Shown: positions 1-36,764 of the stretch, in pieces
Numbering within the stretch: the first letter of the stretch is position 1
Layout of the letters: each line of letters opens with the position of its first letter
DNA from: a virus
Virus record (IMG/VR): IMGVR_UViG_3300031825_000399
Span: 1 to 36,764 of that record
Length of the DNA stretch: 36,764 bases
Direction: 5' to 3' (one strand)
Notes under the pieces: model-generated
Databases searched by the model: none
What the model saw: only the letters and a program-made list of their open reading frames with translations
Told to the model about the DNA's origin: nothing
Program-made: the position numbers and the translations under genes

Positions 1-1770
1 ATGACTGTCGATCCAGGCCGTGCCAGAGCGTTGATCGACGCGCACACCCACGGCTGGAACGACGAACAACGCGCCGCCCTCCTCACCCGACTCCGCCAAG
101 AAGCCACCCGCCGCGACATCGCCCGCATTCACCACACCGCCGGCGCCCTCGCCCACCACTGCGACCCCCAAACCGTCCAAACCCCCGCGCTCGACGTCAT
201 CGACGCCGCCCTCGAACAGGCCCTGTCGACCCCGAATGCGCGCGTGGTGATCTCCGTACCACCGCAGGAAGGCAAATCCACCCGGGTCTCGGTGTGGGGC
301 ACCATCCGCGCCCTCGTCCAAGACCCGGACCGGCGCATTGTCCTCGCCTCCTACTCGGATGCCCTGGCGCGCACCCACGCCCGCACCGCCCGGAACATGG
401 TCCGCGACCACGGCTCCGACGCCCACGACCCCCTCACCGGCCTACCCCTCCCCGACAAACTCGGCATCGCCCTCGCCGAAGACAAGTCCGCGGCCGGCAA
501 CTGGAAACTCCGCGGCCACCGCGGCGGCCTCTACTCCTGCGGCGTCGGCGGCTCCATGACCGGCCAACCCGCCGACATGGTCATCATCGACGACCCCCTC
601 AAGGACATGCAGGCCGCCGACTCCGCGTTGGAGCGGCAGAAGGTCATCGACTGGTGGGAAGCCGTCGTCCAGACCCGCCTCGCCCCCGGCGCCCCCGTGA
701 TCATCGTGCAGACCCGCTGGCACGAGGAGGACCTCGCCGGCCACGTCCTCACCCAGGACGAACCCCTCCCGGAGGCAGAGCGCAGGTGGCGGCTGGTGAA
801 CATCCCCGCCATCTCCGAGGCCGGGGTGCCGGACGCGTTGGGCCGACCACCGGGGGTGGCGATGGTGTCCGCCCGCGGCCGCACCCAGGCCGACTTCGAA
901 CGCACCAAGGACGCCGTCGGCCCCCGCGTCTGGTCCGCCCTCTACCAAGGAGCCCCCACCCCATCCGGGGGTGGTCTGTTCTCGCAGGAGTGGTTCGACC
1001 GCTACCGCATCCCCACCGTCGACGCCGCGGTCGTGCGGATCGTGTCGATCGACCCGGCCGAGACCGGACGCCGCGACGAAGCCGGACTGATCGCCGCGGC
1101 CGCGACCGCCGACGGCCGGGTCGTGTGGACCGACGACTGGTCCGGCCGCATGCAGTCCGACCAGTGGGCCCGCCGCGCCATCCTCCTCGCCCTGTCGACG
1201 GGGGCGACGGAGCTGCTGTTCGAGGCGTACACCACCGAGCAAACCTACGAGCGGGTCCTCAAGCAGGCGTGGCGCGACATCCGCGACCAGGCCCGCCTGC
1301 TCCGCACCCACGGCGCCGACGTAGCCGCGACGGTGCTGGCGGCCGCGGAGGACGGACCCGCCACCCCCGCCGACGCCGCGGTCCTGCTCGCCGAGCTGGA
1401 CGGCATCACCGTCCCCGACCAGACCGACATGCCGCTGCGCATCCACCCCGGACGCTGGAAAGGCGACAAGATCGCCCGCGCCACCGGCGCCCGCCAAGCC
1501 GCCTCCACAGGCCGCCTGCGCATCGCCGGCACCCTGCCCGTCCTCGAGAAGCAGGCCGTGCACTGGCAGCAAGGCCAACACTCCCCGGACCGGATGGACG
1601 CCGCGGTCAACGCCTACAACCGACTGTGCGAGCTGATCGGCGCCGAAACCGTCATCGCCTCCCCGACGTCGGTGGCGCAACGCGCCGCCGCCAGCGGCGC
1701 GGGGCGGGCGCGGCGTGGGGGAGCAGCCGCACTCCTCGGCCGGACACTCCCCACGAGCGGCCGGGCTTGA
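1..1770 (+). CDS. Terminase large subunit (TerL)
   Basis: Packaging motor that translocates phage DNA into the procapsid and cuts it. Of 589 residues, the N-terminal ATPase shows a Walker A-like PPQEGKS (about 87-93), a Walker B MVIIDDP (about 193-199) and a coupling-type segment VQTRWHEEDL (from about 236). The C-terminal RNase H-like nuclease begins near VRIVSIDPAETG, with an acidic residue in the usual place. Length is normal for actinophage TerL. The window begins exactly at its ATG, so the upstream start context and any small terminase gene are not visible. The tail is Ala/Arg/Gly-rich. Portal and MuF genes follow, the standard order. Confidence 0.95.
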   Translation: MTVDPGRARALIDAHTHGWNDEQRAALLTRLRQEATRRDIARIHHTAGALAHHCDPQTVQTPALDVIDAALEQALSTPNARVVISVPPQEGKSTRVSVWGTIRALVQDPDRRIVLASYSDALARTHARTARNMVRDHGSDAHDPLTGLPLPDKLGIALAEDKSAAGNWKLRGHRGGLYSCGVGGSMTGQPADMVIIDDPLKDMQAADSALERQKVIDWWEAVVQTRLAPGAPVIIVQTRWHEEDLAGHVLTQDEPLPEAERRWRLVNIPAISEAGVPDALGRPPGVAMVSARGRTQADFERTKDAVGPRVWSALYQGAPTPSGGGLFSQEWFDRYRIPTVDAAVVRIVSIDPAETGRRDEAGLIAAAATADGRVVWTDDWSGRMQSDQWARRAILLALSTGATELLFEAYTTEQTYERVLKQAWRDIRDQARLLRTHGADVAATVLAAAEDGPATPADAAVLLAELDGITVPDQTDMPLRIHPGRWKGDKIARATGARQAASTGRLRIAGTLPVLEKQAVHWQQGQHSPDRMDAAVNAYNRLCELIGAETVIASPTSVAQRAAASGAGRARRGGAAALLGRTLPTSGRA

Positions 1771-1774
1771 CGGG

Positions 1775-1803
1775 CACACCCCGCGCCTACCGTCCCGGAA
1801 GCC
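1775..1803 (+). promoter_or_regulatory. CACC-N9-TACSGT promoter, copy 1
   Basis: CACA begins at 1775 and the -10-like TACCGT lies at 1788-1793, the same 13-base offset seen in seven other copies. Ten bases separate the hexamer from the ATG at 1804, so a transcript starting about seven bases after the hexamer would have a leader of only a few bases. A TTGACG at 1767-1772 lies 15 bases upstream of the hexamer and could help as a -35 box, but it is not conserved in the other copies. Confidence 0.6.
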
Positions 1804-1887
1804 ATGGGCACCCTCATCCTCGGCGTGACGGTCCTGATCCTGCTCGGGATCTGCCTCTACGCCGTCAGCCTCCCACCCGAAGACTGA
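1804..1887 (+). CDS. 27-residue single-span membrane microprotein
   Basis: ATG to TGA gives MGTLILGVTVLILLGICLY followed by a short polar tail ending in ED. Almost the whole chain is one hydrophobic helix, so it should sit in the inner membrane with an acidic tail. It lies between terminase and a second membrane protein and has its own promoter-like site directly upstream rather than a Shine-Dalgarno sequence, which supports leaderless translation. I do not recognise a family. It could be a small holin regulator or an exclusion factor, but that is a guess. The evidence for coding is the start context and clean hydrophobicity. Confidence 0.5.
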   Translation: MGTLILGVTVLILLGICLYAVSLPPED

Positions 1888-1897
1888 CCCGGTCGGG

Positions 1898-1923
1898 CAC
1901 CCCCGATTCCTATGGTGCCCGCC
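1898..1923 (+). promoter_or_regulatory. CACC-N9-TACSGT promoter, copy 2
   Basis: CACC at 1898-1901 and the -10 hexamer TATGGT at 1911-1916 keep the 13-base offset. Seven bases separate the hexamer from the ATG at 1924, which places the expected transcription start on the A of the start codon (leaderless mRNA). The flanks resemble copy 1 (GGGCAC upstream, CC before the hexamer). Confidence 0.65.
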
Positions 1924-2238
1924 ATGGCCGCCGTCTGGATCGTCGCGCTCCTCACCCTCGCCGCAGCACGCCTCACCCGCGTCCTGACCACCGACAAGAT
2001 CGGCGAACCCTACCGAGCCTTCATCGTCCGACGCTTCGGCCCGGAATCCCTCGCCGCGTACTTCGCGCACTGCGCCTGGTGCACCGGCATGTGGATCGCC
2101 GCCCTCGCCACCCCCCTCACCTGGTGGGCCGCCGGCCTACGCCACCACCTCCCCCTCAACGGAGGGTGGGCCGTCCCCGCCCTGACCCTCACCGTCTCGT
2201 ACCTCATCGGTGTTCTCGCACGAGCAGATTCGGAGTAG
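1924..2238 (+). CDS. DUF1360-like membrane protein
   Basis: A 104-residue protein with three likely membrane segments (start MAAVWIVALLTLAAARL, the middle around the HCAWCTGMW motif, and the end PALTLTVSYLIGVLA). The paired cysteines before a tryptophan (CxWCxGxW) and an upstream R-x-D/E-P-Y-R segment fit the DUF1360 family that is common in actinobacteria and their phages. Its function is unknown. An in-frame ATG at 1912 is possible, but 1924 is chosen because it sits seven bases after TATGGT. It ends three bases before the portal start, so it is co-transcribed with the head genes. Confidence 0.7.
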   Translation: MAAVWIVALLTLAAARLTRVLTTDKIGEPYRAFIVRRFGPESLAAYFAHCAWCTGMWIAALATPLTWWAAGLRHHLPLNGGWAVPALTLTVSYLIGVLARADSE

Positions 2239-2241
2239 CCG

Positions 2242-4098
2242 GTGGCCCGCATCACCCGACGCCGCATCACCCCCACCCAGCCCGCCGACACCGCACCGGT
2301 GCCGGCGTCACTGGTCGCTGCCGCCACCCCCGTCAACCTCTCGAAGAAACCCAAGATCGGGACCAAGAGCGCAGGCGGCTGGCAATCCGAAGCGTGGGAC
2401 ATGTTCGACCAGGTCGGCGAACTGAAGTTCGTCACCCGCTGGCTCGGCAACAGCCTCTCCCGCTGCAGCATCGTCGCCTCCGACGTCGACCCCGTCACCG
2501 GCAAACCCATCGGACAGACCGACGACCAGGCCGCGATCGAACTCGCCCGCGACATCGCCGGCGGCCCCGCCGGACAAGCCGCCCTCCTCGGCCGCCTCGC
2601 CACCTTCCTCACCGTCCCCGGCGAAGGCTGGATCGCGATCATCCACCGCACCAACCCCGACGGCACCGTCCTCGAGGAATGGCACGTCCTCTCCGCCGAC
2701 GAGATCACCACCAAAGGCAAGGTCGTCGAGCTCACCCTCGAGGACAACACCAAGTACCTCATGAACCCGGACATGGACACCCTCACCCGGATCCACGTCC
2801 CGCACCCCCGCAAGGCCCACGAAGCCGACTCCCTCGTCCGCGGTGCGTTGCCGATCCTGCGGCGCATCGTGCTGATCTCCCAGTCGATCTCCGCCACCGC
2901 CAAGTCCCGCCTCGCCGGCAGCGGCATCCTCGTGCTGCCGCAGGAGATCTCCATGCCGGTCGCGCAACCCCCGACCGGCACCCCCGACCCCGACGCCCCC
3001 AACCTCCCCACACCGCCCGCTCCGGTCACCCAGACGGTCGACGCGAACGATGTCGTCGAGCAGCTCGTCGAGGTCGCCGGCACCGCGATCTCCGACCCCG
3101 GCTCCGCCGCCGCCCTCGTCCCGCTGGTGATGCAGGCCAAGGGTGAACACATCAAGGACATCAAGCACCTCGAGTTCGGCCACGACCTCGCCGAAACCCA
3201 ACTCAAGGTCGAGGAGGCCGGCATCCGCCGCCTGTCCCTCGAACTCGACATCCCCCAAGAGGTGCTGCTCGGCTACGCCGACTCCAACCACTGGTCCGCC
3301 TGGGCCTCGGAAGAATCCTCGGTGCGCAACCACATCGCGCCGCTGCTCACCGTCATCTGCGACGCCCTCACCGACGGCATCTTCCGGCCGCTGCTCAAAG
3401 CCTCCGGGCATCCGGATCCGGAGCGGGTGACGCTGTGGTTCGACACCAGCGCACTGACCGCCCGGCCGGATCGCAGTGGCGACGCCAAGGACGCCCACGG
3501 TGCCGGCGCGATCAGCAGCGAGGCCTACCGGCGTGAGATCGGGTTCGACGAGGACGACGCCTACGACATGACCACCGACGAGGGTCGGCAGCAGTGGGCG
3601 TGGGATCTGCTCGGCCGCCACCCGGAGCTGATCGATAAGATCGGCCACCTCGTCGGCCTCAACCCGCCCCCCGCGCCGGGGGTGCCCGCGGGCGGCGGCC
3701 CGGCGCCTGGGGTCGAAGCGGTGCCGCCGGTGCCCGCCATCCCCGGCAGCCGCGGCACCGAACGCGACACAGCGCCGACCGCATCGGACACCGGGGCGGC
3801 GGCGCGGCTCATGGCGGACCTGTGCGTGCGCCGCGCGCTCGAGCTCGCCGGCAAACGCCTGCGCACTCGGGCCCTGCACACCCAGCTCGCCGACATCCCC
3901 ATCGCCGAGACCTTCCGGCACGTCGACCCCGTCGACCGCGCGCGGGCCGCGGCCCTGATCGATGGGTGGGATGCCGCCGTCTACCCCTCGGACTTCGCCA
4001 CCGCCCGGGTCGAGCCCGCCCGATTCCGGGCCGCGGTCGAGGCCGCCGCCATCCACGCCCTGTCCACCGGCGAGTACCGGGAGGCCACCGGTGTCTGA
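2242..4098 (+). CDS. Portal protein
   Basis: Forms the dodecameric ring at the capsid vertex through which DNA passes and to which terminase and connector bind. It has 618 residues. The early part has a basic N-terminus, WDMFDQVGELKF and RWLGNSLSRC, typical of SPP1/HK97-like actinophage portals. A long helical middle (EHIKDIKHLEFGHDLAE) is followed by the characteristic VLLGYADSNHWSAWASEE. The tail is Pro/Ala-rich and then helical. It starts at GTG 2242, preceded by GGAG about seven bases upstream. The end overlaps the MuF gene by eight bases, implying translational coupling. Confidence 0.92.
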   Translation: MARITRRRITPTQPADTAPVPASLVAAATPVNLSKKPKIGTKSAGGWQSEAWDMFDQVGELKFVTRWLGNSLSRCSIVASDVDPVTGKPIGQTDDQAAIELARDIAGGPAGQAALLGRLATFLTVPGEGWIAIIHRTNPDGTVLEEWHVLSADEITTKGKVVELTLEDNTKYLMNPDMDTLTRIHVPHPRKAHEADSLVRGALPILRRIVLISQSISATAKSRLAGSGILVLPQEISMPVAQPPTGTPDPDAPNLPTPPAPVTQTVDANDVVEQLVEVAGTAISDPGSAAALVPLVMQAKGEHIKDIKHLEFGHDLAETQLKVEEAGIRRLSLELDIPQEVLLGYADSNHWSAWASEESSVRNHIAPLLTVICDALTDGIFRPLLKASGHPDPERVTLWFDTSALTARPDRSGDAKDAHGAGAISSEAYRREIGFDEDDAYDMTTDEGRQQWAWDLLGRHPELIDKIGHLVGLNPPPAPGVPAGGGPAPGVEAVPPVPAIPGSRGTERDTAPTASDTGAAARLMADLCVRRALELAGKRLRTRALHTQLADIPIAETFRHVDPVDRARAAALIDGWDAAVYPSDFATARVEPARFRAAVEAAAIHALSTGEYREATGV

Positions 4099-6751
4099 AC
4101 AGCAGGCGATGGAGGCGGAGATCCGGGCGTGGGAGGAGCAGCTGCACGCCGCGGTGCTCGAGGCGCTGCGCCTGTGGCTGCCTATCGTCCGCGCCGCCGT
4201 CCTGCACGAACCCACCGCGCTGGTGGCGGCGGGGGAGCAGGACCCCACCCAGCCCCCACCCCCGGCTGAGCAGCCGGTGGGGCAGGTGCCACCCCCGGAC
4301 CCGGCCGCGGTCGTCGAGACCGAACCGATCTGGGGCAACCTCCTCGCCGCCTATCTGCTCGTGCAGATCGCCGAACTGTGGAACGCGCGGCTGCCGCGGA
4401 TCTGGCGTCGCCGCGGCCGCCGTTTCCGCCGCACCCATTCGACCCGGCCCCGCACCCGCACGGTGGTGCTGCTGCCCGGTGGTCGTCGCGTCGAACTCCC
4501 CCCGAACATCCCCGCCCCCGCCGCCGCACCGGCGCTCGTACCGACCGGGCCGGCGCCACAACCCGCGCCGCCCGGTGGTTCCCGCGCGGGCGGACCCATG
4601 CGCGTCCCCGAACCGGCACGGCCGCGCCCCGCCGAAACCCGACCGGCGCCGTCCACCCCGCGCGGTGGTGGCACCGTCCGCGTCGACCGCACCCCGCCGA
4701 CAGCGCCCGGCAGCATCGACCGGGACCCACCCACCACCGACCCCGGCGACGACGGCGACCACGGTGGGGACGAGCCGATCATCCTGTTCGACCCGGACAA
4801 CCGCGCCCGCCAACGCGCCCACCTCGACACCGTCGCCAACCGCACCTCCAATCTGCCCGACGACGTGTTCCGCGCCATCACCCTCGAAATCGACCGCGGC
4901 ATCGCCAACGGCGAATCCCCCACGGACATGCGTGACCGCATCGGCGCGTTCCTCGACATCGAATCCGAGGGCGGCTTCGAACGATGGAACCGCCGCGCCC
5001 TGCGCATCGCCCGCACCGAATCGACCGACGCGTACAACGCGGCTGCGATGGATGCCGCCCTCGACGAAGAGCAGCTGTTCGGCGACCCGCTGGAGAAGGT
5101 GTGGCTGGCCACCGCCGACGACCGCACCCGCCCCTGGCACCTCGCCGTCGACGGGCAACGCCGGCCCCTGCGCCGGGACTTCCGCGTCGGCGGCGAAGAC
5201 CTGGCGCACCCAGGCCGCGGCTCCGCCCGCAACCGCGTCAACTGCCGCTGCTCGATGATGATCGTCCCCGCCGCCGACCCCCTGCCGGACGAATCCGACC
5301 GGCAGACCGAACGCGAACGCTCCGACGGCACCCGGCGCGACCCCCACGAAGTCATCCGCCGGCGCCGCGAACAAGAAGGCATCGTCCGAGACCGCGACCG
5401 CGACAACGGGTTGTCGGCATCCGCAGCACGAGAGGGAAACAGCATGCGACAGCAGTGGTCCGCGATCCTCGCCCCCATCGGCACCCCCACCGCCGACGAC
5501 CGGATCTTCGCCCCCGACGGCGACTACACCTGGCGGCCCTTCCCGCGGCCGCTGTGGTTCCAGCACGCCCTCGACAACGGACACATGACCGCCGTCATCG
5601 TCGGCCGCATCCTCTCCGCCTCGGTCGCCGACGGGGTGATCGTCGGACACGGCGAGTTCTTCAACGCCGACACCGACGAGAACCAGGACGCCGTGCGCAC
5701 CGCCGTGCAGCTCGTGGCCGACGGGGTCATCGCCCCCAGCCTGGACATGGCCGAGATGGAATGGTCCATCACCGACCGCGACGGCCAACCCATTCCCGAC
5801 CAGGTGCTGCGCTCCGCCGCCGAACAAGGCCTCGAAATCCCCACCTTGTTCACCATCCGCGCCACCACCTTCCACGGCGCCACCCTCGTCGGAAAACCCG
5901 CATTTGCCGAATCGAAGATCTGGCTCACCGATCCCGCCGACGGGGACCTGATCGTCGACGGGGGACCAGCCGAGCTGCTCGCCTCCGCCGCCGGCCCGCA
6001 GTGGCTGCCCGACGCCGCCGCGTTCGACGACCCGGTCCTGACCGAGCTGACCCCGCTCACCGTCACCCCGGACGGACGGGTGTTCGGGCACCTCGCCGGG
6101 TTCAACACCTGCCACCTCGCCGTCCGCGACGCCTGCATCCTGCCGCCCCGCTCCCGCACCGAGTACGCGTTCTTCCACGTCTCCGAGGTCGACACCACCG
6201 CCGGCGCGTTGCCGGTCGGCAAGCTCACCGTCGGCGGCGGCCACGCCCACACCCGCGCCGGCGTGCAGGCCGCGCTCGCGCACTACGACAACTGCGGCGC
6301 CGCCTGGGCGTACGTCCGCGCCGGCGAAGACGAATTCGGCATCTGGGTCGCCGGGGTCGTGCACCCCGACGCCACCGAAGCGCAGATCCGCGAAGGCGCC
6401 TCCTCCCCCCTGTCCGGGGATTGGCGCAAGGTCGGCGGCAACCTCGAGCTCGTCGCCGCCCTGTCGGTGAACACACCCGGCTTCCCGATCGTGCGCGGGG
6501 TGCGGGACGAGACCGGCCGGGAGGTCGCGCTCGTCGCCGCCGGCGCCCTCCCCGTCCCCGAACCGGAGACGCGGGTGGGGGAGTTGTCGGTCGAGCAGAT
6601 CGCCGAGCAGGCCGCTGTCACCGCGGTGCGTGAGTATCGCGCCAGCGAGCAACGCAGCAGCACGGCAGCAGGATTGGCCCAGCGCCTCGGAGCCGATCGT
6701 GCCTCGCGCGCAGCAGCATTGGCCGCTCGCCTCACCCCGACGAAGGAGTAA
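4091..6751 (+). CDS. MuF-like head morphogenesis protein fused to capsid maturation protease
   Basis: An 887-residue multidomain protein. An N-terminal helical part and a Pro-rich linker lead to a MuF-like domain (about 240-390) with RIARTESTDAYNAA and a closing NCRCSMMIV. A second domain (about 450-615) begins MRQQWSAILAPIGTP and carries GRILSAS, GHGEFFNAD and VADGVIAPSLDMAEMEW, as in the proteases that trim capsid scaffold in actinophages. The third part (about 655-810), with FGHLAGFNTCHLAV and GGNLELVAALSVNTPGFPI, is the usual companion of these proteases. GTG 4091 is chosen because GGGAGG lies six bases upstream. The initiation site overlaps the end of the portal gene. I cannot assign catalytic residues with certainty. 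Confidence 0.85.
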   Translation: MSEQQAMEAEIRAWEEQLHAAVLEALRLWLPIVRAAVLHEPTALVAAGEQDPTQPPPPAEQPVGQVPPPDPAAVVETEPIWGNLLAAYLLVQIAELWNARLPRIWRRRGRRFRRTHSTRPRTRTVVLLPGGRRVELPPNIPAPAAAPALVPTGPAPQPAPPGGSRAGGPMRVPEPARPRPAETRPAPSTPRGGGTVRVDRTPPTAPGSIDRDPPTTDPGDDGDHGGDEPIILFDPDNRARQRAHLDTVANRTSNLPDDVFRAITLEIDRGIANGESPTDMRDRIGAFLDIESEGGFERWNRRALRIARTESTDAYNAAAMDAALDEEQLFGDPLEKVWLATADDRTRPWHLAVDGQRRPLRRDFRVGGEDLAHPGRGSARNRVNCRCSMMIVPAADPLPDESDRQTERERSDGTRRDPHEVIRRRREQEGIVRDRDRDNGLSASAAREGNSMRQQWSAILAPIGTPTADDRIFAPDGDYTWRPFPRPLWFQHALDNGHMTAVIVGRILSASVADGVIVGHGEFFNADTDENQDAVRTAVQLVADGVIAPSLDMAEMEWSITDRDGQPIPDQVLRSAAEQGLEIPTLFTIRATTFHGATLVGKPAFAESKIWLTDPADGDLIVDGGPAELLASAAGPQWLPDAAAFDDPVLTELTPLTVTPDGRVFGHLAGFNTCHLAVRDACILPPRSRTEYAFFHVSEVDTTAGALPVGKLTVGGGHAHTRAGVQAALAHYDNCGAAWAYVRAGEDEFGIWVAGVVHPDATEAQIREGASSPLSGDWRKVGGNLELVAALSVNTPGFPIVRGVRDETGREVALVAAGALPVPEPETRVGELSVEQIAEQAAVTAVREYRASEQRSSTAAGLAQRLGADRASRAAALAARLTPTKE

Positions 6752-6753
6752 CC

Positions 6754-6996
6754 GTGAGCCACGCCGACCCCCGCAGCACCGCGGACATCGACCACCGCTT
6801 CCGCTTCCACCCCGCCAGCACCCCCGACCGTGCCGCCGAGCACGAGAAGGTCCGCGAGGGCTGCAAGGCCCTGGCCCACTTCCTCGACGAGCTGCTGCCC
6901 GGTGGGCGGGAGAAGTCGCTGGCGCTGACCAATCTCGAGCAGACGATGATGTGGGCCAACGCCGCCATCGCCCGCCAGACCCAGGCCGGCGCCTGA
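6754..6996 (+). CDS. Acb2/Tad1-like cyclic-nucleotide sponge (anti-CBASS/Thoeris)
   Basis: An 80-residue, mostly helical protein. It carries RFRFHPAST (16-23), HEKVREGCKALA (30-41), PGGREKSLALTNLEQ (49-63) and MMWANAAIAR (65-74). This pattern matches my recollection of the Acb2/Tad1 hairpin-domain family, small oligomeric proteins that bind signalling cyclic nucleotides and so block CBASS and some Thoeris effectors. An aromatic-His-Pro segment near the N-terminus and a conserved lysine in the first helix are reported to contact ligand. Here they would be F18 and K38, with Phe in place of a more usual Tyr. GTG 6754 follows the protease stop by two bases and is preceded by AAGGAG. The last base overlaps the next gene (TGATG). 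Confidence 0.72.
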   Translation: MSHADPRSTADIDHRFRFHPASTPDRAAEHEKVREGCKALAHFLDELLPGGREKSLALTNLEQTMMWANAAIARQTQAGA

Positions 6997-7265
6997 TGCC
7001 CGACTCTGCAGTCACCGTGTACTCGTCACCGGGGTGCATGCCGTGCCGCGCCACCAAACGCCACCTCGACCGCCTCGGCGTCCCCTACACCGACGTCGAC
7101 GTCACCGTCGACCCAGCCGCCGCACAGACGCTGCGCAACATGGGGTATTCGGCGACACCGGTGGTGACGGTGCAGTTGCCGGACGGGCTCGATCACTGGT
7201 CCGGGTACAAGGACGAGCGGTGCAACGCCCTCGCGTACCTCGCTGCTGAGGGGGTCGTGTCGTGA
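6996..7265 (+). CDS. nrdH: NrdH-type glutaredoxin-like thiol redoxin
   Basis: An 89-residue thioredoxin-fold protein. It begins VTVYSSPGCMPCRATKRHLD with the CxxC pair at 14-17. The expected cis-proline segment ATPVV lies at 53-57 and the C-terminal WSGYKDER motif at 68-75. NrdH proteins use the latter in place of glutathione and are reduced by thioredoxin reductase to supply class Ib ribonucleotide reductase. The ATG overlaps the upstream stop (TGATG) and the downstream gene overlaps its stop (GTGA). Its place between head genes rather than with nucleotide metabolism is unusual. No reductase gene is in the window. Confidence 0.85.
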   Translation: MPDSAVTVYSSPGCMPCRATKRHLDRLGVPYTDVDVTVDPAAAQTLRNMGYSATPVVTVQLPDGLDHWSGYKDERCNALAYLAAEGVVS

Positions 7266-7342
7266 TCCGCGCGCTCGTGTGGTTCGGCATCGACACCGCC
7301 CAAGCCCTGCTCGACCTGCTCAAGATCGCCGTCGCCGAATAA
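7262..7342 (+). CDS. 26-residue microprotein
   Basis: Starts at GTG 7262 inside the redoxin stop (GTGA) and reads MIRALVWFGIDTAQALLDLLK plus IAVAE. It is one amphipathic, largely hydrophobic helix and may associate with the membrane. No family is recognised. The coding call rests on the four-base stop/start overlap, the typical coupling in this operon, and on the clean short frame. Confidence 0.45.
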   Translation: MIRALVWFGIDTAQALLDLLKIAVAE

Positions 7343-7364
7343 CCACCCCCAGGGGAGGAACGAC

Positions 7365-7424
7365 ATGGCACTGCGCTGGTGGATCCGCTTCCTCCTCGTC
7401 CACATCGCTCACCTCACCCGATAG
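7365..7424 (+). CDS. 19-residue basic hydrophobic microprotein
   Basis: ATG 7365 is preceded by a very strong Shine-Dalgarno sequence (GGGGAGGA, about five bases upstream) and reads MALRWWIRFLLVHIAHLTR. The Trp/Arg-rich amphipathic sequence could bind membranes. It may equally be a translated leader for the next gene, whose ATG lies 11 bases after its stop. The RBS is the main evidence that it is translated. Confidence 0.4.
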   Translation: MALRWWIRFLLVHIAHLTR

Positions 7425-7435
7425 GAGCACTCGTC

Positions 7436-7582
7436 ATGGGATGCGGCTGCCGCAAGAACGCCAACGTCAAGTACGAACTCACTACCCCCACCGGAGAGAA
7501 GCGGATCTACCTGTCCGAGACCGAAGCCCGCGCCGCCCGCACCGGCTTCGGCGGCGGCACCATCCGCCTCCTCACCGAATGA
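7436..7582 (+). CDS. 48-residue Cys-rich small phage protein
   Basis: Reads MGCGCRKNANVKYEL and then a short beta-rich segment ending GGGTIRLLTE. The paired cysteines (CGC) at the N-terminus suggest metal or thiol chemistry or an interaction tag. Similar short MGCGC/K proteins recur beside capsid genes in actinophages, but I know of no assigned function. AGGAG lies about seven bases upstream of ATG 7436. It is the last gene before a 294-base gap containing a terminator and a promoter, so it closes this transcription unit. Confidence 0.65.
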   Translation: MGCGCRKNANVKYELTTPTGEKRIYLSETEARAARTGFGGGTIRLLTE

Positions 7583-7721
7583 CCAGCGGCGCTGCCCGGG
7601 TGGGTCAAAGCGCAGCGGGTGACCCGACAAGAATCTGCGCAAAGGCCGCTTGGCCGGTTCACGCCCGTGCCTTCCCGGCTGCAGCAGCGCGCCCTGCCCG
7701 ACCCGAGTAGCGTCGCTCCCT
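7583..7721 (+). other. Non-coding, structured intergenic segment
   Basis: No convincing frame lies here. Short inverted repeats overlap one another: GGGTC/GACCC (7602-7606 and 7621-7625) and GCGCAG/CTGCGC (7610-7615 and 7635-7640). I could not fold it as a tRNA. It precedes the terminator hairpin at 7722-7761. Confidence 0.4.
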
Positions 7722-7761
7722 TGGAGCCCCGAACCCACCCCCCATCCGGTTCGGGGCTCCA
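7722..7761 (+). terminator. Intrinsic terminator hairpin upstream of capsid
   Basis: A perfect 14-base inverted repeat (TGGAGCCCCGAACC at 7722-7735 against 7748-7761) with a 12-base C-rich loop. There is no U-tract, as is common in high-GC actinobacterial terminators. It separates the small-gene cassette from the capsid transcription unit, whose promoter starts eight bases downstream. Confidence 0.75.
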
Positions 7762-7768
7762 CCATTTG

Positions 7769-7796
7769 CACCCCCATGTCCTACCGTCCGCGCCCA
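7769..7796 (+). promoter_or_regulatory. CACC-N9-TACSGT promoter, copy 3 (capsid)
   Basis: CACC at 7769-7772 and TACCGT at 7782-7787 keep the 13-base offset. No gene starts at the expected transcription start: the base triplet there is ATA at 7796. The capsid ATG is 81 bases further on and has its own RBS. This copy shows that the motif works without an adjacent start codon, which favours a transcriptional rather than translational role. Confidence 0.65.
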
Positions 7797-7876
7797 TAGA
7801 GACGCCGTCTGGCTGCGGGCCGGGATCTCTCACGACCACACGACCGCCTGTCGAGTCCTGAGAGGGGACCGCGATC

Positions 7877-9610
7877 ATGGACTTCACCCTGCCCGACACG
7901 CTGCCCACCAGCCACGCCGAGCTCACCGACCTCGCCGCCCAGGCCCGCAGCGCCTTCTCCGCGCTCTACGACGCCCACGGCGCGAACCCCACCGCCGAGC
8001 AGCTCACCGACCTGACCACCCTCGCCGAGGCCGTCGAGACCGTGGAGACCGCCGCCGCGCAGGTGCAGCAGGACGAATCCGAGCGTGTCGCCGCCGCCGC
8101 AGATCTCGCCGCCCGACTCGCACCCGCCCCCGAACCGGACGCCGCACCCGAGCCGGAACCTGCACCGGTCGAGCCCACCACCGAGCAGACCCAGCCCGCC
8201 ACCCAGCCGGCCGCCGAGACCACCGCGGACCCGGCCCCCGCCGAATCCACCACCCCTGCTCCCGCCGAGGAGGCCCTCGTGGCTGCCGCCAACACCCCGC
8301 AGCGTCGCTCCTTCGCCGGAGCCGGAGCCGCCGCCGGCCACAACCCCGCCGACGTCGCCCCCCAGCCGAGCCGCGAACTCGGGTTCCGCATGAACCCCAA
8401 CGCCCCGCTCCACCAGGACGGCCTCGTCGACATCGCCACCGTCGCCCGCAGCATCGACCAGATGTCCGGCAGCTTCCGCTCCGGCGGCGGCATCGCCAAG
8501 GCCCACCTCGACGGCGCCATCGGCATGACCTTCGCCTCCATCTCCCGCGAGATCCCCGACGAACTGCGCGCCACCGAGCAGAACATCGAGGACGTCCTCT
8601 CCCACGCCGCCGACGAAACCCGCCTCGACGGCGGCTCCCTCCTCGCCGGCGCCGGCTGGTCCGCCATCAGCGAGGTCATCTACGACTACCTCGACGTCGA
8701 CGACGCCGCCGACCTGCTCGACCTGCCGGAGATCGGGGTCGCCCGCGGCGGCGTGAAGTTCCCCGTCGAACCGGACTTCTCCGCGGTGTACGCCGAAGCC
8801 ATCGGCGCCTCCACCGTCGGCTTCGACCAGACCGAGGCGCAGAACATCGCCGACGCCACCAAGCCCTTCTACACCGTCCCCGCCTCCACCTTCGCCGAGC
8901 TGCGACTCGACGCGATCGGCCTGGCCATCCGCACCGGCATCCTCCAGGCCAAGGGCCACCCCGAGGAGGTCGAGAAGTACATCAAGCTCGCCCTCAAGGC
9001 CCACGCCCACCGCGTGTCGAAGTACTCGATCAACAAGGTCGTCGCCGGATCCGGTGCCGCACGGGTCATCCCCACCACCGGCACCCTCGGCGCCGCACCC
9101 GCCCTGCTGAACTCGGCAGAGCTCGCCATCGAGGACGTGCGCAGCAAGCACCGCATCCCGTCCTCGACCACCGTCGAGCTCGTCCTGCCGACGTGGGGCA
9201 AGCCCCTCGTCCGCGCGGACCTCGCCAACCGGGACGGTGTGCACCACGACCAGGTCGACGACGCCTACATCGACCGCTGCTTCGCGATCCGAAAGGCCCG
9301 CGTCCAGTGGGTCTCGGACTGGCAGACCTCCGCCACCGGGCTGCCCGGCGTGACCGGAGGCATCCTCGCGTTCCCGTCCACCATCCAGTTCGTGGCCTAC
9401 CCGGCCGGCACCTGGGTCCGGGCCGTCGAGGACGTCATCGAGCTCGGCACCGTCCACGACAAGGCGTCGCTGGAGAAGAACCTGCAGACCGCCCTGTTCA
9501 CCGAGGACGGCATCGGTGTCGCCAAGCGCGGTGTCGAGTCCCGCCTCTACACGGTGGCCACCCCGGTGTCCGGTGAGGTCGGTGCCCGCACCGTCCTGCC
9601 GCGCGTCTGA
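7877..9610 (+). CDS. HK97-type major capsid protein with fused scaffold domain
   Basis: A 577-residue protein that builds the icosahedral shell. Residues about 1-90 are helical and Ala/Glu-rich. About 90-150 form a Pro/Glu/Thr-rich linker. The rest is the mixed alpha/beta capsid fold, with a typical GGVKFPVEPDFSAVYAEA segment and a late AYPAGTWVRAVEDVIELGTV strand region. The N-terminal extension fits a covalently attached scaffold (delta) domain to be removed by the protease encoded upstream. No separate scaffold gene is present. GAGGGGA precedes ATG 7877 by about 8-10 bases. A strong terminator follows. Confidence 0.88.
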   Translation: MDFTLPDTLPTSHAELTDLAAQARSAFSALYDAHGANPTAEQLTDLTTLAEAVETVETAAAQVQQDESERVAAAADLAARLAPAPEPDAAPEPEPAPVEPTTEQTQPATQPAAETTADPAPAESTTPAPAEEALVAAANTPQRRSFAGAGAAAGHNPADVAPQPSRELGFRMNPNAPLHQDGLVDIATVARSIDQMSGSFRSGGGIAKAHLDGAIGMTFASISREIPDELRATEQNIEDVLSHAADETRLDGGSLLAGAGWSAISEVIYDYLDVDDAADLLDLPEIGVARGGVKFPVEPDFSAVYAEAIGASTVGFDQTEAQNIADATKPFYTVPASTFAELRLDAIGLAIRTGILQAKGHPEEVEKYIKLALKAHAHRVSKYSINKVVAGSGAARVIPTTGTLGAAPALLNSAELAIEDVRSKHRIPSSTTVELVLPTWGKPLVRADLANRDGVHHDQVDDAYIDRCFAIRKARVQWVSDWQTSATGLPGVTGGILAFPSTIQFVAYPAGTWVRAVEDVIELGTVHDKASLEKNLQTALFTEDGIGVAKRGVESRLYTVATPVSGEVGARTVLPRV

Positions 9611-9627
9611 TCCCTCCCACCCCCTCT

Positions 9628-9659
9628 GGGGCGGCAACCACCGACCTGGTTGCCGCCCC
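9628..9659 (+). terminator. Terminator after capsid gene
   Basis: A perfect 13-base inverted repeat (GGGGCGGCAACCA at 9628-9640 against 9647-9659) with a six-base loop, extendable by C-G and wobble pairs on both sides. It lies between the capsid gene and the next gene and probably lowers downstream expression relative to capsid. Confidence 0.75.
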
Positions 9660-9696
9660 GGGGACGGGCCACCACACCTGAGATGGGAGGAACCCC

Positions 9697-10440
9697 GTGA
9701 GCTTTCCCGAACTGAACGTCGCCGGCACACCGGCGAACCCGCACACCGGCGGCCTATACTCTGCCGCCGCCCTCGTCGAGCACACCGACCCCGCCCGGCT
9801 GACCACCGGCGTCGCCGTCGACTGGGTCAATTCCGGACCGCACGGCGTGTTCACCGGTAGTTCCGACACCAAGGGCGGCGACCGTCCCGACGAAGACACC
9901 TTCGCGTCGATCGTGGTGTGGGCCGGCGACCAGGCCGTCATGGTCGGCTCGTCGCTGCAGCAGGCCTGGGACCGGGCCGAGCAGCTGCTGCGCATCACCG
10001 AATCCCTCGACGTCGAAACCCACCTCGCCACCGACCTCGCCGCGCTGGCGGCCCCCGCACCAGCCGATGGCACCGGCGGTCCGTTCGTCGACGTGCTCGG
10101 CGAGATCGAGCACGAGCTCGGCAAGACCGGCGTGGCCGGGGTGATCCACGCATCCCGCCGTCACGCCGCGCTCGCTGCGCACCTCGGCCTGGTCGTCGCC
10201 GGACCGATGGGCCGGTTGCTCACCCCGCTCGGGAACGTGTGGGCGTTCGGCGGCGGCTACGACGGGCTCGGCACCAAGGTGGTCGGCACCGGGCCGGTCA
10301 CCGTCCACCGCGGCCCGATCACCCAGACCGAGGCCCGCGACCTCGAAACGAACGAACGCCTCGTCATCGCCGAACGCGAGGTCGTCGTCGCCTACGAGTT
10401 CACGCCCGTCGCCCGCACCATCACCGCGCCCACACCGTAG
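9697..10440 (+). CDS. Conserved capsid-associated structural protein
   Basis: 247 residues with no signal or membrane segment. The C-terminal half carries TGVAGVIHASRRHAALAA, GRLLTPLGNVWAFGGGY and NERLVIAEREVVVAYEF. This is a pattern I recall from proteins encoded directly downstream of the capsid gene in many actinophages and usually annotated as hypothetical or minor structural. An HK97-like core is possible, but I cannot prove it. GTG 9697 has GGGAGGA about eight bases upstream. The next gene starts nine bases after the stop. Confidence 0.6.
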   Translation: MSFPELNVAGTPANPHTGGLYSAAALVEHTDPARLTTGVAVDWVNSGPHGVFTGSSDTKGGDRPDEDTFASIVVWAGDQAVMVGSSLQQAWDRAEQLLRITESLDVETHLATDLAALAAPAPADGTGGPFVDVLGEIEHELGKTGVAGVIHASRRHAALAAHLGLVVAGPMGRLLTPLGNVWAFGGGYDGLGTKVVGTGPVTVHRGPITQTEARDLETNERLVIAEREVVVAYEFTPVARTITAPTP

Positions 10441-10448
10441 GAGCAACC

Positions 10449-10751
10449 ATGTCCGACACCAGCATCCACACCGACGTGGTGGTGGAGGGGGACTGGGCCA
10501 CCGTCACCGTCCTCCACCCGGCCGATCTGCCCGACGTCGCCGCCCGACTCCTCACCGCCTCCGACACCAGCGGCGGGGTCACCACCATCACCGGTGCCGC
10601 GATCGGGTTCCGCGCCCCGCTGGAGGTGGTCCGCGCTGCCGGCCTCGACACCGACGAGCCGGAGAAGCCGCGCAAGCGCAGCACCCGCAAGGCGGCACCC
10701 GCCACTTCTACCGTCACCCCCGACACCACCAGTGAGGAGACCCACCGATGA
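10449..10751 (+). CDS. Small protein with basic tail between capsid and major tail genes
   Basis: A 100-residue protein. The N-terminal two thirds look alpha/beta (VVVEGDWATVTVLHPADLPD). The last 30 residues are Lys/Arg/Thr/Pro-rich and disordered, with EKPRKRSTRKAAP. AGGAG is placed well before ATG 10449. Its stop overlaps the major tail gene start (ATGA). The location suggests a head or head-tail structural role, perhaps with the basic tail touching DNA. I do not recognise the family. Confidence 0.5.
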   Translation: MSDTSIHTDVVVEGDWATVTVLHPADLPDVAARLLTASDTSGGVTTITGAAIGFRAPLEVVRAAGLDTDEPEKPRKRSTRKAAPATSTVTPDTTSEETHR

Positions 10752-11788
10752 CCGCATGGAACGTCGTCAAGGGAAAGCGACTGCGGGCCACGCGCACCGA
10801 CGCGTGCGGGCTCCCACTCGCCGGCCCCAAAGCCCAGCTCGTGACCAAGGGCTTCGTCACCGTCAACCTCGAACCCGAATGGGAAGACGCCGAGGACCTG
10901 ACCCAGAAGAACGCCGACGGTGAGATCGTCATCTCCGACCGCACCCCGCCGGAGATGAAGTGGATCAACACCTCCATCGAGTTCTGCAACGTCGACCCCG
11001 AGCTGATCAACATGCTCACCGACTACCCGCTCGTCCTGGACTGGGCGAACCTGCCCGTCGGTTACCGCATCACCGACAAGGTGAAGGTCGACGGCGCTGT
11101 CGCGCTCGAACTGTGGGCCGGCACCGCCGGTTCCGACTGCGAGGTCCCCACCTCCGACGACATCTTCGACAACGCCGGCAACCTCACCAGCTACGGGTAC
11201 TTCCTGCTGCCCGCGGTCAAGGAAGCCACCCTGTCGGAGATCGAGATCGGCGCCAGCGTCGCCACCTTCACCCTCGAAGGCATCGCCGTGCAGGGACCGC
11301 GGTGGGGCAAGGGCCCGTACAACGTCGTCCCGGTCGACGCCTCGAACACCCCGGGCCGCCTGCTGGTCCCGATCGGCACGAAGCAGTTCCTGCACAAGCA
11401 GCTCACCACCGTCGCGCCGCCGGCGGTGACCGAGGGTGCGGTGACGCTGACGCTGCCGTCGCCGTACTTCACCGCCCCCACGGACGAAGTCCAGATCGTG
11501 ACGATGTCCGGTGCGACCGGTGGCACGTTCACGCTGACGTTCGACGGGCAGACCACCGCGGGAATCGCGTACAACGCGGCCGCGTCGGCGGTGCAGTCCG
11601 CGCTCGAGGCGCTGTCGAACATCGGGGCCGGCGACGTCACGGTCACCGGCACGGCAGGTGGCCCGTACACGGTCACCTTCGCCGGCGCGCTGGCGGACAT
11701 GAACGTGCCGCAGATGACCGCCAGCGGGGCGTCCCTCACGGGCACCAGCCCGACGGTCACCGTCACGACCAGCACGCAGGGCGGATAG
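10748..11788 (+). CDS. Major tail protein with C-terminal Ig-like domain
   Basis: The 346-residue tube subunit of the siphovirus tail. The N-terminal 230 residues show the actinophage major-tail pattern: RATRTDACGLPLAGPK, VTKGFVTVNL, ELWAGTAGSDC and SYGYFLLPAVKEATL. Residues about 235-346 form an Ig-like beta domain (GGTFTLTFDGQTTAGIAYNA, AVQSALEAL, GDVTVTGTAGGPYTVTF) often appended to tail or capsid proteins, where it decorates the surface and may bind glycans. It starts at an ATGA overlap with the preceding gene. Its position upstream of the head-tail connector genes is unusual. Confidence 0.88.
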   Translation: MTAWNVVKGKRLRATRTDACGLPLAGPKAQLVTKGFVTVNLEPEWEDAEDLTQKNADGEIVISDRTPPEMKWINTSIEFCNVDPELINMLTDYPLVLDWANLPVGYRITDKVKVDGAVALELWAGTAGSDCEVPTSDDIFDNAGNLTSYGYFLLPAVKEATLSEIEIGASVATFTLEGIAVQGPRWGKGPYNVVPVDASNTPGRLLVPIGTKQFLHKQLTTVAPPAVTEGAVTLTLPSPYFTAPTDEVQIVTMSGATGGTFTLTFDGQTTAGIAYNAAASAVQSALEALSNIGAGDVTVTGTAGGPYTVTFAGALADMNVPQMTASGASLTGTSPTVTVTTSTQGG

Positions 11789-11803
11789 CCCACAACACCG
11801 GAC

Positions 11804-11835
11804 GACAGGCCGCCCCTGATCCGGGGCGGCCTGTC
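11804..11835 (+). terminator. Terminator after major tail gene
   Basis: A perfect 13-base inverted repeat (GACAGGCCGCCCC at 11804-11816 against 11823-11835) with a six-base loop, in the gap between the major tail gene and the esterase gene. Confidence 0.75.
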
Positions 11836-11855
11836 CACCAGGGGAGGACACGATC

Positions 11856-14087
11856 ATGGCGGATCCGGTGTACGGGGAGTTCGTCACGCTCCGCGGTCTG
11901 ATCTCGCTCGCGGGTTTGCAGCGCGGGCAGCTGAAGACGGTGGTGTGGAACAAGCAGAACGAGCAGCTGGTCGCGCTCGGCTACGCGGAGATCTACACCG
12001 GCACGGGTGCGCCGCCGCCGGCGTTGGATCCGTACGCGACGCGTGAGTGGGTGCAGTCGCAGCTCTCGGACGTCGAGGTGTCGGATGCGGATCTCGCGGC
12101 GACGGTGGCGGCCGCGTCGGCGACACGCACCGCGGTGGACGCCCGGGTGCGTGCGGTCGGAGATGCCACTTATGCCCCCCTCGGAGTGGCTGGCGGGAGT
12201 GCGATCAACCGCGTGGTGATCATTGGTCCTTCCCTCGAGGAACAGATCGGACAGGGTGCGTCGACCGTAGATCCGTCGTTCGCCACCCCGGCGCAGTCGG
12301 CGATGCGGGCCCGCGGCTGGTTCCACTGGTGCAACGCCGCCCTCGGCAACGCCCTGCACCTCGACTACAACGCCGGTGTCGGCGGCAACCGCTACGACCA
12401 GATGCTCGCCCGATTCGATGCCGACGTGATCGCCCACAACCCGCGGTTCGTGTTCATCGGCTCCGCGACCAACGACATTGGCGGCGGCCGCACCGTAGCG
12501 CAGATCACCGCCGACCTCGACGCGATGATCGACAAATGCCGGGCGAGCGGCGCGCAGGTGATCGTGATGACCATCCCGCCCCGCTCAACACACAACACCG
12601 TGTCGATGCGGGCGAAGGTCGCCGAGATCAACCGCTACATCTCTGCGCTGGCCGGTGTGCGCGACGGGGTGATCGCGGTCGACCTGTGGCGTCCGCTGGC
12701 CGACCCAGCAACCGGATACCCCGTGCCCGGCACCACCGCCGATGGCACCCACTACTCGGTCTCCGGGGCGGCGATCCTCGGATTCCACGTCGCCGAGAAG
12801 ATCCGTCACCTGGTGACCGTGCGCCCCAGGCTGGTGTCGTACTCAACCGATCCCCGCAGGTTCATCGCCAACCCGGCGATGCTCGCCAACGGCACCGGCT
12901 GGACCGCCACCACAGGCGCGACCGCCGCCTTCGTGGCCGGCGACTACGGCAACACCGCGACGATCACCGTCACCGGCAACAGCTCCCTCACTGCGGTGCG
13001 CGGCATCGTCGCCGAGTCGGTCCGCGCGGACGGCTACTGGGAGCCGGGCGACACGCTACAAACGACGTGCCGGCTGCGCTGGTCCGACCTGGTCGCCCTA
13101 ACCGGGGAGACCCCGTGCGCCCCGGTGCTGCGGATCGAACAGCAGAACGCCGGCGGCACTGTCCTGAAAACAGCGCACGCCCTGTACTCGACGAGCATCG
13201 AGTGGGCGACATGGCCTACTGGAAACACCGTGCCGCTGCCCACCCCGAAATCCGGGGACGTCGTGCTCACCACATGGCTTTCCACCGTGCACGTGGACTG
13301 CGCGAAGATCCGGCTGATCGTCGGCTGGCTGGGCGCCGCATCGGTCACCGTGAAGATCGATGACATGGCCCCGGTCAAGGATGCGGCAGCCACGGCAGAC
13401 CATCCGTCGCCCGACCCGTACGTGCGCCAGGACCCCGGCGTCACCGGATACTCGAGTCGCTGGGTGGCAGCCGAACTGACCGGCGCGGACGGCACCGCGG
13501 TCGCATCCTGGACGGACACCGACACCCAGATTGCACTGACGCAGCCCACCGGCACCAAGCAGCCGACATTGCAGACCGTGGGCGGAGTGAAGGTCGTCCG
13601 GTTCGACGGTGTCGACGACGAACTGCGCAACACCGCCCTCACGGCGTACAACTCGATCGCGATTGTGTTCCGCATGGCGGATACAGCACCCACGGACACG
13701 TCGCCCGGCCTGTTCTCTTCGGCGGACGCGATGGGCGTGGCGCGTGGCACGAGCGCATCGCAATACCGTACGAACGTGTTCTTCGCCGGCACCGGACGTT
13801 CGGTGTCGCCGGGCACGGTCACGGCCCCGAACGGCGTCGGCCGATTCCTGGTGCTCCGCAACAACGACGGAGACGCCCGGATGGAGGTCAACGGTGTCGC
13901 GGTCACGAACACCACCGCGGCCACCGCGACGACTGTGACGTCGCTGCTGCTCGGTCAGCGCAACAACTCCTTCGGCAACATCGAGATCGTAGAGGTCATG
14001 GTGTTCCCGACCGGTCTGACCGACGCGCAGATGGCGACGCTGTACACGTACGCGAAGTCCCAGTACCCGGCGCTGTTCCCAGCGTGA
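11856..14087 (+). CDS. Virion SGNH esterase with lectin-like domains (tail fibre or decoration protein)
   Basis: 743 residues. Residues about 10-46 (LRGLISLAGLQRG and following) match the N-terminus of the fibre gene at 29743, so this is probably a virion docking module. Residues about 115-320 form an SGNH/GDSL hydrolase: nucleophile block VVIIGPSLEEQ (S126), block II glycine in NAGVGGNRYD, block III SATND (N206) and block V DGTHYS (D296, H299). The usual Asp before the serine is replaced by Pro. About 325-505 looks like a carbohydrate-binding beta domain, and about 525-743 like a LamG/concanavalin fold (VVRFDGVDDELRNTAL, IEIVEVMVFPTGLTDAQ). The likely role is de-O-acylation of a surface glycan during adsorption. 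AGGGGAGGA precedes the ATG. Confidence 0.8.
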   Translation: MADPVYGEFVTLRGLISLAGLQRGQLKTVVWNKQNEQLVALGYAEIYTGTGAPPPALDPYATREWVQSQLSDVEVSDADLAATVAAASATRTAVDARVRAVGDATYAPLGVAGGSAINRVVIIGPSLEEQIGQGASTVDPSFATPAQSAMRARGWFHWCNAALGNALHLDYNAGVGGNRYDQMLARFDADVIAHNPRFVFIGSATNDIGGGRTVAQITADLDAMIDKCRASGAQVIVMTIPPRSTHNTVSMRAKVAEINRYISALAGVRDGVIAVDLWRPLADPATGYPVPGTTADGTHYSVSGAAILGFHVAEKIRHLVTVRPRLVSYSTDPRRFIANPAMLANGTGWTATTGATAAFVAGDYGNTATITVTGNSSLTAVRGIVAESVRADGYWEPGDTLQTTCRLRWSDLVALTGETPCAPVLRIEQQNAGGTVLKTAHALYSTSIEWATWPTGNTVPLPTPKSGDVVLTTWLSTVHVDCAKIRLIVGWLGAASVTVKIDDMAPVKDAAATADHPSPDPYVRQDPGVTGYSSRWVAAELTGADGTAVASWTDTDTQIALTQPTGTKQPTLQTVGGVKVVRFDGVDDELRNTALTAYNSIAIVFRMADTAPTDTSPGLFSSADAMGVARGTSASQYRTNVFFAGTGRSVSPGTVTAPNGVGRFLVLRNNDGDARMEVNGVAVTNTTAATATTVTSLLLGQRNNSFGNIEIVEVMVFPTGLTDAQMATLYTYAKSQYPALFPA

Positions 14088-14092
14088 CCAAT

Positions 14093-14134
14093 CAATATTG
14101 CCCCCACCCGCGGACGCGGGTGGGGGCAATATTG
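14093..14134. terminator. 42-base perfect palindrome, bidirectional terminator
   Basis: Two 20-base arms (14093-14112 and 14115-14134) flank a two-base centre. The tips CAATATTG are AT-rich and the core is C5/G5-rich, so either strand ends in a short U-containing tract. It lies between convergent genes: the esterase stop is five bases to the left and the ligase-like stop six bases to the right. Confidence 0.85.
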
Positions 14135-14140
14135 CTGCTT

Positions 14141-15433
14141 CTACACGCGGGCGGGCTCACGCTCGTCGGGTTGTTCCTCCGCGTCCCGTGATCGTGACGT
14201 CGCCTCCGACGCGACTGCTCCCATCATGAAGAACAGCAGGACCTGCCACTGCGTAATGGGCGAGGTGACGAGTAAGACCGGGATCTGACCGGCGAGTGCC
14301 ACGGACGCTGGCCCGGCGGTCCGCTTGAGGCAGCGAAGGGATGCGATCAACACCGGCGCGAGGAGCAGCGCGGCGGCGATGATCCCGAAGTTGACGGCGA
14401 AGCGCAGCGGGGTGCTGTCGATGATCTGCACACCGTTGACCACCGGGCTCGCTTCCTGCCCGACGAATGTCAGCGCGGAAGACATCCAATGCAGGCTGTC
14501 GCGCACAAGCCCGTACTGATCGAGACGGGCGTTGCCGGAGCCGGCGACCTCTCCCGAGTAGACACCGGAGTACAGACCGGACATGACTGCATAGACCGCG
14601 CCGCCAACGACGACGGCGAGCGCGGTGTACCGCAGTCGAGTCTTGCCGTCCGAGGAGAACACCCACGCGGTGAGGACGAGGGTGAAGGCGAGGGCCAGCA
14701 TAGGTCCGCGGCTCAGGGATACAAGGATGCCGGCAGCGAGCAACGCCTGGACGAGGACGACGTGCTTTCGGAGCTGGTGGGCGAATGGAATCGCCATCGC
14801 GAGAGCCGCCCCGTAGGCGATGCCGTGTCCGAAGGTGGCTTCCGAACGGGATACCCCGGCGCGTTCCTGGATCAGGTTCAAGGTGTGGTTCGCTGACGGC
14901 ATCCACTCGGTGAACAGATGCATCCCGAAGAAGAACTCGATGACTCCCCATGCGGCAACAACGGCCATGATGATCACATAGGCCCTGGTCACCTTGACAG
15001 TGACGTTGCGCCCGAGCAGATAACCGAGCACCCAGAGGACGAGCAGGTCGCGTACGAAGACGATGCCGCGTAGTTCGCCGGTGAAGGACAGGAACAGCAC
15101 CATCAAGGTGGCGAGTCCGATTGCGATGTCCATGCGGTTGATTCGGATCGGCTCGGGCCCGAACACGCGCGACAATCCGATGCCCAGCAGGATCGGTGCA
15201 CCGAGTACCGCAGGTGGAAAGCCGATGCCGCCGACGTAGAAGGTGGTCCAGGAGGGAACGAACACCACGGTCAACAACCACAGGATCAGCGCCAGCTCGG
15301 GCTTCTTGTAGGCGAGCACGAGAATGCCCAGCGTGAGGATGCACGCGATGATGGCGAGCCCGTAGGTCGGGGTCAGGAATCCGATGATCAATGCTGTAGC
15401 GACGAGTGCCGCCCAGCTGAGGGCCTGCTTCAT
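14141..15433 (-). CDS. O-antigen ligase/polymerase-like membrane protein (Wzy/WaaL type)
   Basis: 430 residues with about ten to twelve hydrophobic segments, starting MKQALSWAALVATALIIGFL. A larger loop near 170-215 holds RSEATFGHGIAYG, and another near 275-330 holds YSGVYSGEVAGSGNARLDQYG, the arrangement of the Wzy_C/O-antigen ligase superfamily that joins or polymerises surface polysaccharide outside the membrane. The tail is charged and cytosolic (RSRDAEEQPDEREP). AAGGGA lies upstream of the ATG. It is the second gene of a minus-strand pair with the acyltransferase, 47 bases apart. Base composition is visibly less GC-extreme than the structural genes, suggesting transfer from a bacterial glycan locus. 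Confidence 0.78.
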   Translation of the reverse strand: MKQALSWAALVATALIIGFLTPTYGLAIIACILTLGILVLAYKKPELALILWLLTVVFVPSWTTFYVGGIGFPPAVLGAPILLGIGLSRVFGPEPIRINRMDIAIGLATLMVLFLSFTGELRGIVFVRDLLVLWVLGYLLGRNVTVKVTRAYVIIMAVVAAWGVIEFFFGMHLFTEWMPSANHTLNLIQERAGVSRSEATFGHGIAYGAALAMAIPFAHQLRKHVVLVQALLAAGILVSLSRGPMLALAFTLVLTAWVFSSDGKTRLRYTALAVVVGGAVYAVMSGLYSGVYSGEVAGSGNARLDQYGLVRDSLHWMSSALTFVGQEASPVVNGVQIIDSTPLRFAVNFGIIAAALLLAPVLIASLRCLKRTAGPASVALAGQIPVLLVTSPITQWQVLLFFMMGAVASEATSRSRDAEEQPDEREPARV

Positions 15434-15480
15434 TGTTTCCCTTCGTGTGGCTGTGCGCCGATGAGTCGGGGCTGGGTGCG

Positions 15481-16533
15481 CTACAGCGCGGCGGCTGGCA
15501 TCTTGGCCGGTACCGGGTCGAGGCGGGACCGCAGTCGCATCGCGGGTTTCTCGATCGCGAACCAGCTGGCCGCCGCTGCAAGCAAGGTTGGGACAGCAGC
15601 CAAGACAGCGAACGTCAAGGGGGATATGGCACCGAATTTGATGTAGAGCAACTGCTGGAACGGGAAGGCGTAGATGTACACGCCGTAGGAGATGTCGTTC
15701 TTCAGGACCAGGCGTTCACGTTGGATCAGTGCTCCGGTGGTGATAACGACGTACGCCCAGAACACCGCGCCCAGGAGCCGGTAGTCCGGCAGGAACATCG
15801 TGGCCGCGGTGACGATGAAGGCCGCTGCAGTGAGAGGCCAGGAGCAACGGATCGAGCCTTGGAACTGGTAGATCAGGGCGCCGGCGAGGAACATTATCGA
15901 GAACCGCGCGGCCGCCGCGGGGTGCCCACCGATGTCCGCGAGGGCCGTAACTGCGAGTAGTGCCCAGGAGGCAGCGAAGGCGATCGGCAGAGTCCAGCGG
16001 CGCTTGAGCAGGCCGGTGACCCCGAGTGCAAGCACGCCGAGGTAGCAGAGGACTTCCCAGCTGAGTGTCCACAGTGACCCGTTCCAGGTGCCGGGGTAGG
16101 GAACGCCGGTCGGAGTGCCGCCGACTCCGCGTTCGAAGATCCAGACCGCTGAGTTCGACAGCACGTACTTGATCGGTGCCGTGGAAAACAGGAGTCCGCG
16201 GCCGTCGCCTCCCTGCATCGCCACGCCGACGGGAGCGACGACGAAGCCGACGATGAGCAGACAGGCCCAGAAGGCTGGAAGGATCCGCAGCGCGCGAGCG
16301 ACGAGATAACCGCGGACCTGGGGGCGTCGCATCCAGCTCGCAGTGATCAGGAACCCGGAGATCGCGAAGAACCCGTCGACCCAGACTTCGGCAACGAACT
16401 GTCGCAACGGATGGAATGCGATGTCGCGTCCGGTGAGCGGGAACGAATGCCACACGATAACCCCGAGGGCCATGGCGAGACGTATCGCGTTGAGCGCATT
16501 GAGGCGCGGGTCGAAGCGCTGCTGCAGCGTCAA
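15481..16533 (-). CDS. OafA/YrhL-type membrane acyltransferase (acyltransferase 3)
   Basis: 350 residues and about ten membrane segments. The first helix carries NAIRLAMALGVIVWHSFPLTG with the conserved His of the family. VDGFFAISGFLITASWMRR and YLVARALRILPAFW follow, and the SLWTLSWEVLCYLG loop is also diagnostic. Such enzymes transfer acetyl or other acyl groups to surface glycans. The start is a TTG at 16533 with a GGGGGGG Shine-Dalgarno tract about four bases upstream. No better ATG exists in the N-terminal helix. It is first in the pair with the ligase-like gene. The context suggests alteration of the host receptor. Confidence 0.85.
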   Translation of the reverse strand: MTLQQRFDPRLNALNAIRLAMALGVIVWHSFPLTGRDIAFHPLRQFVAEVWVDGFFAISGFLITASWMRRPQVRGYLVARALRILPAFWACLLIVGFVVAPVGVAMQGGDGRGLLFSTAPIKYVLSNSAVWIFERGVGGTPTGVPYPGTWNGSLWTLSWEVLCYLGVLALGVTGLLKRRWTLPIAFAASWALLAVTALADIGGHPAAAARFSIMFLAGALIYQFQGSIRCSWPLTAAAFIVTAATMFLPDYRLLGAVFWAYVVITTGALIQRERLVLKNDISYGVYIYAFPFQQLLYIKFGAISPLTFAVLAAVPTLLAAAASWFAIEKPAMRLRSRLDPVPAKMPAAAL

Positions 16534-16670
16534 GATTCCCCCCCGGGAATAGTTGCCTGAACTAAGTCATCTTGCACTATGGCAACCGGTTCAGCATGTT
16601 ACCGGTGGGTCAAGCTGTGCCGTCGCAATCGGTGGACGCCGTTGCCCGTCTTCTGGCCGGTCACCAGGTT

Positions 16671-16711
16671 GGATCCGGGTTGTTCCGCGAATGACGGAAC
16701 AACCCGGATCC
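16671..16711 (-). terminator. Strong hairpin terminator
   Basis: A perfect 17-base inverted repeat (16671-16687 against 16695-16711, arm starting GGATCCGGGTTG) with a seven-base loop. It lies 18 bases past the stop of the minus-strand gene at 16729-17487 and upstream of the acyltransferase gene, so it should insulate the two minus-strand units. Confidence 0.8.
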
Positions 16712-16728
16712 GAACGCGGCAAGGCCGC

Positions 16729-17487
16729 TTACTCCGATGGCGGCGGCCCGGTGTCAGGAGGCGCGCCATTGGGCACAACGGGCGCATGCTTTACGAGCGA
16801 TGTCACATTGCTGGTGTCGCGGCTCCATCGGTTCCCCAGGTAGTCCGTGAAGTAGACGATCGCAGGCGGTGGCGTGTTGGAGTCGATCTTGTCGACCCAT
16901 ACGTAGAACTGTTGGCTCCAGGTACTCGACTGGCTCACCCGCAACTCGGAGCATCTGGCCAATCGAGACATCGGCCGGTTGCCGGCGATGTCATCGACAA
17001 TGGGATAGCGGACGTAGATTTCTAGGTTGGAAATCGTGCCGCCAGTGTGATTGGTGATGGTACAGCTGACGTCCCGGTGATGATCTCCGGATAGGAGGCC
17101 GACCCAGGCAGATTCGATAGCGACCCCTATTGCATGCTCGCGTGCGAGCTGTTGCGCAGCGGCCAGTTCCTGGGCTTCGTCAAGTTTCCTCTCGGCTTCC
17201 TTGCGCGCTTGGACTTCCTTGTCGCGGTCCGCCCGTGCCTGTCGAGCCGTGATCACGGCCACGATTAGCGTTGCGGCCGCGACTATTGCGGATAGGGCAC
17301 TGATGATGATCGTCGGCCAACTGGGGCCGTTCGTGAGGTAGACCTGAACGGTCTCCTGTTGTGCGTGGAGTGATATCACCGAGACAGTTTGCGGGAGGAG
17401 CCGATCTTGGTAGTCAGCGGTCAGGTATTTCCCCAGATTGAGGGTCGGGCCGTCACGTAATTCCTCACTACCGGCCGATGGCACCAC
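16729..17487 (-). CDS. Single-span membrane protein with coiled coil
   Basis: 252 residues. After about 55 N-terminal residues there is one membrane helix (TIIISALSAIVAAATLIVAVI). A charged coiled coil of about 35 residues follows (ARADRDKEVQARKEAERKLDEA), then a C-terminal beta-rich domain of about 110 residues with NHTGGTISNLEIYVRYP and a Pro-rich tail. The topology suggests a membrane-anchored cytosolic sensor or effector, but no family is recognised. The GTG start at 17487 has no clear Shine-Dalgarno sequence, so the true start could be further in. Codon use is less GC-rich than the phage structural genes. It is followed by the 16671 terminator. Confidence 0.6.
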   Translation of the reverse strand: MVPSAGSEELRDGPTLNLGKYLTADYQDRLLPQTVSVISLHAQQETVQVYLTNGPSWPTIIISALSAIVAAATLIVAVITARQARADRDKEVQARKEAERKLDEAQELAAAQQLAREHAIGVAIESAWVGLLSGDHHRDVSCTITNHTGGTISNLEIYVRYPIVDDIAGNRPMSRLARCSELRVSQSSTWSQQFYVWVDKIDSNTPPPAIVYFTDYLGNRWSRDTSNVTSLVKHAPVVPNGAPPDTGPPPSE

Positions 17488-17976
17488 CCGGTGAGGACCG
17501 ATGAGAAACCCCGCCGGAGAGAGCTTGGGGGCAACTCCGGCGGGGCTTCGGCCGCCGGGCAGGGGGGTGCCGACGACTGTGAGGAATCCTACGGCTCCGA
17601 CGCTCGAGCTGTGAAGTATCCGCCGGCGAAGTGCTCACCACCGGCCATATGCAAACCGCATGCATATCCGTCGCATACCGACACCTACCGCTACAAGGCA
17701 ACGGCCCCGCCGGTGATCTCTGTGAAGAGCCGACCGACGGGGCCGGGCCGCCGGACGGGGGAGAACGACGGCCAAGATCAACTTTAGGCGGACAGCAATC
17801 GAGCTGTAGATCTCCCGCCCGTGATCGCTCACTACCGGCCGCTGCCTCCGTCAGCGAAACTTGACGAAAGTGTCGGAAAGTCGCTGACGCAGTGACGTGC
17901 CGTCTGCATCGCTCACCACCGAGACCTCGACGCGGGGGAAGAGTAATCATGGCAAGGCATTGTCGGAATCCACCGA
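17488..17976. promoter_or_regulatory. Non-coding regulatory region between divergent cargo genes
   Basis: About 490 bases without a credible gene, separating the divergent genes 16729-17487 (minus) and 17990-18403 (plus). It contains hairpins at 17509-17545 (11 perfect base pairs) and 17702-17745 (13 base pairs, one mismatch), and a nine-base inverted repeat at 17849-17857/17881-17889. Copies of GCTCACYACCGGCC occur at 17633-17646 and 17827-17840, with variants at 17463-17477 and 17911-17922. Operators or attenuators are plausible. I cannot identify a regulator in the window. Confidence 0.45.
17509..17545. terminator. Hairpin upstream of minus-strand membrane protein gene
   Basis: A perfect 11-base inverted repeat (CCCCGCCGGAG at 17509-17519 against 17535-17545), 15-base loop. 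It lies 22 bases upstream of the GTG at 17487, so it may act as an attenuator for leftward transcription rather than as a gene-end terminator. Confidence 0.45.
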
Positions 17977-17989
17977 TACCCTTCCGCCC
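17977..17989 (+). promoter_or_regulatory. Leaderless-type -10 element for the 17990 gene
   Basis: TACCCT at 17977-17982 fits the actinobacterial TANNNT -10 box, and seven bases separate it from the ATG at 17990. The CACC element of the phage-type promoters is missing, so this may be read by a host sigma factor. Confidence 0.5.
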
Positions 17990-18403
17990 ATGAGGATCGC
18001 GGTCTATGTGCTTCATACCCTGGCGCTCATCCTGCAACTTGCCGGTGCGGTTTTGGTTGTCCTTGACGTAAGGCAGTCCCAGCGCAACACGGCAGCGTTC
18101 AAGAACAGACTGGACGAAGCGGAAGAGATGAAACAGAACCACATCCAACTGCTGGCGGCCCAGAGCAGGCGGTCTATCCCTGGTCCGATAGGCGGCAGGA
18201 TCAACCTGCCGACGATTCCTGTCCAGGCCCACGGGCTTCTCGCCGACCAGCTTGGCCCGAGCGGCGCAGCCGAACGCAAAGCTCTCACTCAGTTCGTGCA
18301 GGATCAGTTCGCTATCAGTAAGCGACGTCGTTGGTCCGGCGTAGGGCTCCTGTTCGCGGGCGCGATCATTGGATACACAGCCAACATGCTCTCGGTTTCG
18401 TAG
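17990..18403 (+). CDS. Two-span small membrane protein of cargo island
   Basis: 137 residues. The first helix, YVLHTLALILQLAGAVLVVLD, begins at residue 6. A charged, partly coiled cytosolic region follows (SQRNTAAFKNRLDEAEEMKQ), then a second helix near the C-terminus (VGLLFAGAIIGYTANML). Short two-span proteins on prophages are often exclusion or defence factors, but no specific family is seen. An upstream in-frame ATG at 17897 exists. The start at 17990 is preferred because it lies seven bases after TACCCT and the upstream stretch looks non-coding. A hairpin follows the gene. Confidence 0.6.
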   Translation: MRIAVYVLHTLALILQLAGAVLVVLDVRQSQRNTAAFKNRLDEAEEMKQNHIQLLAAQSRRSIPGPIGGRINLPTIPVQAHGLLADQLGPSGAAERKALTQFVQDQFAISKRRRWSGVGLLFAGAIIGYTANMLSVS

Positions 18404-18449
18404 CAGCCGAGCACCACCTATAGGTCGAAGATCAATACCCTGCGCCGGG

Positions 18450-18467
18450 GCGCGTGAGCACACGCGC
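18450..18467 (+). terminator. Short hairpin after the 17990 gene
   Basis: A perfect seven-base inverted repeat (GCGCGTG/CACGCGC) with a four-base loop, 47 bases past the stop and 21 bases before the next -10 element. The short stem makes this a moderate call. Confidence 0.5.
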
Positions 18468-18487
18468 TGCATGCCAGGTTTGTCCGC

Positions 18488-18500
18488 TACGGTGTCGCTC
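18488..18500 (+). promoter_or_regulatory. Leaderless-type -10 element for the 18501 gene
   Basis: TACGGT at 18488-18493 is the same hexamer as in the phage-type promoters, and seven bases separate it from ATG 18501. The CACC element 13 bases upstream of the hexamer is absent. Confidence 0.5.
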
Positions 18501-18977
18501 ATGACGACGGAAGACACGACAACAGCGCAGGCCCACACCGGCTCCGGCACCCCGCCCGAATTGATGCAAACTGCCGATTGGTTCACAGCACCTGACTACA
18601 CACTTCAACGAATCACTAATCTCGTTGATCGCGCTGGTCACGACTTGATGACGGTCAAGTTGCTGGTTCCTGGCGCCACGATTACCGGCACTGTCGCTCC
18701 AGCTGACAGCTTCTATGATTGGGTGGTCGAGCAGCAGACCAAGGGCACCGCAGAGTTCGATGATGGCGTCAGCGAGGAGACCGAACAGGTGCTGGACTTC
18801 CTTTTCGGCCAGCCAGCTGCCGAACTCAGAGCATTCCGGGAAGCCGACGAGCCGAGCCCTCCGGAGTTGGTTCGCTACATCCACCTTCGCGACGCGCAGG
18901 TCCGGATTGGCCAATCGCTCACCGACGTGGGATTCATCCGCGTCCTGCTCTCTCAAGTCAGCTCCTGGACAATTTAG
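18501..18977 (+). CDS. Hypothetical cytosolic protein of cargo island
   Basis: 158 residues, acidic, without membrane segments. A core TNLVDRAGHDLMTVKLLVPG followed by ATITGTVAPADSFYDWVVEQ suggests a small beta domain and faintly recalls GvpU-like proteins, a weak resemblance I would not use for naming. The C-terminal third is helical and acidic (EETEQVLDFLFGQPAAELRAF). The start at 18501 is preferred over upstream in-frame ATGs because it sits seven bases after TACGGT and the upstream stretch overlaps a hairpin. It has its own promoter and a terminator behind it, typical of an independently expressed cargo gene. Confidence 0.6.
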   Translation: MTTEDTTTAQAHTGSGTPPELMQTADWFTAPDYTLQRITNLVDRAGHDLMTVKLLVPGATITGTVAPADSFYDWVVEQQTKGTAEFDDGVSEETEQVLDFLFGQPAAELRAFREADEPSPPELVRYIHLRDAQVRIGQSLTDVGFIRVLLSQVSSWTI

Positions 18978-19004
18978 CCCCCGCCTAATCGGCACGACGT
19001 TGTC

Positions 19005-19043
19005 GCCGCGCTCGGACGGTCCAGCCATCGCTCCGAGCGCGGC
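19005..19043 (+). terminator. Terminator closing the cargo island
   Basis: A 12-base perfect inverted repeat (GCCGCGCTCGGA at 19005-19016 against 19032-19043) with a 15-base loop, located 27 bases after the last cargo gene and about 60 bases before the promoter of the connector operon. Confidence 0.65.
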
Positions 19044-19104
19044 CATTGCGTCGGCGTGGTCTTCTTACAAGGGGTGCGAGTAGATGTAGCGCAGTCGTTT
19101 GAGT

Positions 19105-19130
19105 CACCGTGACCTCCTACCGTCGCGCGC
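19105..19130 (+). promoter_or_regulatory. CACC-N9-TACSGT promoter, copy 4 (connector/tail operon)
   Basis: CACC at 19105-19108 and TACCGT at 19118-19123, with the conserved 13-base offset and seven bases to an ATG at 19131. The mRNA would start on that ATG, which opens a 14-codon frame rather than the connector gene itself. Confidence 0.65.
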
Positions 19131-19175
19131 ATGATCCAGGTGGCAAGGCATTCGGGGGTGCACCGTGACGTGTGA
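19131..19175 (+). CDS. Possible 14-residue leader peptide
   Basis: The frame MIQVARHSGVHRDV starts exactly where a leaderless transcript from the upstream promoter would begin. It ends inside the beginning of the adaptor gene (GTG 19165, other frame). It may couple or damp translation of the adaptor. Alternatively this ATG is unused and the adaptor is read from its own GGGGG Shine-Dalgarno sequence. Confidence 0.3.
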   Translation: MIQVARHSGVHRDV

Positions 19176-19944
19176 CTGGCCGGTCGACCGCACCTGCCTT
19201 CCGACCATCGCGGCCCTGCCCGACACGCCGACGCCGGAGCAGGTCGCCCAGTTCGAGGCAGACCACCTGCGGATGCAGGCCGCGGTCGACTCCGCCGTGA
19301 CCGTGCTGTGGGCACTGACCGGCCGGCGCTTCGGTGTCTGCCCCGTCGTCGCCCGCCCCTGCCCACGCCGACCGGATCCGATCACCGGGTACTGGACACC
19401 CGGGATCGGGTTCATGCCCATCCTCGACGCCGGCGTGTGGCGCAACGTCGCCCTCACCGCCGGCACCTGCGACCCGTACGGGCCGAACGTCATCGACCTC
19501 CCCGGCCCCGTCCAGGAGATCACTACCGTCACCGTCGACGGTGTCGTCATCGCCCCGGATTCGTACGAGCTGCACGGCGACCGGTTGTACCGCGCGGGCG
19601 GCGAGCCGTGGCCGGGCCAGGATCTGTCGCTGCCACCCGGTGCCGCGGGGACCTGGTCGGCGGAATACTTGCGCGGCACCCCACCCCCGGCCGGGGCTGC
19701 GCACGCCGTCGGGCAGCTCGCGGTCGAGTTCTGGAACGCCTGCTCGGGTGGCAAGTGTCAACTGCCGCGGCGCGTCACCTCTATCAGCCGGCAGGGCGTG
19801 ACCGTGCAGAAGGTCGACCCCACCGATCTGATCTCCGCCGGGCAGACCGGCATCCCCGAGGTCGATCTGTGGGTGTACGCCCTGAACCCGAACAAGCTCG
19901 CCGCGCCGCCGCGGGTCATCTCTCCGGATGCGAGGCCGCGATGA
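19165..19944 (+). CDS. Head-to-tail adaptor
   Basis: 259 residues, predicted to dock below the portal. The N-terminal helical region EQVAQFEADHLRMQAAVDSA plus VLWALTGRRFGVC is the typical start of gp6/gp15-like adaptors of actinophages. The middle is beta-rich (VQEITTVTVDGVVIAPDSYELHG), and the C-terminal helix region contains GQLAVEFWNACSGGKCQLPRRV. The only usable start is GTG 19165, since an in-frame TGA lies just upstream; GGGGG lies six bases before it. It overlaps the next gene by four bases (ATGA). Confidence 0.75.
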   Translation: MTCDWPVDRTCLPTIAALPDTPTPEQVAQFEADHLRMQAAVDSAVTVLWALTGRRFGVCPVVARPCPRRPDPITGYWTPGIGFMPILDAGVWRNVALTAGTCDPYGPNVIDLPGPVQEITTVTVDGVVIAPDSYELHGDRLYRAGGEPWPGQDLSLPPGAAGTWSAEYLRGTPPPAGAAHAVGQLAVEFWNACSGGKCQLPRRVTSISRQGVTVQKVDPTDLISAGQTGIPEVDLWVYALNPNKLAAPPRVISPDARPR

Positions 19945-20468
19945 ACTCCCACCAGCGGCTGCTGCGCCTGGTCGCGATCACCCTCGAGGAGCTGCGCGCC
20001 CAGTTCGTCGACGCGACCCCGCTCGGCGGCAAGACGAACGAGCCGATGTTCGCACCAGGGGCGTTCTACGCAGCCGACACCTACGACTACGACGGCTGCG
20101 CGGGACAACCGGTAGTGAACGTGGTGCGGATCTACCCGACCGCCGGCCGCGGCGGCGGACCGCTCGACGAAACCGCCACCAGCATGCCGTGCGGCACCGT
20201 GTGGGCGGCGATCCTGCAGATCGGCATCGTCCGCTGCACCTCCGTCATGGACGAACGCGGCAACGTCGGCAACCCCGCCGACATCCAGAAAGAAGCACTG
20301 GTCCTGCTCGACGACGCAGCCCGGTTGCGGGCGGTGTGGTGCAACGTGATCGCCCGCGCCGACGACGAGGACATCTCCTCCGCCGCGCTGGTGGACGCAT
20401 TCGAACCGGAGGGCCCTGACGGCGGGCTGGTCGGTGGCCGGCAACCCGCCCGGTTCCAACTCGCATAG
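19941..20468 (+). CDS. Head-tail connector/completion protein
   Basis: 175 residues. It begins MNSHQRLLRLVAITLEELR and carries several aromatic/Gly turns (APGAFYAADTYDYDGCAG, IYPTAGRGGG). It follows the adaptor with an ATGA overlap, where a head-closure or tail-terminator subunit is normally encoded. The sequence supports a compact alpha/beta virion protein, but the exact role is inferred from position. Confidence 0.55.
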   Translation: MNSHQRLLRLVAITLEELRAQFVDATPLGGKTNEPMFAPGAFYAADTYDYDGCAGQPVVNVVRIYPTAGRGGGPLDETATSMPCGTVWAAILQIGIVRCTSVMDERGNVGNPADIQKEALVLLDDAARLRAVWCNVIARADDEDISSAALVDAFEPEGPDGGLVGGRQPARFQLA

Positions 20469-20479
20469 GAGGCATATCC

Positions 20480-20884
20480 ATGGCGCAGGTGTTGATCAAG
20501 GGCAGGATCGCCACCGTCGAACTCGGCGTGGGGGAGGAGGCGGTGGTCGAGCACACCACCCGCATCGAGCAGCTTGCCGAGCTCGGCTACATCCGCATCA
20601 TCGGGTCCATCGCCGGCACCCACAACCCACCGCCAGCGCCCGTCGACCTGTCACCGGGAGTGCAGGCGGCCGCCGACGGTGAGGACCCGGTCGACTCCGA
20701 CGTCGAAGCATCCGCTGCCGAGAGTGCCGCGGCGGGCGGCGAGGTGCCGCCACGGTCGGGTCGAGGCTCCGGCCTGACCGCCTGGCAGCAGTTCCTCGAC
20801 CATCAGGACATCACCTACCCGGCCGACGCGACCCGCGACGACCTCGTCGACCTGTGGGACACCCACCTCCAGGACCAGTCGTGA
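20480..20884 (+). CDS. Connector-region protein with C-terminal SAP/HeH-like segment
   Basis: 134 residues. A beta-rich N-terminal part (AQVLIKGRIATVELGVGEEA) is followed by a disordered acidic linker. A short helical C-terminus, LTAWQQFLDHQDITYPADAT plus RDDLVDLW, resembles the helix-extended-helix (HeH/SAP-like) modules that end many head-tail proteins. AGGAGG lies about six bases upstream of ATG 20480. Its stop overlaps the next start (GTGA). The function is inferred from location. Confidence 0.55.
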   Translation: MAQVLIKGRIATVELGVGEEAVVEHTTRIEQLAELGYIRIIGSIAGTHNPPPAPVDLSPGVQAAADGEDPVDSDVEASAAESAAAGGEVPPRSGRGSGLTAWQQFLDHQDITYPADATRDDLVDLWDTHLQDQS

Positions 20885-21081
20885 CGCTCGAGGAGCAGAT
20901 CACCGACTGCCTGCTCCGGCTCCGCCGCGCCCGCACCGAGCACACCCGCATGCTCGCCCGGGGCGCCGCCGCGGACCGGATCACCGAGGTCGCCGACGCC
21001 GTGACGCTCCTCGACGACCGGCTCGACACCCTGCTCTCCCGAGTCCCCCGCACACCGATCGAACAGGCGGTGCCGGCATGA
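20881..21081 (+). CDS. Small helical connector-region protein
   Basis: 66 residues, nearly all charged amphipathic helix (EEQITDCLLRLRRARTEHTR, then DAVTLLDDRLDTLLSRV), suggesting a coiled coil. GTG 20881 overlaps the previous stop and ATG 21078 overlaps its own stop, so it is locked into the connector operon. No family is recognised. Confidence 0.6.
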   Translation: MTLEEQITDCLLRLRRARTEHTRMLARGAAADRITEVADAVTLLDDRLDTLLSRVPRTPIEQAVPA

Positions 21082-21506
21082 GGATCCACCTCGACTACGA
21101 CGGCGACTACAACCAGGACGACGCCGCGCTGCGCCAGTGGTTCGTGCGGGAGGTCGGCGCCAAGACCCAGCGCGCCACCCGCAACACCATGAACCTGGCC
21201 AAGACCAACGCCCCCGTCGACGTCGGCACCCTGCGCAACTCGCACCGGCAGGACCCGGTCCGGATCTCGGGCTGGATCATCGACTCCGCCGTGGCGGCGA
21301 CGGCGCGGCACGCACTGTGGGTGCACGAGGGCACCGGCCCGCACCCCATCCGGCCGCGCACCAAGAAGGTGCTGTCGTGGAAGGGCCCCGGTGGCCGGGT
21401 ATTCGCCCGCTCGGTGATGCACCCCGGCACGACGGCGCGACCGTGGCTGCTCAACGCTGCACGCGTAGCCGCTGGCGCGGAAGGGTTCTCGGTCACCGAA
21501 GCCTGA
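21078..21506 (+). CDS. HK97 gp10-like tail/neck protein
   Basis: 142 residues with the gp10 pattern: AKTNAPVDVGTLRNSH, then HALWVHEGTGPHPIRP, a KVLSWKGPGGRVF strand and a final MHPGTTARPWLLNA. These proteins sit at the neck or cap the growing tail tube. The ATG overlaps the preceding stop. The next gene starts 38 bases downstream under its own promoter-like site. Confidence 0.8.
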   Translation: MRIHLDYDGDYNQDDAALRQWFVREVGAKTQRATRNTMNLAKTNAPVDVGTLRNSHRQDPVRISGWIIDSAVAATARHALWVHEGTGPHPIRPRTKKVLSWKGPGGRVFARSVMHPGTTARPWLLNAARVAAGAEGFSVTEA

Positions 21507-21517
21507 CCCGGGGTCGT

Positions 21518-21543
21518 CACCTCGGGGTCGCATGATGCGCGCC
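21518..21543 (+). promoter_or_regulatory. CACC-N9-TACSGT promoter, copy 5 (weaker hexamer)
   Basis: CACC at 21518-21521 keeps the 13-base offset to a degenerate hexamer CATGAT (21531-21536), which is seven bases before ATG 21544. The first hexamer base deviates from TANNNT, so promoter strength may be low. Confidence 0.45.
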
Positions 21544-22020
21544 ATGACCACCACCCCTGAGAACGGCATCGAACTGGAACGTGAGCTCGCGAAGATCTCG
21601 GCCGAGCGTGAGGCCCTGGAGAAGCGCGAGGCCGAGCTCGCGGCCCGCACCGTCGGCGACACCCCGCCGGCCGACACCCACCCCGACCCCGACAGCGCGG
21701 ACGACGGCGACGACGAGGAGGAGGCGCCGCCGTGGCCGCACGACACCGTCGAATTCGCCGGCGAAACCTGGGAAGTGCGCTACCCGACCACCGACGCCGC
21801 CCTCGTGTGGAACATGCAGGTGTCCAAGCACGCCCCGGCCTCTGTCCGCAACGACGCACCCATGGTGTTCCTGTCCAAGCACATGTCCGAGAAGTCCCTG
21901 GCCCGAATGCTCGAACGGCTCGCCGACCCGGACGACTCCGACTTCGGATTCGACAAGCTCGACCAGCTGCTCACCACCCTGTTCACCGGGGAGACCTCGC
22001 GCCCTACCCAGCCGTCGTAG
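21544..22020 (+). CDS. Tail assembly chaperone, short form (gpG-like)
   Basis: 158 residues. It begins with a charged helix (LERELAKISAEREALEKREA), followed by an acidic linker and then WEVRYPTTDAALVWNMQVSK and a helical end. Position directly before the tape measure and the overlapping second frame are diagnostic for the G/GT chaperone pair that coats the tape measure during tail assembly. The start at 21544 is chosen from the -10 spacing. An upstream in-frame ATG at 21532 lies inside that hexamer. Confidence 0.75.
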   Translation: MTTTPENGIELERELAKISAEREALEKREAELAARTVGDTPPADTHPDPDSADDGDDEEEAPPWPHDTVEFAGETWEVRYPTTDAALVWNMQVSKHAPASVRNDAPMVFLSKHMSEKSLARMLERLADPDDSDFGFDKLDQLLTTLFTGETSRPTQPS

Positions 22021-22286
22021 CCCTCGCCCAGGCCACGACGGAACAGTGGCCCCGGCTACGCGCCCGCATGGTGCTCGCCGGGATCCACGACCCGCTGCGC
22101 ATGCTCGGCTTCCACCAACTCCTCGACGTCGTCGAACAACTCATCCTCGAGACGATGACGCCAGAGGAGCGGCAGAAGTACATGCGACAGATGTACCCGC
22201 CGCCCCCGATGCCGGATCCGGACACCGAGACCCCACCCCCGGGGTGGAGCCGAGACGACGAGATGGCCGCGTTCACCGACGGGTGA
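21990..22286 (+). CDS. Tail assembly chaperone, frameshift extension (gpT-like)
   Basis: The second chaperone frame is -1 relative to the first and stays open to 22286. It encodes PYPAVVALAQATTEQWPRLR, then GFHQLLDVVEQLILETMTPE and a Pro-rich end. Such extensions are made by programmed -1 slippage near the end of the first frame. The only homopolymer run there is GGGG at 21988-21991 (in ACC GGG GAG), which is not a classic heptamer, so the slip point is uncertain. No good independent start or RBS is visible. The stop codon lies within a terminator hairpin. Confidence 0.65.
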   Translation, partial: GDLAPYPAVVALAQATTEQWPRLRARMVLAGIHDPLRMLGFHQLLDVVEQLILETMTPEERQKYMRQMYPPPPMPDPDTETPPPGWSRDDEMAAFTDG

Positions 22287-22293
22287 ACGCGGC
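22266..22293 (+). terminator. Terminator overlapping the chaperone stop
   Basis: A perfect 11-base inverted repeat (GCCGCGTTCAC at 22266-22276 against 22283-22293) with a six-base loop. It contains the TGA of the frameshift product and ends on the first base of the CACC element of the next promoter. Confidence 0.65.
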
Positions 22294-22319
22294 ACCCTCA
22301 CCTCGTACCGTCCGCGGCC
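22293..22319 (+). promoter_or_regulatory. CACC-N9-TACSGT promoter, copy 6 (tape measure)
   Basis: CACC at 22293-22296 and TACCGT at 22306-22311, with the conserved 13-base offset and eight bases to the tape-measure ATG at 22320. There is no Shine-Dalgarno sequence, so translation should be leaderless. Confidence 0.7.
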
Positions 22320-25319
22320 ATGACGACCGTCGGCGAAGCGAAACTCAAACTCTCTGCTGACGGTTCGTCCCTGCCCGCCGAGGTGCGGGCCGCGGTCGCC
22401 GCCGCGATGCGCGGCATCAACGAGACCCTCAAGGTCGAGGTCGACGCCGACGTCACGCCGTTCGAATCGAAGATGGCGACGGTGCTGCGGCCCCGCGAGG
22501 TCGACGTCGATGTGGACGTCAACCGCACCGCGTTCGACAGCTTCCTGCGCGACATGGACCGCGCCGACAAGGACTTCGTCGTCCGCGTCGCGCTGCTCGG
22601 CGACACCAACGTCGGTGACCGATTCTCCGACCAGACCATCGGGGTCCGCCTCGATATCCAGAACGCGGGCGCGTTCAACACCCAGATGGCCACCCTCACC
22701 CGGCCGCGGCAGGTGGACATCAGCATGAACGTCGACCAGTCCCAGCTCGGGGCGTTGGCCGCGGTGCAGAACCGCACCGTCGACATCCGCGCCAACCTCA
22801 CCAACGCAGGGCAGGTCGAGGCACAACTCGCCTATTTGACCAGGCCGCGGTCGGTGAACATCGGCGTCAACGTCAACCACTCACAGCTGCAGATGCTCAC
22901 CCAGATGCTGAATTCGCTGACCAACCTCGGCGGGTCCCTCGGTGGCGGTGCGCTGTCCTCTGTCGGGTCGATGCTCGGCGGCATCGTCTCCGCCGCAACC
23001 TCCGCCGTCGGGGCGATCGCGATGGTCACGACTGCGGCATCCGCGGCGGCGGTCGCCGCCGGCGCCATTCCCATCGCGCTCACGGGTGCGCTCGGTGCCG
23101 TGTCAGCAGCGGCAGGCGCGATGGCGGCCGGCGTCACCGGCGGCATGGCAGCGGTGATGGCTTCGCTGTCCGTGATGTGGAACCCCGATCTCAAGGCCAA
23201 GATGGACTCGGCCTTCGAGGGCATCAAGGGCCACATGAAGGAGATCGCCAACCGGCTCGCCCCCGCGATGACCAGAATGTTCGATGCGCTGCACCCGGCA
23301 TTCGATCGATTGGCCCCCTCACTCGAGCGGATCACCGACGGCGTGTCCGGTCTGATCGACCATCTGACCGTCAAGCTCCCGGAGATCGCGGATCAGCTCG
23401 GCCCTGCGCTGGAGAAGGCGTTCCAGGCCGGGGTTCCGCACCTGAAGAACCTGATCGACAACCTGCCGCGACTGACCGAGGCATTCGGCAACTTCATGTC
23501 GAAGTTCGGCGACCCGGCCGTGGTCGAAGCCGCGAACCGGGTCTGGCAGAAGCTACCCGGCATCCTCGAAAGCATCGGCGAAGCCATCCCCGCCGTCGCG
23601 CAGGGCTTCTCGGACCTGATGGGCTGGATCGACGCCGGCAACCTCGACCCGTTCATCCAAGGGTTCAAAGACCTGTGGGCGGAGCTGTCCTCGGCGGACT
23701 GGTCCGGAACCATCGACTCGATCGCCAACCTCGCCAACACATGGGGCGAGTTCATGTCCAGCATCGACGGACAGTCCGTCGCCGACGGCATCACCGCGGT
23801 CGCGACCGCGTTCGACGCTGTCCTCAACGCGGGCATGGCCGTGAAGAACACCCTGGACGGGATCTGGGACGTCATCTCCCCGAAGAACGTCATGGGCGAG
23901 ATGCGCGAGATGGCGCACGCCATCCTCGGCATGCTCAAGGACACGTTCGGGAATCTGCCGTTCATCGGTGATGACATCTCCAAGGCCATCGACGGGGCCC
24001 TGCAGAAGCTCGGGCCGGTGAAGTTCAAGGCCACCCCGGAACTCGACAAGGTCGGTGTCGAGAAGCTCGAATCCATGCCGGGCCCGAAGATCAAGGTGGA
24101 CGTCGAGCCGCAGTGGCATGGACTGACCACGAACAAGCCGCCGAAGGTCAAGGTGGACATCGAGACCGACAACCGCAAGATCCCGGTCGAGGTCGACGTC
24201 AAACCGTTCAAACTCGATATCCCGCCCAAGGCCAAGGTGATGGTCGACGTCGAGGCCACCCCCTTCAAACTCGACATCCCGCCGAAGACGAAGGTGATGG
24301 TCGACGTCGAGCAGACCGCCGGGTTCAAGCTCGACGTGCCGCCGAAGGTGAAGGTGATGGTCGAGCCGGACGGCTCCGGGTTCTTCAACTTCGCGCCGCC
24401 GCAACCGCCGCCGGTGAAAGTGAAGGTCCTCGCCGACACGGCCGGGCTCTCCGCCGACATCGATTCGAAGACCAAGGTCATGAAGACCGTGACGATCCCG
24501 ATCGCCTACGGCCCGCTGCCCGCCGCGCCGCCGATCCCGACTCCGCCGACGGTGCCGGTTCCGCTGCAGTTCCAGGTGCCGCCGATGCCGGCGATCCCCT
24601 CGCCACCACCGGTGCAGGTCCAGGTCCACACCAACGCCGACGAGGTCGCCGGGAAGATCAACAGCATCCCGGGGTCGAAGGTCACCACCCACACCGTGTC
24701 GTCGAACGTGGGCGCGGTGATCGGGCAGATCGCGTCGATGCAGTCCGGCACCAGCTCGTTCCATTCGGTGTCGTCGAACGCAGGGGCGGTGGCGGCGCAG
24801 ATCTCCTCGCTCAACGGCCGCAACACGAGCTCGACCCACACCATCCGGGTCGTCGAGACCGGCAGCGGTAAGCGGATGGAGGACGGCGGGTTCAACTTCC
24901 GCTCCTACGCCGCCGGGGGGATCACGGCGCTGGAGAAGTACGCGAACGGCAAGCTGCCGTCGGCGGCGACGATCATGCGGCCACGGCGCCGGCTGATCCA
25001 GTGGGCAGAACCCTCGACGAAGGGAGAGGCGTTCATCCCGCTGGCCCGCTCCAAGCGCGCCAGGTCGCTGGACATCTGGGAGCAGACCGGCCAGATGCTC
25101 GGGGCGTGGGATCAGGTGTACGCGTCGATGGCGGCGCGCGCTGCGGGGGCGCCGTCGCTGGCACCCTACGCGATGGCGGCGGCCGGACTGGGCAACGCAG
25201 GAGGAGTCGGAACCAACCGGACCGAGGTGCACGCGCCGATCACGATCCAGGCAGCGCCACAGCCGGCGACCACGGGGTGGGCAGTGCAGTCCGCGCTGAC
25301 CTCCCGGCTGAGAGGGTAG
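22320..25319 (+). CDS. Tape measure protein
   Basis: 999 residues, setting tail length (roughly 150 nm by the usual 1.5 Angstrom per residue rule). The N-terminal quarter holds repeated short units such as TRPRQVDISMNV and TRPRSVNIGVNV. A hydrophobic Ala/Gly-rich stretch (about 205-285) can span membranes. Helical segments follow to about 560. Lys/Pro/Val repeats (FKLDIPPKxKVMVDVE, three copies) and two related VSSNxGAV units come before a C-terminal DGGFNFRSYAAGGI and GEAFIPLARSKR. No lytic domain is evident. It is translated from a leaderless ATG directly behind a terminator. Confidence 0.93.
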   Translation: MTTVGEAKLKLSADGSSLPAEVRAAVAAAMRGINETLKVEVDADVTPFESKMATVLRPREVDVDVDVNRTAFDSFLRDMDRADKDFVVRVALLGDTNVGDRFSDQTIGVRLDIQNAGAFNTQMATLTRPRQVDISMNVDQSQLGALAAVQNRTVDIRANLTNAGQVEAQLAYLTRPRSVNIGVNVNHSQLQMLTQMLNSLTNLGGSLGGGALSSVGSMLGGIVSAATSAVGAIAMVTTAASAAAVAAGAIPIALTGALGAVSAAAGAMAAGVTGGMAAVMASLSVMWNPDLKAKMDSAFEGIKGHMKEIANRLAPAMTRMFDALHPAFDRLAPSLERITDGVSGLIDHLTVKLPEIADQLGPALEKAFQAGVPHLKNLIDNLPRLTEAFGNFMSKFGDPAVVEAANRVWQKLPGILESIGEAIPAVAQGFSDLMGWIDAGNLDPFIQGFKDLWAELSSADWSGTIDSIANLANTWGEFMSSIDGQSVADGITAVATAFDAVLNAGMAVKNTLDGIWDVISPKNVMGEMREMAHAILGMLKDTFGNLPFIGDDISKAIDGALQKLGPVKFKATPELDKVGVEKLESMPGPKIKVDVEPQWHGLTTNKPPKVKVDIETDNRKIPVEVDVKPFKLDIPPKAKVMVDVEATPFKLDIPPKTKVMVDVEQTAGFKLDVPPKVKVMVEPDGSGFFNFAPPQPPPVKVKVLADTAGLSADIDSKTKVMKTVTIPIAYGPLPAAPPIPTPPTVPVPLQFQVPPMPAIPSPPPVQVQVHTNADEVAGKINSIPGSKVTTHTVSSNVGAVIGQIASMQSGTSSFHSVSSNAGAVAAQISSLNGRNTSSTHTIRVVETGSGKRMEDGGFNFRSYAAGGITALEKYANGKLPSAATIMRPRRRLIQWAEPSTKGEAFIPLARSKRARSLDIWEQTGQMLGAWDQVYASMAARAAGAPSLAPYAMAAAGLGNAGGVGTNRTEVHAPITIQAAPQPATTGWAVQSALTSRLRG
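24204..24378 (+). repeat. In-frame tandem repeat in tape measure gene
   Basis: Three units start at 24204, 24261 and 24321 (19- and 20-codon periods), each encoding xFKLDIPPKxKVMVDVE or a close variant. The first two differ at only a few third positions, suggesting recent unit duplication, which would change tail length in whole-unit steps. Confidence 0.75.
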
Positions 25320-25325
25320 AGGGAG

Positions 25326-26612
25326 ATGGCGTACCGAGGCCTGTTGTTCTACGGCGACACGGAGCTGATCAACTCCCGCCGCACCGTCGCCCACATCCTC
25401 AACGGCGTGAGACCGCTGTCGCTGGAGGTCCGACACGACGACTCGTGGCCCCACACTGCGCGGTTACTCGCGCACGCGCCGTACGTGATGCCCGACGAAG
25501 CGCCATGGCACACCCCCGGCGATCCCGACTCGCTCGAGTTCGCCGGGGTGTGGCCGATGTCCGTCGACGGCCTCGACACCTCCACCTTGTCTCGAGAGAT
25601 CGTCGAAGGGCTCGGCGACGGAGCCACCACGGGCGTGACCCGTTTCGGGTCGAAACAGATCACGATCACCGCGCTGCTGGTGGCGTCGTCCGCGGCCGGT
25701 GCGGAGTTCGGGTTGCGGTGGCTGACCGAACGGCTCGCCGACGCCTCGGATGTCGGAGCCGGGACGTCGTTGCGGTTTCTGTCCGCCGCCCCCGAACTCG
25801 ATCCGGATCTGACCGGTGTGGCGACACGGGCAGCGATGGCCGGGCGGTGGCGGACGCTGTACCAGGTGGTGACCACGGCGCCGCCGACGGTGACCGGCCG
25901 GTTCGGATTCACCCGGGGGCAGGACACCCAGGCATCGGTGTTCGCGGTGTCGTGGACGATGACCGCGCTGATCCCGCACGTCTTTCACGACCCCGTCGTC
26001 GCGATCGCCGACTCGTCGTTGACCGGGATTTCGACGTCGACTCCGACCTGGACGGTCGCGGTGGATGGGGAATGCGACGGAGGCTGCACGGATACTGGTG
26101 CAGCAGTGCTGGTCGATCCGGAGGCTGCGGCGGCGGCGAGGGTGGTGCGGGAGTTGACGACCGTCGGTTCGTCGGGGGTGTGCGTCCCGCTCGAATCGAA
26201 ACGGATCGCGCAGGCAGTGCCGGCGGACCCGGGCCGCGCGGCACGTCCGGATGTGGTGCGGGTGGCGGTGACGACTGGTGCGCAAGTGGCGCGGGGACTG
26301 CGGCTGCAGATCGTCCCGGGCACCGGCATCGAGGCGTGGGAACTGGCGGAGCGCTGCGGCGCGCTCACCGAGATCGGCATCTCCTACATTCCCGCCGGGT
26401 CGACCCTGACTCTCGACGGGGCGACCGGCACCGCATGGTGCGACACCCCCGAGGGCCGCATGGACGCGGCCGCGGTGGTGCGGGGAAGTGGTGGCGCGCC
26501 GTGGCGCTTCCCGCTGCTCGACGACATCGGCAGCTACGGCGTGTTGCTCGATACACCGGCGTCGCTGACCGAGTTGACGGTGGATGCGTGGACGATCGCG
26601 AGGGAGTCGTAG
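25326..26612 (+). CDS. Minor tail protein (distal tail region)
   Basis: 428 residues. It starts MAYRGLLFYGDTELINSRRT and is beta-rich with many Thr/Val strands. It is encoded directly after the tape measure, where the distal tail protein is normally found. Cysteines near 258-262 (ECDGGC) and in the 290s could form a disulphide or metal site. A GAGGGAG tract abuts the ATG. The next gene begins four bases after the stop. The role is inferred mainly from order and length. Confidence 0.7.
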   Translation: MAYRGLLFYGDTELINSRRTVAHILNGVRPLSLEVRHDDSWPHTARLLAHAPYVMPDEAPWHTPGDPDSLEFAGVWPMSVDGLDTSTLSREIVEGLGDGATTGVTRFGSKQITITALLVASSAAGAEFGLRWLTERLADASDVGAGTSLRFLSAAPELDPDLTGVATRAAMAGRWRTLYQVVTTAPPTVTGRFGFTRGQDTQASVFAVSWTMTALIPHVFHDPVVAIADSSLTGISTSTPTWTVAVDGECDGGCTDTGAAVLVDPEAAAAARVVRELTTVGSSGVCVPLESKRIAQAVPADPGRAARPDVVRVAVTTGAQVARGLRLQIVPGTGIEAWELAERCGALTEIGISYIPAGSTLTLDGATGTAWCDTPEGRMDAAAVVRGSGGAPWRFPLLDDIGSYGVLLDTPASLTELTVDAWTIARES

Positions 26613-26615
26613 ACG

Positions 26616-27947
26616 ATGTCGGGGTTGCTCGGGGCTGCGTCGCAGCGCGTCACGTTGACCGACTACGCGGGGGTGCTGCTCGCCGAGATCCCGGCATCGG
26701 ACACCGCCCGGGTGGAATGGACTCGCGAATCGCGGTCGGTGTCGGTGGCGTCGACTGCAGTCGTCGCCACCGACCAGGTGGCGCGGAATGTCGAGCCGTG
26801 GGTGCACCGGCTCAACGTCTGGCGCGGTGAGCAACTCGCGTGGACCGGTCCGGTGATCCGCACCGCGGCAGTCGGTACGAAGTTGACTGTGGCGGCAGCC
26901 GACCCCGGGGTGTGGTTCGAGCGCCGCAAGATCAAGCGCGGCCGACTGTTCTCGAATACCGATCTGTCGATCATCGCAGCGCAGATCATCGAGGACGCTT
27001 TCGAAGGCGACGACCCCGACCACATCGTCGACCGTATGATCGTCGCCCCTACCGGTGTCTTCAGCTCGGTGACCATCACCCCAAATACCCGATACGTCTC
27101 CGAGCAGCTCGCTGACCTCGCCGACCTCGGGTTGGTGTGGCAGTTTGTGGCCGGGGTGCTCATCGTGGGTCCGGCTGTCGAGCAGATCGAGCTCGCGTCC
27201 CCCCTGGGGGACGAGCACTTCTCCGAGCCGGTCACGGTGATCAAGGATGGGTCCAAGACGGCGACGTCGGTGACCGTGCTCGGCACCTCGTCGTCGGCGA
27301 CGGTGGGGGTCGACCCCTCGGAGGATCCAGGGTTCGGTCGGATCGAGCGGATCGTCAAGGCGGACACCGCCGATTCGGTGCAGGCGTGCACGGTTGCGGC
27401 GTTGGACGAGTTGAACCGGTCGAAGGTCACCCCCCGGTCGGTCACTGTGTCGGACGCCGCGAGGTTGTCGTCGAGCGCGCCGGTGCAGCTCGGTGACCTG
27501 ATGCCGGGGGTGCGGATCCCGATCGCGACCACCTCCACCGGTATCGACCTGGGGAGTGTGATGCGGCTGCAGACGGTGCGGGCGATCGCCCAGTCCGGTA
27601 CCGAGTCGATCATGATCACCGTCGAGGACGCGCCGCCGCCGCGCAGCGAGATGGAGATCGCCGAGATCGCGCCGACCTCGTCGTCGCCCTACACGATCGT
27701 CACCTCCGGCGGCCCCATCGTGTGTCAGCAGGTGTGGGAGCCGACCGGTGGGTTCATCGGTGCATTGCTCGGGTGGGGCAAGTGGGTCGAGAAGTGCACA
27801 AAGGACGGCAAACCCGTCACCCGAAGCGGCAAGGAGGAGGTCGATACGCTGCCGGCGACGAAGCGCTATTCGTACACCCTGTACGTCTCGGTCGGAACCA
27901 GGCCCGACTTCTACATCAACTGGGAACTGCGAAAGGTGGAATCGTGA
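26616..27947 (+). CDS. Tail hub protein, siphovirus Gp37-like
   Basis: 443 residues. An N-terminal strand region (RVTLTDYAGVLLAEIP), a WRGEQLAWTGPVIRT turn and then a body with GVWFERRKIKRGRLFSN and VTVLGTSSSATVGVD fit the ReqiPepy6 Gp37-like family, which builds the baseplate hub with the distal tail protein. The C-terminal 80 residues (GPIVCQQVWEPTGGFIGALL and following) are an extension with paired cysteines. GGGAG lies about nine bases before ATG 26616. The stop overlaps the following GTG. Confidence 0.75.
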   Translation: MSGLLGAASQRVTLTDYAGVLLAEIPASDTARVEWTRESRSVSVASTAVVATDQVARNVEPWVHRLNVWRGEQLAWTGPVIRTAAVGTKLTVAAADPGVWFERRKIKRGRLFSNTDLSIIAAQIIEDAFEGDDPDHIVDRMIVAPTGVFSSVTITPNTRYVSEQLADLADLGLVWQFVAGVLIVGPAVEQIELASPLGDEHFSEPVTVIKDGSKTATSVTVLGTSSSATVGVDPSEDPGFGRIERIVKADTADSVQACTVAALDELNRSKVTPRSVTVSDAARLSSSAPVQLGDLMPGVRIPIATTSTGIDLGSVMRLQTVRAIAQSGTESIMITVEDAPPPRSEMEIAEIAPTSSSPYTIVTSGGPIVCQQVWEPTGGFIGALLGWGKWVEKCTKDGKPVTRSGKEEVDTLPATKRYSYTLYVSVGTRPDFYINWELRKVES

Positions 27948-28429
27948 CTGAACCGATCGATGCGGCGCCGATCGATGCGGCACTGACCGCCCCGGCACCC
28001 GCCGCGGGCTCGGGTGTGACCGATCAGGACGCGAAGACCCTCGAGGACATGGCGAACCGCCTCGGCAAGCTGGAGCGGTCCACCGTGGTGCGAATCAACG
28101 AGTGGGCGCTGACCCAGGAGTACGAGACGGTTCCGCTCAACGGGCTCACCGCCGGATCGGATCCGCAGCCGCAGGTCGTACTCAAAGCCACCAATGTGAC
28201 CACTGGGGAGGGAGAGATCCTGGTGCCGCCGGCGGCCACCCAGGAGTGGATCGCCTATATCGAGGCGCTGATCGAGCAGAAGTACGCCGCATTGTCGTCG
28301 TCGCTGTCGTCGTTGGCGTCACGCGTGTCGTCCCTCGAATCGAGGATGTCGACGGCCGAGGATGACATCGACGACGTCGAGTCGGATGTCCGTGGCGTCG
28401 AGCGGGACGTACGGAGTTGCTGCCCGTAG
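27944..28429 (+). CDS. Minor tail protein with C-terminal coiled coil
   Basis: 161 residues. The first third is low-complexity (IDAAPIDAALTAPAPAAG). The middle, NEWALTQEYETVPLNGLTAG plus an LVPPAATQEWIAYIEALIEQ helix, leads into a heptad-rich coiled coil (LASRVSSLESRMSTAEDDID) ending in a Cys-Cys-Pro. It probably trimerises as a fibre stem or baseplate spike. The GTG at 27944 overlaps the previous stop by four bases, with AGGTGG upstream. Confidence 0.6.
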   Translation: MTEPIDAAPIDAALTAPAPAAGSGVTDQDAKTLEDMANRLGKLERSTVVRINEWALTQEYETVPLNGLTAGSDPQPQVVLKATNVTTGEGEILVPPAATQEWIAYIEALIEQKYAALSSSLSSLASRVSSLESRMSTAEDDIDDVESDVRGVERDVRSCCP

Positions 28430-28438
28430 TCGGTGCGG

Positions 28439-28465
28439 CACCGGGGGTGCGTACGGTGCGCAGCC
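28439..28465 (+). promoter_or_regulatory. CACC-N9-TACSGT promoter, copy 7
   Basis: CACC at 28439-28442 and TACGGT at 28452-28457, with the 13-base offset and eight bases to ATG 28466. It follows the preceding gene by only ten bases, so the site was kept in a very compact gap. The gap contains no Shine-Dalgarno sequence. Confidence 0.65.
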
Positions 28466-29104
28466 ATGGTGAATGTGTGCACCTCAGAACAGTTCACCGA
28501 GGACGGCGGCATCCTCGGGCTGTCACCGTTCGCGTTCGCAGCGCCGGTCGCGCAGGCGACCGCGACGTCGACCGGAGACGGCACGATCACCGCCCACCCC
28601 GGCGCCGGCGGCCGCGCCCTGATCGACGCATCGCTGCACTGGGCCAACACCTATCCGTGCCCGGTGCGGGTGCAGGCGATCCTCCGGAAGCAGCGACGAG
28701 CACTGTCGGCGACAGCCTCGAACATCGTGGTGGTGCGGGACCGGGCGACCACCCTGGTCAGGACCGACGCGCCCGGAGTGCCGATCGCCGCGGTGGACCC
28801 CGATCCGACAGCAGTGTTCGACTCGGAGTGGGGTGGCGGCAACATCGTCGGTGCAGCCGCGACCGGTGACGCGACACCCCGGGTGGAAGTCAACAGGTTC
28901 GCCCCGCAGCAAACCGTGCTCCTGCCGATGGTGTCCGTCGGGGCGGGCGAGTCGATTTCGGTTCGCTTCAAAGCGCGGATGTACATGCCCTATGGTGCCG
29001 GGGCCACTGGCACCTTCCATCCGTCGACCGACGCGAACGACGTCAACAGCATCGCGGTGCTCGGGACGAGCATCGAGTTCGTGGCATACCCAACTGCCCT
29101 GTAG
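28466..29104 (+). CDS. Minor tail protein, first of a paralogous pair
   Basis: 212 residues, beta-rich, with no membrane segment. Shared with the next gene are SLHWANTYPCPVRVQ (near 56-70), DPDPTAVFDSEWGGG (near 111-125) and a following G-x-A-x-PR. It probably forms part of a baseplate or fibre attachment. ATG 28466 is chosen because it follows TACGGT by eight bases; upstream in-frame starts would overlap the promoter. I recognise the pair as recurrent in Rhodococcus/Gordonia phages but know of no biochemical function. Confidence 0.65.
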   Translation: MVNVCTSEQFTEDGGILGLSPFAFAAPVAQATATSTGDGTITAHPGAGGRALIDASLHWANTYPCPVRVQAILRKQRRALSATASNIVVVRDRATTLVRTDAPGVPIAAVDPDPTAVFDSEWGGGNIVGAAATGDATPRVEVNRFAPQQTVLLPMVSVGAGESISVRFKARMYMPYGAGATGTFHPSTDANDVNSIAVLGTSIEFVAYPTAL

Positions 29105-29319
29105 CGAGAGTGGGAGGCAGTCGTGGCGATGATCTGCAGTAGCCGTCAGTTCACTCACAGCGCGGCGGGGGTGATGGGCCTGTCGACGCACGCGTTGCCG
29201 CGGCAGGTGGCGGTGGTCCAGTCCGACTCCGGTGGCGACGGTGAACTGAAGTACCCCGACGACCAGGGCCGGGTCCTGGTAGACCAGGAGCTGCACTGGG
29301 CCAACACCTATCCGTGCCC
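28634..29319 (+). repeat. Direct DNA repeat between the paralogous tail genes
   Basis: A 29-base identical stretch starts at 28634 and again at 29291 (CTGCACTGGGCCAACACC and following). A second near-identical block starts at 28796 and 29450. The offset is 657 and 654 bases, consistent with duplication followed by a one-codon indel. Confidence 0.75.
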
Positions 29320-29746
29320 AGTACGGGTGCTGCCGGTCATCAAGCGACGATCCAGGTTGCTGCACACCACAGGATCGGTGCTGCTCGTGGTCCGTGAGCG
29401 CTTGACATGGTTCGTCGGCCAGGACCGGGAGCAACGGGTGCAGGCTGCTGACCCGGATCCGACGGCGGTGTTCGACTCCGAATGGGGTGGCGGTGACACC
29501 GTCGGGTCGGCGACGAACGGATCGGCGGTGCCGCGGACGTATTCGTGGATGCTCGACCCGGAGACGGTGCATCTGCTGCCGTTCGTCACGGTGCCACAGG
29601 ATCGGTCCATCTCCCTGCGGCTCCGGGTGGCGGCGTGGTTCCGCCACTACGTGGCAGACAACGCCGAAGCCGACATCAACGAGGTATGGGTGCGCGGGAA
29701 CACCCTGTCCCTCCTGGCGTTCCCCACCCCGGAGGAGATGACGTGA
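29123..29746 (+). CDS. Minor tail protein, second of a paralogous pair
   Basis: 207 residues. It aligns along its whole length with the preceding gene, including ELHWANTYPCPVRVL and DPDPTAVFDSEWGGG, but with a different N-terminal strand (STHALPRQVAVVQSD) and a C-terminus ending FPTPEEMT. GTG 29123 has GGGAGG about five bases upstream; ATG 29129 is an alternative. A four-base GTGA overlap links it to the fibre gene. Divergence concentrated away from the shared motifs suggests subunits with distinct partners. Confidence 0.65.
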   Translation: MAMICSSRQFTHSAAGVMGLSTHALPRQVAVVQSDSGGDGELKYPDDQGRVLVDQELHWANTYPCPVRVLPVIKRRSRLLHTTGSVLLVVRERLTWFVGQDREQRVQAADPDPTAVFDSEWGGGDTVGSATNGSAVPRTYSWMLDPETVHLLPFVTVPQDRSISLRLRVAAWFRHYVADNAEADINEVWVRGNTLSLLAFPTPEEMT

Positions 29747-30999
29747 GTGCACCTATCGGCGGCACCCCGGTGAAGGTGCGGGGCCTGATCTCGCTGGCCT
29801 GGTTGCAGCGTGGCGACACGACCACCATTGTGTGGGACGCCACGGCTGTCGAGCTGGTCAACGCCGGCTACCTGGAAATCCTCGAAGTCCTTCCCGTCGA
29901 TCCGGGAGAACCCGCCCCGACTGTCGCGCAGTTGCAGGCCGCGGTAGTCGCGGCCGAGCAGGCCCGCGACGAGGCGGTAGCGGCTCGGGATCAGGTCGTC
30001 GTGGACCAGACGGCGCTCGCCGATGCCGTCGCCGACGCGGAGGGCGCGCGGGACGCGGCGCTCGGCCACGCCGGGACCGCGCAGACCGCGGCGGGTGAGG
30101 CGCAGGCGTGGGCGGCGGCAGCCGAAGCTGTCGTCATCGACCAGATCCCGAATGCCTCGGCGTCGACGAAGGGCGGCATCCGCCTGACCGGGGACCTCGG
30201 CGGCACGTGGGACGTGCCCACCGTCCCGGGCCTGACGGGGAAACAATCCATTTCCGACCGCAATCAGCCGAACGGCTATGCCGGGCTGGACGGGTCCGGG
30301 CTGGTGCCGGCGGTGCTGTTGCCGTCGTACGTCGACGACGTCCTCGAGTACGCCAACCTCGTCGGATTCCCGGCAACGGGCAGCGTGGGCAAGATCTATG
30401 TCGCATTGGACACCGGCCGCATCTACCGGTGGTCCGGTTCCGCGTACGTCGAGATCAGTGCCTCCCCGGGCTCGACCGATGCCGTGCCAGAAGGGGCGAC
30501 GAACAAGTACTTCACCGATGCGCGCGCCCAGGCTGCCGCCGCGGCGGCGATCGCCGCGAAGTACACCAAACCCGCCAGCGGCATCCCCGCAGCGGATCTG
30601 GCCGCGGCGGTGCAGACCTCGCTCGGCAAGGCGGACACCGCGATCCAGCCGGGCAGCCAGCCGTTCGATGTGACGTTCGTGGCGCAGTCCGGTACCCGCA
30701 AGACCGGCGCCGGCGACGTGCCGCTCGGGGTCAAGCTCAAGCGGGCGGTGGCCTTTTCGGAGGTGACGTTCCGTTGTGAGACGGCCGACGGCTCCGGCAA
30801 CCTCGTTGTCGAGGTCCGCAAGAACGGCTCCGCCACCGGCATGCCGACCGCGACGATCGCCGCCGCCAGCCAGGTCGCCGGCGTCACCGTCACCGGGCCG
30901 TGGTCCTTCGCCGACGGTGACGTCCTCACCGTGCACGTCACCGCAGTCGGCACCACACCGGGCAAGGGACTGGTCGCGGACTTCGAAGGGGTGACGTGA
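29743..30999 (+). CDS. Tail fibre-like protein with shared N-terminal docking module
   Basis: 418 residues. Residues about 10-47 (VKVRGLISLAWLQRG and following) match the N-terminus of the SGNH esterase gene at 11856. A long alpha-helical stalk follows (QLQAAVVAAEQARDEAVAAR, about 65-140). Next come IPNASASTKGGIRLTGDLGG, typical fibre repeat motifs such as GKIYVALDTGRIYRW, and VPEGATNKYFTDARAQA, a motif widespread in tail fibres. The C-terminal 90 residues are a beta domain (LVVEVRKNGSATGM). GTG 29743 overlaps the preceding stop. A receptor-binding or adaptor fibre is likely. Confidence 0.75.
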   Translation: MSAPIGGTPVKVRGLISLAWLQRGDTTTIVWDATAVELVNAGYLEILEVLPVDPGEPAPTVAQLQAAVVAAEQARDEAVAARDQVVVDQTALADAVADAEGARDAALGHAGTAQTAAGEAQAWAAAAEAVVIDQIPNASASTKGGIRLTGDLGGTWDVPTVPGLTGKQSISDRNQPNGYAGLDGSGLVPAVLLPSYVDDVLEYANLVGFPATGSVGKIYVALDTGRIYRWSGSAYVEISASPGSTDAVPEGATNKYFTDARAQAAAAAAIAAKYTKPASGIPAADLAAAVQTSLGKADTAIQPGSQPFDVTFVAQSGTRKTGAGDVPLGVKLKRAVAFSEVTFRCETADGSGNLVVEVRKNGSATGMPTATIAAASQVAGVTVTGPWSFADGDVLTVHVTAVGTTPGKGLVADFEGVT

Positions 31000-31433
31000 T
31001 GCCGCATCTGTTCGTCCGCGGAGGATCCGCGCTCGCGGCGATGAAGGCGCAACGCACCACCACGCAGAACCTCGCCGCCGCGAGCGTCTACGAGAAAATC
31101 GTCGGCCTGGCCGCGGTCACCGGCACGCATCCGGAGACGGTGCTCGTCGATGACGAGTTCGCAGCCAACGGCAGCGGCTCGTGGATGCTCGACGTCGCGA
31201 TCACCCACGGCAACACATCGTCCGGGACCGGGGTGCGGTTGCTGCGCAAGCCCGTCGGTGGCAGCTACTCGGTGCTGCAGACCTGGTCGACGTCCGGCAC
31301 ATTCCACACTGGCGTGTCCGGGTCGGTCACCGTGCCGATCGAGCGAGGGGATCTGGTGCGGGTCGAGGCGATGCACGCCAACGGATTCACCCGGGACATC
31401 ACCAGTACGGTGCTGACCGCGACCCTCGCATGA
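30999..31433 (+). CDS. Small beta-sandwich tail protein
   Basis: 144 residues. After a short helical start (ALAAMKAQRTTTQNLAAAS) the rest is strands: ETVLVDDEFAANGSGSWMLD, GVRLLRKPVGGSYSVLQTWS and SVTVPIERGDLVRVEAMHA. This is a jelly-roll/TNF-like profile often found at fibre tips. The ATG shares a base with the fibre stop (TGATG); a GTG directly before it is also possible. It ends two bases before a convergent minus-strand gene. Confidence 0.6.
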   Translation: MPHLFVRGGSALAAMKAQRTTTQNLAAASVYEKIVGLAAVTGTHPETVLVDDEFAANGSGSWMLDVAITHGNTSSGTGVRLLRKPVGGSYSVLQTWSTSGTFHTGVSGSVTVPIERGDLVRVEAMHANGFTRDITSTVLTATLA

Positions 31434-31435
31434 GG

Positions 31436-31624
31436 TCAGCGGCCGGTATAGATCAGCAGTCCGCCGAGTACGAGCACGATCGTGGTGATCGTCAGTAGGA
31501 CCGCGGTGGAGCCGGTCGACCCGGCGTCACCGAACAGGGGCTCGTGCTCATTCCACTTCCATCTCGACTGCACGTGATCAGTGTCCACCCGCCGGGGATG
31601 TCGGGAAAGCGTATTTCTGCTCAT
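31436..31624 (-). CDS. Small C-tail-anchored membrane protein
   Basis: 62 residues from ATG 31624. A polar N-terminal half (SRHPRRVDTDHVQSRWKWNE) leads to one C-terminal membrane helix (TAVLLTITTIVLVLGGLLIY). It converges on the tail operon with a two-base gap between stops. A good Shine-Dalgarno sequence is missing; a GTG start at residue 13 with GGCGG just upstream is an alternative. The clean hydrophobic helix and absence of a competing plus-strand gene support it. Confidence 0.5.
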   Translation of the reverse strand: MSRNTLSRHPRRVDTDHVQSRWKWNEHEPLFGDAGSTGSTAVLLTITTIVLVLGGLLIYTGR

Positions 31625-31634
31625 GCCGGCGGGT

Positions 31635-31677
31635 GCGCGGGCGGTGCTTCCCGAGCCAGCTGCTCCACCGCCCGCGC
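31635..31677. terminator. Hairpin between the divergent accessory genes
   Basis: A perfect 12-base inverted repeat (GCGCGGGCGGTG at 31635-31646 against 31666-31677) with a 19-base loop. It can end rightward read-through from the tail operon. Two TTCGAA palindromes at 31681-31686 and 31699-31704, 18 bases apart, lie just beyond it and could be an operator. Confidence 0.5.
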
Positions 31678-31750
31678 TGCTTCGAAACCCTACCCGCATT
31701 CGAACGTGTGTGCGAAACTTGCAGAGCGAGTCCCGCACGGAAGGAACGAC

Positions 31751-32161
31751 ATGACGCTCTGGCACTACACCGACCGCAACCGGCACGCCAGGATCGGCGC
31801 GAACGGTCTGCTCCTGCCGCCACGCCTCACCGCCTCACGCACCAGCCGCATGTGGACCCTGCCCGACTGGGCCCAGCTCCGCCTCGACCTGATCTGGCTC
31901 ACCGACCTCGACTACCCCATGCGCGAAGCCCTCGGCCTGACCATGCACGCCATCGCCAACGACCGAACCGAGATCCGCTACCGCGTCACTCAGCCCGCGG
32001 CCAAACCGCAGCCCATCGCATGGATGAAGTTCCGCCGCCACCTCGACCCACGACTGGTCGAGGATCTCGAACTCGCGCCTGGCGCGATGCCCGCCCACTG
32101 GTACGTCGCCACGGCACCGGTGCGGGTCCAGTTCGACCCGCTGCCCGCCCTGGTCCATTGA
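31751..32161 (+). CDS. Possible ADP-ribosyltransferase-like protein
   Basis: 136 residues, cytosolic. It begins MTLWHYTDRNRHARIGANGL. The opening L-x-H-[FY]-T followed by I-x-x-x-G-L resembles the NAD-binding entry of DarT/KptA-like ADP-ribosyltransferases, and the later DLIWLTDLD resembles the common S/W-L-T second strand. Conserved glutamates cannot be placed with confidence. AAGGA lies five bases before ATG 31751. The next gene starts 33 bases downstream in the same frame. If the fold is right, it would modify a host or defence target. Otherwise it is a conserved hypothetical phage protein. Confidence 0.5.
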   Translation: MTLWHYTDRNRHARIGANGLLLPPRLTASRTSRMWTLPDWAQLRLDLIWLTDLDYPMREALGLTMHAIANDRTEIRYRVTQPAAKPQPIAWMKFRRHLDPRLVEDLELAPGAMPAHWYVATAPVRVQFDPLPALVH

Positions 32162-32194
32162 GCCGGTGGACATCGCCACGTACGGCGTTCCGCA

Positions 32195-32419
32195 ATGGCC
32201 CGCTCCGTCGAGCGCATCCCACGACGGTGCCCCAACGGGCATCGGCTCGGGCCGCGCACCGTCCTCGTGGGATGGGTGCCGTGTGACTGCACCCCTGGCG
32301 CGGGAGGCCACCGGACCTACACGTGCCGCACATGCGATATCACCATCGGCCGGCCACCCCATGCCGGCCCGCCACGGCCGGGAGTGCAGTGGACTCAGCC
32401 ACCCCAATCAGACGAGTGA
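32195..32419 (+). CDS. Zinc-ribbon-like small protein
   Basis: 74 residues with RRCPNGHRLGPRTVLVGWVP, then CDC and a GGHRTYTCRTCD knuckle. Five cysteines and several histidines are arranged like a zinc ribbon, and the segment GHRLGP-x-x-VLVGW is one I have seen in actinobacterial hypothetical proteins. There is no Shine-Dalgarno sequence before ATG 32195, so it may be read by re-initiation after the preceding gene. It ends ten bases from the stop of the convergent gene at 32429. Confidence 0.6.
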   Translation: MARSVERIPRRCPNGHRLGPRTVLVGWVPCDCTPGAGGHRTYTCRTCDITIGRPPHAGPPRPGVQWTQPPQSDE

Positions 32420-32428
32420 TGTGGCACG

Positions 32429-33427
32429 TCAGCAGAAGCGGCTGTGCCTACAGAACCCACCTCCACCACCGCTGCTACCTCCACTGCTCGGGAGATCGAC
32501 GTTTGGCAGGTTGACGTTTCGGTCGGGATCGTCTTCGGTATCCGGGAGCAGATCCGGCCCGTAGTGCTCTCGCATGTACTCGTCGTGCTCTCGATCTCTC
32601 TGCTCCTGAGCCGCGCGGCATGCCGCGACGCCCCCGAGGCGCTGGTCCCATGCGGCCACGTCAGCCGCGATGAGAGCGTTGGCATACGCTTCGGCCTGCT
32701 GGGGAACTTCCACCATCAGCGCTGGAATCTGCGCCTCGACCGGCAGGGAATCGCGATAGTGCTCGATGGTCGGAAGGAACACACCGTCACCTGAGGCCAC
32801 GATGGTCTCGTTCACGCTGCGCCCGTACGGAGTTTCCGTCGCGGTCTTGCCGGGCTCAGCCAGGTGAATGAACGCGGTGTCGCCCATCTTCGTCGAAGCT
32901 GCATCATCCGGCATCCGCACGAGGGTCACCGAGGCCCCCACTGGCAGCGACTCGACGAGGCGTTTGCCGTACGCAGCACTCATCCCACTGCAATTTCCCG
33001 GTCCGACGTGCGCCAGCATGATCTTGAGGGGGTACTTCACTCCGACGTCGACTCGAACGTGCGGCGAATCGACCTCTGTAATGATGCCGGTCAGGATCGG
33101 TGCGGTATTGAGGTCCTTGGTCGTCGGTGTGCTCGTCGGTGTCGACGCCCGCGACGGCGAGTCGGATGATTCGTCGTCACCGATGCAGCTACCCAGCAGA
33201 ACGAGAAGCGCCACGGCACCGGCCGCCCACGGCCACTTCTTCTTGGAACCTGAACCGGTGCGTTGTGGCCTGGGCCGTGGCGGGATGACCCTCGAACCGA
33301 CTGGCGTAGTCGGAGTGGGGAACGACTGACCGCGCGTCCGTGTCTGGTCGGTCCACTTCTGCCCGTCCCACCAGCGTTCGAGGGCAGGGTTGTATGGGTC
33401 GGGATGCCAGCCGGCGGGTGGATGCAT
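32429..33427 (-). CDS. DUF2510-like membrane protein with SNase-like extracellular domain
   Basis: 332 residues. The N-terminus MHPPAGWHPDPYNPALERWW plus DGQKWT is a classic DUF2510 module. One membrane helix (about 65-83, WPWAAGAVALLVLLGSC) follows a KKK stop. The exposed part has a domain (about 110-190) whose ITEVDSPHVRVDVG, KIMLAHVGPGN and LVESLPVGASVTLVR resemble a staphylococcal-nuclease fold. The usual catalytic Arg/Glu set is not evident, so it may be inactive. A helical segment and a Gly/Ser-rich Cys-containing tail end the chain. ATG 33427 is chosen because DUF2510 begins there and AAGGA lies about nine bases upstream. Confidence 0.65.
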   Translation of the reverse strand: MHPPAGWHPDPYNPALERWWDGQKWTDQTRTRGQSFPTPTTPVGSRVIPPRPRPQRTGSGSKKKWPWAAGAVALLVLLGSCIGDDESSDSPSRASTPTSTPTTKDLNTAPILTGIITEVDSPHVRVDVGVKYPLKIMLAHVGPGNCSGMSAAYGKRLVESLPVGASVTLVRMPDDAASTKMGDTAFIHLAEPGKTATETPYGRSVNETIVASGDGVFLPTIEHYRDSLPVEAQIPALMVEVPQQAEAYANALIAADVAAWDQRLGGVAACRAAQEQRDREHDEYMREHYGPDLLPDTEDDPDRNVNLPNVDLPSSGGSSGGGGGFCRHSRFC

Positions 33428-33521
33428 ACGAGTGGTCCTTCGGGGTGCGACAGTATCCGTGAGGCGTCGCACATACCGACTGGTTCGTTACACCGTCACC
33501 TCTGGTCACAGATACGTTCGG

Positions 33522-33782
33522 CTAACAATCCTCTGGATGCTTCTCGATCGAGGCGAGGAAGAGCCACTGCTCCTGTGGGGAGAGTGACGCCCACTCCGGG
33601 TCGTGGACCATCAAATCCCTGAGCTCGCGGAGGTCGTCCCGGGTGAAGCAGACCTCGCCGATGAGGTCGTCCACCCACGCGTACGGTGACGGGTCCGCTT
33701 CCGGTGACGGTGTCCCGGTGGTTCCGCTGCAGGCTGCGAGGGTGGCAGCGAGCACGACGATGCCGACGGCGCGTCTGATCAT
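33522..33782 (-). CDS. Small secreted lipoprotein
   Basis: 86 residues. The signal peptide MIRRAVGIVVLAATLAAC ends in a lipobox (LAAC, Cys 18). A short mature part follows, Ser/Pro-rich at first and then helical (TRDDLRELRDLMVHDPEWAS). It should be anchored on the outer face of the membrane. Phage-encoded lipoproteins commonly block receptors or DNA entry of superinfecting phages, but here that is inference. A -10-like TACGAT lies six bases before the ATG. Confidence 0.7.
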   Translation of the reverse strand: MIRRAVGIVVLAATLAACSGTTGTPSPEADPSPYAWVDDLIGEVCFTRDDLRELRDLMVHDPEWASLSPQEQWLFLASIEKHPEDC

Positions 33783-33797
33783 GCGCGGATCGTACGA
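33783..33797 (-). promoter_or_regulatory. Leaderless-type promoter for the lipoprotein gene
   Basis: On the minus strand CTCG precedes TACGAT (33794-33789), with six bases to the ATG at 33782. The context CTCGTACGAT is close to copy 8 (CTCGTACGGT), but the CACC element is only partly matched and shifted. Confidence 0.45.
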
Positions 33798-33806
33798 GTC
33801 GAACGG

Positions 33807-34091
33807 TCAGGCCTGTGTGACCCGGCCCCATGGATCGACCATCACCACGCGCCGGATCTCCTGCTGGGTCGCGGCCACCACGATCCACGGAATGGCCCAC
33901 AGCCCGCACGAGAACAACGTGATCACCGCATGCAGCAGATGGTTGGGGCGTCGACCGCGGACGAACGCAGCGGTGGTGTCGGTCATCGACTCGACCCGCC
34001 ACCCATTGAACGACCACTGCCCGATGACCTGCTGCATGATCTGGCGCCGCTGCTCAAGCGGCAACTCCAGCGGCATCGGCGCGGGCATCAT
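33807..34091 (-). CDS. Small membrane protein of accessory cluster
   Basis: 94 residues. A helical N-terminus (PLEQRRQIMQQVIGQWSFNG) and a short strand pair (WRVESMTDTTAAFVRG) lead to the motif RRPNHLLHAVITLFSCGLWA, a hydrophobic hairpin through IPWIVVAA, and a final charged strand (IRRVVMVDPWGRV). The pattern R-x-x-N-H-x-L-H plus LxTxxxCGLW is one I recall in many actinobacterial hypothetical membrane proteins. ATG 34091 (or 34088) follows a TAGCAT box by eight bases. It is the first gene of a minus-strand cluster divergent from the endolysin gene. Confidence 0.6.
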   Translation of the reverse strand: MMPAPMPLELPLEQRRQIMQQVIGQWSFNGWRVESMTDTTAAFVRGRRPNHLLHAVITLFSCGLWAIPWIVVAATQQEIRRVVMVDPWGRVTQA

Positions 34092-34105
34092 GATCGGGCA
34101 TGCTA
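34092..34105 (-). promoter_or_regulatory. Leaderless-type -10 element, minus strand
   Basis: TAGCAT at 34105-34100 with eight bases to the ATG at 34091. No CACC element is found at the expected offset. It lies next to the plus-strand copy 8, making a compact divergent promoter. Confidence 0.4.
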
Positions 34106-34108
34106 CGG

Positions 34109-34136
34109 CACCCCTGCCTCGTACGGTCCCCGCTGA
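34109..34136 (+). promoter_or_regulatory. CACC-N9-TACSGT promoter, copy 8 (lysis operon)
   Basis: CACC at 34109-34112 and TACGGT at 34122-34127, with the 13-base offset. The expected start near 34135-34136 gives a leader of about 25 bases with a strong RBS before the endolysin ATG at 34160. Unlike most copies, this one is leadered. Confidence 0.65.
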
Positions 34137-34159
34137 CCACACCAGGGGAGGGGTAGCCG

Positions 34160-35455
34160 ATGGCCGCCAAGGTGATGCCGCTCAAACGCGGCACCTACTC
34201 GACCAGTTCCGGCTACCGCAGCGCCGACCGACCGGATCACCGCGGTGTCGACTTCGCGGCCCCGGCCGGCACACGGATCTACGCCGTCGCCGACGGACTT
34301 GTCATCCGCTCCGGGGCGGCCGACGGATTCGGACAGTGGATCGTCATCGACCACCAGGCCGAGCACGGCGTCGACACCGTCTACGGCCACATGTACGCGC
34401 GCGACCTGCTCGTCCGGGTCGGGCAGCGTGTCACCGCCGGGCAGATCATCGCCCGCGTCGGTTCCAACGGGCAGAGCTCGGGCCCGCACCTGCACTTCGA
34501 GGTGTGGGGACCGCCCGGCCGATTCGGCGGCAGTGACCGCAACCCCACCGCCTGGCTGACCGGCGCCACCGAACCCGGCGCCCCTGCAGCCCCGGCGTGG
34601 ACCGAGACCGGCTCGACGCTCAACGACCGCCAGTTCACCGCCGATATCGACATCCTCACCACCGCCGACTCGGGCCCGAGGGATCCGCGCAGCTGCCAGT
34701 TCTGGGGATTGCACACCACCGAGAACAGCGACGACGCCAAGCCGGAGGACATCGCCCGCTGGCAGCAGAACCGCGCCAACCAGTCCAGCTACCAGATCCT
34801 TGTCGGCGCCGACGCGACCGGCGCGCGGATCGTGCGCGGCAACGACGACAACTACATCCCGTGGTCGGCCGGGTCGACCGGCAACCGTCGCGGCCTGCAC
34901 CTGGCGTTCGTCGGCCGCGCCTCCCGGACACGTGAACAGTGGCTCGCCAACGACAAGCAGCTGCGTGCCGGCGCCCGGGTCGTGGCCGACTGGTGCCGCC
35001 GCTACGGACTGCCGAACACGAAGATCACCGCCGAGCAGCTGCGCGCCGGGATCCGCGGCGGCGTCGGCCACGGCGACATCTCCGCCGCGTGGCGGGAGGT
35101 CGACCACACCGACCCGGGCCCGCACTTCCCGTGGGACACCTTCACCCGCTACGTCAACACCGCGTTGGCCGGAACCCTCACCCCAGACGAGGAGGACCTC
35201 GACATGTCCGCAGTACAGCAGATCAACGGATTCACCGCGGCCTTCAACGGGGCCATCGGCTCCGACGTGAAGGACATCCGGGATCAGATCATCGGCGGCC
35301 GCGACGCCGGCGAGTACAAGGGGCATCCGCAGATCGACGACCGCACCGTCGTCGACGCGCTCGCGGTGATCGGCGCGCACCTCGGCATCCCCGGCTTCGT
35401 CGACCCGCACGGCGGTTCGCTCAAGGCCAAGCATCAGGCGCAGGGCGGTCACTGA
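34160..35455 (+). CDS. Endolysin: M23 endopeptidase plus amidase
   Basis: 431 residues. The N-terminal M23/LytM metallopeptidase (about 10-125) has DHRGVDF (H27, D31), YGHMY and GPHLHFEV (H110, H112), which ligate zinc and cleave peptide cross-bridges. The second domain (about 165-335) is an amidase_2-like fold with GLHTTEN (H185), a SSYQILVGADATGA strand, and GHGDISAAWREVDHTDPG plus PHFPW carrying the C-terminal histidines. The last 85 residues are helical and may bind the wall or regulate. GGGGAGGGG precedes ATG 34160. There is no signal peptide, so release depends on the holin encoded directly after it. Confidence 0.9.
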   Translation: MAAKVMPLKRGTYSTSSGYRSADRPDHRGVDFAAPAGTRIYAVADGLVIRSGAADGFGQWIVIDHQAEHGVDTVYGHMYARDLLVRVGQRVTAGQIIARVGSNGQSSGPHLHFEVWGPPGRFGGSDRNPTAWLTGATEPGAPAAPAWTETGSTLNDRQFTADIDILTTADSGPRDPRSCQFWGLHTTENSDDAKPEDIARWQQNRANQSSYQILVGADATGARIVRGNDDNYIPWSAGSTGNRRGLHLAFVGRASRTREQWLANDKQLRAGARVVADWCRRYGLPNTKITAEQLRAGIRGGVGHGDISAAWREVDHTDPGPHFPWDTFTRYVNTALAGTLTPDEEDLDMSAVQQINGFTAAFNGAIGSDVKDIRDQIIGGRDAGEYKGHPQIDDRTVVDALAVIGAHLGIPGFVDPHGGSLKAKHQAQGGH

Positions 35456-35456
35456 C

Positions 35457-35924
35457 ATGAGCGGCTCCAACGTTGTCGAGCTGATCACCCGGCAGGTACT
35501 CGAGCGGATCGGCACCGAGGTCGACACCCGTGTCCAGGGCGCCGTCGCCGACGTGCAGGCCGAAGTGCAGCGTCGCGTCGCCGAGGCGCTCGACCAGATC
35601 CCGGCCGTCGTGCCGGTTCCGTCCGCGACGTGGCCACCGACTACCGATGACACCGCCATTCCGATCCCTGATCCGGCCCCACCGCAGACCGTCCCGGCGG
35701 CGGCCGATGCGCGCAGCCGAGCCGGACGGACTCTGTTCCAGGGCGCGATCGCAACCGTTCTGGTGTCGGTTCTGATGGCCCTCGCCCAGATCCTCGGCAC
35801 CGGGACGATCGACATCTTCACCAGCGAGGGGTGGAAGGTGATCGGTGGAACGGTCTCGGCCGCGGGGATCATGGCCGTGACCTCGTTCATCCAACGGATC
35901 GTCTCGCCCCCGAAGGACCAGTGA
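35457..35924 (+). CDS. Holin
   Basis: 155 residues. An amphipathic N-terminal helix (ELITRQVLERIGTEVDTRVQ), a Pro/Thr-rich linker and then two membrane segments (TLFQGAIATVLVSVLMALAQ near 92-111 and GTVSAAGIMAVTSFIQRIV near 130-150). This is the usual layout of actinophage class II holins with a long cytosolic N-terminus. It starts one base after the endolysin stop. Confidence 0.75.
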   Translation: MSGSNVVELITRQVLERIGTEVDTRVQGAVADVQAEVQRRVAEALDQIPAVVPVPSATWPPTTDDTAIPIPDPAPPQTVPAAADARSRAGRTLFQGAIATVLVSVLMALAQILGTGTIDIFTSEGWKVIGGTVSAAGIMAVTSFIQRIVSPPKDQ

Positions 35925-35926
35925 CG

Positions 35927-36211
35927 GTGGAGACCGCAATCCTCGGCGGCCTGACCCCGGCGCACCTGACCAACCCGGCGGTGCTGCTCGGGCTGCTGGT
36001 CGTGCTGATCATCTTCGGCGGCCTGGTGCCGCGCTGGCTGTATCGGTCGATGATGCAGATCAAGGATCAGATCATCGCCGACCAGAAGGCGATGCTCGGG
36101 GAGCAGTCCCGGCAGATCACCCGCCTGATCGGGGGCACCGAGGTCGCGGTGCGGGTGTCCGAGGCGCTGCAGGACAACGTGGTGCGTGACGTGGACAGCG
36201 GGGACGCGTGA
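35927..36211 (+). CDS. Single-span membrane protein of lysis cassette
   Basis: 94 residues. One N-terminal membrane helix (NPAVLLGLLVVLIIFGGLVP) is followed by an amphipathic coiled-coil-like tail (KDQIIADQKAMLGEQSRQIT). The topology suits a holin partner or antiholin. GTG 35927 is preferred because AAGGA lies nine bases upstream. GTG 35921, overlapping the holin stop, would add two residues and is the other option. The stop overlaps the next start. Confidence 0.65.
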   Translation: METAILGGLTPAHLTNPAVLLGLLVVLIIFGGLVPRWLYRSMMQIKDQIIADQKAMLGEQSRQITRLIGGTEVAVRVSEALQDNVVRDVDSGDA

Positions 36212-36399
36212 TGTGGCGGCGCCGGCGGGCGCACGCGTTACGGGAGCGGGAAGCCGTGGCCGAGCAGAAGCGCGTCGTCTTCCATCGCGGCCGGCACGTG
36301 GTCGACCCGCTGGCCGAGCGCGCGGAGGCGTCGAAAGCCCGCAACCATTTCGGTGAGTCGATCGAGCAGGCGATGGTGAGGAAGAGGAGACCCGCATGA
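36211..36399 (+). CDS. Small basic protein of lysis cassette
   Basis: 62 residues, Arg-rich: MWRRRRAHALREREAVAEQK, later RHVVDPLAERAEASKARNHF, ending KRRPA. It is entirely helical and charged. Small proteins of this look commonly follow holin genes in actinophages, but no function is known to me. The ATG shares a base with the previous stop (TGATG). Its own stop overlaps the next ATG. Confidence 0.6.
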   Translation: MWRRRRAHALREREAVAEQKRVVFHRGRHVVDPLAERAEASKARNHFGESIEQAMVRKRRPA

Positions 36400-36764
36400 T
36401 CAGGTGGACACTCGGGTGCGCGGCCCTGGCCGGCCTCGTGGTGGTTGCCGTGTTCGATCCGCAGACCGAGGCGCGCATCCTGCTGACCGCGATGACGGTC
36501 ACCGCGTGGTCGTTCGCCCTGTTGTACGGGATCCGCTCGCCGTGGCGCGCGACGCAGGCCGGTCGGTCGGTGATGGCGACGACGGTATGCCTGGCTCTGA
36601 TCGGCACGCAGCTGATGACCGTGTGGTGGTTCGGCAACTACCCCGGCCGCAACGAGGTGCGTGCGGTCGTGGTGCTGGCGTTGGTGCTGACCTTGCTGCA
36701 CCGGACGCTGGTGTTGTGGCGGATCCAGCACCAAACCCCGGGCCGCGCGGGTAGACCCGAGTAG
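36396..36764 (+). CDS. Multi-span membrane protein after lysis cassette
   Basis: 122 residues with three to four membrane helices (CAALAGLVVVAVF, ARILLTAMTVTAWSFALLYG, SVMATTVCLALIGTQLMTVW, VRAVVVLALVLTLLHRTLVL) and a short basic tail. The segment FDPQTEARILLTAMTV-AW recalls a conserved actinophage membrane protein family encoded near the lysis genes. It starts at an ATGA overlap and stops at the last base of the window. Confidence 0.65.
   Translation: MIRWTLGCAALAGLVVVAVFDPQTEARILLTAMTVTAWSFALLYGIRSPWRATQAGRSVMATTVCLALIGTQLMTVWWFGNYPGRNEVRAVVVLALVLTLLHRTLVLWRIQHQTPGRAGRPE

Follow-up and report, generated by a model that had tools for sequence, protein, structure and literature searches.

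The window analysed here (the whole stretch of DNA, 36,764 nucleotides, covering the virus record IMGVR_UViG_3300031825_000399) contains a locus that we regard with moderate confidence, from sequence and from analogy with phages D3 and Sf6, as a lysogenic (serotype) conversion cassette genetically coupled to a receptor-binding enzyme. The predicted products of the cassette, an AT3 O-acyltransferase and a Wzy-like protein, probably alter the surface sugars of the host. The locus is an actinobacterial version of the layout long known from Sf6 and D3, here with a probable esterase fibre as the receptor-binding enzyme.

Layout of the locus and its surroundings

The tail-to-tail arrangement of three genes described in the earlier note was borne out: the open reading frames, their coordinates and their strands are as it reported, and each frame shows coding-type GC3 bias. 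The features referred to below are as follows.

11856-14087, plus strand: probable virion fibre with an SGNH esterase domain, 743 aa (PF13472; PHROG lipase/esterase)
12178-19103, unstranded: block that differs from the sister phage G002 (~95%, 92-96% identical), covering the distal fibre half and the whole cassette
14093-14134, unstranded: perfect inverted repeat of 20 bp separating the two convergent genes, likely to act as a terminator in both directions (-39 kcal/mol, z -7.5)
14141-15433, minus strand: Wzy/O-antigen-ligase-like, predicted polytopic membrane protein, 430 aa (many hydrophobic segments; PF04932, 9e-6)
15481-16533, minus strand: unfused AT3 O-acyltransferase, 350 aa (PF01757, 9.5e-21)
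16534-16670, minus strand: leader of the AT3-Wzy unit and expected promoter region, with a G-rich ribosome-binding site directly before the TTG start
16671-16711, unstranded: perfect 17-bp inverted repeat upstream of AT3, probable terminator of the upstream gene (z -8.6)
16729-17487, minus strand (that of the cassette): 252-aa protein with a single transmembrane segment; family searches gave no convincing match
17506-17817, unstranded: hairpin-rich intergenic segment (folding) common to the sister phage, with patches of 86-90% identity in an otherwise different island
29545-30999, plus strand: minor tail protein (phrog_2952, 6e-45) whose anchor motif recurs in the esterase fibre

The record IMGVR_UViG_2856983180, to which the window is matched at 99.99-100%, also encodes a tyrosine integrase; the phage is probably temperate, in a Gordonia-like soil member of Mycobacteriales. 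The GC content drops from ~0.70 to 0.60-0.64 across 14-19 kb, and this low GC, together with the strong bounding hairpins, makes the AT3-Wzy unit look like a "moron" inserted in reverse orientation among the late genes of a phage that is probably temperate. A PADLOC analysis of the island reported no known defence system. The hairpins were detected by repeat search and folding rather than by consensus scans: scans for promoter and terminator consensus sequences did not exceed chance and showed no consensus promoter in 16534-16670, so that the promoter of the unit is a presumed one. The hairpin at 14093-14134 is called a terminator with reserve, since it has no U-tract, while the one at 16671-16711 is likely to isolate the AT3-Wzy unit.

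The three encoded proteins

The 743-aa protein consists of a tail anchor (aa 1-107), an SGNH core (~aa 118-310) and a beta-rich C-terminal part (aa 320-743). The core is matched by PF13472 (Lipase_GDSL_2; aa 150-306, 1e-20), the protein by two PHROG lipase/esterase families (2.6e-35 and 3.3e-27), and it exhibits the conserved blocks and the Ser/Asn/Asp/His catalytic residues of SGNH/GDSL esterases, with Ser126, Asn206, Asp296 and His299 invariant across 4 aligned homologues. Foldseek searches with the AF2 model, which is confident over the SGNH core only, retrieved SGNH esterases from the PDB (best 8.5e-10) as well as phage esterases. The gene is positioned after the major tail gene, and residues 4-46 of its product are 53% identical to the minor tail protein encoded at 29545-30999 of the same phage; this internal match provides the link to the virion, the N-terminal 108 aa having found no match in the phage collection. 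The virion esterase proposed in the earlier note is thereby supported: the family assignment and the catalytic residues point to an esterase, and the anchor motif and the gene position to a probable virion fibre. The lectin-like domains proposed alongside it are no more than hinted at by phrog_4390 (E=0.004); AF2 gave no confirmation of a lectin domain, its model being usable over the SGNH core alone.

The substrate of the SGNH domain could be a lipid rather than a sugar ester. Acyl lipids abound on the surface of Mycobacteriales, SGNH enzymes act promiscuously and the PHROGs family name is lipase/esterase, all of which would agree with a lipase-like enzyme directed at lipid esters of the mycolate-rich outer layer and unrelated to the product of AT3. 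We consider this very unlikely, as the protein has a fibre-like architecture, its distal part varies between the sister phages, which would suit a role in receptor specificity, and carbohydrate O-acetylesterases (6njc, 6hfz, 7ddy, 7toh) are among its fold matches, although these show the fold only.

The PF01757 match of the AT3 protein spans the whole domain (positions 2-323 of 326). The catalytic motifs of the family, R/K-X10-H, FFXISG and RXXR (PMC7448272), are present as R18-X10-H29, FFAISG and R80-x-x-R83, with the residues invariant in alignment A1, as found in unfused Oac/Atf-type enzymes. The "OafA-type" label used previously does not apply, since the 350 aa comprise AT3 only, and the lack of a fused C-terminal SGNH domain makes the protein Oac/Atf-like rather than strictly OafA-type. 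Its closest characterised relatives, and the nearest phage AT3s, are the Atf-like proteins of Mycobacterium abscessus prophages (~49% identity). The possibility that the neighbouring SGNH protein supplies AT3 with the transferase part that OafA carries in fused form was rejected, because the 743-aa fibre has a tail anchor and a close relative of it occurs without any AT3.

The third protein had been described as Wzy/WaaL-like. Its many hydrophobic segments and its weak match to PF04932 (Wzy_C) would agree with this; the match (26 bits) lies below the curated cut-off of 31.7 bits and does not discriminate between Wzy and WaaL. Wzy-beta of phage D3 also falls below this cut-off (25.4 bits). The AF2 model (mean pLDDT 44.8) was too poor and was not used. 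A search against phages returned a single match, in an unannotated gut phage, and a search against plasmids returned none; scans of genome contigs with the Wzy-like protein and with the major tail protein yielded no relatives.

Comparison with known phage loci

The arrangement is that of the D3 and Sf6 serotype-conversion loci: a temperate phage carries AT3 (and Wzy) alongside its receptor-binding tail gene. In Shigella phage Sf6, as is predicted here, a gene for a receptor-binding enzyme is followed by a terminator and a convergent AT3 O-acetyltransferase gene (oac; product PF01757, 1.3e-26) with its own promoter; unlike here, the tailspike is an endorhamnosidase, Wzy is absent, the locus is integrase-adjacent and the host is a Gram-negative bacterium with an O antigen. 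In Pseudomonas phage D3 (iap, oac, wzy-beta) a tail protein gene is likewise followed by genes for an AT3 O-acetylase and a Wzy polymerase, but these lie on opposite strands, the AT3 frame is much longer, the locus is attP-adjacent and the target is the O antigen of P. aeruginosa. D3 additionally encodes the inhibitor Iap (iap 96 bp, ~31 aa), of which no counterpart was recognised here; for so short a frame, searches would yield mostly chance matches. To our knowledge, Mycobacteriales possess no LPS O antigen.

The closest functional precedent for AT3 comes from the M. abscessus MabA prophage (Atf; MAB_1725c, prophiGD17-2), also a temperate actinophage: MAB_1725c has been demonstrated to O-acetylate a surface glycopeptidolipid, and atf of prophiGD17-2 is expressed in the lysogen (PMC10400925). 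In this prophage, unlike in the phage studied here, AT3 lies beside the repressor and integrase genes, far from the tail genes, and neither an SGNH fibre nor Wzy_C (record W02) was found. In Acinetobacter baumannii prophages, according to the available portion of the report (PMC13228068), a Wzy gene near the gene of a tail enzyme alters the capsule, and exclusion of close relatives has been proposed; the enzyme is a tailspike depolymerase rather than an esterase, the target is a Gram-negative capsule, and that portion describes no wzy-adjacent AT3. SGNH tail fibres of Klebsiella prophages and gp63.1 of coliphage G7C are receptor-binding proteins and active esterases, for which the accessible part of the source (PMC13123978) reports no linked AT3-Wzy unit. 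Finally, gp27 of Gordonia phage DobbysSock, whose gene closes the tail/lysis region, is 52% identical to the fibre over the SGNH and C-terminal parts (from aa 85 on), but its N-terminus differs and the phage has no AT3 or Wzy_C.

Exchange, recurrence and proposed mechanism

Between this phage and its sister G002 the enzymatic part of the fibre and the cassette differ as one block. G002 has no AT3 and no Wzy, from which it follows that the cassette is dispensable; at the equivalent site it carries a SocA/PemK toxin-antitoxin pair and one gene of unknown function. The suggestion that the three genes are exchanged as a unit thus agrees with one block swapped between ~95%-identical phages, but not with their wider distribution: DobbysSock, Makai, G002 and G003 carry the esterase but no AT3, and most phages with AT3, including the M. 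abscessus prophage, lack SGNH. Strict co-variation of the three genes therefore fails across related phages, and such independent exchange, which the earlier note had named as counting against it, weakens the strong form of its claim.

The unrelated genes at the equivalent site of G002 and the position of AT3 in the M. abscessus prophage would also suit a reading in which AT3-Wzy is a generic moron (host fitness or surface change) that neighbours the fibre gene only since variable islands pile up beside fast-swapping fibre genes, an insertion in reverse orientation behind a tail gene being convergent by construction. We find this fairly unlikely, as the gene converging on AT3 is repeatedly a tail receptor-binding gene, both among distantly related AT3s and in Sf6 and D3. 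Of 35 AT3 clusters drawn from viral contigs, 29 face a convergent gene downstream (background 26%); 20 such neighbours were tested, and 12 of them encode tail, virion or SGNH proteins. AT3, Wzy and a tail gene occur together also in G009 and G012. The tailspike of Doggs has no homology to the esterase, and thus offers a parallel in layout rather than a common module.

We favour the conversion cassette, which could operate as follows. The fibre would bind a surface glycan or glycolipid, with the SGNH domain stripping acyl groups at adsorption, an activity predicted from homology and the catalytic residues. In the lysogen the hairpin-isolated minus-strand unit would be expressed independently; AT3 would O-acylate a surface glycan, as expected from its ~49% identical relatives, which are proven O-acetyltransferases, and the Wzy-like protein might re-link or extend it. 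The changed surface would no longer serve the original fibre, and relatives would be excluded, by the precedent of Sf6 and D3. A single recombination block would usually replace the enzymatic half of the fibre together with the cassette (seen in one phage pair), presumably on account of the match between the new surface and the fibre specificity.

The earlier note went further and had AT3 add, and the virion fibre remove at infection, the same acyl group of the same glycan. The esterase might act on exactly the group that AT3 adds: an SGNH gene is nearby and convergent in five AT3-bearing records (this phage, Magia, G039, G010 and G042), G010 carries homologues of both AT3 (38%) and the esterase (30%), and an interplay of acetylation and deacetylation has been proposed, in the part of the source available, for the active Klebsiella prophage fibres (PMC13123978). 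Nevertheless, we judge this pairing on one mark to be unlikely, given the separate occurrence of the two genes described above and the tension that a virion erasing the mark could undo the exclusion of its siblings. Lysogenic conversion itself is retained from the earlier proposal as the probable reading, on the strength of the relationship of AT3 to proven glycolipid-acetylating prophage enzymes, the D3/Sf6 architecture and the recurring convergent AT3-SGNH pairs; its same-mark part is kept as an unlikely possibility.

A broader, doubtful extension is that in many temperate phages the receptor-binding enzyme co-evolves, and is exchanged as one module, with a convergently encoded AT3 that may or may not be accompanied by Wzy; the fibre would set infectivity, AT3/Wzy would hide the lysogen from it and both would be replaced jointly by recombination at conserved flanks. 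In that view this phage, with esterase fibre, AT3 and Wzy, would be the Mycobacteriales case. If so, a polymerised, acylated surface glycan would be a receptor in Mycobacteriales hosts. Independently of this extension, a phage with a glycan-directed tail enzyme and with enzymes that probably rewrite the surface of its host points to the receptor class, which is of interest as the receptors of Gordonia and mycobacterial phages are poorly known. If the pairing of AT3 with receptor-binding genes is general, an AT3 neighbour could help to spot receptor-binding proteins and to predict superinfection patterns from sequence.

The esterase fibre and its convergent acyltransferase cassette

The arrangement reported in the earlier note, a predicted virion esterase encoded tail-to-tail with minus-strand genes for an acyltransferase (AT3) and a Wzy-like protein, was confirmed at a single locus within the late genes.

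Main features of the late region
up to 9610: large terminase, portal, head and capsid genes
10748-11788: major tail protein
11856-14087 (+): SGNH esterase fibre, 743 aa
14093-14134: perfect 20-bp hairpin (z -7.5), one border of the AT3-Wzy unit
14141-15433 (-): Wzy-like protein
15481-16533 (-): AT3 O-acyltransferase
16671-16711: perfect 17-bp hairpin (z -8.6), other border of the unit
19165-19944: head-tail adaptor
22320-25319: tape measure
further standard late genes: minor tail proteins and endolysin

The AT3 protein carries no fused SGNH domain, and the alignment revealed in it the R-X10-H, FFxISG and RXXR motifs, which are conserved or essential in OafA-family enzymes (PMC7448272). Its closest phage relatives (49%) are M. 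abscessus prophage genes, a group in which MAB_1725c has been demonstrated to acetylate glycopeptidolipid (PMC10400925); the phage matches include the prophiGD17-2 gene, which is reportedly expressed in the lysogen and partly restored acetylation (PMC10400925). The neighboring product is polytopic and matches Wzy_C weakly, below the Pfam cut-off, a score that is not disqualifying because Wzy-beta of phage D3 also falls below it (25.4 bits). GC content is ~68% in the window and goes down to 0.60-0.64 in the island. The AT3-Wzy unit, for which no promoter was identified, has the anatomy of a moron, i.e. an autonomous unit inserted in reverse among late genes. Two further plus-strand island genes (17897-18977; 168 aa with hydrophobic segments, and 202 aa) are missing from the sister phage G002 and gave no convincing family in family searches.

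The esterase contains a PF13472 domain (1e-20) with Ser126, Asn206, Asp296 and His299 invariant in the alignment of four phage homologues, and its modeled SGNH core resembles solved GDSL/SGNH esterases as well as many phage esterases. Its N-terminal part resembles a tail anchor, with 53% identity between residues 4-46 and residues 70-112 in the phage's own minor tail protein (29545-30999). Because this match is accompanied by a helical stalk after the anchor region (in a low-confidence model) and by a gene position directly 3' of the major tail protein gene, the prediction that the esterase is a virion component is well supported. The remainder shares 52% identity with DobbysSock gp27, a Gordonia phage protein whose N-terminus differs; the enzyme part has thus become grafted onto distinct anchors.

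Exchange of the island in a sister phage

The sister phage G002 (record UViG_2634166395) is 92-96% identical to the window on both flanks. The identity ends at 12178, within the esterase gene (residue ~108), and restarts at 19103, just ahead of the head-tail adaptor. G002 keeps the fibre anchor but has a different SGNH domain (PF13472, 5.5e-9; few identities past the anchor), while AT3 and Wzy, neither of which (AT3, Wzy_C) has a match in the whole G002 record, are replaced by an unidentified gene and a SocA/PemK toxin-antitoxin pair. A hairpin-rich 0.3-kb segment (17506-17817) is common to both phages, hence the island may comprise two sub-blocks.

In the G002 island, a 211-aa plus-strand gene (L010:11811-12446) follows the alternative SGNH fibre at the Wzy/AT3 place of the window, and the SocA-like antitoxin (PF13274) and PemK/MazF toxin (PF02452) genes (L010:14653-15648) lie where the window has AT3-Wzy and other cargo.

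This swap, seen in one pair of genomes, supports joint exchange of the fibre enzyme and the cassette, as the earlier note had proposed. As a rule, however, such exchange does not hold: DobbysSock, Makai and the viral record G003 have the esterase without AT3, and the M. abscessus prophage has AT3 without SGNH.

Acyltransferase loci in other viruses and proposed lysogenic conversion

The AT3 alignment identified 80 viral loci. When 49 AT3-bearing records were searched over their full length, seven gave an SGNH match, which is near AT3 and convergent in five of them (the present phage, Magia, G039, G010 and G042); Magia and G039 look related, leaving about four independent cases. The annotation of the Magia protein, outer-membrane lipid esterase, does not imply a virion location. 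G010 encodes homologues of both AT3 (38%) and the esterase (30%), with the SGNH gene amid tail genes, and in G042 two AT3 genes adjoin an SGNH protein that is itself a PHROG tail protein. Wzy_C lies close to AT3 in three records (the window, G009 and G012), and in all three a tail gene accompanies them.

A convergent downstream neighbor was found in 29 of 35 AT3 clusters, against a background rate of 26% for gene ends across these loci (p about 5e-12). The count is based on heuristic gene calls and clusters without phylogenetic correction, and any unit inserted in reverse behind a tail gene will necessarily be convergent with it. What is not trivial is how often the neighbor is the receptor-binding gene: of 20 convergent neighbors tested, 12 proved to be tail, virion or SGNH proteins, two others have a tail fibre as the next gene, a DNA helicase accounts for one, and the remainder lack identification. 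Lysogenic-conversion genes are also commonly found where the tail operon ends, and this may account for some of the pairing; the cassette studied here, however, interrupts the late operon at a point between the genes for the major tail protein and the head-tail adaptor. The general pairing of AT3 with receptor-binding genes merits a controlled survey. A parallel case occurs in Gordonia phage Doggs (L003:11977-15258), where an AT3 gene annotated as a hypothetical protein overlaps by ~50 bp, tail-to-tail, with the gene of a weakly pectin-lyase-like tailspike.

Each element of the locus is known. The checked record of Sf6 has the tailspike, a terminator and then a convergent oac with its own promoter, and that of D3 the order tail protein, iap, AT3 acetylase, wzy-beta. 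In A. baumannii prophages Wzy occurs together with a tailspike depolymerase, and protection against relatives was proposed (PMC13228068); in Klebsiella prophages the SGNH fibres are active esterases, and an interplay of acetylation and deacetylation was proposed (PMC13123978). The present locus brings such elements together in a phage of actinobacteria, where the fibre is an esterase and the site lies within the late operon.

Lysogenic conversion is the best-supported mechanism: AT3 and Wzy would change a surface glycan of the lysogen such that this phage and related ones can no longer find the receptor of their fibre. The earlier note suggested that the three genes could write, polymerise and erase acyl marks on a single surface glycan. 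The predicted virion esterase may share its target acyl group with AT3, since convergent AT3-SGNH pairs recur; an esterase erasing the AT3 mark would weaken the exclusion of siblings. The interpretation in the earlier note is partly supported, namely in the conversion cassette beside the fibre, but not in strict joint inheritance.

Phage backbone and probable host

The window belongs to a temperate actinophage. It matches (99.99-100%) IMG/VR record UViG_2856983180_000001, whose additional 20 kb encode a tyrosine integrase, an HTH regulator and replication proteins of the DnaB and AAA types. For both the capsid protein and the integrase, the nearest relatives are in phages of Gordonia, Rhodococcus and Mycobacterium, so the host is probably Gordonia or a relative. 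Two adjacent genes at 28433-29746, each matching phrog_282 (4e-21 and 1e-17), probably arose when the gene for one phage protein was duplicated in tandem. In the G001 record, pieces of an IS4/5-type transposase (DUF4096; L017:1093-1940) lie just outside base 1 of the window, in a 2.8-kb stretch not common to G002, and an IS3-family insertion (rve integrase core; L017:3516-4849) lies upstream of the terminase, at a site that is free of it in G002.
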